Source: Pirellula sp.
GTDB lineage: Bacteria > Planctomycetota > Planctomycetia > Pirellulales > Pirellulaceae
Reading direction: 5' to 3'
Assembly (NCBI GenBank): GCA_021299695.1
Contig: JAJTEK010000031.1
Span: forward strand, 1-57,097
DNA: 57,097 nt
Shown here: one piece after another, positions 1 to 57,097 of the stretch
Position numbering within the stretch: the first letter of the stretch is position 1
How the letters are laid out: every line of letters begins with the position of its first letter
Notes under the pieces: model-generated
Seen by the model: the letters and a program-made list of their open reading frames with translations, nothing else
Database searches by the model: none
Told to the model about the DNA's origin: nothing
Position numbers and translations under genes: made by a program

Positions 1-2
1 AC

Positions 3-89
3 GTCATCGTCTTGAGCAATGAGGACTTGAGCAACCCTTATCCGTTGATTGCGATGTATGAGAACGGAGAAGAGCAACCGGTTTATTAA
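3..89 (+). CDS. C-terminal end of an unidentified protein (5' truncated)
   Basis: Only the last 28 codons are in the window. The frame starting at base 3 is open from the window edge and ends at TAA 87-89, encoding a tail that finishes with ...NGEEQPVY. The other two forward frames hit stops within 21 bases. The fragment is too short to name a family. It is followed within 15 bases by the first copy of the 218-bp repeat family, so the gene seems to end an operon. It could be a chance open frame, but the acidic, polar tail looks like a normal C-terminus. Confidence 0.45.
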   Translation, partial: VIVLSNEDLSNPYPLIAMYENGEEQPVY

Positions 90-102
90 CCAGCAGCGAG
101 GT

Positions 103-241
103 GGTTTTTGGCACTGATAAGCGTCCCAAGTTCACCGCAAAGGCGCGAAGTTCGCCAAGGCTAAGAATCAGGCAAGAAGTTCTTGGTTCGGACCAACCTA
201 TTTTGAATGGAAAAAAGGCAGGTACTGTTCCCGGGTTTTGT
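103..241 (+). repeat. Partial copy of the 218-bp repeat unit
   Basis: This stretch matches about 137 bases of the units at 831-1485: it begins with the TTTTTG.CACTGATAAGCG part, runs through the CACCGCAAAGGCGCGAAG core and AATGGAAAAAAGGCAGGTAC, and stops after GGTTTTGTC. After base 241 similarity ends and a unique segment of about 470 bp follows. The repeat resumes near 710, so the unique segment is bounded by two copies of the same roughly 68-bp stretch (174-241 and 712-781). Confidence 0.8.
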
Positions 242-472
242 CAGGGCTGTTAGACCTTTTGAACAACAAATTCTGCTCAAGAGTAATTTTTTACCGGTTA
301 TACAACAACGCGATCGCTTTCAAGTGTTTTTCCATGTAAACTGTTCAAGGCCGAAGCGATTCTACCGAATAATGCGGATGCTGAGAGTTGCAGTTTTAGT
401 AGATCAACTCCCCAGGGTTTTCATTCGCAAGAAACAGAACGTACTTATCTCATCGATCTAAGGTGCCTCAGA

Positions 473-712
473 ATGCTTAAACGCTTCAAGATTCCACTCA
501 TCGCTACCGCAGTGACTTTTACGTTGACTGTCATCTTCAGTGTGATCATGATCACCGCGATCGAAAACTCAAGTCGTTCAGATCGAGAGCGGGATCTGCG
601 CATAGAAAAAGCCGGAGTTGCCGCGGCGTATTTCTTCTTGTTCACCACGACTCCATTTTGGTTGATCACTTCTTTCAAGATCGGTGCAGAGCGAAGGCGC
701 AAAAGCAAGTGA
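473..712 (+). CDS. Small two-helix membrane protein, unknown function
   Basis: The protein has 79 residues with two strongly hydrophobic stretches, about residues 9-30 and 47-67, separated by a charged loop rich in Arg, Asp and Glu. It ends in a basic tail (ERRRKSK), so both ends are probably cytoplasmic. No family is recognised. An AGG lies about 9 bases before the ATG, a weak ribosome-binding site. The gene sits alone in the unique segment between two partial copies of the 218-bp repeat. It may have been carried in with that segment, or be a relic. The hydrophobic pattern supports coding, but no homologue is known to me. The 230 bases before it hold no recognisable gene. Confidence 0.45.
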   Translation: MLKRFKIPLIATAVTFTLTVIFSVIMITAIENSSRSDRERDLRIEKAGVAAAYFFLFTTTPFWLITSFKIGAERRRKSK

Positions 713-1520
713 AGATTCTCCTGATGCGGATCAATCTATTGTGAATAGAAAAAACCTAGCAACTTTCCCCAGGTTTTTGTCTTTGTCTTTTTCTTAGCGA
801 ACTTGGCGCCTTTGCGGTGAGTTTCGACGGATGATTCGAAAACGCGGGGACTGTCCCTGGGTTTTTGTCACTGATAAGCGTCCCAAGTTCACCGCAAAGG
901 CGCGAAGGTCGCCAAGCCTAAGAATCAGGCAAGAAGCTCTTGGTGCGGATCAATCTATTTTGAATGGAAAAAAGGCAGGTACTGTCCCCGGGTTTTGTGT
1001 TTGTCTTTTTCTTAGGGAACTTGGCGCCTTTGCGTTGAGTTTCGACGGATGACTCGAAAACGCGGGGACTGTCCCTGGGTTTTTGTCACTGATAAGCGTC
1101 CCAAGTTCACCGCAAAGGCGCGAAGGTCGCCAAGCCTAAGAATCGGGCAAGAAGCTCTTGGTACGGACCAACCTATTTTGAATGGAAAAAAGGCAGGTAC
1201 TGTCCCCGGGTTTTGTCTTTGTCTTTTTCTTAGGGAACTTGGCGCCTTTGCGGTGAGTTTCGACGGATGACTCGAAAACGCAGGTACTGTCCCTGGGTTT
1301 TTGTCACTGATAAGCGTCCCAAGTTCACCGCAAAGGCGCGAAGGTCGCCAAGGCTAAGAACCAGGCAAGAAGCTCCTGGTGCGGACCAACCTATTTTGAA
1401 TGGAAAAAAGGCAGGTACTGTTCCCAGGTTTTTGTCTTTGTCTTTTTCTTAGCGAACTTGGCGCCTTTGCGGTGAGTTTCGACGGATGACTCGAAAACTT
1501 GGGGACTGTCCCTGGGTTTT
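710..1520 (+). repeat. Tandem array of 218-bp units with internal inverted halves
   Basis: A partial unit (710-830) is followed by units starting at 831, 1049 and 1267 (periods 218, 218 and 219) and a broken unit from 1486 to about 1520. Each unit holds GGGACTGTCCC-like and AGGTACTGTCCCC motifs about 135 bases apart. It also holds an imperfect inverted pair: an ACCGCAAAGGCGCGAAG arm near the left and a CTTGGCGCCTTTGCGGT arm near the right. The units differ at a few percent of positions. The array has no coding character apart from spurious 73-codon frames. It looks like a REP-type or non-autonomous element family amplified in tandem. Confidence 0.85.
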
Positions 1521-1563
1521 TTATCGTGTGGTCGTTTCCGGCGGTGCAGCTCGATCGGATGGA

Positions 1564-3219
1564 TTAGAACTCCTCGCACATCGCGCGGACCGCTGGATTG
1601 CTCACTCGGTAGCTTACGATCTTCACATCGAGATCGCTTCGACGGTACAACTCCGCTGCCCGACGGATCGCATCGAGGATCCAATCCGGATCGTTGCCAA
1701 ACGCGCCACCACCGAGCGATGTTAAGTACACCGATCGGTTTCCAGTCTTCGACGCATTGACAAGCGCTGCTGCAAACGTCGCTTCATAAGCTGCCTGCAA
1801 AATCAATCGCGCAAACCGTTCCCACAATCGGGAAGACAAACCACTATAAGCGACCGGGAGTGCCGAACAATACGCCTGGGTCACCCTGTGCCCACAACCT
1901 TCGAGAGTCACCTGGGTATCCCACTGCACCCCAATCTTCAATTCGCAACGCAGATCGTCGAGCTGCGTCTCGGTCATCTTCTCCAATTTCAAGTTGACTT
2001 CCTTGAGCCCCTCGGCAGTGGGTAACGCATAACCATTTTGCATCCTCCAAAGGCGCTGGTCCGCATTGCCTAGCACCCTGCCGATTCCTGCGAGACAATC
2101 GACCTGCTGTGCTCGCGTCTGGCCGACCTGGCCATCCAAGTCGACCATGTAGTTTCGGTAGATCGTCCCTGCACCGCATGCGACTGCACAAGCAGGTCCT
2201 TGCGTCGGATCCCGCTCGTAGATTCCTACACCTTGCTCCGGCGTGACGTCAGGTGAAATCATCTCGAGCAAATTGAATTGCGAAGCGACTTGGAAAAATG
2301 CTCCCGCGTTCGAAGCATCGGCATGAAGGGCTTTGGCATCGCCGACGATCCCCGAAATCTTCAACTTCTTCTCCTGAGCATCCATCGGTGCGACTTGTTT
2401 GCGTAACGCACCCAGGGATACGATCTGAAGTTGCCCGCATCGGTAACTCGCACCGTTGACTCGGCTCGTCAATCGAGTCCCCTGCACGTCGATGTTTTGG
2501 CGAACTTCATCCGGGGAGCGTTCAGAAAATCCAGTGAGCTTAGTAAACCAATCGTTGCGCAAAACCGCTGTCGAGGGTGGCTTGGTCTTCGATTGACCGC
2601 GCTCTTGAGCCCAGTTCAATACGAATCGCTTTTGGGTGTCGTTCTCGGGTGCTTCGCGCCAAGACCGCTCCGTGTCGGCTTGGCGCAATTCGCTCAGCAC
2701 GTGAAACACACTCTCCTCGGTGGCGTGACCATGCTTCAAGAGCCAGCAACTGACCACCGTACCGGTTCGTCCGATGCCGCCAAAGCAGTGGACATAGACC
2801 GGGCGATTTCTCTGGATCGACGAATCGATCGCATCGAGGATGCTAGTCATTCGCTCATGGGTTGGGATATGTCGATCTTGGATGGGAAATCGAATGCATT
2901 CGATTGGATCCTCGACTCGGCTCGCCAGTTCGCTTAAGACGCCATCGTAGGGGGCAAACAGCATCCCTTGCGGGTTTCTCTCATCTTCCTCCATCAGATT
3001 GATGAACGTCCGGATGCCAGCGTCTAGCAGTCCGGACAATCGCACGATCTGATCTTGCGGATCGGGCTTACCGGCAAAAGCCCCAGCTAGAAACAGCCCC
3101 TCGAGTACCCAATAGGTTCGCGGACAAGGAGTGTTCGATGGAGGAATAGAAAAATGGGCCATGGAAATTGCAAGTCCATCGTGTGATGAGTTTGTTGACA
3201 AAAGATGATTGTACTTCAT
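1564..3219 (-). CDS. Dual-specificity protein phosphatase-like / macro-like domain fusion protein
   Basis: The 551-residue protein appears to join two catalytic modules. Residues about 35-210 carry the cysteine-phosphatase signature HCFGGIGRT at 144-152 (nucleophile Cys145, Arg151), with a general-acid Asp115 in FPIQDRHIP; this fits tyrosine/dual-specificity phosphatases. Residues about 230-551 end in a segment with LGGGAFGNDP and an Asn-Ala-Ser near it, resembling the phosphate-binding loop of macro domains of the TIGR02452/PARG-like kind, so binding or removal of ADP-ribose is possible. The phosphatase call is firm; the macro call is an inference from the motif. No signal peptide is seen, so it is cytoplasmic. 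Met20 (3162) is an alternative start and better matches the family N-terminus. It is the last gene of a minus-strand run, 160 bp after the VWA gene, with a repeat remnant between. Confidence 0.75.
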   Translation of the reverse strand: MKYNHLLSTNSSHDGLAISMAHFSIPPSNTPCPRTYWVLEGLFLAGAFAGKPDPQDQIVRLSGLLDAGIRTFINLMEEDERNPQGMLFAPYDGVLSELASRVEDPIECIRFPIQDRHIPTHERMTSILDAIDSSIQRNRPVYVHCFGGIGRTGTVVSCWLLKHGHATEESVFHVLSELRQADTERSWREAPENDTQKRFVLNWAQERGQSKTKPPSTAVLRNDWFTKLTGFSERSPDEVRQNIDVQGTRLTSRVNGASYRCGQLQIVSLGALRKQVAPMDAQEKKLKISGIVGDAKALHADASNAGAFFQVASQFNLLEMISPDVTPEQGVGIYERDPTQGPACAVACGAGTIYRNYMVDLDGQVGQTRAQQVDCLAGIGRVLGNADQRLWRMQNGYALPTAEGLKEVNLKLEKMTETQLDDLRCELKIGVQWDTQVTLEGCGHRVTQAYCSALPVAYSGLSSRLWERFARLILQAAYEATFAAALVNASKTGNRSVYLTSLGGGAFGNDPDWILDAIRRAAELYRRSDLDVKIVSYRVSNPAVRAMCEEF

Positions 3220-3344
3220 TCGTGGAATTTAGAAGTTCATCCATAAGGAAACCCCGTGAGCCAGCCAGCGCAAGCGGTTGGGCGATTTAAATTAGCCCCC
3301 CAGCACGCTGCGTCTGGGCCCCAGCAGGTTAGTGATCCCGTGAC

Positions 3345-3396
3345 CGATGAAAACGGGGGACTGTCCCGGGCGGGTTTGTTACCGATCAAGAAATGC
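3345..3396. repeat. Degenerate single copy of the 218-bp family junction motif
   Basis: The GAAAACGGGGGACTGTCCC motif followed by GGGTTTGTTACCGAT matches the start of the 218-bp units (GAAAACGCGGGGACTGTCCC then TTTTTGTCACTGAT). It overlaps the 3' end of the VWA gene (stop at 3379), so the repeat may supply part of that gene's last codons. With the array at 710-1520, it brackets the phosphatase-macro gene on both sides. Confidence 0.55.
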
Positions 3397-4563
3397 GTTG
3401 CTGGATAGGTCGCTCGTAAGTTGCCCTCGCAGCGCCTTGTCGAGCAACTCAGGCATTCGACTCGGATTGCAGGCAAAACAGGGGATCCCAATCGATGCCA
3501 ATTTCTTGGCCAGCGATTCGTCGAATATCGGTTTGCCATGATCGGCAAGCGCCAAAAGACAAACGCACTTGACCCCACTACCTACCATCTCTTCCAAACG
3601 TCGAACCAACTGGGCCTGATTCCCACCTTCGTACAAATCGGTGATCATGATGAATAGCGTTTTGCTCGGATCCTCGATGAACTTCTGGCAATAAGCTACC
3701 GATTTGTTGATGTCCGTGCCTCCCCCAAGCTGAACGCCAAAGAGCATGTTGACCGGATCATCCCCGCATTTCTCCGTCAAATCGACCACCTCGGTATCGA
3801 AGGCGATCACATGCGTCTTGAGCGCTGGCAATGAAGCAAAGATGGAACCCATGATCGCCCCATAAACGACCGAGTCGGCCATCGAACCACTCTGGTCCAT
3901 ATCGACGATCACAGTCCAACTGTTGGTGTGCTCTGCTCGCGAAAAAAAATAAACTCGCTCCGGGACAATCGTCCCTAACTTGGGCTGATAATTCTTTAAA
4001 TTCCGTCCGATCGTCCACTTCCAATCGATGCTGCTGGCATTGGGTAAAGGTGTATGCTGGCGTCGGTTGATCGCTCCCATGATCGCTTGACGAATCTGCT
4101 GCTCCAACTGCAGCTTGATATCATCGACAACGGCTTGGACAACCATCCTCGCTGTCTGTTTGGTGCGCTCGGGAATCTGTCCGCTCAACGACATCAAGGT
4201 AGCTACCAACTGAACGTTCGGCTCGACGGACTTCAACGTCTCGGGCTCGAACAGCAATTGCTTGAGCCCTTTTTTCTCGATGGCATCTTGCTGAATGACG
4301 CAAACGATGTCCTCCTTGAAATAGGTGCGGATATCCCCAAGCCATTTTGCAAGTCTCGGGGCTGATCCCCCAAGTCCCGCGCTCCGCTTGCCACCCTGGT
4401 CAAGTGCGTCGGAAGTGTCGTCGTAGATCGCTGCCAAGGCTTGGTCCATCTGAAACTGCTCTGGGGACAGATCGCACCCGGGCGAGCAACTCGCAAGCTG
4501 CTCTTGGGACGAAGCCCCCAAAATCAATCGCCATCGTTTGACCTGTTCGACCGATACGCTCAT
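3379..4563 (-). CDS. VWA domain (MIDAS) protein of the MoxR-associated cassette
   Basis: The protein has 394 residues from ATG 4563; an upstream TTG at 4590 is open, but AAAGGA lies about 9 bases before the ATG. The N-terminal 200 residues are helical and unassigned. The C-terminal half is a von Willebrand A domain with a full metal-ion-dependent adhesion site: Asp223, Ser225 and Ser227 (DMDQSGSM), Thr283 (GGGTD) and Asp309 (ITDLYEGG). VWA partners of MoxR ATPases typically bind Mg2+ and act as adaptors or substrates in assembling or inserting metal complexes. It is the last gene of the cassette, 51 bp after the DUF5682 gene. No signal peptide or membrane segment is present, so it is cytoplasmic. 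Confidence 0.85.
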   Translation of the reverse strand: MSVSVEQVKRWRLILGASSQEQLASCSPGCDLSPEQFQMDQALAAIYDDTSDALDQGGKRSAGLGGSAPRLAKWLGDIRTYFKEDIVCVIQQDAIEKKGLKQLLFEPETLKSVEPNVQLVATLMSLSGQIPERTKQTARMVVQAVVDDIKLQLEQQIRQAIMGAINRRQHTPLPNASSIDWKWTIGRNLKNYQPKLGTIVPERVYFFSRAEHTNSWTVIVDMDQSGSMADSVVYGAIMGSIFASLPALKTHVIAFDTEVVDLTEKCGDDPVNMLFGVQLGGGTDINKSVAYCQKFIEDPSKTLFIMITDLYEGGNQAQLVRRLEEMVGSGVKCVCLLALADHGKPIFDESLAKKLASIGIPCFACNPSRMPELLDKALRGQLTSDLSSNAFLDR

Positions 4564-4614
4564 CTGGAAAATCCTTTGGAAACCAACCAAAGACCGGACA
4601 CCACAGAACGACTT

Positions 4615-6951
4615 CTAAATGTCCCCAAAATCGAATTCATTCAAATCCTCCAACGCTTGTTCTTCTTGCTGCGTCAACGGGCCATCGAGCGACTCCTTGA
4701 CATCCTCGCCATGGACTCCCCAAACCTCGGCTAGATTTTCAGCGATATTCCGCTTCTCGTTAGGACTGAATTCGCCAAAAGCACGCCGCAGAAAAACCAA
4801 GGAACGTTTGAACTGCTCGTCGTCCAACGTCGCTACGTAACGATCGAGCGTATCCCAAAGGACCTGCCTTGCGATCAATCCATATCGATTCCGTTTGGCC
4901 AAACCCTCGAACCAACCGGCGCCCAAGTCGGCTGAAATGCCGGGAGAAAGCCGACGCGAAACCTCACGGACCAGCGCCTCGTTGCCCATCGATCCACGTT
5001 CGAGTAGCAACGCACAAGCATACCCGGATAGGACCGGATTTCGATTGTCTGCGTCGGAAAGCGTTTGCAACTTGCGGGTCCAGAGCGATTCATCGATTCG
5101 GTCGTGAAATTCCAATGAAACTCGATTCATCTGATCGATCGACTGCAGAAGTTCCTTGGCCGCCGTCGCGTCGCAATTGGCCGCTTCGTGCAACGCCAAG
5201 CACCCCTGAACGAACAACGCTTCGATAAGCGGTACCAGAGGCTGTGTATCGAACCGCCTGACATCGCCATAGCGGACCACCTGCATGAGCTCAAAGGCGG
5301 CAGCGGCTATGTGGCCCAGGGCAGAAGTCTCACTGGCCAGATGCTGAAGCTTTTCTCTAGCTTGCTCCATCGACTCCATCAGGTTGCACTTGCAAGCGTC
5401 ACTCACGAGCAACGCGGCCGCATCGATCGTCGGAGCGGCCTCGATGAGTTGTTTGAATCGATACCCACAGGCCAACTCGATTGTTTCCCCAAGCAACACC
5501 GATTCGACGAGCGTGATCTCGCTCTCTGGACTCCATTGCAGATTCCAACGCTCGGCCCATGTCGCCGAGTCTTGCCGAACCGGTACGTGCTCGGCAAACA
5601 GGACCCCAAGAATTCGTAAACGATGGAAAAAACTCGAACGATCCAAATCCAGAAACGCGCTCGCTTGGGTCTTGGCCTGACGATTCTCCCGCAAATCGAT
5701 CGACAACTCCTGCTTGATCGCCGTTCGGTACTTTTCCAACTTCAGACGATCGATGTGCCTGCCGAAATCCTCCTGGATTGAGGTGCGACTAACTCCCTTT
5801 GGCAGTTGCCCAATGGCCGTCCCAACATCAACCCGCATCAACGATTCTGCGATGTTGCTACGTTCCCCATGGCCCAACAACGCGATGGCAGCATCATGCA
5901 AATCCTCCAGCGTCGGATGATACCCCTCCTTAAGCGCAGAGAGCGTCTGCGCTAGTCGGACCCCTTCGATCACTTCAGCCGTTGAGCGATAAGTGCCTAA
6001 CTCGCGATAACTTCTGGCGACCGAACTGAGATAGCGTACGCCCAGTGCGTCCAAAGTATCGCTCTGGAGCGTCTCCCACAAAAGCTCAAAATAGGCCGGT
6101 GCAAGGTTCCCGGCACCGTAACCGGATTGCGTAGATAACCGGAAATACGAGTAGGGCATCAGCGTAAGTTTGCTCGCGCGGCGAGGCAAACTCTCGAACT
6201 CCTTGTCGCTCATGGCCAAATGCGATCCATTGAGCACCGGGGCATGATAAGCACCCACAATGGCGACGATCTTCTCCGGACGTATCCCCCGTGCCAATGC
6301 CCGCTCGATTTGACGACGCATGAACGCCTCTCGGACCAGATTCTCGGCGCGCCGCCGAAGCGGTTCGCTATCCAAAGCTCGAAGCGAAGTACCAAGCTCG
6401 TTGGCCGCCAACCGATAGGCATCCTCGTTGAGGTTGTGCTCGAAGCGTCGCTCCCAATAAGCGTCATAACTTGTCTCTCCTGAAATCTCAGCCAAACGAT
6501 CGTAAACCGTAACGTGACACGACTCGCTATCCGGTAGCGTGCCGTCTGCGTTCATATCGTCAGCAAATTCCTCCGGCAATTCCTGAGCCGTGCGCCCGGC
6601 AAACTCCATCTCGAGCTCCTGCAATCCCAAAAAGGCATCCGAAGGTAGATCGATGAACTCAAGCGGCTTGCGGTTCTCGTGGGCCCATAGAACAGCCTGA
6701 TACTCCGGACTGTAAATCGCCAACGGATAAACCAAAGTCCGTACGGGCAACGAATCGGTGTAAGCCAAAATGGCCACCGGTGGCTTGGTCCCTTGGTTGA
6801 CCAAGTCCCCGGTCAGTTCGACCGCATCATGCAAACCTTCAACCATGACCAAATCGGGCTCAAGGCGATCCAAGTACCGTCGCAAATGCCAAGCGCCGCT
6901 CGGGGAAAGATGCCGAACCCCGAATACGTTGATCTCCCAATGAGACGTCAT
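4615..6951 (-). CDS. DUF5682 family protein
   Basis: The protein is 778 residues long from ATG 6951, which overlaps the stop of the AAA gene as ATGA and so is preferred to the longer open frame from 7035. The N-terminus has the family signature FGVRHLSPSGAWHL (10-23) followed by LEPDLVMVEGLHDA, and further on a VAIVGAYHAPVL segment. This arrangement (G-x-x-H..., then V-x-E-G, then V-G-A-x-H) resembles TraB/TIKI/EreA-like proteins, so a hydrolase fold is possible, but that is my inference. The C-terminal 450 residues are helical. The family is regularly found beside MoxR and VWA genes; its biochemical role is unknown to me. Confidence 0.8.
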   Translation of the reverse strand: MTSHWEINVFGVRHLSPSGAWHLRRYLDRLEPDLVMVEGLHDAVELTGDLVNQGTKPPVAILAYTDSLPVRTLVYPLAIYSPEYQAVLWAHENRKPLEFIDLPSDAFLGLQELEMEFAGRTAQELPEEFADDMNADGTLPDSESCHVTVYDRLAEISGETSYDAYWERRFEHNLNEDAYRLAANELGTSLRALDSEPLRRRAENLVREAFMRRQIERALARGIRPEKIVAIVGAYHAPVLNGSHLAMSDKEFESLPRRASKLTLMPYSYFRLSTQSGYGAGNLAPAYFELLWETLQSDTLDALGVRYLSSVARSYRELGTYRSTAEVIEGVRLAQTLSALKEGYHPTLEDLHDAAIALLGHGERSNIAESLMRVDVGTAIGQLPKGVSRTSIQEDFGRHIDRLKLEKYRTAIKQELSIDLRENRQAKTQASAFLDLDRSSFFHRLRILGVLFAEHVPVRQDSATWAERWNLQWSPESEITLVESVLLGETIELACGYRFKQLIEAAPTIDAAALLVSDACKCNLMESMEQAREKLQHLASETSALGHIAAAAFELMQVVRYGDVRRFDTQPLVPLIEALFVQGCLALHEAANCDATAAKELLQSIDQMNRVSLEFHDRIDESLWTRKLQTLSDADNRNPVLSGYACALLLERGSMGNEALVREVSRRLSPGISADLGAGWFEGLAKRNRYGLIARQVLWDTLDRYVATLDDEQFKRSLVFLRRAFGEFSPNEKRNIAENLAEVWGVHGEDVKESLDGPLTQQEEQALEDLNEFDFGDI

Positions 6952-8093
6952 GACATCTGGTCCGAGCAAGCAGCAAAGAGAGACCGCCACTCGGCTCCTC
7001 GCTTCTTGAGAACATTCGCAAGATACTCTTGCCAAACGATCTTGTCTTTTTCCTCGTCCTTGATGACAGCTCCCTGAATGGAGGATGCCAGGTCTTCCGG
7101 GGAAACCTTGCCGTCGCCAAAGTTACCAGCAAGCGACATGCTTGCTGCAAGAACCGAAATCGCTTCGGCGGTCGAAAGCACCCCCGACGGAGACTTGAGC
7201 TTGTTTTTGCCGTCGAGCGTTTGGCCAGTGCGCAATTCGCGGAAGATGGTGACGACTTTTTCAATCGCCTCATCGGCCGGGACCGGGGCCTGGAGTTCCA
7301 GATTCTTGGCAAGCTCATGGACCCGCCTGCGGACAATGTCCATTTCGGTTTCTAAGGTGGCTGGCGATGGCAGTACGACGATGTTGAATCGACGCTTGAG
7401 GGCCGCCGACATGTCATTGACGCCGCGGTCTCTAGTATTGGCAGTGGCGATTACCGAAAAGCCTTTCTGCGCTGGTATCTCCATCTGTAGTTCTGGAATT
7501 GAAATCCGTTTTTCCGACAGCAAAGAGATCATCGCGTCTTGGACCTCGGATGCACACCGTGTGATCTCCTCAAAGCGAGCGATCGATCCCCCCTCCATCG
7601 CTCGCATGATGGGACTTCGAATCAGCGAGGTATTCGACGGACCTTGGGCGATAAGCAAGGCGTAGTTCCAGGTGTATCGGATCTGCTCTTCGGTCGTGCC
7701 GGCCGTACCCTGAACCACCTTGGTCGAATCGCGATTGATCGCCGCTGCCAAATGCTCCGACAACCAAGACTTGGCCGTCCCTGGTTCTCCGATCAACAAA
7801 AGGGATCGGTCGGTCAGAAGCGTCGAAATCGCGATCTCTACCAATCGCTTGTAACCCACGTACTTGGGGGTGATTGTCGTCCCTCCGACCGTACCTCCCG
7901 TGATATAGGTCAGCACCGCCCGAGGAGACAACTGCCAACCCGGTGGACGCTCATAGGAATCGGCCTGCGCAAGAGCATCGAGCTCATGGGCATAGAACTC
8001 CTCGGCTGGTGCTCGCAACACATTCCCCTGAGAGCTTGGACCACTCTCTTTTGTTGTCGTTGCGTTGAGGTCATCCTGTTTTTTCTTGGCCAT
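6948..8093 (-). CDS. MoxR-type AAA+ ATPase
   Basis: The protein has 381 residues. Walker A is GEPGTAKS at 102-109. The Walker B/acidic region is RFEEITRC (173-180), preceded by the MoxR-typical GGSIARFEE. Sensor 1 is Asn219 in IATANTRDRG, followed by the ALKRRF arginine-finger segment at 231-236. MoxR ATPases use ATP hydrolysis to remodel partner proteins, typically one carrying a VWA domain; that partner is encoded two genes downstream. The first 55 residues are polar and probably disordered. Its stop codon overlaps the DUF5682 start (ATGA at 6948-6951), so the two are translationally coupled. It lies 42 bp after the HEAT-like gene. Confidence 0.92.
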   Translation of the reverse strand: MAKKKQDDLNATTTKESGPSSQGNVLRAPAEEFYAHELDALAQADSYERPPGWQLSPRAVLTYITGGTVGGTTITPKYVGYKRLVEIAISTLLTDRSLLLIGEPGTAKSWLSEHLAAAINRDSTKVVQGTAGTTEEQIRYTWNYALLIAQGPSNTSLIRSPIMRAMEGGSIARFEEITRCASEVQDAMISLLSEKRISIPELQMEIPAQKGFSVIATANTRDRGVNDMSAALKRRFNIVVLPSPATLETEMDIVRRRVHELAKNLELQAPVPADEAIEKVVTIFRELRTGQTLDGKNKLKSPSGVLSTAEAISVLAASMSLAGNFGDGKVSPEDLASSIQGAVIKDEEKDKIVWQEYLANVLKKRGAEWRSLFAACSDQMS

Positions 8094-8135
8094 CTTTGCA
8101 ATTTCTAAATGAGAGAATGGGGTTCAATGGAAAGT

Positions 8136-9905
8136 CTATTTCTTGGTGCGCTCGCGGATTTCGCTGATCGCATCGATCAGCCGATCGGTTGCACTCTGTG
8201 CGAGCTTCGCGTCGCCAGCTAGCGTCTCCAAGGCGGGTAATGCATCGGCATTCAGACGTGCCGCGATCAAGCACCATGTGTAGGACTCATACGCGCCCTT
8301 GGTTTTCAAGGAATCGGTAATCTTTTCAATCACGAACTCGTTGGTCTTAGGATGGCTGATGTCAATCATCGCCGAAGCCACAGCCGATTCGAAATTGCTC
8401 ATCGCTTTGGGATCTGCAAGCTTGGTGTCAATGTATTTGACCAATCCAGCATGATTGGGCTGTGCAAGTGCCACGGCGAGCTCCAAGTCGTCGGTCGCGA
8501 TCGCATCATTCAACCAAGCGACATCCATGGGCTTAAGTGCCTTTTTGCGGATCCATCGCCAATGGTATTCGTGGCCACCAAACAATCCCTCTCGCACAAT
8601 CGCATTCCTGCGGTGTTCGGGCGTGTTCTTTTTCGCCGAACGGTTGATGTACGGCGAGAACGTTTGGTAAAAATCCTTCGGGGGCAGCACCTCCATCCCC
8701 TGGACAAGAATCACATGAAAGCATTCCACAGGCAAATGATCTCGCTGCTGGATCAAGTAATCGATGCTCTCGCTATCGGAGGCTAGGGCCTGAACGACGG
8801 ATTCTACGATATCGAGTCCTCCAGGCGTGGATTTGATCTTCCGCAATTCGTTGGACTTTTCAATGCATTGGCGCAAGAATTGCCTGGGCTCAGGTTTCAT
8901 CGGATTGCGGAGAATAGAAATCAGTTGGAGGATCCGTCCGACCTGATCGCCCTGTTCTTTCTTATCGCTCTTCGATGGGATTTCGACGAGGAGTTTTTTA
9001 GCCCGATCCAAAGCGGCATCGACAAGCTCTAGCGGTTTGCTGCCGCTTGCCGCTCGTGCGACAAGCTCCAAATCCTTGCCATCGATCCCCTTGATCAATA
9101 TCGCCAGGGACTCCTCGTTGGCGATCTTGCACAAGGCGTGGTAGGCGGCTTGGCGAACATCCTTGGCCGAAGCCTTCGATTGCTCGATCAAGTAAGAAAA
9201 ATCCTCTGCTTGGCCACCCAAACATTCTATGGCTGCGACCTTGACCTCAGGGGAACCACCCCCAAGCGATTCCTTGACCGTCTGGCGCGCGAAGACTGGA
9301 TCGATCGTGTGCATCAGCTTCAGTCGCCGCGCATGTCCACCCTTTCCCTTGATATCAAAAGTCGACTTCAAATCCGCTAGGATCGCCTTGCCATACGTAG
9401 GTAGGACTCTTTCTGCGATCAGATCCCCGATTTCGCTATAGGAGTCGTCGATTGCCAGGAGAGCAGGTCGGACCAAACGCAGATCTGCGAACAGACCATG
9501 ATCGATCGCACTTGTGATCGCCACGAGCCGCCCGGATCCTGTCGACGCCAACGCCTCGATCAGTGGCTTGAGCATCCGAGCGCTGATCTGATTGCGAGGG
9601 GAAGGAACCGATGAGGATTGGACGCCTTCGAGCTTGCCGTCTACTCCAGTTGCGCCTTGGGTGTAGAGAATCGAGCAAACCAGGGAGCTGAGGTTCAAAA
9701 GGCTCGATGCAGAGCTCTGTTCGTCGGAGTTGACTAGGTCCTCGACACTCTCGGCCACTTTGGAAAAGATAGGGGCTTTGGCTCCCGCCTTCTTCAGTGG
9801 TTCGATCAACTTCTTGAGCCGAAAATCACCGGGCGCAACCGAACTGCCGGCGATCGAGAGGCGTCGAACTTCGCTGTAGACTTCGTTGAGAATCGCAATG
9901 CTCAT
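8136..9905 (-). CDS. HEAT-like helical repeat protein of the MoxR/SWIM cassette
   Basis: The 589-residue protein starts at ATG 9905, chosen because a perfect AAGGAG lies 5 bases upstream; a TTG at 9926 is open but has no such site. It is almost wholly helical, with repeated patterns such as VKVAAIECLGG and VRQAAYHALCKIA (about 225-275) typical of HEAT/armadillo repeats. There are no catalytic motifs, no signal peptide and no membrane segment. It probably is a scaffold. In comparable cassettes this place is held by DUF5691-type proteins; whether this one belongs to that family cannot be decided here. It follows the SWIM gene by 26 bp. Confidence 0.75.
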   Translation of the reverse strand: MSIAILNEVYSEVRRLSIAGSSVAPGDFRLKKLIEPLKKAGAKAPIFSKVAESVEDLVNSDEQSSASSLLNLSSLVCSILYTQGATGVDGKLEGVQSSSVPSPRNQISARMLKPLIEALASTGSGRLVAITSAIDHGLFADLRLVRPALLAIDDSYSEIGDLIAERVLPTYGKAILADLKSTFDIKGKGGHARRLKLMHTIDPVFARQTVKESLGGGSPEVKVAAIECLGGQAEDFSYLIEQSKASAKDVRQAAYHALCKIANEESLAILIKGIDGKDLELVARAASGSKPLELVDAALDRAKKLLVEIPSKSDKKEQGDQVGRILQLISILRNPMKPEPRQFLRQCIEKSNELRKIKSTPGGLDIVESVVQALASDSESIDYLIQQRDHLPVECFHVILVQGMEVLPPKDFYQTFSPYINRSAKKNTPEHRRNAIVREGLFGGHEYHWRWIRKKALKPMDVAWLNDAIATDDLELAVALAQPNHAGLVKYIDTKLADPKAMSNFESAVASAMIDISHPKTNEFVIEKITDSLKTKGAYESYTWCLIAARLNADALPALETLAGDAKLAQSATDRLIDAISEIRERTKK

Positions 9906-9910
9906 GTTCT

Positions 9911-9916
9911 CTCCTT
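9911..9916 (-). promoter_or_regulatory. Shine-Dalgarno site of the HEAT-like gene
   Basis: The minus strand reads AAGGAGAGAACATG. AAGGAG is a full match to the anti-Shine-Dalgarno sequence at a 5-base spacing. It fixes the start at 9905 rather than the upstream in-frame TTG. Few genes in this window have such a strong site. Confidence 0.75.
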
Positions 9917-9931
9917 GGAGGATCAAGCGAA

Positions 9932-11479
9932 TTAGAGGGTCAAGCGGATAACTTCACATTCCGTGACGATGCTCAAGGGTTTTACCTCTAGTCGGCATCG
10001 GTCCAGGTCATGTCGAAAGCGACCCACGAGGACTTGATCCCGAATCGCTTCGGCAGGCACCAATCGGAGAAGTTCGACACTTGAGGGTTCTTCGGCCATC
10101 CCTCGATCGTTGAGCGAAAATCGATTGCCGGCTTTGTCTTCGATGACATACACTCCTTCGATGATCCCTAGGGTCTTGAATTGCAGCAGGCAAACCGGTT
10201 GCTTTTCCGATAGGGGTCCCTTGAGATTGTTCTTGACTGATTTAGCCAATGCAGCGAAATCACTCGAAGACGCTTTGCGAACTTTTTCGAAATCCGCCTT
10301 GGTCGTCGGACGAGGAATCATTTCTTCCCATCGACAACGGGCGTTGAAGTCCCCTGGATAGATGCAAAGCATCGGGACTTGGGCGATCTGAAAGAAGCTA
10401 TCCTCAGACTTGATGAATTTCGCTGCCTTGTAGGGGCGATAGGTTTTGGTAGTGAGGACTTTTCCTGTGGCAAGTTCAACCCAGATCCCCGTGTCAACAA
10501 ATTCACGACGCGCAAGATCGTCGTGGGAATTGAAAGCCAATTGCATCAACTCAGCATTTTCCTGCGTCAACCCGGCTTCTTTCAACTCGCTCAATTGCCA
10601 AGCGTGTCCCAACCAAGCTGCAATGGGCGATTCGATTTCGGGTTTGAGTTCTGGGTCCTCCAGCCGCTTCTCCAGATACGCTCGACCTTGTTTGACCAAC
10701 GCATTGAGTCGTCCGAGTTGATCGAGGGCATCGCTGTAGATCGCCTCGCGGACCGAGCTAGGCGCCTTGTCATCGAACTTTCCGCTACCGTCGGAAAACA
10801 GAGATGTGTAGGCGTGCAGCGCATTTTGAGCCCCAGGCAGATAAGCGTCTCCGAGCTGCTTGGCCCGACTTTCGATGGTGCTTGCGAGTTTCGCATTCAT
10901 GTTGCCAATGCCGATGCGGGCCAATTCGATGGTGAGCTCCTCGAGTAGGTTGATCCCCTCTAGCTGCATCTTGATCTTCTTGGCCAACGCGGCTTTATTG
11001 ACCTGCTTTGGGCCTGCAGGGGCTTCTTTATGCTTCTCGGCCCGAGCAACAACCTTTTCACGCTTGCTCTGTAGGTCCTCAGGGACCTCCGCTGTCTTAA
11101 AGGAAGAAGCATTTTGAACGTACGCGTACATCAAACCGATCGAGTGCTTGCATGGAAATTGGCGACTGGGACAACTGCAGCGGTAAGTCGGAGCACCAGG
11201 GCGAATAAAGTCACACGAGCAGCGATAAGGATCCTTGCCACTCCCCTGGCACTCACCGAATAGGATCGAACTATCCCCAGAAATATTCAACTGGAGATAT
11301 TTTTTCTTAAGGACCAGACTTCGTCCATTTTTTGCTGCTTCCGCATTCGGGGCAGCCGAATCAACAAAAGACTCATCGATAGAAATCACAACCGTTACCT
11401 CATGCAAATCTCGGGCGTCATCGAAGGCCGTGCGGATTGACCCTAACCGATCACTTGCCATGCGAAAAGACCTTTGCAT
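9932..11479 (-). CDS. SWIM zinc-finger protein
   Basis: The 515-residue protein carries a canonical SWIM motif, C-x-C-x6-C-x-H, at Cys101, Cys103, Cys110 and His112 (CSCPSRQFPCKH), which binds zinc and usually mediates nucleic-acid or protein contacts. A second Cys-Ser-Cys pair lies just before it at about 87-89. Residues 120-180 are lysine-rich and polar, and the C-terminal 330 residues have no recognised domain. It is the first gene of the minus-strand cassette, so the promoter should lie upstream of 11479. Met1 (11479) is used; Met7 (11461) is an alternative with AAAGG upstream. No export signal is present. Confidence 0.85.
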   Translation of the reverse strand: MQRSFRMASDRLGSIRTAFDDARDLHEVTVVISIDESFVDSAAPNAEAAKNGRSLVLKKKYLQLNISGDSSILFGECQGSGKDPYRCSCDFIRPGAPTYRCSCPSRQFPCKHSIGLMYAYVQNASSFKTAEVPEDLQSKREKVVARAEKHKEAPAGPKQVNKAALAKKIKMQLEGINLLEELTIELARIGIGNMNAKLASTIESRAKQLGDAYLPGAQNALHAYTSLFSDGSGKFDDKAPSSVREAIYSDALDQLGRLNALVKQGRAYLEKRLEDPELKPEIESPIAAWLGHAWQLSELKEAGLTQENAELMQLAFNSHDDLARREFVDTGIWVELATGKVLTTKTYRPYKAAKFIKSEDSFFQIAQVPMLCIYPGDFNARCRWEEMIPRPTTKADFEKVRKASSSDFAALAKSVKNNLKGPLSEKQPVCLLQFKTLGIIEGVYVIEDKAGNRFSLNDRGMAEEPSSVELLRLVPAEAIRDQVLVGRFRHDLDRCRLEVKPLSIVTECEVIRLTL

Positions 11480-12413
11480 GAGTATCGATCCAACAGAATT
11501 GTCTCAAGCCCCCCCGCCCCAGTCAAGCATCCGACCCACTCGAGCCATTCCTGCAAAAGCTCCTCACCGAGCGGCTACCATCCGTCAGCAGACTATCGCT
11601 TACCTCAAGGAGATTCCGCTTATGTCTCGCTTTTAATCTTCGAAAACTACCCAGTTCTCGGCTGTGCTCATTGCTCATTTCAAACGTGGTCAAGGTCCAA
11701 ATCCCATCAAAAGTCTCGACCCTATTGAGCCGGCTTGAGGCTTGAGGAGAAAACAGCCTAGCAGCCAAGCGGTTCAGAGGTAGTATCGCTTAGCAAATAT
11801 AAATGTTAAGTGATGTTAACTTGGGGACAGATCAGACAGATCAGACAGATCGGACGCTACTTTTGCATCGTGTGCTTGTCGATGGCTTTGGGTGCGCTGA
11901 AACTATTCCCAACCGAAACATACACACGTTAGTAGACGCGGCTGACGAGCATCGGTGCAGCACATCGGTCGGTGAACGCATCCGGAAACATCATGCACCA
12001 CGTGAACCGATCTTCGGCGTTGCAAGCTCAATACACACGACCTCGCTGTCATCACGCAGGTAACCACAACCATGCTCGAATCGCATGGCGCGGCGGATGA
12101 CTCATTTACACGGTCGACTGTACCCAAAAAGATTACTTCATGAAATATTACTCGAACTCAAGGACCCGGCAGGTTAGCCATTCCTGCTGGGTAGCACGAT
12201 CCATTCAGTGCGGGGACTAAAGCTATCGCCCGCGGCTGGCCCCCAAGCGGCTCACGGGGGAGGGACTTATAGGTGACCGAACCGGCGCTTTGCGTAAAAC
12301 CACTCACTTCAGCCGGTGGTTCGTTTGTTTGGCATGTTTCGGTTACAATCTTTGCTCTGTCAGGTTGCAAAACCAACGAAGTCCCTAATCACGAAAAACA
12401 GCTAGAGCAAATC
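11480..12413. other. Long intergenic region between divergent SWIM cassette and sulfatase
   Basis: These 934 bases separate two divergent transcription units and should hold both promoters. No convincing gene is seen; the frames at 11803-12063 (+) and 11903-12127 (-) have no protein-like composition. It holds a 9-bp triple repeat at 11827-11853 (ACAGATCAG twice, then ACAGATCGG) after TTGGGG. Near 12165-12265 is a GC-rich segment with GGCAGGTTAGCC, CCCGCGGCTGGCC and AAGCGGCTCACGGGGG, partly like the sequence at 3250-3340 (CCAGC..AAGCGGTTGGGC and CAGCAGGTTAG). I take that as another dispersed repeat. Confidence 0.5.
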
Positions 12414-14789
12414 ATGTTGCATCGAATCTCTTTGTTCATGGCGACAGGAGTCTTTACAGGCCTCTCGGTCGCATCGCTTACGATCGATGGGGTGCAAGCA
12501 CAATCGGTCGATCGGAGCGTCCTGCCGATCCGCGAGCCTGCCTTACCCGTCTATACCGAGCTCGATGCAAGGAATGCGAAGGCTCCGCCAAGGTGGGAAG
12601 TGAAAGCTCCGGAGGGAGCTCCCAACGTCGTGGTGGTCTTGATCGACGACATCGGATTTGGACACTCGAGCGCCTTTGGTGGACCTTGCTTGATGCCGAA
12701 TCTAGAGAAACTCGCCAACAACGGCTTGAAGTACAACCGCTTCCATACCACTGCCCTCTGTAGCCCCACGAGGACTGCGTTGCTCACCGGGTACAACCAC
12801 CACAGCAACAATGCCGGAGCGATCATGGAGGTCGCCACCGCATTTCCTGGCAACACAGGAATAAGGCCTCAGAGCATCACTCCGATGGCCGAAGTTCTTC
12901 GCATGAACGGCTATTCCACATCGGCCTGGGGTAAATACCACGAAACGCCACCCTGGGAAGTTAGCCAAAGCGGTCCGTTCGATCGCTGGCCAACCCGATC
13001 GGGCTTTGATGAGTTCTACGGCTTCATCGGCGGTGAGACCAACCAGTGGGATCCGATGATTGTCCATGGAACGACGTCGATGCGCAAGCCCGAGGAGCAA
13101 GAGGACTACCACTTCACGACCGACATGACGACACAAGCGATCGCTTGGATGAGAGCGCAGCAGTCTCTGACCCCGCAAAAGCCTTTCTTCATGTACTTTG
13201 CCACCGGTGCGACCCACGCACCGCATCACGCACCGAAAGACTGGATCGAGAAGTACAAGGGTAAATTTGACATGGGATGGGATGCCCTGCGCGAGCAAAC
13301 CCTCGCGCGTCAAATCGAACTTGGTGTGGTTCCCAAGGGGACGAAATTGGCACCCAAGCCCGAGGCGATCAGGGACTGGAAGGATCTCAATGCCGATGAA
13401 AAGCGATTGTTCGCAAGGCAGATGGAGGTGTTCGCCGCATTCGCCTCCCACACCGACCACGAAGTGGGTCGCTTGGTCCAGAGCATCACCGACATGGGTG
13501 AATTGGACAACACGCTGATCATGTATGTCGTCGGAGACAACGGAGCCAGCGCCGAGGGTGGGATGCTCGGGATGTTCAACGAGATGACTTATTTCAACGG
13601 CGTTGCCGAATCGACCCAGTTCATGCTCGATAAGATCGATCAGTGGGGTGGTCCAGAATGCTTCAACCACTTCGCCGCTGGTTGGGCCGTAGCTGGAAAC
13701 ACCCCCTTTACATGGACCAAGCAGGTTGCAAGCAATTTTGGTGGGACGCGCAACGGAGTCGTTTACCATTGGCCTGCAGGGATCAAGTCCAAGGGGCAGG
13801 TTCGAGACCAATTCCACCACGTCGTCGATATCGCACCGACGGTTTTCGAGGCCGCCAAAATCCCAGCTCCCACGGAAGTCAACGGAGTCAAGCAGCGGCC
13901 GATCGAGGGTGTCAGCATGGCTTACAGCTTCAACGCACCAGAGGCCGCCGATCGCCGCAAAACGCAATACTTTGAGATCGCTGGGAATCGCGCCGTCTAC
14001 CACGATGGTTGGTTTGCAGGGACGGTCCACAAAGCCCCCTGGGAAGCGCAACCTCGCCATCCGCTCACCGACGATTCTTGGGAACTCTACCATGTCGACG
14101 AGGACTTCAGCATGAGCAAGAATCTTGCGGCTGCGAACCCCGAGAAACTCAAGGAATTGCAGGCCCTGTTTACCAAGGAAGCCGTTGAGCACAAGGTTCT
14201 ACCGATCGACGATCGAACCATCGAGCGGTTCGACCCCAAGGTCGCAGGACGTCCCGATCTGATGGACGGCAGAACCAAACTGACCGTTTACCCAGGTATG
14301 GTTTACATGGCCGAAAACGCCTTCATCAACGTCAAAAATACGTCGCTGGACATGCAAGCTCAAGTCGAGGTCAAAGGGGACAAGAACCACGGAGTCTTGT
14401 TGTCCCAAGGAGGCCGATTCGGCGGTTGGGTATTCTGGGTCGATCATGGACGACCGATGTACACCTACAACTACCTTGGGCTGGAAGTCTTCCGCGTCGA
14501 TGGCAAAGAAGCCATGAGCGATGGCAAGCACACCGTTAAAGTGGCCTTTGACTACGATCCGAAACCCGGTGCGGGAAGCCGGGGTGCTGGTGGAGTGGCA
14601 ACACTATTTATCGACGGTAAGCAGGTAGGCCAAGGTCCGATAGGCAAGACGCATGCGAACGTCTTTTCGCTCGACGATACGGCAGACACTGGGATCGATA
14701 CGGGCACTCCTGTCGATGAAGCTTACGGCGAAGGCCGTAAAAACGCCTTCAACGGCAAGTTGGAGCAGGTGAGCATCGAGTTGCGTTAA
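12414..14789 (+). CDS. Secreted arylsulfatase
   Basis: The enzyme has 791 residues from ATG 12414. This start gives a signal peptide (about 1-30, ending near VQAQ); the open frame extends 47 codons further upstream without protein-like sequence. Asp78 and Asp79 (LIDDIGFG) are calcium ligands, and CSPTR at 116-120 is the sulfatase motif whose Cys116 is oxidised to formylglycine. It is followed by TALLTGYNHHSNNAG, typical of AtsA-like arylsulfatases. The last 170 residues form an added beta-rich region. It should cleave sulfate esters in the periplasm or outside the cell. The formylglycine-generating enzyme is not encoded in this window. A PanB-like gene follows 114 bp downstream. Confidence 0.93.
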   Translation: MLHRISLFMATGVFTGLSVASLTIDGVQAQSVDRSVLPIREPALPVYTELDARNAKAPPRWEVKAPEGAPNVVVVLIDDIGFGHSSAFGGPCLMPNLEKLANNGLKYNRFHTTALCSPTRTALLTGYNHHSNNAGAIMEVATAFPGNTGIRPQSITPMAEVLRMNGYSTSAWGKYHETPPWEVSQSGPFDRWPTRSGFDEFYGFIGGETNQWDPMIVHGTTSMRKPEEQEDYHFTTDMTTQAIAWMRAQQSLTPQKPFFMYFATGATHAPHHAPKDWIEKYKGKFDMGWDALREQTLARQIELGVVPKGTKLAPKPEAIRDWKDLNADEKRLFARQMEVFAAFASHTDHEVGRLVQSITDMGELDNTLIMYVVGDNGASAEGGMLGMFNEMTYFNGVAESTQFMLDKIDQWGGPECFNHFAAGWAVAGNTPFTWTKQVASNFGGTRNGVVYHWPAGIKSKGQVRDQFHHVVDIAPTVFEAAKIPAPTEVNGVKQRPIEGVSMAYSFNAPEAADRRKTQYFEIAGNRAVYHDGWFAGTVHKAPWEAQPRHPLTDDSWELYHVDEDFSMSKNLAAANPEKLKELQALFTKEAVEHKVLPIDDRTIERFDPKVAGRPDLMDGRTKLTVYPGMVYMAENAFINVKNTSLDMQAQVEVKGDKNHGVLLSQGGRFGGWVFWVDHGRPMYTYNYLGLEVFRVDGKEAMSDGKHTVKVAFDYDPKPGAGSRGAGGVATLFIDGKQVGQGPIGKTHANVFSLDDTADTGIDTGTPVDEAYGEGRKNAFNGKLEQVSIELR

Positions 14790-14816
14790 TTCGCAGCTAT
14801 GGATGCCACGGCATGG

Positions 14817-14846
14817 ATCGGACGGATCCGTCCGATCCGTCCGATA
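14817..14846. repeat. Palindrome between sulfatase and PanB-like gene
   Basis: ATCGGACGGATCCGTCCGAT at 14817-14836 is a perfect 20-bp palindrome, followed by a further CCGTCCGAT half copy. It lies 28 bases after the sulfatase stop. It is too short of U-residues for a classic terminator. The GATCGGAC core also occurs at the end of the 9-bp repeats near 11849, so it may belong to a dispersed family. Confidence 0.6.
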
Positions 14847-14903
14847 GCCAAGATCGTTTGACGCAAGCGATCTACCCGATCTGACGAACAGAGAACCAAA
14901 ACC

Positions 14904-15818
14904 ATGAAATCGGATCCTGTACCTTCGAATCCATTGCCTCCGAGAGACGCCGACAAGCGAGGGTTGCACCGCACCATGACCCTCGGCGGCGTCTACGCGA
15001 CTCGAAACTACACCATCAAGCACCTGAGAGACTTGAAAGGCAAAACCGTACTGACCGAGACCATGCCCTTTACGACCAGCGAAGCGATCGCGGCTCAAGA
15101 GGCCGGAATCGATTTGCTGAAGGTGAAGTTCGATCCAGCCAACCCGGCCAGTGCGATTGCAATCCGAAACGCAGCACCTCATACGTTCATGACGTTTTGT
15201 ATTGGCTTGACCAAGATCGCTACGGCAGCCGAAGCGGTCCGCGCTGGCTACGATGCCATGGAAATAGGGGCAGATGGGATCATGTGCCAATGGGGCCCTG
15301 AATTCATTCGGGCTTGTGCAAATGCGGGGATCCCTGTCGAAGCCCATGCGGGTCTCGTGCCCCGTTTGAGCACCTGGACCGGCGGCCTCAAAGCGGTCGG
15401 AAAGACCATTCAGGAGGCGCTATCGGTATTCCAACAGATTCAGGCGTTCGAAGAAGCAGGAGCCTGGGCCGTCGAGGTTGAAGTCGTACCTGCTGAGTTA
15501 CTGATGCAAATCTCCAGTCGCACTCGGTTGGTGACCTCGTCGATTGGGGCTGGTAGTGGTGGCGATATTCAATTCATGTTCGCCGAGGACATCTTGGGGA
15601 ATCACGCTCCTCCTTACCCACGCCATACCAAGCAATATCGGAACCTTTTCGAGATGGAACAAGCGATGCAGGCAGAGCGCGTCGGAGGTTTTCGAGACTA
15701 CATCGCCGATGTCAAAAACGGACGGTTTCCCGGTCCAGAGCATATCGTCAAAGCTCCCAGCGGTCTGATCGATCAGTTCCTTGCTGCCGTCGATAACTCC
15801 CGGCCCGACTCGCTTTAA
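14904..15818 (+). CDS. PanB-like (ketopantoate hydroxymethyltransferase family) protein
   Basis: This 304-residue protein follows the PanB/PEP-mutase TIM-barrel pattern: KHLRDLKGK near the start, AGLVPRLSTWTGGLKAVGKT (about 150-169), then FEEAGAWAVEVEVVPAELL with the catalytic-Glu position kept, then SIGAGSGGDIQFMFAEDILG. The metal-binding segments differ from true PanB: the usual VGDS is replaced by KVKFDP and the ADMPFMSY stretch by HTFMTFCIGL. It may therefore act on another keto-acid. True PanB makes ketopantoate for coenzyme A. It could be co-transcribed with the sulfatase, but the 114-bp gap holds a palindrome. No signal peptide is present. Confidence 0.7.
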   Translation: MKSDPVPSNPLPPRDADKRGLHRTMTLGGVYATRNYTIKHLRDLKGKTVLTETMPFTTSEAIAAQEAGIDLLKVKFDPANPASAIAIRNAAPHTFMTFCIGLTKIATAAEAVRAGYDAMEIGADGIMCQWGPEFIRACANAGIPVEAHAGLVPRLSTWTGGLKAVGKTIQEALSVFQQIQAFEEAGAWAVEVEVVPAELLMQISSRTRLVTSSIGAGSGGDIQFMFAEDILGNHAPPYPRHTKQYRNLFEMEQAMQAERVGGFRDYIADVKNGRFPGPEHIVKAPSGLIDQFLAAVDNSRPDSL

Positions 15819-15922
15819 ATCCGTCGGATCGTGTTTAGGCCGAGGTTGAACTTGGATTTTGCACCTGATCGGGGCATTCCAAAAGCGACTTATCGCGCAT
15901 GAGAACACGGAATAAAAAATCA

Positions 15923-15995
15923 GATTGGAAACACAGAGGCACAGAGATCACAGAGTGACATGGCTCTGTGTCCTCTGTGCCTCTGTGTTTCAATC
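15923..15995. repeat. Long near-perfect hairpin between convergent genes
   Basis: The arm 15923-15956 (GATTGGAAACACAGAGGCAC...) pairs with 15964-15995 (...GTGCCTCTGTGTTTCAATC) with only one or two mismatches, leaving a loop of about 7 bases. It lies between the convergent PanB-like and esterase genes, so it can act as a two-way terminator. The ACACAGAGGCACAGAG motif is a common dispersed repeat in planctomycete and other environmental genomes, which is the more likely origin. Confidence 0.8.
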
Positions 15996-16028
15996 TCTTT
16001 TGTGCCTCTACTGTTTCAATCCCTTTTT

Positions 16029-17030
16029 TTACCGTTTAAGATGGCGGTCGAAAAAGTCGATCGATGTCGAAATGCCTTTGGCATCCACAAACGCCATGAT
16101 GTGGGATTTGCCCGGAAGCACCAAATACTCGCATGCAACTCCACACTCTTGAAGCTTCTTGTGCATCTTAGACGCATAGGCGATCGGTACGAGTTCGTCG
16201 GCATCCCCGTGATACAACAGAATCGGGGGATCGTCCGAACTGACATGCTCAATCGGCGATGCCGTGGAATAGACATCGCTCAAAGCCCTGCGTGTTCCGC
16301 CTAGGAATCCTGCCAAGGCTCGAGAGTCCTCCGGGATCATCCCTAAGTCGCACGGTGCTCCACCCGCGACGCACACGCGAATCGGAGGGTCCTCGGCTCG
16401 GCGATCCGTCGCCATCAGCGCTGCTAAATGTCCGCCTGCCGAATACCCCCACACCCCAAGCCTGTCCGGATCGATGTGGTACTCGTGAGCATGCTCATGC
16501 AACCAACGCAACGCCTCACGGCAGTCATCGATCTGCGCAGGATGCTTGTGCTTGGGCGCCAAACGATAGTTGATCGCCATAACCACATAGCCCTTTTGCG
16601 CCATCTTGCGGCAATGCAACGCATCAAACCGCTTATCCCCAGATATCCAAGCCCCTCCGTGAATCGCAATGATGGCGGGAAACCGAGGTTGATGCTCTAT
16701 GTCCCCAGCCGCGGGCATGTAGACATCTGCCAATTGCAATGGGTCTTTTTGCTCGCAATACGAAACGTCAAAATGGACCTTCACCCCTGTTTCTCCAACC
16801 CGACTCGGTCGCTTGGTAAACCCCTTGGAATCCGTTTCGAGTTTGGATTCTCTCGGGGTACCCGGTGGCGACTCGGCAGCAGGAGATTGAGCAGCAGGTA
16901 TCACGGGGGCTTGCTGTGCCTCAAGAGCCCGGCCCTGAACCAAGAGCACCCATCCGAGTGCAATAACCCGAAGTGCATTTCTAACGGATCGATCACCGAC
17001 GCGATGGACGCCTTTTTTATTTGCCTGCAT
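16029..17030 (-). CDS. Secreted alpha/beta-hydrolase (BD-FAE/esterase type)
   Basis: The protein has 333 residues with an N-terminal export signal (hydrophobic 19-31, cleavage near ALEAQQ). The oxyanion-hole motif is HGGAW (124-128), the nucleophile elbow GYSAGG has Ser197, Asp278 lies in HGDADEL and His310 in GKSHIM, so the whole triad is present. It belongs to carboxylesterases of the BD-FAE/acetylxylan type, probably removing acyl groups from polysaccharides in the periplasm. A Pro/Ala/Ser-rich linker (41-60) follows the signal. Its start overlaps the end of moaB by 14 bp, so it may be translated from the moaB message, although the functions look unrelated. Confidence 0.9.
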   Translation of the reverse strand: MQANKKGVHRVGDRSVRNALRVIALGWVLLVQGRALEAQQAPVIPAAQSPAAESPPGTPRESKLETDSKGFTKRPSRVGETGVKVHFDVSYCEQKDPLQLADVYMPAAGDIEHQPRFPAIIAIHGGAWISGDKRFDALHCRKMAQKGYVVMAINYRLAPKHKHPAQIDDCREALRWLHEHAHEYHIDPDRLGVWGYSAGGHLAALMATDRRAEDPPIRVCVAGGAPCDLGMIPEDSRALAGFLGGTRRALSDVYSTASPIEHVSSDDPPILLYHGDADELVPIAYASKMHKKLQECGVACEYLVLPGKSHIMAFVDAKGISTSIDFFDRHLKR

Positions 17031-17520
17031 GGTGCACCAAATGGGGTAACTCAGGAATGATCAACTTCTCCATGGCCAATTGTACTCCGGCAGGCGAACC
17101 AGGCATCGTCAGGATCACTTGTTGCCCACGGCGCCCACCGCTGGCTCGACTCAACATCGCTGCCGAACCGATCTCTTGGTACGAGAGCATTCGAAATAGC
17201 TCGCCGTAACCCGGAATCCTGGCATCATAAAGCCCCTCGATCGCTTCGGTCGTCTGATCGCGTGCCGCCAAGCCCGTGCCACCCGTGACCAACAATGCAT
17301 CAACCCCATCGCTGTCTAAGAGTTTCTCCGCTAGTTCTCGGATCACCAAGCATTCGTCCCGAACGATCTTGCGATGTGCAACCCGATGACCGGCTTGCTC
17401 GAGCAAACTTGCAATCAAGTTCCCTCCGAGATCGTTCTCGAGCGTCCTTGTGTCGCTGACGGTCAATACAGCAACACTCAAGGTCTGCTCGGCTCGCTCT
17501 CGATGCTCTCGAACACTCAT
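17017..17520 (-). CDS. moaB: Molybdenum cofactor biosynthesis protein MoaB
   Basis: The protein has 167 residues, usual for MoaB/Mog. Motifs are VSDTRT (21-26), VTGGTGLAARD in the middle, SRA, and MPGSPAG near the end. This family binds molybdopterin and adenylates it before molybdate insertion (established for Mog and archaeal MoaB). No other molybdenum-cofactor gene lies in the window. It is the first gene of a two-gene minus-strand unit with the secreted esterase. The upstream region 17521-17866 is shared with a divergent gene. Confidence 0.9.
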   Translation of the reverse strand: MSVREHRERAEQTLSVAVLTVSDTRTLENDLGGNLIASLLEQAGHRVAHRKIVRDECLVIRELAEKLLDSDGVDALLVTGGTGLAARDQTTEAIEGLYDARIPGYGELFRMLSYQEIGSAAMLSRASGGRRGQQVILTMPGSPAGVQLAMEKLIIPELPHLVHHAGK

Positions 17521-17866
17521 TTTCGACTTCGCTTTCTCTCTGGCTTCCGAATTCGCAGGTCAATCAAACCTAGGGCCAAGCTCCCCTCGCTAGACATGGC
17601 CCTGCTGTTCACGGCACTGCCACCCCACGGCGCACTCATTACGAACGCACTGTACTCAGGCTGACGACAGCCGATCAAGTCCCTGCAGGAGGAGAACCGC
17701 ATGAGACTTGAGGAAAACACATCATTTTCTAAAAAAACACCTTTGGCATGAGACTTGTATCTTTAGGAGGTAGTCGGCCAAGACCGGACGGTCGGCAACC
17801 GATGGGCAGTCGGTGATCGGAACGCTTGTTCGGTACCATTGTTTAGGAAACCCAAGAGGTCGCATC
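17521..17866. other. Divergent promoter region, no gene seen
   Basis: These 346 bases separate moaB (-) from a plus-strand unknown gene. The open frames here lack protein-like composition. A GGTCGG/CAGTCGG-rich stretch at 17768-17818 contains several copies of a CGGTCGGCAACCGA-like half-palindrome (GACGGTCGGCAACCGATGGGC), possibly an operator or a repeat remnant. No clear promoter boxes can be assigned. Confidence 0.35.
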
Positions 17867-18511
17867 GTGTTCAAAATGATTCAACAACCGATCGCAGTGG
17901 CGATAGCGATCCTGGCGTTAGCCAACGGAGCTTTGGCTGGAAACCCGTGGTCTTCGGCCATCGGAGAGGCTTCCGCGGTGCAGCGTCGGGCCGAGGACAT
18001 CGCGAATCGAATAAAGAAAACCGCACCCCATGGCCACTTGGTCCGCCACGCGATGGCCGTGGACCAATTGGCCTGCGGGCTTCTTGAGCGGCTCAAATGC
18101 GGTGCGCCTCCGAATCAGGTCGAGGGACTCTACCGACAGCTCCAAGGGAATTGGAACCAACTGCGTGTTGCGATCTATACCGATCCATGCCTGTGCACCG
18201 ATCGGCATTTGAAGTCGCTCGCCGACGGAATGGACACTCGGATGAGGAATCTATGCAAGGCGATTGACCGGGTGATCGCTCGCGAGTTTCGATGCCCCCC
18301 ATCGTTTGGCTACCATGCCCCGTATACCTACCGAGTCGAGAGCTTTGGATACCAGAGCTACCGAGTTCCCTTGGGTGTTCCGTCGAACTCTATTCGCTTT
18401 GGTGTACCGGCTTACCCACAACCCTTCCCGCACCCTAACCTGCCCCCCAACTTCTACGGACTGGGCCCTAATCCAGGCTTCAGCGGACCGGGAAACTGGC
18501 GAGCTTACTAG
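17867..18511 (+). CDS. Secreted protein of unknown function
   Basis: I use the GTG at 17867 because AGAGG lies 6 bases upstream; ATG 17876 is three codons later and equally possible. The product has about 214 residues: a signal peptide (IAVAIAILALANGALA, cut before GNPW), a helical domain of about 110 residues with conserved-looking Cys pairs (CGLLERLKCG and DPCLC), and a C-terminal tail rich in Tyr, Pro, Phe and Gly (YPQPFPHPNLPPNFYGLGP). The cysteines could form disulfides in the periplasm. The tail resembles low-complexity surface-adhesive segments. No family is recognised. Confidence 0.65.
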   Translation: MFKMIQQPIAVAIAILALANGALAGNPWSSAIGEASAVQRRAEDIANRIKKTAPHGHLVRHAMAVDQLACGLLERLKCGAPPNQVEGLYRQLQGNWNQLRVAIYTDPCLCTDRHLKSLADGMDTRMRNLCKAIDRVIAREFRCPPSFGYHAPYTYRVESFGYQSYRVPLGVPSNSIRFGVPAYPQPFPHPNLPPNFYGLGPNPGFSGPGNWRAY

Positions 18512-18632
18512 GCGCTGGGGTTTGCTAGCTTCACGAAGACCCAACGAGAATCCCTCATGCTGCGGGGTCGAATCGGCCGAACAATCGATTTAGTCCTCAA
18601 GGTTTACCTTTAGCAGTACAGGCGACGATGCG

Positions 18633-19778
18633 ATGGCAAAGCAGCTTGCTTTGTTTGGTTTGATGACGGCGCTGTGGGCATTGAATTGGTTCCCGATCCA
18701 GCGTGCCGAGAAAATCCTCTCGGCAACTGCGGTTGTATCGGGCCAGCGTTTGCCGAGCTTGCAAAGGCTCTCGAAGCAGGTTCGGCTCTCGAGCGACTCG
18801 ATCCGTTGGGTTCATTACACAAGGGATATGAGAAGATCGTCGGGAGACAATGCCGTCGGTCGCATCGAGCATATCTATCTCCGCTTGGGGGTCCTCTCGG
18901 GTGCATCCTATGAACAAATCCAACGGGAGCTGGTGCGACTGACCGAACCGAGCCCCGAGTCGTTCCAAGCGTCGCGCGACCTGAGCGAAGTTCGCTCGGA
19001 GCGATGGAAACTGGCGACCATCGAGCATCAGATGGCCCTTTTTGAGTTGGACCGCGCTCGCGAAAAGAATTCGCAGCAGGACGATTCGCAGCAGGACGAG
19101 AGCTCTGGAGACCAAGACTCCTCGACCAAGGCAAGGGCCGTGGTCTACCGAAAGCTCAATTCTCAGACCGAGTCCGAACCAGCTAGTCAGGTGCCTTACC
19201 GAGCGACTTGGGAATCTCTACTGACTAGGTTCGATCAAAGCGCAAAACGGATCGAAGGTTTGGAAAGTCAGCTTGCTAAGCAGCGGCTTGAGGCATCCGG
19301 CACAATTGCCATCACGGGTTCGCCTCGGATGGGAGTCATGAGCACTAGGGCGTCGGTGCCTGAGACTCTGTGTGTGATTGCCTTTGCAACCATCAGTTGC
19401 TTTGGCCTATCGTTTTGTCTAAGAAGGCAGGTACCGACAGGGTGGTCCAGACCACGGGGACCAAGAGGACCAAGGGGAGTGGATTCAGCGACGATGCTGA
19501 ATCGAATGGGAATGCAGCATCTTGGATCGATTGCGATCGAGTCACCGTCGGAAATCTCCATCGGTACCGCGAGTCGAGTGACGGAATTTGCGAGCACAAA
19601 GTCTTCTGGGTTATCGGACCTCAAGCGGATTTGGGTCACTCGACGGATTGTCGATGCTCTGATGGCCGTGTGGCTTGGATTGTTTGCGTTTCGTTTTCTC
19701 AGTGACGCGAATTGGCGAGAGTTGCTTTTCTCGACTCCACTTTCTGCTTTTTCAAGCATGTTGCTTGGGGCTTACTGA
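18633..19778 (+). CDS. Membrane protein with coiled-coil region, unknown function
   Basis: The protein has 381 residues. A hydrophobic N-terminus (about 5-20) is followed by a long polar, largely helical region (about 25-225) with heptad-like character and a small duplication (SQQDDSQQDE at 147-156, from a repeated 15-bp DNA unit). A membrane segment lies at 244-263. Then comes a basic collagen-like patch (PRGPRGPRG), a polar stretch, and one or two hydrophobic segments at 340-381. This layout loosely recalls Wzz/PCP-type chain-length regulators, but no family motif is present. It follows the secreted unknown gene by 121 bp and may be co-transcribed. Confidence 0.6.
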   Translation: MAKQLALFGLMTALWALNWFPIQRAEKILSATAVVSGQRLPSLQRLSKQVRLSSDSIRWVHYTRDMRRSSGDNAVGRIEHIYLRLGVLSGASYEQIQRELVRLTEPSPESFQASRDLSEVRSERWKLATIEHQMALFELDRAREKNSQQDDSQQDESSGDQDSSTKARAVVYRKLNSQTESEPASQVPYRATWESLLTRFDQSAKRIEGLESQLAKQRLEASGTIAITGSPRMGVMSTRASVPETLCVIAFATISCFGLSFCLRRQVPTGWSRPRGPRGPRGVDSATMLNRMGMQHLGSIAIESPSEISIGTASRVTEFASTKSSGLSDLKRIWVTRRIVDALMAVWLGLFAFRFLSDANWRELLFSTPLSAFSSMLLGAY

Positions 19779-20138
19779 TCCCCCTTGCGACTCAATCGGC
19801 CTGGGATCCGACCGAACCCACCTCCCGGCAGATACCGCCCATCGGTTAAGGTCCCGTGGGCAATACCAAGGCTCGGTCGGATCCAGGCTTCTTGAGAACT
19901 CTCCATAAGAAGAAACGCGAAAACTGGATCGAGCGGTTCCCGAATTCCGGGGCGAACCTGCATGGGTCGCGTCTCGTTTTTTCAGTATTCCCTTGGGATT
20001 TTCCCTTTTGACCCCTGGAGATAGGAACTAAAATTTTTATCGAAATTGCTTCCGTGACGTTTTTGTGAAGTTCTCGGGACAGCCATCGTGGCAGCCCCAT
20101 TCCTGACCCCCATTCCTGACCATAGTGAATCTAGGAAT
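19779..20138. other. Intergenic region upstream of the ECF-kinase operon
   Basis: These 360 bases hold no convincing gene. The stretch 20020-20075 is AT-rich (AACTAAAATTTTTATCGAAATT) compared with its surroundings and is the best place for the operon promoter. ECF-type boxes (AAC-like -35 element, GTC-like -10) cannot be fixed by eye. Confidence 0.35.
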
Positions 20139-20729
20139 ATGAACCAGGATCAAGGCTCTATCACGCAGTGGGTAAAGCTATTGCAAGCCGGAGAGCGTAA
20201 TGCTGCAAGTCAGATCTGGAATCGACTCTATCCAAAGCTGCTTAAAACCGCCTCGAGGCACTTTCGGAGAAACTCAGATCCTGCAACCAGTGCCGAGGAC
20301 ATCGTTCAAAGTAGCTTCCGGAATGTCTTTCAGGGAGTCATCGGCGGCAAGCATCCTCGTCTAGCGAACCGTGATGAGCTTTGGAATCTTCTTTTCGTCT
20401 CGGCAATCAATCGTATCCGGAGTCACTACCGCGCGCTGAACGCTCAGAAGCGGCCCGTCTATCATCGTGAGCCACTGGAAGCTCTCGACGAATCTCTATT
20501 GGCCGAACTCATGAACCCAGAGGCTCTGGTCGATCTCTCGGACTTCGTGGAATATCTCTTTAGGCGTCTGGACCAAGAGGATCCCTCGGGCGAACTTAGG
20601 CGAATCGCATCAATGCATTTAGACGGTCATTCGTCAGCTTGGATTGCAAAAACGTTGCGACAAAGAAAATACAAAGTGCTACAGAAAATCCATTGGATCC
20701 GGATCCTCTGGGAGGAGTGTGTCTATTGA
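20139..20729 (+). CDS. ECF-type RNA polymerase sigma factor
   Basis: The protein has 196 residues from ATG 20139; the frame is open 17 codons further up, but those codons are not sigma-like. Region 2 (about 10-95) includes DPATSAEDIVQSSFRNVF, matching the -10 recognition helix of planctomycete ECF factors. Region 4 (about 150-190) has LRRIASMHLDGHSSAWIAKTL followed by LQKIHWIRILWEE, a helix-turn-helix for the -35 element. No anti-sigma factor is adjacent. Instead the stop overlaps the Ser/Thr kinase start (TGATG), and ECF factors so placed are thought to be controlled by kinase phosphorylation. Confidence 0.88.
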   Translation: MNQDQGSITQWVKLLQAGERNAASQIWNRLYPKLLKTASRHFRRNSDPATSAEDIVQSSFRNVFQGVIGGKHPRLANRDELWNLLFVSAINRIRSHYRALNAQKRPVYHREPLEALDESLLAELMNPEALVDLSDFVEYLFRRLDQEDPSGELRRIASMHLDGHSSAWIAKTLRQRKYKVLQKIHWIRILWEECVY

Positions 20730-23695
20730 TGAGCATGAACACGGATTCGGAGGGACTCCCAGATCGCTACCCAAGTGCCTCAGTGACTTCGACACTGTGG
20801 CGAAACGTGATGGATTTGGCTTCGGATTACGAAAGTCATCTGCGAAGCGGTTTGAATCCGACGCCCGAGAAGTTCGCATCGGACTATCCCAACATCCCCT
20901 CGGAGATACTCATCCCGGAATTGCAAAGAGTTCAAGACGAGTACCTTCTGGATCACAATCATCCCGATTCGGCTGAGAATTTAAGGTACACCGAATTCGA
21001 ACTGCTTCGTTCTGGAGGCATGGGAGAGATCTATCGGGGTATCGATAACGAGTGCCAACGCCCTGTCGCGATCAAAAAAATACGACGGGAATTCCAGGAC
21101 GATTACGAGGTCCGGGCACGCTTCCATGCCGAGGCGGAATTGACCGCATCGCTGGAGCATCCTGGAATCATTCCCATCTATGGACAAGGGACAGATGCAC
21201 AAGGAAGAGACTTCTATGCAATGCGTCTGATCGACGGGGATAGAACAGGAGACTTTAGCAAGTCGATCCGGGACTTCCATCAAAGGTCGGATGGTACATC
21301 CGATGCGCATCGCTCGATCGATCAAGTCGCAGGAGATCTAAGAGACCTTCTGAGGCGACTGGTCGACATCGCCGACACGGTATCCTACGCGCATAGCCGA
21401 GGTGTTGTCCATCGCGACTTAAAACCCTCGAACATTCTCATTGGACCTTATGGTGAAACGCTAATCGCCGACTGGGGATTGGCACGAAGGATCGAGTCGA
21501 CCTCCACGGAATGCTCTGATCGGGAATCCTATTCTGCGCGTAAGCCCCTCGATTCGGAGGGGATCGCCGGGGAGAACACGAGCGCATCGGTAACCGATGG
21601 AGTCGGTACCCCAGGGTTTAGAGCACCCGAGTCAATCCAAGGTGCGCGCAGCGCATCGCTGCGATTGGCCGATGTCTTTTCGCTCGGTGCGATCCTCCAT
21701 TGCATAGTGACCAACCAAGTGCCTGAGCAAGACCCTCGCGTTGAACCGGAGCTTCCCAAAATCCCCGGCATCCTCTCGTTATTCGCTGTGGCCCAAAAAG
21801 CCATGGCGGTCGATGCATCCGATCGCTATGCCTCGGTGGTGGCTTTTCGCGACGATCTGTTGAATTGGATCGCAGGGGAACCCGTCAGCGCTAGAGCCGA
21901 AACATGGACCGAACGTGCCTTGCGGTGGCCAAGTCGCAATCGGACGCTTGCGACGGGATTGGCAACGGCAATCGCAATCGCCTTTTTAGGCGGTGGAGTG
22001 TTCCTATGGTACCAAGGCAAACAGAAGCTGATTGTCGAGCAGCAAGCCAAACAGCTTCGCATCGCACTCGATGATTCAGCGAATCTATTGAAGATAACCC
22101 AGCAAGCTAAACTCGCTGCAGAACGTGCTGAGCAAAACGCCGAACAGCGCAGGATCGAAGCGGTTCAAAACCGTCAGGTAGCCGAGAGAAGAGAATCTCT
22201 GGCCTTTGAAGGTCTCTTGAAATTCCAGGACCTTCTGGTGACCGATCATGAGGTTTTTCAATCGCCCAAACTTGCCACCATTCACAGCAAGCTTACAGGT
22301 CAATCCAAGGATATTTTCGACAAGATTCTCATGGATCTCGAACAAACGATGCCTCCGAGTCCGAACTCGGTGGATCGACTGAGCCATATCGTACACCGTA
22401 TCTCATCGTTGGAGATCCGAGTTGGGAAACCCGATCAAGCCGTGCTGCTTGTCGACCGCGCATGCCAGTGGATGCAGCGTTGCTTGAAAACTACGGACCC
22501 TTTGAGTTCAACCGCTGAGCTGCTTCATTTGCGAATCGGCGAACTGAAGTCTCTCGAGGGAAATTGCTATATACTCCAGAGAAAATTCCAAGAATCGAAG
22601 GTCCCATTCGAGCAATCGATTCGTGAGCTTGAACCTCTGATCGATAAAACGGGTCTCTCAGATTCCGATATCGTCATGGGACGTTTAGCGTTGGCCAAGT
22701 CCCTCTCTGGGTTATCGATGCACCATGCCTATCATGGCAGCCTCGACGAAGCGAAAAGACTTCAAGTCCTGGCGATCGAACGGATCTGCTCAGAAAAATC
22801 GACCTCTTACGATTTTGCTATGGCCCAAGCCCAAATCCATGCGAACATGTCGATTCTCTACGAGCGCTCCAAAGAACCCGATTTGGCCTTGGCTCAACTC
22901 GAGACGGCTTCCATGGCCCTAGACGACGCTGCAGGATTGATTTGGAGCCAACCGGCCGGTTTTTCGACCGATAATGCCACGGTGATTCCTACTACGGAAT
23001 TCGCTTCTTTTCTTTCCTTGTTCGGGCACGAACGCGCCCGAATCCTCATCGAACTCCATAGGATTCCCTCGGCAATAGAACTACTCGAAGTCTTGCTTCG
23101 CAAAGAAACCGAATCGGTTTCGCAATCGACCTCCAATGCAGATCTCCTGAAGTTTTACCAAAAGACCGCGACAAACCTTCAATTCCTTTTGGCCAACCAT
23201 GGGAATAACACGCAAGCCGCCGAGGTGTCTAAACAATGGGTTACGCTCGCCGAGAGACTCTTGCAAGCCGAATCCCCCAGCGAAGCGCGAATGCTGTTTC
23301 TTATCTCAGCACATCACACAACAGGACACATGCACGACATGCATCAACGCAGTGAGCTTGCTCTCGAGAGCTACACAAAAGCGACCGAAGCTTGCCTGCT
23401 TGCTTACCGAAACCAAATCAGGACCCCAACGATTATCTATCAGTTTTTCGAACTGCAGATGCACCTGATGAATTCAAAATCGCAGAGCTCGCCATTACCC
23501 GAACTGCTCGAACACTCCAGACAGGCCACCGAAGCGGTCGAGGAACTACTCAGACTCCCCGTTGTACCCACCCAAGATCTCATGTTGGCATCGGGCCAGT
23601 TCCAGAATGGACTCAACTCACTTCGCAATGCGGGGCACACAGACGCCGCCGAGCGATGGCAAGAGGAACTGAAGTCCAAAAACCTGCTAAAATGA
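20729..23695 (+). CDS. Receptor-like Ser/Thr protein kinase with extracytoplasmic helical-repeat domain
   Basis: The protein has 988 residues from ATG 20729, which shares its A with the ECF stop (TGATG). The kinase domain spans about 88-385: glycine loop RSGGMGEIYRG, Lys116 (VAIKK), catalytic HRDLKPSN (228-235, Asp230), metal-binding ADWG (247-250, DWG in place of DFG, common in planctomycete kinases) and GTPGFRAPE. A single membrane segment lies at 406-428. Next come a coiled coil (about 430-520, Gln/Glu/Arg rich) and a 460-residue helical TPR-like region facing the periplasm, probably a sensor. It likely phosphorylates the coupled sigma factor; that link is inferred from gene order. It ends in an ATGA overlap with the hydrolase gene. 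Confidence 0.93.
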   Translation: MSMNTDSEGLPDRYPSASVTSTLWRNVMDLASDYESHLRSGLNPTPEKFASDYPNIPSEILIPELQRVQDEYLLDHNHPDSAENLRYTEFELLRSGGMGEIYRGIDNECQRPVAIKKIRREFQDDYEVRARFHAEAELTASLEHPGIIPIYGQGTDAQGRDFYAMRLIDGDRTGDFSKSIRDFHQRSDGTSDAHRSIDQVAGDLRDLLRRLVDIADTVSYAHSRGVVHRDLKPSNILIGPYGETLIADWGLARRIESTSTECSDRESYSARKPLDSEGIAGENTSASVTDGVGTPGFRAPESIQGARSASLRLADVFSLGAILHCIVTNQVPEQDPRVEPELPKIPGILSLFAVAQKAMAVDASDRYASVVAFRDDLLNWIAGEPVSARAETWTERALRWPSRNRTLATGLATAIAIAFLGGGVFLWYQGKQKLIVEQQAKQLRIALDDSANLLKITQQAKLAAERAEQNAEQRRIEAVQNRQVAERRESLAFEGLLKFQDLLVTDHEVFQSPKLATIHSKLTGQSKDIFDKILMDLEQTMPPSPNSVDRLSHIVHRISSLEIRVGKPDQAVLLVDRACQWMQRCLKTTDPLSSTAELLHLRIGELKSLEGNCYILQRKFQESKVPFEQSIRELEPLIDKTGLSDSDIVMGRLALAKSLSGLSMHHAYHGSLDEAKRLQVLAIERICSEKSTSYDFAMAQAQIHANMSILYERSKEPDLALAQLETASMALDDAAGLIWSQPAGFSTDNATVIPTTEFASFLSLFGHERARILIELHRIPSAIELLEVLLRKETESVSQSTSNADLLKFYQKTATNLQFLLANHGNNTQAAEVSKQWVTLAERLLQAESPSEARMLFLISAHHTTGHMHDMHQRSELALESYTKATEACLLAYRNQIRTPTIIYQFFELQMHLMNSKSQSSPLPELLEHSRQATEAVEELLRLPVVPTQDLMLASGQFQNGLNSLRNAGHTDAAERWQEELKSKNLLK

Positions 23696-24978
23696 ACGTC
23701 ATGTTCCTAAGTCGTACCACTTTGCATGACCCGATCTGGTGGATTCAAACCATGCGTCATTTCGCAATCTGCGCACTAGTGTTTCTCCTAGCAGGGCCAC
23801 TCTTGGCCCAAGACCAGACTACAAGCGATCCGAAAATCGAGAGCAAGCGTCAGGACCTTTTCACTGCATCTGTCGATTACTCCAAACGGTACAGCGGGCA
23901 CGCTGTCTTGATCCAGCACCGAGGAAAACTTGTCTTTGAACGCTACGACGATTGGGGCCAAGAAACGCCCCACATGCTCGCTAGCGGCACGAAAAGCTTT
24001 TCTGGCGTTCTTGCGATGTTCGCTGTCCAAGATAGATTGCTCACCTTGGACGAACGGGTTTGCGAAACCATCACCGAATGGAAAGAAGACCCCAAAAAAA
24101 GCAAGATCACGATCCGGCACCTCCTGAGTCTATCCTCAGGTCTTGAGCCGGCCGATGCGGCCTTTCCCATTCGCAACGCAGGATTGCTCCCGAAAAACTC
24201 CATCCTTTCGCAACGCCAACAAAGGATCGCTCGCCAAGACCAATCCCAAGGATTGAGCAAGCTTGCGACGGGAAACTGGTTTAAGGATGCCGTCGAGGTT
24301 CCCATGAAATACCAACCTGGCGAAAATTTCGATTATGGACCAAGTCACTTCTATGCATTCGGTGAATTGCTCAACCGCAAACTGCAATCGCAATCGGCCA
24401 TCCAAGCGACGAGTTTTGAAGCATATGCGAAGTTGCGAATTTTCGACCCAATCGGAATCCAAATCGGACGGTGGGGCAAAGACTCCGCAGGGAATGTCAA
24501 TATTCCAGGAGGTCTGATGCTCACGGCTCGCAACTGGGCTAAATTCGGACAGTTCGTTCTACAGCAAGGCTCCATCGAACAAGCAGACGGATCGACTAAG
24601 GAGTTGCTCAGCAAAGACCTCTTGAAGCAATGCTTTGTACCTTCATCCGCCAATCCAAAATACGGTCTTACCTGGTGGCTCAACAGTGTCGACGAGCAAG
24701 CCGACTCGGGCCGAAATCCTGGGCCCGCACAAGGAAACTTCAGGGATCGTATTCGCCAGCAGGCTCTCAGCCGCGAAGCGGATGTAGGAACCGACTCCAA
24801 CCAAGAACCGATGGAGGTCTACATGGCTGCAGGACTTGGCAAGCAGCGATTGTTCATCCTTCCGAAATACGATTTGGTGGTGGTTCGATTCGCGGAACCA
24901 AGCCAGCAAGGAAACCGATTCAACAACGGTGAGTTCCTCAAGCCGATCGTGCAGGCTTTCGATTCGGAAAAACCATGA
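23692..24978 (+). CDS. Secreted serine hydrolase of the class C beta-lactamase family
   Basis: The protein has 428 residues from ATG 23692 (ATGA overlap with the kinase stop). ATG 23752 is an alternative that puts the signal peptide (MRHFAICALVFLLAGPLLAQ) at the very start. Ser98-x-x-Lys101 in ASGTKSF is the nucleophile motif. The usual YxN motif appears as YGP at 215-217, and YGLTWWLN lies near the C-terminal third. Members are esterases, D-amino peptidases or penicillin-binding-like enzymes; no substrate can be assigned. It is held in the ECF-kinase operon by overlaps on both sides, so it is a likely output or target of that signalling unit. Confidence 0.88.
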   Translation: MNVMFLSRTTLHDPIWWIQTMRHFAICALVFLLAGPLLAQDQTTSDPKIESKRQDLFTASVDYSKRYSGHAVLIQHRGKLVFERYDDWGQETPHMLASGTKSFSGVLAMFAVQDRLLTLDERVCETITEWKEDPKKSKITIRHLLSLSSGLEPADAAFPIRNAGLLPKNSILSQRQQRIARQDQSQGLSKLATGNWFKDAVEVPMKYQPGENFDYGPSHFYAFGELLNRKLQSQSAIQATSFEAYAKLRIFDPIGIQIGRWGKDSAGNVNIPGGLMLTARNWAKFGQFVLQQGSIEQADGSTKELLSKDLLKQCFVPSSANPKYGLTWWLNSVDEQADSGRNPGPAQGNFRDRIRQQALSREADVGTDSNQEPMEVYMAAGLGKQRLFILPKYDLVVVRFAEPSQQGNRFNNGEFLKPIVQAFDSEKP

Positions 24979-27900
24979 GCCGCAACTCGCTGTCGCTAAC
25001 TATGCTCCTGTTCCTGTGGCTTTGCCCGCTGTTGGCCTTGAGTGCTGTTTCCTTGGCGCAAGAGTCTCCTCAAGAAACCGACCAAGCCTTTTTTCATCGC
25101 CAAGTCGAACCGCTTCTGAAGAAGCACTGCTTTGCTTGCCACTCGCACAACGCTGGCCAAATGGAAAGTGGATTGGCCCTCGATTGGAGGAGCGGATGGG
25201 AGACAGGAGGATCCCGCGGCCCGGCGATCCTCCCCGGAAATCCCGATGCCAGTCTGTTGATACGTGCCGTCGAGCACTCGGATGCAGATTTGAAAATGCC
25301 CGACGAGAAGCTCTCCGCAGACGAGATTCAAACGCTCAAAGATTGGGTTCAGCGCGGAGCCTTCGATGATCGGCAAGTCCGACCCGAAGCGACCGATCCG
25401 ATGGATTGGTGGTCGCTCAGGCCGCTGATTGCCCCTCAGATACCGGATCTACCATCCGGTGGATTATTGAATGGTCCGGCCAATCCTATCGATGCGTTCG
25501 TCGGAGCCAAGCTCCAAGCCAGCGGCCTTACTCGCTCCGCGTTGGCCTCCCCTGAGGAACGCATTCGCCGCGTCTATTTCGATCTCGTTGGAATCCCTCC
25601 CACACCCGAGCAGACACGCGCATTTCTCGAGTCGCCCACCGAATCGGCCTACGAACAGTTGGTCGATAAGCTCTTGGATTCCCCCGGCTATGGTCAGCGT
25701 TGGGCCAGGCACTGGCTCGATACAATTCACTTCGCAGATTCCCACGGGTACGAACACGACGTCGGACGCGATCATGCTTGGCCCTACCGAGATTACGTGA
25801 TTCAAGCCCTCAACGACGATATTCCGTGGGATCGATTCATTCGTGAACAATTGGCAGTCGATGTCTTCGAACCCGATGCGACCGATCGAATTCCCGCACT
25901 GGGTTTTCTCGGAGCAGGTACCTTTGACCTGAGCACCTATTCGACCGGTCCGGTTACCTTCGATTACCTCGACCGCGACGACATGCTGACGCAAACCATG
26001 GCGGCGTTTGTCAGCACGACGGCCAACTGTGCACGATGCCATGCGCACAAGTTCGATCCGATATCCCAAGAGGATTACTATGCGCTGCAAGCTGTCTTTG
26101 CGGGCGTGCTCAAAGGTAACATTCGCTACGATGCCGATGCGGCTGACGCAACAAAACGCCGTGAAATCCTACAGCTCAAAAAAGGGGCCTTGGAGCGAGA
26201 CCTCAAGGTCCTCGAAAGTGAGTTCGCGCGGCTTCGGATCGAACCTCTTGCGAGAAGCCAAGCTACGGTTGCGACTTGGAGAACTCTCGATCTAGAGTCG
26301 TTTGTGTCTCTTGAAGGAGCGACGCTGACCCAACAAGTCGATCGCTCGTACTTAGCAAGTGGGACCGCACCGGATACCGATACCTATGTGCTCAGCGCCC
26401 GAGTCCCCTTGCAACGCATCACAGCCCTTCGACTCGATGTGCTTCCCCACGCCTCCCTGCCGATGCACGGACCCGGCCGTTGTCAAAACGGGAACTTGCA
26501 CCTGTCCGAGGTCTCCGTATCGGTCTTCCATCCCGACTTACCGGCTGGCAAGTCGATTCCAATCGCCCGCAGCAGTGCGGATTTCAATCAAGCCGGCTGG
26601 GGGATCCAACGGGCCATCGATGGCGACCCGAAAACCGCTTGGGGAATCCATCCGGAGGTGGCCAAGCCGCACCATGCGGTATTTGAATTCCAAGAGCCGA
26701 TCGAGCTTGCACAAGGTTCGACTCTGAGTGTCACGCTCAAGCAACTCCACGGAGGTTCGCACTTGATCGGTGCGTTTCGCATCGCTCTGACCGATGCGGA
26801 TTCCGGACAAGCGATCGCCTTGCCGCAAGAAATCGAGCAGATATTAGGTCTCCCCGAGTCGGACCGCACCGACGAACAAAAACTTACACTCGCGGCTTAT
26901 CTGGGCAATCTTGCAGCCGACGCGGAGCTTGCCAAACTCCCTGAGCAAGCGACCGTCTATGCCGTCGGAACCTCGGTCTCTATCCCTTCGGGAAACGGCA
27001 ACCATCAACCTGGATCGATTGCAGCACCCAAGAAAGTCCATTTGCTCGACCGAGGAGACATATCCAAGCCGCGTGGCGAAGTCCCCCCCGGATCGCTCAG
27101 CGCGCTCGGGCACCTGCCATCGCGTTTTGAGGATCGATCGGAACTGACCGAGTCGGCCCGCAGAGCAGCACTTGCCGATTGGATTGCGCATCGAGACAAC
27201 GTTTTGACCTGGCGCAGCGTGGTGAACCGAACTTGGCATTACCATTTTGGTCAGGGCCTGTGCGACACTCCGAGCGACTTGGGACGCATGGGGGGAGAAC
27301 CATCGCATCCGGAGTTGATCGATTGGTTGGCGGTATGGTTTAGGGACCGAGCTCAAGGCTCCTTGAAACAACTTCATCGGCTGATCGTCACAAGTCAGGT
27401 CTACCAGCAGTCGGCCGAGGATCGGCCGGAGGCATCGAGCATCGATGCGACGAATCGACTCCTCTGGAGGCAGAATCGATTGCGGCTCGATGCCGATGCG
27501 TTTCGAGATTATGTCTTGGCGATATCAGGCCGCCTCGATACCGGACACGGCGGTCCGGCGGTTCAACATTTCACCCAGCAGCCCGGCCCCCAGTCGACTC
27601 CGAAACTCGATTACTCCGCTTACGATTGGTCGGCTGCGAATTCGAATCGACGCAGTATCTATCGGTATGTTTGGAGAGGAATTCCCGATCCGCTGATGGC
27701 CTCGCTGGATTTTCCCGACCTGGGACTCCTGGCTCCGAGTCGCACGTTCTCGGCCTCTCCATTGCAATCCCTAGCCCTTCTGAACAATCCTTTTGTGTTG
27801 GTCCACTCCCAAGCGACTGCGGAGCGACTTGCCCGAGAGACTCCGGAGCTCGATGCCCAAATCGAGACCCTCTGGCAGTTGGCTTACCAACGCCGACCCG

Positions 27901-28004
27901 ACGCATCGGAACTCGATCAGATGAGAGTCTATGTCGACCAACATGGATTGGCTGCGCTGTGTCGCATCGTTTTTAATTCCAATGAATTTCTGTTCGTTCC
28001 TTGA
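24975..28004 (+). CDS. PSCyt1-DUF1549-DUF1553 (PSD1) secreted cytochrome-like protein
   Basis: The protein has 1009 residues. A signal peptide (about 1-28) precedes a PSCyt1 domain with the haem-binding motif CFACH (Cys52, Cys55, His56). Then comes DUF1549/PSCyt2 (about 165-370; RRVYFDLVGIPPTP, YGQRWARHWLD, CARCHAHKFDPI), a beta-sandwich-like insert (about 430-620), and DUF1553/PSD1 (about 720-980; RSVVNRTWHYHFGQGL, NRRSIYRYVWR). This architecture is almost restricted to planctomycetes and relatives, and its biochemical role is unsettled. It starts inside the stop of the serine hydrolase (ATGA) and is followed 56 bp later by its standard partner, the DUF1501 protein. Confidence 0.95.
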   Translation: MSRNSLSLTMLLFLWLCPLLALSAVSLAQESPQETDQAFFHRQVEPLLKKHCFACHSHNAGQMESGLALDWRSGWETGGSRGPAILPGNPDASLLIRAVEHSDADLKMPDEKLSADEIQTLKDWVQRGAFDDRQVRPEATDPMDWWSLRPLIAPQIPDLPSGGLLNGPANPIDAFVGAKLQASGLTRSALASPEERIRRVYFDLVGIPPTPEQTRAFLESPTESAYEQLVDKLLDSPGYGQRWARHWLDTIHFADSHGYEHDVGRDHAWPYRDYVIQALNDDIPWDRFIREQLAVDVFEPDATDRIPALGFLGAGTFDLSTYSTGPVTFDYLDRDDMLTQTMAAFVSTTANCARCHAHKFDPISQEDYYALQAVFAGVLKGNIRYDADAADATKRREILQLKKGALERDLKVLESEFARLRIEPLARSQATVATWRTLDLESFVSLEGATLTQQVDRSYLASGTAPDTDTYVLSARVPLQRITALRLDVLPHASLPMHGPGRCQNGNLHLSEVSVSVFHPDLPAGKSIPIARSSADFNQAGWGIQRAIDGDPKTAWGIHPEVAKPHHAVFEFQEPIELAQGSTLSVTLKQLHGGSHLIGAFRIALTDADSGQAIALPQEIEQILGLPESDRTDEQKLTLAAYLGNLAADAELAKLPEQATVYAVGTSVSIPSGNGNHQPGSIAAPKKVHLLDRGDISKPRGEVPPGSLSALGHLPSRFEDRSELTESARRAALADWIAHRDNVLTWRSVVNRTWHYHFGQGLCDTPSDLGRMGGEPSHPELIDWLAVWFRDRAQGSLKQLHRLIVTSQVYQQSAEDRPEASSIDATNRLLWRQNRLRLDADAFRDYVLAISGRLDTGHGGPAVQHFTQQPGPQSTPKLDYSAYDWSAANSNRRSIYRYVWRGIPDPLMASLDFPDLGLLAPSRTFSASPLQSLALLNNPFVLVHSQATAERLARETPELDAQIETLWQLAYQRRPDASELDQMRVYVDQHGLAALCRIVFNSNEFLFVP

Positions 28005-28060
28005 CCCGCTGGACTAACCGGTATCGCTTATGAAACTCTCTCCCATGAATGCGAGCGACC

Positions 28061-29485
28061 ATGGATAGCGTATCGAATCGCCGAGCGATGCTCTTGCAAT
28101 CCGGCGGAGGGTTTGCCACCTTGGCCTTGGCGGCCATGCTCGAAGGGCAGGCTCATGGCAATCCAAGCGGCGCGGTGCAGAGCTCGAGTCGAATCGAGCA
28201 CCATGTCCCTAAGGTCAAGCGGATCGTGCAATTGTTCATGACCGGTGGAGCAAGTCCGATGGATTTGTTCGACTACAAACCGGAACTCGAACGGCTCCAT
28301 GGCCAAATGCTTGGCCCCAAGGATAAGCCCGAGGGTTTCACCGCTCCAGCCGGTGCGCTGATGAAAAGCCCTTACAAGTTCGCGCAGCATGGCCAGTCGG
28401 GGCGGTGGGTCAGTGAGCTTTTTCCCGAGCAAGCCAAGCTCGTCGATCAGATGGCCTTTCTCATGGCGATGACCACCAAGACCAATGTCCATGGACCAGG
28501 GACTTACATGATGAACTCGGGCTTCCTGCTCCCGGGCTTTCCTTGCATGGGCGCATGGATCTCCTATGCACTTGGAAATTTGACTGACAATCTACCTACC
28601 TTCGTCGTGCTTCCCGATGCCCGTGGGCTGCCTTACAACCAGCAAGCTTGTTTCAGTTCCGGTTTCTTGCCCACGGTGCACGAGGGGGTGGTTTTGCAGG
28701 CGAATTCCAAGGTGTCGATTCCGGATCTTGTGGCCGAACCGAAGTACCCTTTTGCGCTGAGCCAAGCCGACCGCGACGGGCAAGGACTCCTGCGGATGCT
28801 CAATCAACGGCATCAATCCAAGCACCCTGGGGACACCCGTTTTGAGGCCCGTATCTCCGGATACGAGCTGGCCGCCAAGATGCAACTCTCGGCGCCCGAG
28901 GCGTTCGATCTAGGCCAAGAGACAGCGCAAACGCAGACCGATTATGGGCTCGGTGTACCCTCGACCGACGATTTTGGAAAGCGGTGCTTGTTGGCCAGAA
29001 GACTCGTCGAACGCGGCGTGCGGTTCGTTCAGGTATGGAGCGGCCCGCAGGGAGCGACGAACAACTGGGACAACCATGGAAACATTCAAACCGAGCTACC
29101 TCCAATGGCCCAGAGCGTCGATCGTCCGATCGCTGCGTTGCTTAAGGACCTCAAAGCGCGAGGGCTCGACTCGGATACTCTAGTCATCTGGACCACCGAG
29201 TTCGGTCGGACCCCATTTGCCCAAGGGAGCCTTGGGCGGGATCACAACGGTGGAAGTTTCGTGACATGGTTATGGGGCGCTGGAGTCAAGCCCGGGGTCG
29301 CGTATGGGAAAAGCGACGATTGGGGATATCAAGCCGTCGAGAACAAGACCTATTGTTACGACTTGCACGCGACGGTCCTGCACCTCTTGGGGATCGACCA
29401 TCTGAAATTGAGCGTCCGTCAAAACGGAATCGACCGCCGTTTGACCGACGTGCATGGGCATGTGATCGATCCGATCCTAGCTTGA
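28061..29485 (+). CDS. DUF1501 family protein
   Basis: The protein has 474 residues from ATG 28061; ATG 28049 is four codons upstream and in frame. The N-terminus, SNRRAMLLQSGGGFATLALA, looks like a twin-arginine export signal. Typical DUF1501 blocks follow: IVQLFMTGGASPMDLFDYKP, NSGFLLPGFPCMGAWI, VWSGPQGATNNWDNHG, and WTTEFGRTPFAQG...GRDHN near the end. The fold is related to alkaline phosphatase/sulfatase-like enzymes, but the activity is unknown. DUF1501 genes nearly always follow DUF1549/DUF1553 genes, as here. The repeat cluster at 29495 follows the stop. Confidence 0.94.
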   Translation: MDSVSNRRAMLLQSGGGFATLALAAMLEGQAHGNPSGAVQSSSRIEHHVPKVKRIVQLFMTGGASPMDLFDYKPELERLHGQMLGPKDKPEGFTAPAGALMKSPYKFAQHGQSGRWVSELFPEQAKLVDQMAFLMAMTTKTNVHGPGTYMMNSGFLLPGFPCMGAWISYALGNLTDNLPTFVVLPDARGLPYNQQACFSSGFLPTVHEGVVLQANSKVSIPDLVAEPKYPFALSQADRDGQGLLRMLNQRHQSKHPGDTRFEARISGYELAAKMQLSAPEAFDLGQETAQTQTDYGLGVPSTDDFGKRCLLARRLVERGVRFVQVWSGPQGATNNWDNHGNIQTELPPMAQSVDRPIAALLKDLKARGLDSDTLVIWTTEFGRTPFAQGSLGRDHNGGSFVTWLWGAGVKPGVAYGKSDDWGYQAVENKTYCYDLHATVLHLLGIDHLKLSVRQNGIDRRLTDVHGHVIDPILA

Positions 29486-29494
29486 GGCTTGAGG

Positions 29495-29761
29495 GAGAGC
29501 GCGAATCGTAGCCATCCGCTGCCAAGCGGTCGACGGCGGCGCGATTAACGCTTCCACCGTCTGGCGACAGGTGGCTACGGCCGGAGAGCGCGAATCGTAG
29601 CCATCCGCTGCCAAGCGGTGGATGGCGGCGCGAGTACCGATTCCACCGTCTGGCGACAGGTGGCTACGGCCGGAGAGCGCGAATCGTAGCCATCCGCAGC
29701 CAAGCGGTCGACGGCGGCGCGATTAACGCCTCCACCGTCTGGCGACAGGTGGCTACGGCCG
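29495..29761. repeat. Three tandem copies of an 89-bp hairpin-forming repeat
   Basis: Units start at 29495, 29584 and 29673 (period exactly 89) and a fourth begins but breaks off at about 29768. They differ at only a few positions (for example GATTAACGC versus GAGTACCGA). Each unit starts with GTAGCCATCCGCTGCC and ends with CAGGTGGCTACGGCC, so GTAGCCA can pair with TGGCTAC, with smaller inner stems. It lies between the convergent DUF1501 and mutarotase genes, where it may end transcription. The following 29769-29856 has a TTCCGTGTGTTCGGTGTGG stretch of another dispersed-repeat type and no gene. Confidence 0.9.
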
Positions 29762-29856
29762 GAGAGCCTCTTTTTTCCGTGTGTTCGGTGTGGTCCGTGG
29801 TTCCAGTATTTGGTGGTTAACTCATTTTGGAGTGGAGTCCCATAATTCTGAAAGCT

Positions 29857-30756
29857 CTAAAGACTCTTGACTTGGAATTCCGCGGTCGTCGTATGGGTTT
29901 GACCGGGCGCTAGGCGAATGGACTTTTGGCGAACGTTCGCCGTCTCGATGCAACACATTCGCAGATACTCAAGATCACCGAAATCGGCCATGCGTTTGGA
30001 TTTGTCGATCCACGGATTCCATACCACCGTAGCTTGGGTCCCCGACGAGTCGATCTGGATCGAACGCTGCCAAGCCGGATCATCGAGCACGATTCGTGCC
30101 GCTTGACCATAGTAAATCCGATCGGTTTCCTGGACAAAACGAATCGGCTGTTTCTCCGGCTCATGAAGCTTTTGGGTCAATTGATCGTAATATCCGCACT
30201 CCTCCAAATCACCGGCAATCGAAACCTGGTCGATGCTGGCGAGGCTCAAGTAGGTGTGCAGCGCGACTTCAAACGCCAAAGGTACTCCCGCTGCATTTCG
30301 AACTTCCAAGGAGACCTTGAGCGTATCGCCCATGGAGATTCGGTAGATCAAATCGAATCCGTCTTTGGCCAGCCCTAAGTCCACGTCGATCCGCCCGTCG
30401 ACCTTTTGGGTTTGCACCAGATCCCAGACCGAGGTTCGCGCCCAACCGTGGGCAGGCAGATTAGGGTCGCTCGGGTGGCTATTGAACCACGGAAAACAGA
30501 TGGGAATTCCTCCCCGAAGCGCCTTGCCACTCATGTAGAGAGCTTGCTGGCTCATGAATAAAATCGGATGAGTCTGGTGGTTCGGCTGCTGGTCAGGTTG
30601 GTACCGAGTCACGTGGGCACCTTGCAAGAAAAACTCTCCGGTGCACTGGCTGGTTTGCACATCGGCCATCACCAAGCCGCTTGGATGAACCTTAAAGACC
30701 AGTTCTTCTCCGAGCCCGAACCGCCGATTCAGCCCATCGATGTCTAGGTTGTCCAT
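29857..30756 (-). CDS. D-hexose-6-phosphate mutarotase (YeaD family)
   Basis: The protein has 299 residues from ATG 30756, where GGAGG lies 5 bases upstream; ATG 30768 is in frame but overlaps that site. The aldose-1-epimerase fold is shown by LRGGIPICFPWFNSHP and LPAHGWARTSVWD, by VALHTYLSLASID (a catalytic-His region), and by TVVWNPWIDKS with a later WCCI-like LRMCCIETANV. The family interconverts alpha and beta forms of glucose-6-phosphate and similar sugars in the cytoplasm. It is the last gene of the long minus-strand run, 56 bp after the broken LarA-like gene. Confidence 0.9.
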   Translation of the reverse strand: MDNLDIDGLNRRFGLGEELVFKVHPSGLVMADVQTSQCTGEFFLQGAHVTRYQPDQQPNHQTHPILFMSQQALYMSGKALRGGIPICFPWFNSHPSDPNLPAHGWARTSVWDLVQTQKVDGRIDVDLGLAKDGFDLIYRISMGDTLKVSLEVRNAAGVPLAFEVALHTYLSLASIDQVSIAGDLEECGYYDQLTQKLHEPEKQPIRFVQETDRIYYGQAARIVLDDPAWQRSIQIDSSGTQATVVWNPWIDKSKRMADFGDLEYLRMCCIETANVRQKSIRLAPGQTHTTTAEFQVKSL

Positions 30757-30761
30757 GATAT

Positions 30762-30766
30762 CCTCC
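30762..30766 (-). promoter_or_regulatory. Shine-Dalgarno site of the mutarotase gene
   Basis: The minus strand reads ATGGAGGATATCATG. GGAGG at 5-base spacing supports the start at 30756 and makes the upstream in-frame ATG at 30768 unlikely to be the main start. Confidence 0.65.
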
Positions 30767-30812
30767 ATGTTTGATCTTGCGAATTCTATGGATTAGCCAA
30801 CAGCGTTTCGGG

Positions 30813-32002
30813 TCAGTATTCCATTACACCGACTCGTTTGGATTTTTGCATCAAGCGTTCGAGTTCGCTTGGGTCTCGGATCGATGCGAACCCGAGCGAT
30901 TCGAGTAGTTCCGGGTCGACCTGAGACTGCACATAAACACTTCGGCGAGACTGGATATCACGCAGGACCGCTGCGGCATAGGCGTCCTGAAGGGAGCTCG
31001 TAAGAAGCGTTTGCTGAAGCTCTTCATCGGGATCGTCCGAGGCCAATGCACCGATACCTGGTGTGACTTCAGCAAGACTTGTAGCGACCACCACAATACG
31101 CCCGGCTGGGCTGAGCCAACGTTGGGCGCTCCAAGCGGCGCTGGCGACTTGGGTCCAACTCGGGACTCGCAAAGGATCGACCAGTTCGACGACGACCAGC
31201 TCGAAGTTTTGTTGGGTGTGAGTTTCGGTAGGGTTAGGGGCCGTATGGACTCCCTCGGAGCAAACCTTATCGACCGATTCAGGAGCACCACCGACGAGCA
31301 TCGCGATGAGTCCTTCTTGGTTGGCCACAGCGCCGATGGCGTATTGGATCCCCGTGCGGGCTCGTGCTCTTGGAGCCAGCTCTTTGCGTATCGGGCTTGG
31401 GTGGCTCGATCCCCGAAGGCTGGGAGCACGACGTAGGGGTCATGGCCACGAGGATCTTTGGGTTCGAGCCATCGGTAGATTGGGATCACGAAATCCGCTT
31501 CGACCAGCTCGCGGTTTAGGTAGATGGCCTCGGATTGATCGGTAGCGGCGATGTATTCAAGGTTTTGTTGATCGTCCGGATCGTGGCACAGAACCCGTTG
31601 GAGCGAATGCGAGGGGGTAGATTCCGCGATGGCATTCTCAGAGGATTTGTCAGCTGAGTAGTCACCCTCAAGTTCGGATACAGGCCAGCGGGTCGCGAGC
31701 CAGTTGTTGAGTTGTTCGGCGAGCGATTCGTTGCCGGGTGCTAGGACAACACGGATCGAAAGGTCGCTTGCAGGATGTTTGCTCAGAAGCCACTCGATGA
31801 TCGCCTTGACGATAGGCTCGGGTTGAGGCACGCTTTCGTGGACGGCGATCGCGATGCAATCCCCTGGGACCAATGCAAGATCTATCGAAGGAAAATCGAT
31901 GGGATTTCCAAGCGCATCTGCGACGGCTTGAGGGATATCCACCGAGCCGGGAGCGATCGCGCAGCGGAGTTGAACGAATTCAAAGCTTGAGGGATTTTTC
32001 AT
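30813..32002 (-). pseudogene. LarA-like (DUF2088) protein gene with a one-base frameshift
   Basis: The N-terminal part (32002 to about 31354) reads as a LarA/DUF2088 protein: IDLALVPGDCIAIAVHESVPQ, HDPDDQQNLEYIA, AIYLNRELVEADFVIPI. After ...QEHEPARG this frame turns into nonprotein-like Ser-rich sequence. The homologous reading continues one frame over as GIQYAIGAVANQEGLIAML, to the stop at 30813. The switch falls on a run of four C at 31350-31353 (GGGG on the coding strand). One extra G would restore a single 396-codon frame. Lactate racemase LarA needs a nickel-pincer cofactor; related proteins act on other hydroxy acids, so substrate is open. Its ATG overlaps the upstream glycosyltransferase stop (ATGA). 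It is either a true pseudogene or a homopolymer sequencing error. Confidence 0.82.
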
Positions 32003-33129
32003 CGTTGCAACAGCTTGCGGTACCAGGCTTCATGGCGTTGGATCATGGTGGCGGCCGAATGCTCGCGCGACACAAGTTCGCGCGCGGCCTGAATGAGTCG
32101 GTTTCGTCGGTCGGTATCATCGAGCAATTGGTTCGAGACCCGCATCAATCGATCGACATCACCGACTTGGAACAGGATACCGGTTTTTTCGTTTTCGATA
32201 AGGTCGCGGTTTCCTGGGATATCCGTTGCGATGACCGCCACCCCGGCTTGCATGGCCTCGAGGATGACATTCGATTGGCCTTCGTAGAGGCTACCATTCC
32301 AGAGCAAATCCGCATGGGGAAGGATCTCCATCGCATCGGCGCGGTGGCCGAGGAGCTCGACGGACCCCGCAGCGCGAACATTATCGCGGTATTCCTCCAA
32401 GCGGACCCGTTCGGGACCATCGCCCAAGATGGCGTAGCTGACGTTGTGTCTAAGGACCCTGAGCATCTCGGCCGACCAAATCAGATCCTTGTATCCTTTT
32501 TGTTGCCACAGGCGTCCGATCGAGAGGATCAGCCGACGATCAAGCGGGATTCCCAAGCGTGCGAAGGCTTCTTCGCGTGAGATTTCAAGCTTTGGATCAC
32601 GGGGCGGGATTCCGTTAGGGATAACGGTAAAGTTCGATCGATCGATGCCATGGCTGTGGTAGAAATCGACGACCCCTGGACTGTTCGTAGAGATCCCCTG
32701 GGTGCGTTTGGCTAGATACCGATCGATCGTCAGTTGCCAAGTCCCTTTCCATGGGTCGACCGAGCGCTCCGAGCCGACGACCACAGGCACCTTGGCCCAA
32801 CGAGCCGCCGAGCGGCCATAGGCGTTGGCGGCGAAGATCCAGGTATGGACGATGTCAGGTTGAATTCGCTTCAATATTCGCAGGAGTCGAATCCAGGCGA
32901 GCGGATCGGCCGTGGCGTGTTTACCGACCAGATGGACCTGCACACCGGCTTGACGAAGCCGATCTTCGAGAGGTCCGCTTCGGGTCAAAACCACGACTGA
33001 GGTTTCGAAGTTATCGCGGTCCATTCCGCAAGCGAGCATTGCGAGTTGTTTCTCCGCTCCCCCTTGGTCGAGCGTCGGAATGATCAGGCATACCTTGATA
33101 GGCTTGATAGGTCGCGAGGATTGCTTCAC
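31999..33129 (-). CDS. Glycosyltransferase family 4 protein
   Basis: The protein has 376 residues from GTG 33129. AGAGG lies 5 bases upstream and the GTG overlaps the stop of the preceding glycosyltransferase (GTGA); the open frame running on to 33438 is not protein-like. The GT-B layout is clear: IPTLDQGGAEKQL near the N-terminus (acceptor side), then RLILSIGRLWQQKGYKDLI, AILGDGPER, and the nucleotide-sugar site LLWNGSLYEGQSNVILEAMQAG, with EGQSNVILEA corresponding to the E-x7-E motif. It likely transfers a sugar during surface-polysaccharide or glycolipid assembly. Confidence 0.92.
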   Translation of the reverse strand: MKQSSRPIKPIKVCLIIPTLDQGGAEKQLAMLACGMDRDNFETSVVVLTRSGPLEDRLRQAGVQVHLVGKHATADPLAWIRLLRILKRIQPDIVHTWIFAANAYGRSAARWAKVPVVVGSERSVDPWKGTWQLTIDRYLAKRTQGISTNSPGVVDFYHSHGIDRSNFTVIPNGIPPRDPKLEISREEAFARLGIPLDRRLILSIGRLWQQKGYKDLIWSAEMLRVLRHNVSYAILGDGPERVRLEEYRDNVRAAGSVELLGHRADAMEILPHADLLWNGSLYEGQSNVILEAMQAGVAVIATDIPGNRDLIENEKTGILFQVGDVDRLMRVSNQLLDDTDRRNRLIQAARELVSREHSAATMIQRHEAWYRKLLQR

Positions 33130-34370
33130 ATCGACCTCTTTTGAGCGACGGCTGGCAGGTTCGGCAAGGTCACGTCGGTGAAGATCGATCGCCAACGATC
33201 TAGCCAATGCTCTTTGGGCTCGTGGCGTTGGTAGTGCCGTTGCAGGCTCTCGGCTTCGGCTTGCCATTGCTCGCGGTGGGTGAGAAAATCGGCGAGCTGA
33301 TTGCCTAGCGACTCCCTGGAATAGTACCATTTCATCAATGGCGTCTCGGGCATCCAATCCGACAAGGCCGGATCGATCGCGACGATCATCGGGAGTTGCG
33401 ATTGGAGTACCATGCGTGTGGAGTATTGGAGGGAGCAAGCCGGATTTGAGACGATGGCCAAATCAGCGACGCAAATAAGATCATCGAGGACATCGAATCC
33501 ATCAAAGATCAAGACATCGTGATGCCAACCACGGAGTCTAAGCCATTCGTAGATTTTGGGGGCATCGGGCCCGGGGTGAATCAACCACATTCGAACGGGA
33601 ATTCCTCGTTCGAGCAAATCGCACACCGATTGGAGTACGACTTGTATTTGACTCATGGTCGTTTCGCCAAAATGCATCACCAGGGCCGTTTGGGTCGGGA
33701 TGGCCAAGTCGCCGGAGATTTGAAACAAGGCGTGTGCCGCCGAGCGGCGCAAGGATTCGGATCGCTCGGCAGGCGCGAACACCGCATCGGGAATCCAGGT
33801 GCTGCGCTCTTTACTAACCCCCAAATCCAAGAGCGATTGGTAAGCTCGACGATGGTCGGCGATGACAGCGCTGCACTTGCGCAGCGAGTCGGCAATCGGT
33901 GGTGTTGAGGGGAGGTAAGAACTCAAGGCTTTAGGTTTGGCCACCGCACTTTGATCCTGGCAAAAGCGAGCTAGGATCGGTTTACCGATCGGTTTTATTT
34001 TCGCGACAATGGCAGCCAGCAGTGGATCGGACGAATCGACATAGAGCGCATCGTAGGAATCGGCATGTTGGACGAGCCACTTGGTCACGTTCCGCTGAAA
34101 GTGGCTTTCGTTCCATGAGGAGGTTTGAGCAGGCAAAAGCCTCTCGACAAGGACACTCCTGAGGAAAGCTCGGTCTGGCCATTGGCTGTTCCAGCGCGTC
34201 GTCAGAACTTTCGAAACGATACCGATGGAATTCCAAGCATCCAGGGTGTGCATGAGCCGCAGGCTTGGCTCATCGGAAATCGGCCAATAATTGCGCGCGA
34301 CAATCTGGACCCTCAGAGGTAGGGGCTCGTAGGTCGTCTGACTAGTGGGAGAAGTGCTAGCCCCAATCAT
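33126..34370 (-). CDS. Glycosyltransferase-like protein
   Basis: The protein has 414 residues and a GT-B-like pattern: VQIVARNYWPISDEPSLRL near the N-terminus (a common opening of GT4 enzymes), ALYVDSSDPLLAAIVAK, IPDAVFAP at the domain border, VRMWLIHPGPDAPKI, and ADLAIVSNPACSLQYSTRMVLQ in place of a clear E-x7-E motif. The donor-site glutamates are not obvious, so it may be divergent or of altered specificity. Its start overlaps the hpt stop (ATGA at 34367-34370) and its stop overlaps the next glycosyltransferase start (GTGA), so the two transferases are made together and probably act on one glycan. Confidence 0.75.
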   Translation of the reverse strand: MIGASTSPTSQTTYEPLPLRVQIVARNYWPISDEPSLRLMHTLDAWNSIGIVSKVLTTRWNSQWPDRAFLRSVLVERLLPAQTSSWNESHFQRNVTKWLVQHADSYDALYVDSSDPLLAAIVAKIKPIGKPILARFCQDQSAVAKPKALSSYLPSTPPIADSLRKCSAVIADHRRAYQSLLDLGVSKERSTWIPDAVFAPAERSESLRRSAAHALFQISGDLAIPTQTALVMHFGETTMSQIQVVLQSVCDLLERGIPVRMWLIHPGPDAPKIYEWLRLRGWHHDVLIFDGFDVLDDLICVADLAIVSNPACSLQYSTRMVLQSQLPMIVAIDPALSDWMPETPLMKWYYSRESLGNQLADFLTHREQWQAEAESLQRHYQRHEPKEHWLDRWRSIFTDVTLPNLPAVAQKRSM

Positions 34371-34906
34371 CTGCTGGCTTGGTGATGCTGCTCAAGATCC
34401 GATGGTTCCAAAACAGCGACATAGGGTAAGTTCCGATAGTAATCATCGTAGTCCAAACCGTAGCCGACGACGAATTCATTTGGGATTTGAAAAACGCTGT
34501 GATCGGGCTTAAGCTGCACGCGACTGGTCCCTTGTTTGTTGAGAAACACAGCCGTCTTGAGGGATCTAGGGTTGAGGATCTTCAATCGTTCGGAGACCTC
34601 AAGCAGGGTTTTGCCTGTGTCAAAAATGTCATCGATCAGCAGCACGTCGCGGTCCTGGATGTCGAGACGCTCGATCTCTTCGACGTGCAAGTCGCCGGCC
34701 GATGTTCCACCCCGGTACGAGGAGGCCCGGATCAAACTGATCCGCAGAGGCATTTCCAGGCAGCGGATCAAGTCGGCGAGCATCACGAGGCTACCGGTCA
34801 TGATGGCTACGACAGTGATCGGCTCAGGGCCATAGAGGCCATTGAGTTTTTCCCCGAGTTCGGTGATCCCTAGTTTTATTTTTTCTTGGTCGATCAGGAC
34901 TTTCAT
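34367..34906 (-). CDS. hpt: Hypoxanthine phosphoribosyltransferase
   Basis: The protein has 179 residues, standard for the family. The PRPP-binding loop is DVLLIDDIFDTGKTL (about 90-104) with the two acidic residues and the Thr-Gly-Lys turn. VVAIMTGSLVMLADLIR gives the PPi loop, and EFVVGYGLDYDDYYRNLPYVAVL the base-binding end. It salvages hypoxanthine and guanine to IMP and GMP in the cytoplasm. It lies 27 bp after the propeller gene and overlaps the following glycosyltransferase start, an arrangement that does not suggest a functional link. Confidence 0.95.
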   Translation of the reverse strand: MKVLIDQEKIKLGITELGEKLNGLYGPEPITVVAIMTGSLVMLADLIRCLEMPLRISLIRASSYRGGTSAGDLHVEEIERLDIQDRDVLLIDDIFDTGKTLLEVSERLKILNPRSLKTAVFLNKQGTSRVQLKPDHSVFQIPNEFVVGYGLDYDDYYRNLPYVAVLEPSDLEQHHQASR

Positions 34907-34933
34907 GCAGTAATTCCAACACCAAAGAATGCG

Positions 34934-36214
34934 TTATCGGATGATCCAAAGCTGTTCGTAGGTTCTCAGTAGCAGCGTATCTTCAGAAGCCACGAGCGTC
35001 GCGCGAACCGTCGCATCGGTGCTGACCGAACCGAGCTTCTGGAACTTGGCGCTCGCAGCAAGGATCGTCACGGTACCGGTGTCCGAGACGTTCACAAGGC
35101 GATCTCCTAGAAGAATTGGAGAGGAGAAGAAGTTCCCGCCGATTCGCTCGCTCCAGAGGACTTGGCCATCCTCAAGCTTGACGCATGAGACGATCCCAGC
35201 ATCGGACCAGAGGAATAGCAAATCCCCTTGGGCCACCGGTGTGGGAACATAAGGCGCTGCGCGCTGAATCCGGAAGCGCTCTTGCTGGGTGTCCATGTCG
35301 AAGGCCACGAGCATGTTATCCCTCCCTCCCCCTGAGCCGTGGGTTGCGATCGCTAGCGGACCGGCCAGCAAGGTCGACGAGCAGATCCGTTGTTTGAAGC
35401 AATCGTGATTCCACTTGATCTCTCCGGTGCTCGGATCGATCCCGAAAATTCCCAAGGCGGTCGTCGCGCAGACGAGTTCCTTGGAACCATCGGGCAGTAC
35501 TCGAACATTCGGTAATCCATAACAAACGCGTTTGGTCGGCAGTTTGCGTTCCCAAAGCGTTTGACCGGTTTTGGCATCCAGCGCCAACATGCGGTCTTCC
35601 CCAGGCTCGACTCCCGCCTCAAGCTCTTCGGCGTCTTGGCTATCGAGCAAAATGAGCTTGCCGTCCAAGAGCATCGGCGAGGTGGCAAATCCGTGCTGAG
35701 AGACATACCTGCCGAAATCGCGAGACCAGATCTCCTGTCCGTCATGCCCCAAATGCTTGACATAGACGTGTTCGGGTTCCCCCCATGCGATGTAGATTCC
35801 GTTTGAGTCGACCGCCGGGGTCGATGAGGCATAGGTGGTAAATTGGTGCAAACGATGCTTGGTCGACGTGTAGGACTTATTCCATGAAACCGTATTATTC
35901 GCCAAATCGACCGCGATCACATGACGCGTCGCATCGGTAGGTGAGGACGATAGAAGGTAGGCTCGCGAAGACTTCGGAGCGGTTTGCCAGACAACAGGCG
36001 AACCGTTTCCGATCCCGGGCAAATCGAGCTTGACGACGTCTTGGTCCTTCCATGGGATAGAAACCTTGCACTCTGGATAGTCCCCTGAGCCTCCGTGGCC
36101 GCGAAAGCGATCGGCAGGAGACTCCTGCGCGAAGGCCGAGAAACCGCACGAAGCGATAGCCAACGCAGGGAGACAAAGAGCGAGGCGTCGGATCCTAGGG
36201 ATCGTGCGGAGCAT
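34934..36214 (-). CDS. Secreted PQQ-like beta-propeller protein
   Basis: The protein has 426 residues from ATG 36214, with AAAGG about 9 bases upstream; the open frame to 36319 is not protein-like. The signal peptide is about 1-29 (LALCLPALAIASCGFSAFAQE). Blades of the PQQ/BamB type repeat: VIAVDLANNTVSWNKSY, LALDAKTGQTLWERKL, GIFGIDPSTGEIKWNHD, SCVKLEDGQVLWSERIG. No catalytic acid of quinoprotein dehydrogenases is evident, so a structural or binding role in the periplasm is more likely. Planctomycetes carry many such propellers. It follows the RbsD/FucU gene by 55 bp. Confidence 0.88.
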   Translation of the reverse strand: MLRTIPRIRRLALCLPALAIASCGFSAFAQESPADRFRGHGGSGDYPECKVSIPWKDQDVVKLDLPGIGNGSPVVWQTAPKSSRAYLLSSSPTDATRHVIAVDLANNTVSWNKSYTSTKHRLHQFTTYASSTPAVDSNGIYIAWGEPEHVYVKHLGHDGQEIWSRDFGRYVSQHGFATSPMLLDGKLILLDSQDAEELEAGVEPGEDRMLALDAKTGQTLWERKLPTKRVCYGLPNVRVLPDGSKELVCATTALGIFGIDPSTGEIKWNHDCFKQRICSSTLLAGPLAIATHGSGGGRDNMLVAFDMDTQQERFRIQRAAPYVPTPVAQGDLLFLWSDAGIVSCVKLEDGQVLWSERIGGNFFSSPILLGDRLVNVSDTGTVTILAASAKFQKLGSVSTDATVRATLVASEDTLLLRTYEQLWIIR

Positions 36215-36269
36215 AGCAGTGGACCTTTGGAAAGGGTGTCGATGACAAGCCGTTCGGCATGGAAGCCAA

Positions 36270-36725
36270 TTAGCCTTGGGGGAACATGCGAACGCCGACC
36301 GAGAGCAGGATGTTCGCATAGCGTTGGGTATCGCCAGTCTGGACCGTCAGGACATGGTCATCGGTGGCGACTGCCGAGTAGAATTCCCATTTGTCGACCG
36401 GCAGGAGATCGAGCTCAAGACCCGCATCGCGCATGGTCTTTCGGTAGTCGCTCCAGACCGGAGGATCGGATTCGAGTGCGTAGGGACCCGATTTCTCGGT
36501 TTGCATGGTGCGGACCGCTTCGATCGGTATGGCCGAAAGAATCGCTTGGAGGACTTGGTTGCATGTTACTAGTCCTGGCATGAGATTGAGGCTGACGACC
36601 TCCGAGCGAGGTCCTCGCTTGCTCGAGGCCGGATAGTTTCCGTCGGCGATCAGAATCGTTGCGTGGTGACCGGCTTGGGCCAGAATCCGGGAGATCTCGG
36701 GGTGGATCAGTTGGCTATGGAGCAT
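36270..36725 (-). CDS. RbsD/FucU family sugar mutarotase
   Basis: The protein has 151 residues, close to FucU and RbsD (about 140). The N-terminal signature LAQAGHHATILIADGNYP carries the conserved His and Asp residues of the active site, followed by VVSLNLMPGLVTCNQVLQAIL, and a YSAVATDDHVLTVQTGD stretch near the end. Members interconvert anomers of fucose or ring forms of ribose. The sequence looks closer to FucU, but that is not certain. With the hexose-phosphate mutarotase at 29857 it gives this minus-strand run two sugar mutarotases. Confidence 0.88.
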   Translation of the reverse strand: MLHSQLIHPEISRILAQAGHHATILIADGNYPASSKRGPRSEVVSLNLMPGLVTCNQVLQAILSAIPIEAVRTMQTEKSGPYALESDPPVWSDYRKTMRDAGLELDLLPVDKWEFYSAVATDDHVLTVQTGDTQRYANILLSVGVRMFPQG

Positions 36726-36781
36726 GATGGAGCAGTGGAAAGAAAAGCAATTGAAAGAAAAGAAAATAAAGGAGTCAGTGG

Positions 36782-36805
36782 CCCTAGAGGATCACCCTTC
36801 TAGGG
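36782..36805 (-). terminator. Possible terminator after the membrane cytochrome gene
   Basis: CCCTAGAGG (36782-36790) pairs with CCTTCTAGGG (36796-36805) across a short loop, with one bulge. On the minus strand it follows the cytochrome stop by 25 bases, and the downstream strand is T-rich (TTTATTTTCTTTTCTTTC) after about 10 bases. It may separate the cytochrome gene from the RbsD/FucU gene. Confidence 0.45.
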
Positions 36806-36830
36806 AGGTTATGGAAGTTCGATGGATTGC

Positions 36831-37847
36831 TTAAGGTCGATTGATCTGTTCGAGGGCTTGGGCAAAAATATCGCCATAGACCATTTCACCCCCTTGGTGA
36901 CCGACGAGCCCCACCAAAGCGGCCAAGAGCAACGCGGCGGTTTTCCAACCCCAGCCAGGCCGAGTGCCGTCGGGCTTGCCGGCTCGGTAAGCCATCCAGG
37001 CAGCCACCAGGCTGGCAAAGGCCGTAAGGGTTCCTAGCCATCGATGGAAAAACTCATTGGTCTCTTGCTCATCGGCGGTGCTCTTGATCATTTCGGTCCA
37101 GCCCATGAGCCCACGCGTTTCGGCAAAGGACCAACCCATGAGGGCCGCCGCAAGAGCACCTAAGGCACCCAGGACCAAGCAAGCGTAAGCGAATCTCACG
37201 CAGCCTTGGCCAAAGACCCACGAGAGCATGATGCACAGACCGCTGAGCGATAGCAGCGCGACGGGGAAGTGAACAATGGCTGGGTGAAAGTAGCCGATGG
37301 CCAAGTAGACTCTGCGGGGCATCGAAGCATCGCTAGCCACCGTCGTGCTCACTGCAGCATCGTCCTGATCGATCGCAACCCCGTCTGGCCAAGCGGCCCC
37401 TTCCTCAATCCATAACTTCAGCAGAGCCAGTTTGGGTTTCGACAAAGGACCATCCGGTGGCATGACCAAGCTCTCTGGGTCTTGGGCGATCGGTTTGGCC
37501 GTCAGGTAATCATTCCAGAGCGAACTGTCCTCGAGCGAGCCGGGCGTGATGTACCCGAGCAACGCAGCGCGGTCGGTGATATCGAAACCACCCTTGGGTT
37601 GCACGCCGCGATGGCATTTAAGGCAGTGCTCACGCAGGATCGGAACGATGTCCTGAGAAAAGTCGACCCATTTGGTCGGACTCTTTTGAGCAGCAGCTTC
37701 CGCCTGGGAAACGTCTTGCGCCCAGCCGGGCAAGGTCATTCCCGCACCCACGAGCAAGCTTGCTAGCAGGAAGTTCGCGACGGGAATGAGAGCCAATCGA
37801 GTGAAGAATCGACTAAAGCGAGAGAACCGAGGACTCGGGTGCAACAT
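36831..37847 (-). CDS. Membrane-anchored cytochrome c (PSCyt1-like) with DUF2231-like membrane domain
   Basis: The protein has 338 residues from ATG 37847; the codons further upstream are TTGs. A signal or anchor (about 15-44) is followed by a cytochrome domain with CLKCH (haem c site) in DIVPILREHCLKCHRG and the MPP motif typical of PSCyt1. After residue about 185 come IGYFHPAIVHFPVALL (DUF2231 opening) and four hydrophobic helices, the last holding LVGHQGGEMVYGD with two His as possible haem ligands. It should pass electrons at the cytoplasmic membrane; the partner is unknown. The esterase gene lies 45 bp upstream on the same strand. Confidence 0.85.
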   Translation of the reverse strand: MLHPSPRFSRFSRFFTRLALIPVANFLLASLLVGAGMTLPGWAQDVSQAEAAAQKSPTKWVDFSQDIVPILREHCLKCHRGVQPKGGFDITDRAALLGYITPGSLEDSSLWNDYLTAKPIAQDPESLVMPPDGPLSKPKLALLKLWIEEGAAWPDGVAIDQDDAAVSTTVASDASMPRRVYLAIGYFHPAIVHFPVALLSLSGLCIMLSWVFGQGCVRFAYACLVLGALGALAAALMGWSFAETRGLMGWTEMIKSTADEQETNEFFHRWLGTLTAFASLVAAWMAYRAGKPDGTRPGWGWKTAALLLAALVGLVGHQGGEMVYGDIFAQALEQINRP

Positions 37848-37892
37848 GTTGTTCAACAAGTACGAGGAAGAACCAAAGCGAGTCGACGCGTG

Positions 37893-38783
37893 TTATTTGC
37901 TTTCTCGGCGCTGCGCAAACATCCAATCGAAAAGCTCTGGGTTGGAGTAAGTCTGAGTCCAACTGTCGTGCTGGGCTTCGGGATACTCGGTGTACTTGGC
38001 ATTGGATCCAACCTTTTGAAGCGCGTCGATCATCTCGCGGCTGCGAATCGCTTTGACAACCGGATCTTTGGCACCGTGAAAACACCAGATCGGAAGGGAC
38101 TTGAATTTCTCCACAGTTTTCGGATCGCCACCGCCGCAGATCGGTGCCGCTGCTGCGAAGAATCCAGGATAGCGAGCGATCGCATCCCAGGTTCCATAGC
38201 CACCCATCGACAAGCCGGTGATGTAGATTCGATTTCGGTCTACACCAGCGTTTTCAACCATATCGTCGATAAGCTCTTTGATCGACCGCATGGGATCGCT
38301 GGGCTCTTCGGGAAGCTCGCTCGAATCCTTCGACCAATCGACCTCCGACCACTTCTTACCCGTTGGGCATTGAGGGATCACAACGTACGCCGGGTACTTG
38401 GAACGCGTCTGAGGATTCGCAAAGTCCTTGGCAGCATGCCTTAGCGTCGCAGCATTATCGTCACCACGCTCGCCTGCCCCGTGAAGGAACAGAACCAGCG
38501 GATATTTTTTGCCGAACTTGTAATCGACGGGCTTGATCAGCCGATACTTCAATGGCTCGCCACTCTTGCCGACATACTCGCGAGGTTCGTAAAGCTTCGT
38601 CAGTTCCACTGGCTTGGCCTCTGTCGATTCCTGGGCTCGCACAAAACTGAAATTGCTAGCAATCGCAAGTGCAAGACCACCGAGCAGGAGCCGAAGAGCC
38701 CGAGCATGGTCCCGAGCACAGGCCCGAACAACGGCGATTGGAGAGATCCGAACGTGTGATTTTCCAAGGGATTTCATTGGCAT
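37893..38783 (-). CDS. Secreted alpha/beta-hydrolase (prolyl-oligopeptidase/feruloyl-esterase type)
   Basis: The protein has 296 residues. The N-terminus has a basic start and a hydrophobic segment (about 29-45) ending near FVRAQE, a signal peptide. Catalytic residues are visible: HGAGERG oxyanion loop (101-107), Ser192 in GLSMGGYGTW, Asp240 in HGAKDPVV, His272 in EAQHDSW. Planctomycete members are often annotated as phospholipase/carboxylesterase or feruloyl esterase. Met3 (38777) is an alternative start. It is the first gene of the minus-strand run, divergent from mutL across 283 bp that must hold both promoters. Confidence 0.88.
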   Translation of the reverse strand: MPMKSLGKSHVRISPIAVVRACARDHARALRLLLGGLALAIASNFSFVRAQESTEAKPVELTKLYEPREYVGKSGEPLKYRLIKPVDYKFGKKYPLVLFLHGAGERGDDNAATLRHAAKDFANPQTRSKYPAYVVIPQCPTGKKWSEVDWSKDSSELPEEPSDPMRSIKELIDDMVENAGVDRNRIYITGLSMGGYGTWDAIARYPGFFAAAAPICGGGDPKTVEKFKSLPIWCFHGAKDPVVKAIRSREMIDALQKVGSNAKYTEYPEAQHDSWTQTYSNPELFDWMFAQRRESK

Positions 38784-39066
38784 GCGTTAGGGTCGCCTTC
38801 TAAGAGTCGCTGGCAGAACGGTCGAGGGAGGGGCAGGAGCAAGTCGCCCTGGGGGACAAGCTTGTTGGCTCCATTGTATATGAAAACCGGTCCGATTGCG
38901 ATTCGTTTCGAGGATCGCCCGCAGGAGGGATCCTGAGCAGAAAACCAGCTTCTGGGTTGCTCGGCATCCGCTCAGGCTTATACTGCAAGTTTCCTATCGC
39001 ACGGCGTACGCGGTGCGCATGGACAAGCACTTCAGGGAGCCGCCTCAGGGAGCCAATACTGCTCGG

Positions 39067-41019
39067 ATGCCAATCATACGACAATTGCCGGTAAGTCTGG
39101 TCAACAAGATCGCAGCAGGAGAGGTGATCGAGCGGCCTGCGAGCGTGGTCAAAGAGATGCTGGAGAACAGCATCGACGCCGGTTCGGACATGATCGAGGT
39201 GATGGTCTCAGGTGGCGGCATCGATCTGCTTCGAATCAGCGACAATGGATGTGGAATCGAACCCGAGCAATTGGAGCTGGCATTGGCTCCCCATGCGACG
39301 AGCAAGCTTGCCGACTCGGAGGATCTTTTCGACGTGCGAACGCTCGGGTTCCGAGGCGAGGCACTGGCCTCGATTGCCGAGATCAGCCACATGACCCTCC
39401 GGAGCCGGGTCGCCTCAAGCGACGGCGGTTATGAGTTGCGTGCCCAAGGATCCGAACGCGAGCCGATTAAGCCTTGCGCGATGAATGTCGGCACGACGAT
39501 CGAAGTGCGGCATCTGTTTTTCAATACGCCAGTCCGTCGCAAGTTCATGAAGATGCCATCGACGGAAATGGGTCATGTGATCGAAGCCTTCACGAGGATC
39601 GCGTTGGCCTTTCCCAACGTCCATATGAAACTCAGCAGCAACGATCGCGTGCAGTACGATTTACCTCCTACGAACCGATGGTCGGAGCGGATCCGCGCAT
39701 TTTTCGGAGATGAAATCGCCGACGCACTGATCTCAGTCGAGCATGAGGATGAGAAGGTCAAGGTGCGGGGCTATGTCGCCGACCCGAGCGTCTCGCGCAG
39801 CAACAACCGCATGCAATATCTGTTTCTCAACGGTCGCTACATCCGCGATCGGGCCTTGCAACATGCCCTCTCAGAAGCCTATCGCGGACTGCTGATGGTC
39901 GGTCGTTTGCCAATCTGTTTTCTGCAGATGCAGATCGATCCAAAAACCGTAGATGTCAACGTCCATCCGACAAAGGTCGAAGTCCGCTTTGAAGACAGCG
40001 GAGCAATCTACAGCCGATTGCTCCATACCATCCGACACCGATTCCTGACCTCAAACCTCGTTGCCAAAGCCCCCCAAACAGCCGATCAAAACCGCACAGG
40101 GAACCTGCAGCAGGACGCAAGTCTTGTGTCTCGTACCCCCGAGGCCGAGTCCAATACCTCGCTCATGGATTGGGCTCGATCCCAGCAAACCGTCCCGACC
40201 TTCCAACCCTTCCCCAATGCGGGCTTTGCCCCCGATGCGTACCGCAGCGGGAATCCATTTCCAGGCAATAGGCCATTTCCAAGCGGGCCAACCCCGGGCG
40301 GTGAATTTTCGGGTGGTGGCTTTCCGGGCAGCTCACCGGCGAGCCCTCTTAACAGCCCTCATGCCACAGACTCGTTAGAAAATCGATCGCCTGAAACTAC
40401 TCCGGCGAGCTTGCCCATCGATAGCCCCCACGAGTGGGTCGGATCGACCCCAGCCGTCGGCTTCCAGATCCACAACCGTTACTTGATCACCCAAGACGAA
40501 GCCGGGATGGTGATCATCGACCAACACGCTCTGCACGAGCGGATTTTGTTCGAGCAGATCAAGACCAAGGTGCTCTCAAGGTCCCTCGATCGTCAGCGGA
40601 TGCTCATGCCCGCGACGGTTCAATTGACCTCCTCAGAAGCAGCCATGGCGATCGAATCCAAGGCGATGCTCGCCGAGATCGGCTTTGAAATCGAGTCGTT
40701 CGGTGGCGATACCGTCCTGCTAAGCGCCTACCCATCGATACTCTCGAAACGGGCCCCCGAGGAGATGCTTCGGACGGTGCTCGAAGCGTTGATGTCCGGC
40801 GGCAAAAAGGTCAACGCCCAGGATGTTCTCGACGAACTGATGAACATGATGGCCTGCAAAGCTGCGATCAAGGCGGGGGATCGTCTGAGCGATCCAGAAA
40901 TATCAGCACTGCTCGAACAACGCCACCTTTATCACGACACCCACCATTGCCCGCATGGTCGACCTACGGCGCTTTTCTTCTCCAAAGAACAACTCGATAA
41001 AATGTTCAAACGGATCTAA
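39067..41019 (+). CDS. mutL: DNA mismatch repair protein MutL with endonuclease motif
   Basis: The protein has 650 residues from ATG 39067, the start matching the conserved MPIIRQLPVSLVNKIAAGEV opening; the frame is open upstream to 38896 but not MutL-like. GHKL ATPase motifs are Glu30/Asn34 (VVKEMLENSIDAG), DNGCGI (59-64) and GFRGEAL (94-100). A Pro/Gly/Ser-rich linker (about 345-450) joins the C-terminal dimerisation domain, which holds DQHALHERILFE (485-496), a full DQHA(x2)E(x4)E metal-binding endonuclease motif, then MACKAAIKAGD and CPHGRP. It therefore should nick DNA itself, as in bacteria lacking MutH. The last nine bases are duplicated 307 bp downstream. Confidence 0.96.
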   Translation: MPIIRQLPVSLVNKIAAGEVIERPASVVKEMLENSIDAGSDMIEVMVSGGGIDLLRISDNGCGIEPEQLELALAPHATSKLADSEDLFDVRTLGFRGEALASIAEISHMTLRSRVASSDGGYELRAQGSEREPIKPCAMNVGTTIEVRHLFFNTPVRRKFMKMPSTEMGHVIEAFTRIALAFPNVHMKLSSNDRVQYDLPPTNRWSERIRAFFGDEIADALISVEHEDEKVKVRGYVADPSVSRSNNRMQYLFLNGRYIRDRALQHALSEAYRGLLMVGRLPICFLQMQIDPKTVDVNVHPTKVEVRFEDSGAIYSRLLHTIRHRFLTSNLVAKAPQTADQNRTGNLQQDASLVSRTPEAESNTSLMDWARSQQTVPTFQPFPNAGFAPDAYRSGNPFPGNRPFPSGPTPGGEFSGGGFPGSSPASPLNSPHATDSLENRSPETTPASLPIDSPHEWVGSTPAVGFQIHNRYLITQDEAGMVIIDQHALHERILFEQIKTKVLSRSLDRQRMLMPATVQLTSSEAAMAIESKAMLAEIGFEIESFGGDTVLLSAYPSILSKRAPEEMLRTVLEALMSGGKKVNAQDVLDELMNMMACKAAIKAGDRLSDPEISALLEQRHLYHDTHHCPHGRPTALFFSKEQLDKMFKRI

Positions 41020-41345
41020 TCCTCCGATCGAGCTTCGCATTGGATTTCGTCGTACTCGTACTCGTACTCAGTGCAACGGTACTCGTACTCGATGGCTTTT
41101 CGAAATGGGGCGATGCCAATCGTTGACCGATGCCGTCGCGGCAACTTGCGGACCATTGAGCCGGATTGCTATACCAAACCGCTTCGAGTACGAGTACGAG
41201 TACCGCGATGCTGAGTACGAGTACGAGAAAAAGCAAGTACCTAGCATTTAGACCGAAGTGCTCGATTGAGCATCTTTGATTTGCGTTGATTTATTTCCCC
41301 GCACTCGGTCAATGCTGCGGATCTAATCCTCCGATCGAGCTTCGC
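41011..41345. repeat. 28-bp direct repeat duplicating the mutL 3' end
   Basis: CGGATCTAATCCTCCGATCG followed by AGCTTCGC occurs at 41011-41038 (covering the last mutL codons and TAA) and again, identical, at 41318-41345. The 307-bp period contains the GTACTC inverted repeat. This looks like insertion of an element with duplication of the mutL end, or a local tandem duplication in which the element sits. The rest of the gap to 41492 shows no gene. Confidence 0.85.
41047..41229. repeat. GTACTC-rich inverted repeat element
   Basis: The left arm (41047-41093) is made of tandem ACTCGT/GTACTC hexamers broken by CAGTGCAACGG. The right arm (41182-41229) is its near-perfect reverse complement with GAGTAC units. 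Between them is about 88 bp of ordinary-looking sequence. Such hexamer arms could form a long cruciform or hairpin transcript. A related, shorter copy lies at 51795-51860. Confidence 0.85.
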
Positions 41346-41492
41346 TAGCCCCCGAAAGCAGACCATAAACCCAAAAATCATTGGGTTTACCCTCCCTTCA
41401 TCAGTTTCTACAGTTGCCGTTGCCCCCAGTTCTCCTATAAAACAGGAGTACTAATACACCTTCACTACGGCATTTTCCTGGACATACTCCGT

Positions 41493-43688
41493 ATGAGACG
41501 CTCTATGCACTCTCCGCCAAAGGTTCGAGATTCTGTTTACGGTCATCCGATGCGTGATTCTCTTCGTCCCAGAGCGGGTTGGACGAGCAATTTTTTCCCG
41601 ATCGTCTTTGCGATTTGCACGCTCGGAGGTTTTTTCGGAGGCCTTATCGAAAACCCCATGTCCCGGGCTCTGGCCGCCCCCCCCGAAACGATCGCCGTCG
41701 ACAAGTTCCCTATCGCTTGGAATCCCGATTCAAAACTGAGGGTCTATGCGTTTCTGGGTTGCGACTGCCCAGTGGCCAAGCTCTACGCAAGGAGGCTCGA
41801 GGAACTTCGCGAACGCTTCGCGTCGCGCGGAGTCGAGTGGGTCGGTGTTATGAGCAACCCCCAAGACAGTTTCGCAGACATCGAGCAGTTCGCCCAAGAG
41901 ATGAAGATCCAATTTCCGATTCTCAAGGACACCGAGCAGACCCACGCCCAGTCCTGGAAAGTCACCCGGACCGCCGAGGTCATCGTAGTCAATCCGCAAG
42001 ACCAAGTCGTTTATCGAGGTCGCGTCGACGATCAATACGCACCGGGGATCACCCGCTCGAAAACCACCCGCGAGGATCTTGCAAACGCCCTGGAATCCGC
42101 CTTGGCCGGCAAGACTCCGGAAATCTCAATGACCGAACCGGTAGGCTGCAAGATCGCTTATGCACGCAAACCCACCCCGAGTGACCAAACCGAAACACCT
42201 TCGGTGACCTACGCTGACTCGGTCGTGGCGATCTTCAACAAGCATTGCACCGAATGCCACAGAGCAGGCGAGATCGGGCCATTCGATATCAACGACACGG
42301 CCGAACTCCAGGGCTGGTCGGAGATGATCCTCGAGACGATCGACACTGGCCGCATGCCACCTTGGCACGCGGATCCAGCCCACGGTCGTTTCAAGAATAC
42401 CCGCTCGATCTCCCGGCAAGAAATTGAAACCGTACGTCAGTGGGTTCGCGACGGGGCACCCCTCGGCGATCTGAGCAAACTCGGTGATCTGAGCAAACTC
42501 GGCGATGCAAGCAAGCCTCATCCAACGAACCTCTCGCAAGACGGTTGGCGATTCGGTCGCGATCCGGACTTGATCGTTCCGATGAGCACCAAAGGCTACA
42601 AGATTCCAGCCTCGGGGACCGTCGACTACCAGTACTTTGTCGTCGATCCGAAGATCACTCAAGACCGGTGGGTTTCGGCCGCCCAAGTCATCCCAGGGGA
42701 TCCATCGGTAGTCCACCATGCGATCGTCTTTATACGCCCACCCGACGACGCCGAGTTTATCGGGATCGGTTGGCTGACGGCTTATGTTCCCGGACAGATG
42801 GCTACGCTATTTCCCCAAGGCTATGCCAGAAAGATTCCTGCGGGCTCGAAGTTCGTATTCCAGATGCACTATACACCCAATGGCCAAGCCACAAGCGATC
42901 TATCGAAAATCGGTTTGACCTTTGTCGACGAGCCGACGGTAACCCATGAAGTCTATACCGTCGTGGGGATTGATCAGGACTTTGAAATCCCACCGGGCGC
43001 GACGGATCACCAAGTCACCGCGCGGGTCGCCCGATTCCCCAAAGACGGAGAATTGCTTGCGGTTTCTCCCCATATGCACGTTCGGGGCAAAGCCTTTGAA
43101 CTGCGGGCTGGCCGAGCCGAGGGTTCGGAAATCCTCCTGAAAGTCCCTCGCTATGACTTCAATTGGCAACATACCTACGAATGGACCGAACGGATTCCGC
43201 TTGCCGATATCGATACCCTCGAATTTACCGCCACATTCGACAACTCGGATGCCAACCCCACCAACCCCTCGCCCGGTGAGTTCGTCATGTGGGGCGACCA
43301 GACTTGGGAGGAAATGGCCGTCGCGTTTTTTGAAGTTTCCCGCCCACGATCCCCATCGGGTCTCCCCGCATCGCAAAACAACTCGGCCAGAAGTATCGCA
43401 GCTCGGAGCAACCAAGCAGATGGCCAGACCCCCAAGGCTGGGATGTCGACATCTGAGCAAACCGCCGATTCTGCAGCGACCGAGTACGCCGACGATTACC
43501 TTGCCAAGTGGGACACCAACGCCGACGGGAAGGTCGGATGGGAGGAAGCACCCAAAGTCCTTCGCGATTTCGGGTTCTCTCGCATCGATCGCAACAACGA
43601 TCGAGAAATCAGCCGAGAGGAATTGATCCAAGCCGGTCGCAGCAGCGCCGCGCGCAACGGATCGAATCGCCAGCAGGGCGGTCGGTGA
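41493..43688 (+). CDS. Multidomain secreted redoxin / cytochrome c / copper-monooxygenase-like / EF-hand protein
   Basis: The protein has 731 residues. An N-terminal membrane segment (about 33-52) is followed by a thioredoxin-like redoxin domain (about 70-200) with CDC at 90-92, then a cytochrome c motif CTECH (Cys252, Cys255, His256), then a region with the histidine pattern of Cu type II ascorbate-dependent monooxygenases (VHHAIVFI, FQMHYTP, SPHMHVRGK). Two EF-hand-like loops end it (DTNADGKVGWEE and DRNNDREISREE). A GDLSKL unit is repeated at about 322-335. It probably is a periplasmic oxidoreductase. Met20 (41550) is an alternative start. The RND transporter gene follows after 3 bp. Confidence 0.85.
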   Translation: MRRSMHSPPKVRDSVYGHPMRDSLRPRAGWTSNFFPIVFAICTLGGFFGGLIENPMSRALAAPPETIAVDKFPIAWNPDSKLRVYAFLGCDCPVAKLYARRLEELRERFASRGVEWVGVMSNPQDSFADIEQFAQEMKIQFPILKDTEQTHAQSWKVTRTAEVIVVNPQDQVVYRGRVDDQYAPGITRSKTTREDLANALESALAGKTPEISMTEPVGCKIAYARKPTPSDQTETPSVTYADSVVAIFNKHCTECHRAGEIGPFDINDTAELQGWSEMILETIDTGRMPPWHADPAHGRFKNTRSISRQEIETVRQWVRDGAPLGDLSKLGDLSKLGDASKPHPTNLSQDGWRFGRDPDLIVPMSTKGYKIPASGTVDYQYFVVDPKITQDRWVSAAQVIPGDPSVVHHAIVFIRPPDDAEFIGIGWLTAYVPGQMATLFPQGYARKIPAGSKFVFQMHYTPNGQATSDLSKIGLTFVDEPTVTHEVYTVVGIDQDFEIPPGATDHQVTARVARFPKDGELLAVSPHMHVRGKAFELRAGRAEGSEILLKVPRYDFNWQHTYEWTERIPLADIDTLEFTATFDNSDANPTNPSPGEFVMWGDQTWEEMAVAFFEVSRPRSPSGLPASQNNSARSIAARSNQADGQTPKAGMSTSEQTADSAATEYADDYLAKWDTNADGKVGWEEAPKVLRDFGFSRIDRNNDREISREELIQAGRSSAARNGSNRQQGGR

Positions 43689-43691
43689 TTC

Positions 43692-46196
43692 ATGTTGCAT
43701 CACCGCGGCTCAGAGCCTAACTCTGAATCTTCCGGACCCACCGGCTCGGATCCTACTGGCGTCAGTTGGACCGGCAAGCTTTTTGGTTCGGTCATGGACT
43801 ATCCCTATTGGTGCCTAGGGCTACTGATCTTGATGACCGGCTTGGCCATCGGAGGCTACCTCGACCCAAATTGGCCACAGAAGCTTCAGGCCCGATGGGC
43901 TCCGAGCCCCGAGAAGACCGAAACGGTTTCTAGCGAAAGTTCGCCGCAAACGGGCACCGCCAAGGCCCCCGGCTCTAACGGTCCAGGGCGACTTGGGCGA
44001 CGAGGAGCGTTCTCCGGATCCGGCGGGCGGGCCGAAGCGGTCTTGGTCGTCAAGTCGCCAGCGATTTTCACTCCCGAAGGCTCCGAAGCGTTTCGCAACG
44101 TGGTCGACCGGGTCGATGGGCTCGCCGAGGTCGCTTCGGTCCGATCGCTCGACCAAGCTCCCCCACTGAATATCTTTGGACTCAGCGAACCGATCCTCCC
44201 CCGCGCGAACGCCTCGCAGCAGCGGTTCGACGTCGCCAAGAAAAAAGCCACCTCGCATCCGCTGGTCGTCGGTCAGATGCTGTCGAGCGACGCCCAAACG
44301 GCACTCGTCGAGATCCAGTACGACTGGCTCTATATTCAGGATAACGCCCAGTGCACCGAGCCGATTTTGGCTGCCGCTCGGCAGGTCGCCAAGGAGCATC
44401 CGAGTGTGCCGATGGAGTTTCACGTCACCGGCAGTGTCCCACTGCGTCTGGTATTGATCAAAAACAACCGGAACAACGAGATCCGTTATCAAGCCATCGG
44501 CTATAGCATGATCTTGCTGATGGCAGCGATCCTATTTCGAGGACTGACGGTCGTTCTAGTCGTTGCGGCCGCACCGGTCATCGGAGTCTTCTGGACCCTT
44601 GGGTTTCTCAGGTATTTCGACCTTCAAGAAAACCCATTTAGCTTTGTGATCCTGCCAGTGCTCCTGAGCCTAGTCGGCTTTACCGACGGGGTGCATATCA
44701 TGATCCACATCCGCAAGTGCATGCGAGAGGGATTGCCTGCCCGGGTTGCTTGCAAACGAACCTTGGAACTCGTCGGACTGGCCTGTTTTCTTACCTCGCT
44801 GACGACCGCCATCGGGATGGGTTCGCTGGCCTGGGCAAACCACCAAATAGTCCGCGAATTCGGTTGGTCCTGTGTTCTAGGGGTCACTGCGACGTGGATT
44901 TCGGTGATGTTGGTTATCCCCTTGATCAGCATGACGCCTTGGAGCAAACGCCTAACCAACGGATCCGAGCGCGATCTGCTGCATCACTTGGTCCAAAGGA
45001 TCGAACCGACGATCGATGGGGTGCTCAGTCGCAAGCGTGCGATGAGTTACTTTGCAATTCTGCTGACCATCGGATTAGGGATCGTCGCCCTTGCACTTCG
45101 ACCCGATGACCGCAAGTCCAGTGCGTTTCCGACCGGGAGCGACGCCCAGCAGTCCTTAGAGCATCTGGATCAAGCGATGCAGGGACTCGACGTGTGCATG
45201 ATCGATGTCAAATGGGATCCGAAGCTACTGAGCGTCTCGCAGGCCGCGCTTGCGATCGAGCAAGTCGAATCGATCCTCAGAAAAGAGCCACTGATCGGTC
45301 ACCCCTTGTCCTTGGTCACCTTGCTCAACGCCTTGCCCGGGGAAGGGAATGTCTTGGACAAACTCTCGATGGCCGAGCTTTTACCACCCCCGCTTCGACA
45401 ACGACTCTTCAACGAAGAGCTATCCACCGCGACGGTCACTTACCGATGCAAAGACCTCGGCACGGCGACCTACAAGCCGACCTACGAGCGGATCGATCAA
45501 GCCTTGCAAGACGTGGTTAGCAAGAATCCTGGTCTATCGATGGAGATGCAAGGCGAAGCGATTTGGCGATGGCGAAATCTCTACACGATTGTCACCGACC
45601 TGACGGCGAGCCTAGGGAGCGCGGCGCTGATTATTTTCGCCGTCCTGGCGATCGCTTATCGATCGCTCCGTCTAGGGCTCATCGCGATCATTCCGAACAT
45701 CCTGCCACTGCTGGCCTCGGCGGCTTATATGGTCATGACCAAGCAGCCGTTGGAGGTCGTGAGCGTCTGCTGCTTTACGATCTGTTTGGGGATTGCCGTC
45801 GACGATACGATCCACTTTATGTCCAGGTATCTCGAAGAGTTCAAGCATGGCGGGACGCATGCCGAGGTGATCAAGCGTTCGTTCCGAGAGGTCGGTACCG
45901 GGATGATGATGACGACGATTGTCTTGGTCGCCGGCTTTAGCTCGGTCTTGACCTCCGACACAAGGGACCATCGCGTTTTCGGAGCCCTCGGGGTGATCAC
46001 CTTGGTCACTGCACTGTTGTGTGATATGTTCCTGCTGCCAGCTCTGCTGGCCTACTTCGATCGAGCCCGAGCGGAGTCCGAAGCTGCACCTAGCCAACCG
46101 ACGAGCGAACCTTCCGTCGGAAACCCGACCCCCGAATCGAATTCCCCTGAATCGAATTCCCTTGAATCGAATGCCCTCGAATCCAATACCCGATAG
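43692..46196 (+). CDS. RND/MMPL superfamily transporter
   Basis: The protein has 834 residues with the RND layout: a first membrane segment (about 36-54), a periplasmic loop, then clusters of five helices around 255-430 and 635-790. Each cluster holds the sterol-sensing-like pattern (VLLSLVGFTDGVHIMIHI with an Asp in the membrane; ICLGIAVDDTIHFMSRYLEEF). These Asp residues carry protons in the family, so substrate export driven by the proton gradient is expected. The C-terminal tail has a short repeat (ESNSPESNSLESNALESN). Its stop is overlapped by the TPR gene by 26 bp. The cargo is unknown; the redoxin-copper protein in front may share the process. Confidence 0.87.
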   Translation: MLHHRGSEPNSESSGPTGSDPTGVSWTGKLFGSVMDYPYWCLGLLILMTGLAIGGYLDPNWPQKLQARWAPSPEKTETVSSESSPQTGTAKAPGSNGPGRLGRRGAFSGSGGRAEAVLVVKSPAIFTPEGSEAFRNVVDRVDGLAEVASVRSLDQAPPLNIFGLSEPILPRANASQQRFDVAKKKATSHPLVVGQMLSSDAQTALVEIQYDWLYIQDNAQCTEPILAAARQVAKEHPSVPMEFHVTGSVPLRLVLIKNNRNNEIRYQAIGYSMILLMAAILFRGLTVVLVVAAAPVIGVFWTLGFLRYFDLQENPFSFVILPVLLSLVGFTDGVHIMIHIRKCMREGLPARVACKRTLELVGLACFLTSLTTAIGMGSLAWANHQIVREFGWSCVLGVTATWISVMLVIPLISMTPWSKRLTNGSERDLLHHLVQRIEPTIDGVLSRKRAMSYFAILLTIGLGIVALALRPDDRKSSAFPTGSDAQQSLEHLDQAMQGLDVCMIDVKWDPKLLSVSQAALAIEQVESILRKEPLIGHPLSLVTLLNALPGEGNVLDKLSMAELLPPPLRQRLFNEELSTATVTYRCKDLGTATYKPTYERIDQALQDVVSKNPGLSMEMQGEAIWRWRNLYTIVTDLTASLGSAALIIFAVLAIAYRSLRLGLIAIIPNILPLLASAAYMVMTKQPLEVVSVCCFTICLGIAVDDTIHFMSRYLEEFKHGGTHAEVIKRSFREVGTGMMMTTIVLVAGFSSVLTSDTRDHRVFGALGVITLVTALLCDMFLLPALLAYFDRARAESEAAPSQPTSEPSVGNPTPESNSPESNSLESNALESNTR

Positions 46197-47577
46197 CCAG
46201 CAAAAACTCGTTGCTGCTTGGCGGATCCACCAACAAGGAAACACCGCAGCAGCAAGGCAAACCTACGAAGAGATACTCAAGCAAGAACCAGGCAACGCAA
46301 ACGCTTGGTGTTTTTTAGGCATTGCACTGCATGATCAGCGTGATTATCCCAATGCGGTGCAAGCCTATGAGCGTGCACTCAGGCTCCAGCCGGCGTTTCC
46401 GATCGCACTGAACAACCTGGGAAATTCCCTGCGTTATCTAGGCCGTATCGACGAATCCGACCAACGCTTTCAGCAAGCGATCGATCTGAAGCCTGATTAC
46501 TTCAATGCGTACCGCAATCGAGGTACCCTTCATGCTTGGACCGGACGGATCGATCTGGCGCTCAAGTACTACGCCGATGCGATGCGTTTGCACCCCCAAG
46601 ACGCAGAGCTCCACCGGAACTTAGGGGTCATCAGCTTGCTGCAAGGTAACTTCGAGGAAGGCTGGAAAGAGTATCGCCATCGATGGAACTGCGCCGAGTC
46701 GATCCAGCATCGCTATACGCAACCCAAATGGACCGGGCAAAATTTGCAAGGCAAAACGATCTTGCTCTACGCCGAGCAGGGACTCGGAGATACGATCCAT
46801 TTCGTTCGCTACGCAAAGATCCTGCAAGACCAGGGTGCACGGACGATCGTCCATGCACAAGCTCCTTTGATGGCCCTGCTCCAAGGCTGCGATGGGATCA
46901 ACACCCTGTTGCCAAATACTTGGCAAATCGACCAACCATTCGACTACCACTGTTCGCTGATCGACGCGGCCGATGTGCTCGGGACAAATCTGAGCAATAT
47001 CCCCGGCCAAGTCCCTTACTTGAACCCTACGGCGAGTCTTGTCGGCTACTGGAAACGCCAGCTCGATCTACTTCTTCCCCCAGCCAAGCGGCGCATCGGG
47101 TTGGTCTGGCAGGGAAATCCCGACCACCAAGCCGATATGTTCCGGTCGTTACCTTTGTCGTCACTCGAGCCTCTGAGCCAATTGGACGACGTGCAATTGA
47201 TCAGTTTGCAATTCGGTAAAGGGAGCGAGCAGATTAAGCAATGGAAAGGATCCAAGCCCATCCATACACTGCCTGAACAGGTCGATCGAACCAGCGGCGC
47301 GTTCATGGACACCGCCGCGATTGTGCATCATCTCGACTGGATCGTCACAAGCGATACCTCGATGGCGCACCTCGCAGGGGCTCTTGCTAGGCCAACGCTG
47401 GTTCTCTTGGGATTCACCCCCGATTGGCGATGGCTTTTGGACCGCGACGATAGCCCTTGGTATCCATCGCTCCGACTCGTGCGTCAACAACGCATCGGAG
47501 AGTGGGACAGTGTCGGTAGGCAAGCTGCCGACTTCTTAGCAACAGCATTTCGTTCTTCGGAAGCATCCAGAGCATGA
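46171..47577 (+). CDS. TPR protein with GT9-like glycosyltransferase domain
   Basis: The protein has 468 residues from ATG 46171, inside the end of the RND gene. The upstream part of the frame lies in that gene's repetitive tail and is not likely coding. Residues about 10-180 hold four or five tetratricopeptide repeats (WCFLGIALHDQRDYPNAVQAYERALRLQP and following). Residues about 205-460 resemble the ADP-heptose transferase fold: LLYAEQGLGDTIHFVRY, RIGLVWQGNPDHQADMFRSLP, and the donor-site VTSDTSMAHLAGALARPTLVLL. It may glycosylate proteins or glycolipids. Its stop overlaps the Dus start (ATGA). Confidence 0.87.
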   Translation: MPSNPIPDSQQKLVAAWRIHQQGNTAAARQTYEEILKQEPGNANAWCFLGIALHDQRDYPNAVQAYERALRLQPAFPIALNNLGNSLRYLGRIDESDQRFQQAIDLKPDYFNAYRNRGTLHAWTGRIDLALKYYADAMRLHPQDAELHRNLGVISLLQGNFEEGWKEYRHRWNCAESIQHRYTQPKWTGQNLQGKTILLYAEQGLGDTIHFVRYAKILQDQGARTIVHAQAPLMALLQGCDGINTLLPNTWQIDQPFDYHCSLIDAADVLGTNLSNIPGQVPYLNPTASLVGYWKRQLDLLLPPAKRRIGLVWQGNPDHQADMFRSLPLSSLEPLSQLDDVQLISLQFGKGSEQIKQWKGSKPIHTLPEQVDRTSGAFMDTAAIVHHLDWIVTSDTSMAHLAGALARPTLVLLGFTPDWRWLLDRDDSPWYPSLRLVRQQRIGEWDSVGRQAADFLATAFRSSEASRA

Positions 47578-48638
47578 TTCAAGGCATTGCCCCGCTACAG
47601 ATCGGCAATGTTCCGATCGGTTTTCCGGTAGTCCAAGCCGCCTTGAGCGGCTATAGCGACTGGGCCATGCGGCTCATTGCGCGTCGCATGGGGGCTTCGT
47701 ATTCGCTTTGCGAGGTCATGCTCGATCAGTTCCTCGTCAGCTTGAAAGACCGCAAAAAAACCCAGCATTTTTTGTACAATACCCCAGAGGAGCATCCCGT
47801 AGCTGGCCAACTCATGGGGGCCGAGCCCGAGCAGTTTTCCCTCGGTGCCCAGAAACTCGTCGAAGCGGGCTTTAGCGTCATCGATATCAATTTCGGTTGT
47901 CCGGTGCGCAAGGTCCTAGGGCGTTGCCGAGGCGGTTTCCACCTCAGTCAGCCTGCCGTCGCCTTAGAAATCGTTCGCCGAACACGCGATATCGTTCCAC
48001 CAGAAATCCCCGTGACGATCAAGATGCGTCGCGGGATCGACGACACCCAGGAGAGCCGAGATCACTTCTACGAAATTCTCGACGGTGCCTTCGGATACAA
48101 CATCTCAGCCATCACCGTCCATGGACGGACCGTCCAACAACGGTACATCGGACCGAGCCGCTGGTCCTTTCTCAAAGAGGTAAAAGCGCACGTCGGCAAA
48201 GATAAAATCATCCTTGGAAGCGGTGACCTATTCTCGGCCGAAGACTGCTTGCGCATGATGCTCGAGACCGGGGTCGATGGCGTGACGGTTGCCCGAGGCT
48301 GCATCGGCAATCCATGGATCTTTGAACAAACCCGAGCGATCTTTGATGGAAAGCCGCTCCCGGCCCCCCCGAGCGTCCATCAGCAACGCGAGGTGATGCT
48401 CGAACACTTTCGGCTCGCTGAACAACTCTATGGACCCGAGCGTGCCGGGGTCCCAATGCGGAAATTCGGAATCAAATACTCCGCCTCACACCCCGAAGGC
48501 TTACAGGTTCGAGAACACTTCGTCCGAGTGAAAAATTTTGACGAATGGAAAGCTGTCCTCGATCGATGGTACAGCGAGGATCGTCCCGGAGTATTCCCGA
48601 GCCGGATCCTCTATGAGCAGGAGCAAGAGTGCGGATGA
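47574..48638 (+). CDS. tRNA-dihydrouridine synthase
   Basis: The protein has 354 residues, normal for Dus. The FMN-barrel motifs are PVVQAALSGYSDWAMR near the start, DINFGCPVRKV with the catalytic-position Cys109, IKMRRGIDD, ITVHGRT, and GSGDLFSAEDCLRMM...GVTVARGCIGNPWIFEQ. It reduces uridines in tRNA using FMN and NAD(P)H. The usual glycine-rich segment after the GCP motif is altered here (GRCRGGFHLSQ), so the subfamily (DusB-like or other) is left open. Overlaps of 4 bp with the genes on both sides show a tight operon. Confidence 0.93.
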   Translation: MIQGIAPLQIGNVPIGFPVVQAALSGYSDWAMRLIARRMGASYSLCEVMLDQFLVSLKDRKKTQHFLYNTPEEHPVAGQLMGAEPEQFSLGAQKLVEAGFSVIDINFGCPVRKVLGRCRGGFHLSQPAVALEIVRRTRDIVPPEIPVTIKMRRGIDDTQESRDHFYEILDGAFGYNISAITVHGRTVQQRYIGPSRWSFLKEVKAHVGKDKIILGSGDLFSAEDCLRMMLETGVDGVTVARGCIGNPWIFEQTRAIFDGKPLPAPPSVHQQREVMLEHFRLAEQLYGPERAGVPMRKFGIKYSASHPEGLQVREHFVRVKNFDEWKAVLDRWYSEDRPGVFPSRILYEQEQECG

Positions 48639-49042
48639 GTAAACGCCCCGAGCCACACCGGATTTCGTTGGCACGAGGCTGGAAGTATTCCAAGGATTGG
48701 CAGCGTTTTTTTCATAAGCCCACCAATCTATGCCAGCAGAGTGTCGTTCGATTGCGGATCGAGAGCGACCGCGCCTTGCAATCAGCCCGGCTCAACGGTC
48801 AGATCCTCGCGACAAGCCAGGAACCGGTGACAATTCAGGGACCGGTGACAATTCAGGAACCGGCATCGAGCCACACGAGCGATTCAGGTGCTGAGAATTC
48901 CTTCCGCTTCGGGTATGATTGGGAGATCACCTCGGCGGTCCGAGCCCGCAACGAACTCGTGCTCGGTTGGCCGAACCCCGATCCGAAAACCCAAGAATCC
49001 GAACCGCAGATTGAAGTATGGCTAGAGATATTCGATCCCTGA
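48635..49042 (+). CDS. Small beta-rich protein of unknown function
   Basis: The protein has 135 residues from ATG 48635, which overlaps the Dus stop (ATGA); its last 25 bp overlap the DUF1080 gene. The pattern (RISLARGWKYSK, VRLRIESDRALQSARLNGQIL, FGYDWEITSAVRARNELVLGW) resembles the jelly-roll sugar-binding module of glycoside hydrolase family 2, but it lacks a catalytic domain. An EPVTIQGPVTIQEP stretch comes from a local DNA duplication. No signal peptide is seen. Function is not known; the resemblance is weak. Confidence 0.65.
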   Translation: MSKRPEPHRISLARGWKYSKDWQRFFHKPTNLCQQSVVRLRIESDRALQSARLNGQILATSQEPVTIQGPVTIQEPASSHTSDSGAENSFRFGYDWEITSAVRARNELVLGWPNPDPKTQESEPQIEVWLEIFDP

Positions 49043-50322
49043 TCCAGGCAACCTCGCTAGGGCTGTTGTCTGCGAGTGTTGCAATGTGTTATGTCTTCGG
49101 TGGCTACAACTCCGGTGGCTACAACAACCAAGCCACCCTAGGTGCACCTTGGGTCCAAGACCCCAAGCCTGCCAAGACCGACAAACCTGCCGAGCCCCCC
49201 CTCGATGAATCGGTCAATGTCGAGGCGTTGCTCGAATCCCGCCTCGCAACCGAAGATCTCGATCTGGGTTGGATCCGATTGTTTGACGGCCAATCACTTC
49301 TAGGTTGGAAAGCCACTTCCGAAGTCGATTGGAAAGTCCAAGATGGAGCGATCGTAGCGACCGAAGGCAAGGCAGGATTCCTTCTGACCGAGGTGCGCTT
49401 TAGCGACTACGAAATCGAATTGGAGTTTCTTGCCCAGGACAAGACCAACAGCGGCCTGTTCCTCCGAACCGCAGAGTCAGTCGTTGACCCTGCCAAGGAC
49501 TGCTACGAAATCAATATAGCACCGCAGGACAATCCATTCCCAACCGGTTCGATCGTCGGTCGAGCCAAAGTCACCGAACAAGTCACCGCGCCGGAGGCTG
49601 AACAGTGGCATTCCTTGCACGCACTGGTAGACCAGGATCATATCCAAGTCTGGGTCAATGGGCAGCAGGCGACGGACTACAAAGACACCTCGGGCTTGAC
49701 CGCCGGAAAGATCGGACTTCAATTTCGGGAGGGACCCATCAAGTTCCGGAATATCCGTTTGCGACCCATCGGTTACAGCGTATTGCCCAAAGCCGACAAG
49801 AGCGATTGGAACGAGCCAGCAGGTGAGATCAAGGCGACGTTTACCGATACCGGTACGATCATGCTCAAGGGTGGTCGCGGGCACATCGAGCTCTTGCAGC
49901 CCCATGCGAACCTTTGCCTCCAAGCAACCGCGCTGACGCTGACTCAGAATGTCAACTCGGGGATCTTCTTTCGCTGCATTCCCGGCGAAGACATGAATGG
50001 ATACGAGTGCCAGATCCATCACGGCTTCAAAGAGGATCGACGCAGGGCCGTCGATGCGGGCTCCGGATCGATCTTCCGTCGACAAAATGCCAAGGCGGTA
50101 TTGAGCGACGAGGACAAGCCGGTACACATCACCATCGTGGCCGACGGGCCAACGATCGCCACGTGGGTCGAGGGGGTCCCGGTCGTCTCCTGGACCGATA
50201 CGCGAGCTCCCAACGAGAATCCACGCAAAGGACTACGCACCGAAGCCGGTACGATCATGCTTCAGGGCCATGATCCAGGCTCCGAAGTCGAGTTCCGCTC
50301 GCTGTTGATCAGCCCACTGTAA
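49018..50322 (+). CDS. Secreted protein with two DUF1080 (3-keto-disaccharide hydrolase-like) domains
   Basis: The protein has 434 residues. An N-terminal signal (about 8-30) and a Pro/Lys/Asp-rich linker precede two concanavalin-like domains. The first (about 80-245) has IRLFDGQSLLGWKATSEVDWKVQDGAIVA, and later NSGLFLRTA and KFRNIRLRPIG. The second (about 265-433) has NSGIFFRCIPGEDMNGYECQIHHGF and EVEFRSLLI. DUF1080 proteins include lyases or hydrolases of 3-keto-glycosides and are abundant in planctomycetes. The doubled form is less usual. It follows the small beta-rich protein with a 25-bp overlap. Confidence 0.9.
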   Translation: MARDIRSLIQATSLGLLSASVAMCYVFGGYNSGGYNNQATLGAPWVQDPKPAKTDKPAEPPLDESVNVEALLESRLATEDLDLGWIRLFDGQSLLGWKATSEVDWKVQDGAIVATEGKAGFLLTEVRFSDYEIELEFLAQDKTNSGLFLRTAESVVDPAKDCYEINIAPQDNPFPTGSIVGRAKVTEQVTAPEAEQWHSLHALVDQDHIQVWVNGQQATDYKDTSGLTAGKIGLQFREGPIKFRNIRLRPIGYSVLPKADKSDWNEPAGEIKATFTDTGTIMLKGGRGHIELLQPHANLCLQATALTLTQNVNSGIFFRCIPGEDMNGYECQIHHGFKEDRRRAVDAGSGSIFRRQNAKAVLSDEDKPVHITIVADGPTIATWVEGVPVVSWTDTRAPNENPRKGLRTEAGTIMLQGHDPGSEVEFRSLLISPL

Positions 50323-50363
50323 TTTCAACCAGCATCCCTTCGGTCTTCCACATCGGATCGGAC

Positions 50364-51737
50364 ATGGAACAAGTGACCCAGGATGCATTGCGGGTTTGGC
50401 AAGCTGGCGTCGATGCGGTCCGCGCCGATCGCGTGATCCGTGAACAGGTGCGATGGGATGGACGGATACTTGAAATCCAACAAACGCGGTTGGATTTAGC
50501 GCATGCCAAGCGGTGGATTATCGTCGGGGCCGGCAAGGCCGCAGGTGGGATGCTCGAAGGGGTGCTTCAGGTCCTCGAGGGGACCGAAGAGCACCCTAGG
50601 CTTTGTGGTTGGATCAATCTTCCCGAGGGCTCGATACCCGAGCGATTGAAGCGTCGGGCAGGAGGTATTGAGATTTGCGAGGCCAGGCCTGCAGGGGTCA
50701 ATGAGCCGACGGCCAAGGTGGTCGATGGGACAAGGGAAATTCTACGGCTCATCGATCAAGCGACCTCGGAGGATGTAGTTCTCTTTCTCCTTAGCGGGGG
50801 GGGCTCGGCGTTGCTCTGCGCCCCGGTCGAGTGGATGAGCTTAGAGACCAAGGTAGCGATCACCCGTCGGCTATCGAGTCGCGGGGCTCGGATTCAGGAA
50901 CTCAACGCAGTTCGCAGGGCGATCAGTCAAGTCAAAGGAGGAGGGTTGGCAAGGCGATCTCGGGCGGGCCAACTCATAACGCTTGTGATCTCCGATGTGC
51001 TCGGGGATCCCTTGGAGATGATCGGATCGGGTCCGACGGTTCTCGAGCCAGCACCCGATGGTGCGCTGGCAGCAAGGATACTTCAGCGATACGCTCCGGA
51101 TGAATTCCCAGAGGTCGTAGCAAGGCTCACACAGGGGGAACTCAATCAGGGTGAACTCACTCAGGCGGGGAAACGGCAAGAGTTGCAGGACCAAGCCCAG
51201 GGGAAATCGGCGAATACGTTTGTTCTGGCAAACAATGCGAGGGCCGTCGAGGCTGCAGTGCGCGAGGCGCAGAGGCTCGGGTACCGGGTTCAGAGCGAGT
51301 CTCGGGTCGAAGGAGAAGGAACTGCCGACCAGGTGGGTCAGGAGTTGGCCGCGATCGTTAAGGAGCTTGAACCAGGCTCTGGGTGGATCAGCGGAGGGGA
51401 ACCGACGGTGGTTTTACCGGACGTGGCGGTGCGGGGCGTCGGTGGTCGAAATCAGCATGTGGTCCTAAAGGCAGGGAGTGAATTGTTGGGGGACATTCCG
51501 ACGTCATTTGCATTGGTCTCTGGCGGAACCGACGGGGAGGACGGCGCGACGCAGGCGGCCGGAGCTTGGATTGACCATGAGTGGCTCGATCGGAGCGTTG
51601 CGAGTCGATACGAGATCCTAGAGGCCTTAGTGCGGTGCGATTCGAACACGGTCCTGAGTGCGACGGGTCATGTCCTTTTGACGGGTCCGACCCACACGAA
51701 CGTATGCGATTTGCGTGTCGTTCTGCGTGGCTTTTGA
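50364..51737 (+). CDS. Glycerate kinase (GckA/MOFRL type)
   Basis: The protein has 457 residues. It begins with a GckA-like helical region (TQDALRVWQAGVDAV) and has WIIVGAGKAAGGMLEG, VVLFLLSGGGSALLCAP (nucleotide loop), LVISDVLGDPLEMIGSGPT, and the C-terminal MOFRL block with LVSGGTDGEDGATQAAGAWID and TGPTHTNVCDLRV. It phosphorylates D-glycerate to 2-phosphoglycerate, linking sugar-acid breakdown to glycolysis. It lies 41 bp after the double-DUF1080 gene and ends the plus-strand run. A short DNA repeat (GGGGAACTCAATCAGGGTGA) gives ELNQGELTQ near residue 260. Confidence 0.93.
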   Translation: MEQVTQDALRVWQAGVDAVRADRVIREQVRWDGRILEIQQTRLDLAHAKRWIIVGAGKAAGGMLEGVLQVLEGTEEHPRLCGWINLPEGSIPERLKRRAGGIEICEARPAGVNEPTAKVVDGTREILRLIDQATSEDVVLFLLSGGGSALLCAPVEWMSLETKVAITRRLSSRGARIQELNAVRRAISQVKGGGLARRSRAGQLITLVISDVLGDPLEMIGSGPTVLEPAPDGALAARILQRYAPDEFPEVVARLTQGELNQGELTQAGKRQELQDQAQGKSANTFVLANNARAVEAAVREAQRLGYRVQSESRVEGEGTADQVGQELAAIVKELEPGSGWISGGEPTVVLPDVAVRGVGGRNQHVVLKAGSELLGDIPTSFALVSGGTDGEDGATQAAGAWIDHEWLDRSVASRYEILEALVRCDSNTVLSATGHVLLTGPTHTNVCDLRVVLRGF

Positions 51738-51794
51738 GCAAGCCCCCCAATCGCACCGGCCATCGTTTTTGAAGTTGCGCAGCTTTGGCTTTTA

Positions 51795-51860
51795 TCGTAC
51801 TCGTACTCAATGAAATGGTACTCGTACTCGTACTCGATGCCGTATCTTCGAGTACGAAAA
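51795..51860. repeat. Short copy of the GTACTC inverted-repeat family
   Basis: Tandem hexamers TCGTACTCGTACTC (51795-51808) and GGTACTCGTACTCGTACTCG (51817-51836) are followed by a short opposite arm CTTCGAGTACGAAAA (51846-51860). It lies between the convergent glycerate kinase and lpxB genes, where a transcript hairpin could act as a terminator. It matches the left arm at 41047-41093 but has lost most of the right arm. The remaining gap to 51973 shows no gene. Confidence 0.8.
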
Positions 51861-51973
51861 GCCAGGGAAAACATCGATTGAAACTCCGAAACATGCGGAT
51901 AGCGCAACTTCAAAGACCCCCCCATCGCAGATCTCCCAGAGATCCACGGCTGTTTAACTCCCCTTGCCTCGGG

Positions 51974-53287
51974 CTAAGCCGCCTTGGCGCGTCGGCTATC
52001 GGCCGCATTTCCACCGAACGGGTTTGCATCCACCGGGCTCGCATCGACCGGGGTCATTTCGAGGCGATTTCGTCGACGCAGCTCCAGACGCGGTTGCAGG
52101 TCGGTCAAGATATTTTGAGCGACGGTCTGCGTCGCTCCGCTCTTGGCCGTAAGGCTTGCAAGCTCCCGGAGTCGTTGCCGTTGAAGCTGGCGGTACTGAG
52201 GATCTCCCAGAAGCTTCACCATTTCCTGAGTGATCGCCTCGATCGACCGGCGCGAGGATCGCGAGTGGATTGCGCCGTGGGAGAGAAACTCAGGCATCAA
52301 AGGGGCTTGAGCCATCAAATTTGGAAGCGACATGTACTGGCATTTGACGAGCATCTTGCCGATCGCGTAGGTCATATCGCTGACATGATACATCACCGCA
52401 GCAGGCTTACCCCTGGCCATGACTTCAAGCGATACCGAACCGCTCTTCATCAACGTGCAGTCGCACAGTTCAAGGATCTCGCTGGTTTTGCTCGAGAAGA
52501 TATGGATGGGCAACCCCTGGTCCGAGGCGCTGAGTTGGCTCTGGCACCACAGTGCGTGCGAATCCTTGAGTGTAGCTGCCAAGAATTCGACTTCCGGGAA
52601 CTCATGGGCCAGTTGTCGGATAATCTGCAATTGCATCGGCCAAATGCGATGGACCTCGTGCTCGCGCGATCCGGGCAGCACCGCGACTTGCAAGCGTCCC
52701 GAATCCCGCCATCGGGCGATAAACTTGGAATCCAGTGGGGTATTGGCAATCGAGTCGAAGAAAGGATGCCCCACGTAAGTCGTACTGACGCCTCGATCTT
52801 CGAACCATTCTTTTTCGAACGGCAAATTGCAAAAAACCCGATCGACATACCGCTTCATTTTCTTGACGCGCCAGCCACCCCAAGCCCAAAGCTGTGGAGG
52901 AAGATAATAGAAGACCGGTAGTCCATACTTCTTGGCACGCTTGGCGATGTGCCAATTGAACCCTGGGAAATCGACCAAGACCACGCCGTCGACCTCGCCG
53001 CGTTTGAAGCAGCCTTCGGCAATGTCTGCAATCCGGAAAAATTCACGAAGTTTCGGAAGGACCTCGGTGATCCCCACAACAGCCATGCTGGTCAAATCGA
53101 AATCAAGATCCAATCCGGCTTGGATCATCTTCGATCCACCAAACCCGCGCACCCGCGTCGTCGGGTCGATGCGCTTGAGGCACTGGATCAGATTCGCCGC
53201 GTGCAAATCCCCACTGGGCTCTCCCACCGAAAAGAAGATCCGCTGTCCCATAATTTCGTCGCTGGCATTGGCTAAATAGTCGGTCAT
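51974..53287 (-). CDS. lpxB: Lipid-A-disaccharide synthase
   Basis: The protein has 437 residues. Typical LpxB blocks are present: FFSVGEPSGDLHAANLI, MAVVGITEVLPKL, VLVDFPGFNWHIAKRAKKYG, YYLPPQLWAWGGWRVKKM, VYVGHPFF-like TYVGHPFFDSI, VAVLPGSREHEV, and LMKSGSVSLEVMARGKPAAVMYHV. It joins UDP-diacylglucosamine and lipid X to make the lipid A disaccharide at the inner face of the membrane, so this organism should have lipid A. About 40 residues beyond the family end are polar, with an SPVDANP-type repeat. Met13 (53251) is an alternative start. Confidence 0.95.
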   Translation of the reverse strand: MTDYLANASDEIMGQRIFFSVGEPSGDLHAANLIQCLKRIDPTTRVRGFGGSKMIQAGLDLDFDLTSMAVVGITEVLPKLREFFRIADIAEGCFKRGEVDGVVLVDFPGFNWHIAKRAKKYGLPVFYYLPPQLWAWGGWRVKKMKRYVDRVFCNLPFEKEWFEDRGVSTTYVGHPFFDSIANTPLDSKFIARWRDSGRLQVAVLPGSREHEVHRIWPMQLQIIRQLAHEFPEVEFLAATLKDSHALWCQSQLSASDQGLPIHIFSSKTSEILELCDCTLMKSGSVSLEVMARGKPAAVMYHVSDMTYAIGKMLVKCQYMSLPNLMAQAPLMPEFLSHGAIHSRSSRRSIEAITQEMVKLLGDPQYRQLQRQRLRELASLTAKSGATQTVAQNILTDLQPRLELRRRNRLEMTPVDASPVDANPFGGNAADSRRAKAA

Positions 53288-53445
53288 GACTTCGGTTGTC
53301 TCACCAACCGAAACTCCTTCGGGTTATTCGGCCAAAACGGAACTCCAGGCGAACGATAAAACGTAGGATATACGCGAAACCAGGTAGATAGGGCAAGCCT
53401 AAGGTACGACTGTACCGCCTAGCGATCCTCTTCCTAGGCCTTGTG

Positions 53446-53526
53446 TTTTGCTAGCAAAAGCTCGATGATATGTCCCAAATCACCGTGTTTCTGGCTCCTT
53501 GTGCACCTCTTGTCTTTGCTAGCAAA
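53446..53526. promoter_or_regulatory. Two copies of a TTTGCTAGCAAA palindrome upstream of the GNAT gene
   Basis: TTTTGCTAGCAAAA (53446-53459) is a perfect 14-bp palindrome and TTTGCTAGCAAA (53515-53526) a perfect 12-bp one sharing its core. Their centres are 68 bp apart. They lie between divergent lpxB and the acetyltransferase gene, the second ending 9 bases before ATG 53536. Paired palindromes so placed look like operator sites for a dimeric repressor. No regulator is encoded next to them. Confidence 0.5.
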
Positions 53527-53535
53527 TCCAAGCTC

Positions 53536-54105
53536 ATGAAGAACGAATCTTCTTCCGAAAAAAACATCGACCAAGAAAAAGCGAGCCAAGAGCCACCAAA
53601 ACAACCGGCTCGGAAATCCGAACACGTGATTCGCTCGGCCCATTACGATGACCTCGATGGGATCCAAGCCCTCCTCGAACCGTTCGTCAAAGCCCGTAAG
53701 TTGCTCAAACGACTCGAGTCGGAACTGATTCTCCTGATGGCCAACGGATTCGTCGCCGAGCAACCCGCTTCGGCAACCAAGGACGGCAAGCCCAAGATCG
53801 TCGGCTTTGCCGCCGTCGAAATCTATTCGCGAAAGCTCGGTGAAATCCAATGCTTGGCCGTCGACGATGACTACCAAGGCCGTGGGATCGGCAGCGAATT
53901 GGTGCGTGCTTGTGTCGAGCGAGCTCGAAAAAAAGGGATTCTCGAAGTCATGGCGATCAGCGCATCGGACGATTTTCTGCGCAAACTCGGTTTCGATTAC
54001 TCGTTACCCGAACAGAAACGCGCTCTGTTCTTCCAGCTTCATTCACGTGACGATCTTTTCCGAGACACCATCGGAAACGAGTCGGACGAAGAACAGCCAG
54101 ACTAA
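53536..54105 (+). CDS. GNAT family N-acetyltransferase
   Basis: The protein has 189 residues from ATG 53536. ATG 53470 is in frame 22 codons up, but those codons cover the palindromes and are not protein-like. After a polar Glu/Lys/Ser-rich leader (1-28) comes the acetyl-CoA fold: VIRSAHYDDLDGIQALLEPFV, KIVGFAAVEIY, and the acetyl-CoA loop QCLAVDDDYQGRGIGSELV (QGRGIG). The FLRKLGFDYSLPEQKRALFF end recalls the ArgA acetyltransferase domain, so an amino acid may be the acceptor, as in the N-acetylglutamate step of arginine synthesis. Substrate is unproven. It converges with the response regulator gene, with 6 bp between stops. Confidence 0.85.
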   Translation: MKNESSSEKNIDQEKASQEPPKQPARKSEHVIRSAHYDDLDGIQALLEPFVKARKLLKRLESELILLMANGFVAEQPASATKDGKPKIVGFAAVEIYSRKLGEIQCLAVDDDYQGRGIGSELVRACVERARKKGILEVMAISASDDFLRKLGFDYSLPEQKRALFFQLHSRDDLFRDTIGNESDEEQPD

Positions 54106-54111
54106 AACAGC

Positions 54112-54774
54112 TCATCCGGCGCTTGCCATGAGTCCATGACGCATCGCATACTGGACCAATTCCGACGTGCTGTGAAGCTTCAATTGAGACATGATCCGGG
54201 CTTTATGGTTCTCAGCTGTCCGCGCGGAGATCCCGAGCGTCGTGGCGACCTCCTTGGCCGATTTTCCCTCGGCAAACAATTGAAGCACTTCGCGTTGACG
54301 GGTGGTGAGCATCTTGTGCTCCTCGAGCTCCGTCAGTTGGTCCTCGGCCGTTTGCAGACCATCGGCGATCTCCGGCGAAATGAACTTCTCTCCGGTCATC
54401 ACCATTTGAAGCGCCCTGAGAAGGTCCTCGCTCGCAGAGTGTTTGAGCACATAGCCCATCGCTCCCTGACGAACCGCCTTGGCAGCATAAGTCACATCTT
54501 TGTGCATGGTCAAAAAAACAAACTTGGGCCGACAATCCATACGCTGGAGCATATCCATCGCATCGAGACCATTGAGCAAAGGCATCGAGATGTCCGCGAC
54601 GACCACATCGGGTTTTAGCAACAACGCTTGGTCCACTAGCTCCCGACCGTTCTTCGCGATGCCGACCAAATCGTAATCGGTCTCAAGGATAGTGCGCAAG
54701 CCGTCGGCCACGATGCGATGATCGTCTGCCAAGAGTACTCTGATTCGATTCATAGGTGGTGCAAGTTGATCCAT
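54112..54774 (-). CDS. NarL/FixJ-type response regulator
   Basis: The protein has 220 residues (213 from the alternative start ATG 54753). The receiver domain has the acidic pair DD (17-18), phosphoacceptor Asp61 in DVVVADISMPLLNG, the Thr in FLTMHKD and the Lys in GYVLKHS. The LuxR-type helix-turn-helix is LTTRQREVLQLFAEGKSAKEVATTLGISARTAENH (split over about 155-190). It is a DNA-binding transcription factor controlled by phosphorylation. The kinase gene lies 50 bp upstream on the same strand, so it is the likely cognate. Confidence 0.93.
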   Translation of the reverse strand: MDQLAPPMNRIRVLLADDHRIVADGLRTILETDYDLVGIAKNGRELVDQALLLKPDVVVADISMPLLNGLDAMDMLQRMDCRPKFVFLTMHKDVTYAAKAVRQGAMGYVLKHSASEDLLRALQMVMTGEKFISPEIADGLQTAEDQLTELEEHKMLTTRQREVLQLFAEGKSAKEVATTLGISARTAENHKARIMSQLKLHSTSELVQYAMRHGLMASAG

Positions 54775-54824
54775 AGGAAAGTCCGTATCTAAGAAGGAGT
54801 TGGTTAGGTCAGAGACTAAATGCT

Positions 54825-56711
54825 TCAGGGATTAGATGCTTCAGGGATCGGGGCTACGACCGAAATCGTTACCCCTTGGCCAGGAGCGCTTCGGGTTCGA
54901 ATCGTGCCACTGACAAGCCGGATTCGTTCGCTCATGCTTGCGAGCCCGAGCCGGCGAGTCTTTTGAACCTCGCTAGGCTCAAACCCCTTACCGTCATCGG
55001 AAATGTCCATGTAGACAAATTCTGCATCGCTTTTGAGCTCGATGGTGATCTTCGAACCACCCGAATGGCGGATCGCATTCCAAAGCGATTCCTGCGCGAC
55101 TCGGTACAAACACAAAGCGACCGACTTAGGGATCTCGGGAAACCTCTTCGAACAATGCAATTCGATCGGAATCCCCCAGCGTTGGCTCAGCTCGCCACAC
55201 TCCGATCGGATCGCTTCGGAAAGTCCAAAGTCATCGAGCACCGACGGATGCATGTGCCGACTCATCCGATGCAAATCATCGCAGATGCCTATTAGGTTCT
55301 TCTTGAGCTTACCGAGCGACTCCTTGATCTCACTCGACTCGCTCATCTTATTTTCTAAAGTACCGGTTTCAATCGACACGGCTGCCAAACGTTGGGATAC
55401 ATCGTCGTGCAACTCTCTTGCCAAATACCTGCGCTCTTCTTCTCCAGCCGATAAGATCCTTCCTGCAAGCGATTGCGCTTCTCTTTCGGCCGCAATACGT
55501 TTGGACCGGTTCAAGAGCAAACTGACAATGATGGCAGACTGTACCAAAAGAGCAGTGATCCCAGTGGATATGTACCGGCCATACTGACTCCAAATGGTCG
55601 GTCTGCGATTGATGACTTTAGCTCCCGCAGGAAGTCGCGATTCGGCGATACCGAACTTGCTCAATACCTCGTGATCGAAGGCAATCGTATGAGTATGACT
55701 GTAGTCCTTCGGGATATCGTCAGCCGATTCGCCATTGAGGACCCTACCTGCAAGTTGTCCGGTAGCATTCCCAAATTCGTTCGGTGAAATCAATGCGCCT
55801 CCAAGGATTCCATGCCCTAAGATCGTATCGTAGCAACCAAAAATCGGAACCTTTGAAACCTTGTTGAGCTCATGCAGATACTCGGTAGTGTTCATTCGAT
55901 TGCCATAGTTGTCCAGTTCGAATGACAGCAGTAAGCCCGCGGTATCCGGACCCGCTTGGACAAACTCCAAGGCTGCCTCCGCAGGAGTCAATCCAGCGAG
56001 TGCTTTGAATTCTATCTCTGGAAAGGCTATCTCGCTTTGACGCATCGCGATCTCGCTGAGCCAAAGATCCAAACGAGAGTTGCCCGATAAAACCAATAAC
56101 CTTTTCGTCCCCGGCAGCACCTTTTTGATGACTTCCACAGTTGGCCTATTATCGAATTGGCCGCCAACTCCTGTAATGTTGCGTTTGGATTTTTGGCTCT
56201 CGGCAAAGGACTGCGGAATGGCACAAAACACCATTGGACATCCGGGGAAAAACATTTCTCTGTTCATGACGGCAAACGCATAGGCCGGAAAGAAAACAGG
56301 AATGACCACATCGGGCGGATACTTGGAGTATTTCAACCGAACCACCTCAGACCACTCGTTGAAATATTCCTTGTCATCTTGCAACACGACATCCATGTAT
56401 TCGGTTTCGATATCGATCGGTCCGTCATAAACCTGCTTGATTCCCTCGACGATCCCAGAATGCCACTGCTTGTTGATCGGTGACATCTGCCTGTGCGTAT
56501 AGAGGATCACAACCCGCTTGATCCCAACGCCCTGGGATGCTTGACGCTGGGGTGTACTCCCCTCGGACGTTCCTTCCTCGGGAATCATGTCCTTAGGAGA
56601 CCCATCCGACTGCTCCTGGGCCCCGACGCTCGGTGCCAATATGCACATGCCGACCCCAAGGGCTACAGCCCAAACCCTCCAATAGCAACAAGGAAAAAAC
56701 CGCACAAACAT
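54825..56711 (-). CDS. Sensor histidine kinase with ABC-substrate-binding-like sensor domain
   Basis: The protein is about 628 residues from ATG 56711; a GTG at 56720 is in frame. Numbering from that GTG: signal segment about 15-34; a periplasmic domain at about 66-350 of the ABC_sub_bind type (RVVILYTHRQMS, then GVGGQFDNRPTVEVIKKVLPG, and ISPNEFGNATGQLAGRVLNGE); a membrane helix at 386-404; a HisKA_3 domain with phospho-His438 in YLARELHDDVSQRLA; and a HATPase domain (LWNAIRHSGGSKITIEL, DISDDGKGFEP, GLASMSERIRLVSG). It probably senses a small ligand through the binding-protein-like domain. It lies 50 bp upstream of the response regulator. Confidence 0.92.
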   Translation of the reverse strand: MFVRFFPCCYWRVWAVALGVGMCILAPSVGAQEQSDGSPKDMIPEEGTSEGSTPQRQASQGVGIKRVVILYTHRQMSPINKQWHSGIVEGIKQVYDGPIDIETEYMDVVLQDDKEYFNEWSEVVRLKYSKYPPDVVIPVFFPAYAFAVMNREMFFPGCPMVFCAIPQSFAESQKSKRNITGVGGQFDNRPTVEVIKKVLPGTKRLLVLSGNSRLDLWLSEIAMRQSEIAFPEIEFKALAGLTPAEAALEFVQAGPDTAGLLLSFELDNYGNRMNTTEYLHELNKVSKVPIFGCYDTILGHGILGGALISPNEFGNATGQLAGRVLNGESADDIPKDYSHTHTIAFDHEVLSKFGIAESRLPAGAKVINRRPTIWSQYGRYISTGITALLVQSAIIVSLLLNRSKRIAAEREAQSLAGRILSAGEEERRYLARELHDDVSQRLAAVSIETGTLENKMSESSEIKESLGKLKKNLIGICDDLHRMSRHMHPSVLDDFGLSEAIRSECGELSQRWGIPIELHCSKRFPEIPKSVALCLYRVAQESLWNAIRHSGGSKITIELKSDAEFVYMDISDDGKGFEPSEVQKTRRLGLASMSERIRLVSGTIRTRSAPGQGVTISVVAPIPEASNP

Positions 56712-57005
56712 AAAGAGCACTAGCTGAGAATCAATCCAACAAAAGGTCTATCAACACCATGGGTCGCAGAAGCCCCGCAACTTACCTATAGGTTACTCCC
56801 TATCTTGAAGCTATCCGAGCCAAGACACACCTGTATTTCTACTTAGCTCCCACATCCCCCCTTCGCACCGGGAGAGATTCTTGCATTAAATCCCCTTTAA
56901 GGGACGAATCGACGTCCTGAGGCTTGAAATGGGCGCCGGAAACCACGAAGATATCGGTCCGGAAAGAATTTATGCAATCGCCAAGTCCTCTCCTCCTCTC
57001 CTCTC
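56712..57005. other. Intergenic region upstream of divergent kinase and lipoprotein genes
   Basis: These 294 bases hold no convincing gene. They include CCTATAGGTTACTCCCTATCTTG (56789 onward, split here for clarity as CCTATAGG then TTACTCCC) and a pyrimidine run CTCTCCTCCTCTCCTCTC just before the ATG at 57006. No terminator or clear promoter box can be assigned. Confidence 0.35.
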
Positions 57006-57097
57006 ATGCCTCGTCTTTTCTCGCCATTGCGATCTATGGCTTGCCTTGCGCTGCTCTTGCCGTGCCTGGCGACAGGCTGCGGCGCGGATAAACCTCA
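57006..57097 (+). CDS. N-terminus of a probable lipoprotein (3' truncated)
   Basis: The 30 codons visible encode a basic start, a hydrophobic core (MACLALLLPCLA) and a lipobox-like LATGC followed by GADKP, typical of a lipoprotein signal with Cys25 as the lipidated residue. ATG 57036 is a second possible start. No Shine-Dalgarno site is seen, only a CT-rich tract upstream. The mature protein lies outside the window, so no function can be given. Confidence 0.6.
   Translation, partial: MPRLFSPLRSMACLALLLPCLATGCGADKP

Follow-up and report, generated by a model that had tools for sequence, protein, structure and literature searches.

A conserved MoxR-DUF5682-VWA gene cassette in Pirellula sp. 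and a predicted TraB/Tiki-superfamily domain in its DUF5682 protein

The window analysed here, the whole 57,097-nucleotide stretch of Pirellula sp. DNA, carries five adjacent genes encoding a SWIM zinc-finger protein, a HEAT-repeat protein, a MoxR AAA+ ATPase, a DUF5682 protein and a VWA protein. The recurrence of these genes in other genomes provides good support for a real and widespread unit, and profile comparison assigns the N-terminal domain of the DUF5682 protein to the TraB/Tiki superfamily, an assignment that is new here. The best explanation of the whole, to which we give about an even chance of being correct, is an ATP-powered YehL-type MoxR-VWA protein-handling machine with a Tiki-like hydrolase. 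With a superfamily, a fused partner and candidate active-site residues assigned to DUF5682, an opaque operon that almost every Escherichia coli genome examined contains becomes a testable machine.

The preliminary description of this DNA had reported five co-directional genes with short gaps or overlaps, followed by a sixth. The open reading frame (ORF) list and Pfam matches bear out its coordinates, strand and domains for the five, and all six ORFs, the sixth likewise at the position given there, lie on the minus strand. The cassette spans 3379-11479; its genes lie a few tens of bases apart, and one pair overlaps at ATGA. The features are as follows.

9932..11479, minus strand: SWIM zinc-finger protein (Pfam SWIM, E 5e-4, 20.1 bits against a cut-off of 19.6)
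8136..9926, minus strand: HEAT-repeat helical protein (Pfam HEAT_2, 2.8e-8)
6948..8093, minus strand: MoxR AAA+ ATPase of the YehL type (Pfam AAA_5, 2e-39; Walker A motif GEPGTAKS)
4615..6951, minus strand: DUF5682 protein, 778 aa, corrected from ORF 4615-7035 (Pfam PF18934, 3e-144)
6058..6951, minus strand: DUF5682 residues 1-298, predicted TraB/Tiki-superfamily domain (hhalign; invariant H14, E38, D101, R207 and H236; Foldseek match of low TM-score)
4615..6057, minus strand: DUF5682 residues 299-778, mostly helical and solenoid-like in an AlphaFold2 model
3379..4590, minus strand: VWA protein of the CoxE type (Pfam VWA_CoxE, PF05762, 2.5e-46; DxSxS MIDAS motif)
1564..3219, minus strand: dual-specificity phosphatase (DSP) with a putative macro-like domain, apparently a neighbour outside the cassette (PF22784, 5e-18; PF00782, 1.1e-10)

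Start codons in the ORF list are slightly off, and small corrections were made from the sequence and from homologue starts. The SWIM protein probably begins at GTG 11389 (485 aa, from a full ORF of 515 aa), the HEAT protein likely at ATG 9905 and the VWA protein likely at ATG 4563; the DUF5682 start, ATG 6951, overlaps the MoxR stop codon as ATGA. Promoter-like sites in a scan were fewer than in shuffled sequence, the count of terminator-like sites was at most one standard deviation from the shuffle mean, and the terminator scan found no minus-strand site between the VWA gene and the sixth gene.

Conservation of the cassette and its component proteins

Loci with DUF5682 genes were taken from genome contigs (80 loci, the best 80 of at least 587 confirmed and biased towards window-like copies) and from 19 phylum genomes with a match, the window's own included; neighbouring genes were sought among all ORFs of at least 60 aa. 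G089, in which the gene lies in three pieces over two contigs, and G067, which falls below the cut-off, were left out of the counts. The exact order SWIM-HEAT-MoxR-DUF5682-VWA, which the preliminary description had suggested looking for, was found in 61/97 DUF5682 loci of this sample biased to close relatives, and the five-gene order recurs in loci of several phyla. Same-strand neighbours of DUF5682 include MoxR in 92 and VWA in 93 of the 97 loci. The five genes cluster far more than chance would give.

Variants of the cassette occur in several lineages. A Deinococcus plasmid encodes SWIM-DUF5691-AAA-(small gene)-DUF5682-VWA, Methylosinus has SWIM-DUF5691-AAA-DUF5682 with no annotated VWA, and Hymenobacter and Rhizobium have close variants of the order. 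DUF5682 and VWA are fused as a single ORF in three loci (L031, L037 and L088), as are SWIM and DUF5691 on a Hymenobacter plasmid, and we count these fused ORFs as physical coupling of the respective pairs. DUF5682 can also occur without its cassette partners: in L069 it has no core neighbours within about 10 kb, the VWA gene being at a separate place with no MoxR in the 4.1 kb around it, and none were found beside it on the short contigs L092 and L095 either.

The individual proteins carry conserved motifs. The SWIM finger, CxC...CxH, corresponds to C101, C103, C110 and H112 (515-aa ORF numbering); these residues are invariant in a 13-sequence alignment, and CxCnCxH is present in 72/74 SWIM sequences, the window's included. 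The place of the HEAT protein is occupied in other lineages by DUF5691, according to annotated records and to profile matches in L025-L027, L029 and L030, and the two compare in hhalign with probability 42 and E 2.6e-4. A relationship of the HEAT protein to DUF4132 was considered and is not supported (hhalign probability 1.4). The MoxR protein is 42% identical to E. coli YehL over 361 aa (2.7e-82), which scores highest of the eight E. coli yeh proteins it was compared with, and GEPGTAKS is found in 85/92 MoxR sequences, including that of the window. The VWA protein is 34% identical to E. coli YehP over 378 aa (1e-78); its VWA_CoxE domain spans residues 163-381 of 403, Pfam finds no second domain on it, and DxSxS is present in 88/90 VWA sequences, again with the window's among them.

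Flanking genes differ between loci. In six Lachnospiraceae loci, ClpS and ClpA genes come after VWA on the same strand, and in five of the six Aat follows as well; these families were Pfam-checked in L091 only, and the ClpS-ClpA adjacency comes from one clade, in which DUF5682 is 82-95% identical. This is a hint of a link to protein quality control. RtcB adjoins the cassette or lies within it in 3/96 loci (L050, L065 and L113); in L034 it is about 6 kb away on the opposite strand. This had the look of a functional link, although in so few loci.

The sixth gene, described earlier as joining a phosphatase to a macro-like domain, matches DSP families in Pfam and carries an HCX5R loop, HCFGGIGR, so the phosphatase part of that description stands. 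For the C-terminal half there are weak matches only: the window's protein has no Pfam match there, one of eight relatives matches Macro (E 0.16), and all nine weak profile matches in the PDB (E 0.028-1.6, about four proteins) are to chains of PARG, protein-ADP-ribose hydrolase, AF1521 or PARP14. AF1521 and the matched PARP14 chains are macro domains, and this half may be macro-like, weakly so in any one test. In 76 other loci a complete VWA gene is followed by at least 2 kb of sequence, and none of them has a DSP-macro gene beside the cassette. The two halves are separate genes elsewhere; one genome of the same family has the phosphatase half about 160 kb away from the cassette. Membership of the sixth gene was rejected on these grounds, and the gene is apparently an unrelated neighbour, outside the machine. 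Therefore, the proposal that the system processes ADP-ribose or phosphate marks has no basis in the cassette. The ATP-driven MoxR-VWA remodelling machine with partners that had been proposed keeps its core, given the MoxR and VWA counts near DUF5682, and loses its sixth member.

The N-terminal domain of DUF5682

An alignment of 40 DUF5682 sequences matched an alignment of four TraB proteins in hhalign with probability 89 and E 2.3e-6 over 195 columns, pairing both GxxH-type histidines, E38, D101 and R207, and the end-to-end alignment with TraB proteins covers residues 5-242. A further comparison gave E 8.5e-6 over 41 columns, and a more diverse full-length DUF5682 alignment a weaker match (probability 45, E 2.2e-4, 46 columns); three unrelated alignments used as controls gave E-values of 0.068, 0.25 and 0.21. 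In single-sequence Pfam scans, TraB was matched by 10/40 DUF5682 members (best 0.0029) and ChaN, a haem-binding uptake family of the Tiki superfamily, by 7/40 (best 7.8e-5), every other family except DUF5682 itself being matched by one member. The window's protein alone scores 13.3 bits against TraB, below the cut-off of 26.8.

The active-site-type residues H14, E38, D101, R207 and H236 are unchanged in 98/98 DUF5682 sequences, E. coli YehM included, some of which are just 22-24% identical to that of the window. The distance from the arginine to the second histidine is 29 residues in DUF5682 and in the solved TIKI endopeptidase (PMC6254334). The same source describes that this enzyme requires 2His/2Glu and an Arg, and that a TIKI-fold protein without the 2His/2Glu motif had no peptidase activity. 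Position 12, which corresponds to the ExH glutamate of that set, is I or V in DUF5682. Most of the TraB proteins compared read GTAH and likewise lack this glutamate, which is thus not a defining feature of the superfamily.

Structural comparison gave poor scores. With the N-terminal model as query, the first three Foldseek matches are chains of Tetrahymena complex IV, essentially one protein, with probability 0.85-0.66, E 0.018-0.067, TM-score 0.32-0.34 and rmsd above 10 Å (best match E 0.018, TM-score 0.33 by query); a TraB profile finds these chains in the PDB at 5e-6, where they are named TraB family protein. The Tiki folds 2G5G and 3B55 (named in PMC6254334) are absent among the best 50 of 181 Foldseek matches. 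The AlphaFold2 model on which the helical region 299-778 is based has a pLDDT of 85.8 and a pTM of 0.75. At full length it matches nothing in the PDB below E 1e-3, the 50 weak matches listed being mostly helical-repeat proteins, and PDB sequence searches with DUF5682 profiles returned nothing, or nothing relevant.

Proposed mechanism and alternative explanations

In the machine that we propose, the proteins would form a complex in which MoxR is the AAA+ motor and the VWA protein uses its MIDAS site to capture the substrate or to link the motor with it. The third core part would be DUF5682, a predicted hydrolase of the TraB/Tiki fold (probably a peptidase or an amidase/esterase), whose Tiki domain may be carried by a large helical arm; DUF5682 itself may be attached directly to the VWA protein. 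A second subassembly, made of the SWIM protein and the HEAT (or DUF5691) protein, may recognise clients or bring them into position, and these clients would themselves be proteins. In the presumed order of events, MoxR would hydrolyse ATP and thereby either remodel the client or cause DUF5682 to open, after which the Tiki site would cut or modify the client; the role of the MoxR-VWA machine would be either to feed substrates to the Tiki-like hydrolase or to gate it.

A serious contender, although we doubt it somewhat, is a pure MoxR-VWA chaperone or activase that brings a protein complex to maturity or restores its activity, as RavA-ViaA and CoxD-CoxE do, with the TraB-like domain as a non-catalytic binding or structural module. 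This is the mode reported for several MoxR-VWA pairs (PMC3893208, PMC7159879), the window's VWA protein is of the CoxE type, and the closest solved fold, the TraB-family protein of ciliate complex IV, is described as an accessory subunit of a respiratory complex (PMC10060162). However, five residues invariant in 98 sequences are more than a scaffold needs. It is unlikely that the machine instead loads a metal or haem cofactor into an enzyme. The ChaN matches of DUF5682 N-termini, ChaN-type relatives being haem binders, would fit such a role, as would the precedent of CoxD-CoxE (PMC7159879) and the DUF4132 (MolR-type, yehI-type) neighbours in E. coli, L038 and L040; but a yehI profile matches these three only, and no recurrent cofactor enzyme was noticed among the 30 largest, unannotated flank clusters. 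Moreover, the link between MolR and molybdate goes back to a 1990 report that is cited by PMC8533742, the authors of which describe molybdate genes as unchanged while DUF4132 and WGR genes rose.

The preliminary description had also raised a conflict system, which with the DSP-macro gene as its processing arm we consider very improbable. Related MoxR-vWA ternary systems have been proposed as conflict systems (PMC7159879), and DUF5682 relatives are present in 36/72,556 plasmid records (some of them chromosome-sized), one copy being flanked on both sides by insertion-sequence genes. On the other hand, a DNA match to yehM is present in 5,284/5,426 E. coli genomes (covering 80% or more of the gene in 5,166), at 5,289 chromosomal and 2 plasmid places, and among phage records a DUF5682 relative occurs in 1/50,697. 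Scans of viral contigs found no DUF5682 relatives with six peptide patterns and no DSP-macro relatives with the patterns used. PADLOC gave weak matches on the window, to the MoxR protein alone (best E 0.007), and the lack of a second Pfam domain on the VWA protein and of DSP-macro genes beside the 76 other cassettes with sufficient flank also argue against this reading.

Comparison with the E. coli yeh cluster and other MoxR-VWA systems

MoxR-DUF5682-VWA are orthologues of E. coli yehL-yehM-yehP, in the same order, the window's DUF5682 protein being 25% identical to YehM over 516 aa (5e-19). The window has the features of a YehL-type cassette, namely a YehL-type MoxR, DUF5682 and a CoxE-type VWA directly after it on the same strand, and a SWIM gene; YehL is one of seven MoxR subfamilies (PMC3893208). 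The K-12 cluster yehL-yehM-yehP-yehQ shares this order and strand and also contains a SWIM gene, but there it follows VWA whereas in the window it comes first, and the window's SWIM protein matches YehQ weakly in hhalign (probability 31, E 5e-4) and not by blastp. Upstream, E. coli has DUF4132 genes where the window has a HEAT gene with no detectable relation to them, and the yehI (DUF4132) profile has no match in the window. We take the DUF4132/MolR neighbour as a trait of the E. coli type and not as cassette-defining. The earlier statement that the full cassette has no assigned role agrees with the literature searched, from which the name DUF5682 is absent and in which no role for yehLMPQ or for YehL-type MoxR was found among the matches listed; it had missed the kinship to yehLMP with its SWIM gene and to TraB/Tiki.

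RavA-ViaA and CoxD-CoxE resemble the cassette in their MoxR-VWA pairing and CoxE-type VWA domain, and we know of no DUF5682, SWIM or HEAT/DUF5691 partner in either. With the TIKI/TraB/PrgY/ChaN superfamily, DUF5682 shares two conserved histidines, a glutamate, an aspartate and an arginine, and it differs in its long helical C-terminal arm, its AAA+ and VWA partners and the lack of the ExH glutamate. The MoxR-vWA ternary systems described in PMC7159879 likewise combine a MoxR motor, a vWA partner and a third conserved protein. There the third protein is a VMAP, iSTAND, FtsH or beta-propeller protein, families with no match above the Pfam cut-off in the five proteins (bpMoxR reaches 24.2 bits, under its cut-off of 27), whereas in the window it is the Tiki-like DUF5682, and the window's vWA protein lacks their second, variable effector domain; YehL, SWIM and TraB do not appear in the main text of that paper. 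We tentatively suggest that the cassette may be a fifth kind of MoxR-vWA system, conserved between planctomycetes and E. coli and built around an AAA+ motor that drives an ATP-dependent protease of the Tiki family. It would then be an unrecognised machine for regulated proteolysis or protein processing beside ClpAP, ClpXP, Lon and FtsH, adjoining the N-degron genes ClpS-ClpA-Aat in one clade, and an ATP-driven protease of the Tiki type, if true, would represent a new class of energy-dependent proteolysis.

A conserved five-gene cassette

Six co-directional genes had been placed at 1564-11479 in the preliminary description, and this is borne out: six ORFs, all on the minus strand, match in gene order the Pfam families SWIM, HEAT_2, AAA_5 (MoxR type), DUF5682, VWA_CoxE and, finally, a dual-specificity (DSP) phosphatase. 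The first five, which form the cassette, are tightly spaced once likely starts are applied.

Cassette genes in the window, from their likely starts
11389-9932, minus strand: SWIM (start inferred from homologue starts)
9905-8136, minus strand: HEAT
8093-6948, minus strand: MoxR
6951-4615, minus strand: DUF5682 (ATGA overlap with MoxR)
4563-3379, minus strand: VWA

The nearest named relative is a locus from a Planctomycetota MAG (L041), whose DUF5682 is 94% identical. The Walker B motif of the MoxR protein (6948-8093) reads RFEEITRC, with E where Walker B usually has D; RFEE forms occur in 44 of 92 MoxR sequences, as counted with one pattern that is uninformative on most of the remainder. The remainder of the window encodes PSCyt1/PSCyt2/DUF1501 and sulfatase families, which are planctomycete hallmarks. 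It includes a row of protein kinase, beta-lactamase-fold, PSCyt/PSD1 and DUF1501 genes (20639-29485), usual in planctomycetes, and a histidine kinase carrying an ABC_sub_bind region (54825-56720).

The cassette is a real, widespread unit. DUF5682 is found over the cut-off in 18 of the 149 sampled genomes of the phylum, the window's own genome counted. We compared 97 DUF5682 loci: the window, wide neighbourhoods from 16 of those 18 genomes, and a further 80 drawn from named records, among them Planctomycetota, Paenibacillus, Cohnella, Lachnospiraceae, Bacteroidota, Polyangium and Wohlfahrtiimonas. These 80 are the best by similarity ranking and not a census. The exact order SWIM-HEAT-MoxR-DUF5682-VWA on one strand is present in 61, and MoxR and VWA genes accompany DUF5682 in 92 and 93, respectively. 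At six SWIM-MoxR-DUF5682-VWA loci the HEAT profile has no match in its slot, and the DUF5691 profile matches five of them. Plasmid records show related arrangements: SWIM-DUF5691-AAA-(small gene)-DUF5682-VWA as annotated in Deinococcus; SWIM-DUF5691-AAA-DUF5682 in Methylosinus, with no VWA annotated; DUF5691-AAA-DUF5682-VWA in Rhizobium, with no SWIM gene annotated; and, in Hymenobacter, DUF5691-AAA-(small gene)-DUF5682-VWA, with SWIM and DUF5691 fused in a single ORF.

In three loci, genes for the RNA ligase RtcB lie beside the cassette or within it: L065 (4317-5555 and 13779-15251), L050 (13861-15474) and L113 (3499-4695). A 14-kb 'Bacteriophage sp.' record (MT835988.1, 10533-12755) encodes a DUF5682 at 47.5% identity, and is possibly mislabelled bacterial DNA.

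The sixth gene

The sixth gene begins 159 bases past the VWA stop. It encodes a DSP phosphatase (motif HCFGGIGR) in its N-terminal part, and the C-terminal part of the window's own protein has no Pfam match. The profile of the C-terminal family has nine weak matches in the PDB, representing about four proteins, all of macro or ADP-ribose-hydrolase type, so that a macro-like identity is plausible, not proven. Members of this family (window 1564-2574; L121, L122, L130-L133, L135) share the motifs FQVASQFN and GGGxFGN and a faint macro/PARG similarity; those scanned have no Pfam match over the cut-off, and the planctomycete ORFs are 336-771 aa long.

The gene is a fusion whose halves occur separately in the phylum: for example, in one genome (G114) the C-terminal part stands alone, at 57% identity, and in another (G121, same family as the source) the phosphatase part lies about 160 kb from that genome's cassette. 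Of the other loci, 76 have a complete VWA gene followed by 2 kb or more of sequence, and in none of these does the sixth gene adjoin the cassette; the closest relative, L041, falls outside this set as its sequence ends 516 bases past VWA. The proposed link between this gene and the cassette is not supported, nor is the suggested role in a conflict system.

TraB/Tiki homology of DUF5682 and a proposed mechanism

The N-terminal domain of DUF5682 belongs to the TraB/Tiki superfamily, an assignment well supported by sequence and only weakly by fold comparison. In hhalign, an alignment of 40 such domains matched four TraB proteins from end to end over 195 columns (prob 89, E 2.3e-6) and seven TraB/GumN proteins over 41 columns (prob 83, E 8.5e-6); a more diverse 15-sequence alignment against the latter gave prob 45 and E 2.2e-4, and the E values of three control alignments were 0.068, 0.25 and 0.21. 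In single-sequence Pfam scans of the 40 members, TraB_PrgY_gumN was matched by ten (best 0.0029), ChaN, of the Tiki superfamily, by seven (best 7.8e-5), and other families except DUF5682 by one member each; the window protein's own TraB score is under the curated cut-off. Residues 1-298 were modelled with AlphaFold2 (pLDDT 89.5, pTM 0.88), and the model's top three Foldseek matches are Tetrahymena complex IV chains, essentially one protein, with poor scores (E 0.018, TM-score 0.33, rmsd > 10 Å); other Tiki folds (2G5G, 3B55) did not appear among the 50 matches listed of 181. The same chains, described as 'TraB family protein', are the sole significant PDB matches of the TraB/GumN profile (5e-6). 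The remainder of DUF5682 is helical in a full-length model.

Five residues, H14, E38, D101, R207 and H236, are the same in all 98 sequences. A solved TIKI endopeptidase is described as requiring two His, two Glu and one Arg, with the Arg and the second His spaced by 29 residues (PMC6254334). The R207-H236 spacing is likewise 29; unlike that enzyme, DUF5682 lacks the ExH Glu and has I/V at position 12.

In MoxR-vWA pairs, the vWA protein is described as capturing a peptide and MoxR as driving conformational change (PMC7159879). By analogy, the VWA protein of the cassette would capture a client, MoxR would drive its conformational change, and DUF5682 would be a gated or substrate-fed Tiki-type hydrolase, an activity that is predicted. 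A hydrolase machine is our best reading, with about an even chance of being correct. The SWIM-DUF5691 fusion and three DUF5682-VWA fusions predict contacts between SWIM and the helical protein, and between DUF5682 and VWA, in a complex.

Single ORFs joining DUF5682 and VWA
L088: 41-801 and 815-1170
L037: 29-721 and 799-1128
L031: 85-831 and 912-1268

Several loci count against a machine: in Capnocytophaga (L069) DUF5682 has no core neighbour, and the VWA gene is located elsewhere with no MoxR in the 4.1 kb of sequence that contains it; two short contigs (L092, L095) carry DUF5682 alone; and SWIM and HEAT genes were undetected in the stretch examined of two Rhodopirellula loci (L044, L045).

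The client of the proposed hydrolase machine may be a protein that is cut. A hint in this direction comes from six Lachnospiraceae loci (L074, L077, L084, L091, L105, L116), where ClpS and ClpA lie directly 3' of VWA on the same strand, followed by Aat in five (the L077 contig ends); these families were checked with Pfam in L091, and the six loci are one clade with DUF5682 82-95% identical.

Positions of the genes that follow VWA
L074: 13461-16782
L077: 4552-6772
L091: 8995-12280

Kinship with the E. coli yeh genes

The name 'DUF5682' was not found in the literature searched. The gene order in E. coli K-12 MG1655 is yehF, yehH (pseudogene), yehI, yehK, yehL, yehM, yehP, yehQ, and YehL is among the seven subfamilies described for the MoxR family (PMC3893208). 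The window's MoxR is 42% identical to YehL over 361 aa, its VWA 34% to YehP over 378 aa, and its DUF5682 25% to YehM over 516 aa. SWIM has no blastp match to YehQ, and an hhalign match covering the finger and beyond (prob 31, E 5e-4) suggests that the two are at most weakly related. Among 5,426 complete genomes of E. coli, 5,284 have a yehM DNA match, which covers at least 80% of the gene in 5,166; in one genome an IS5-family element interrupts yehM (NZ_CP137737.1, 1867916-1871259). Three planctomycete loci (L038, L039, L040) resemble E. coli in having a yehQ-type gene 3' of VWA, and two of them (L038, L040) also in having a DUF4132 gene, of yehI type, upstream. The cassette is, in part, the yehLMPQ set of E. 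coli.
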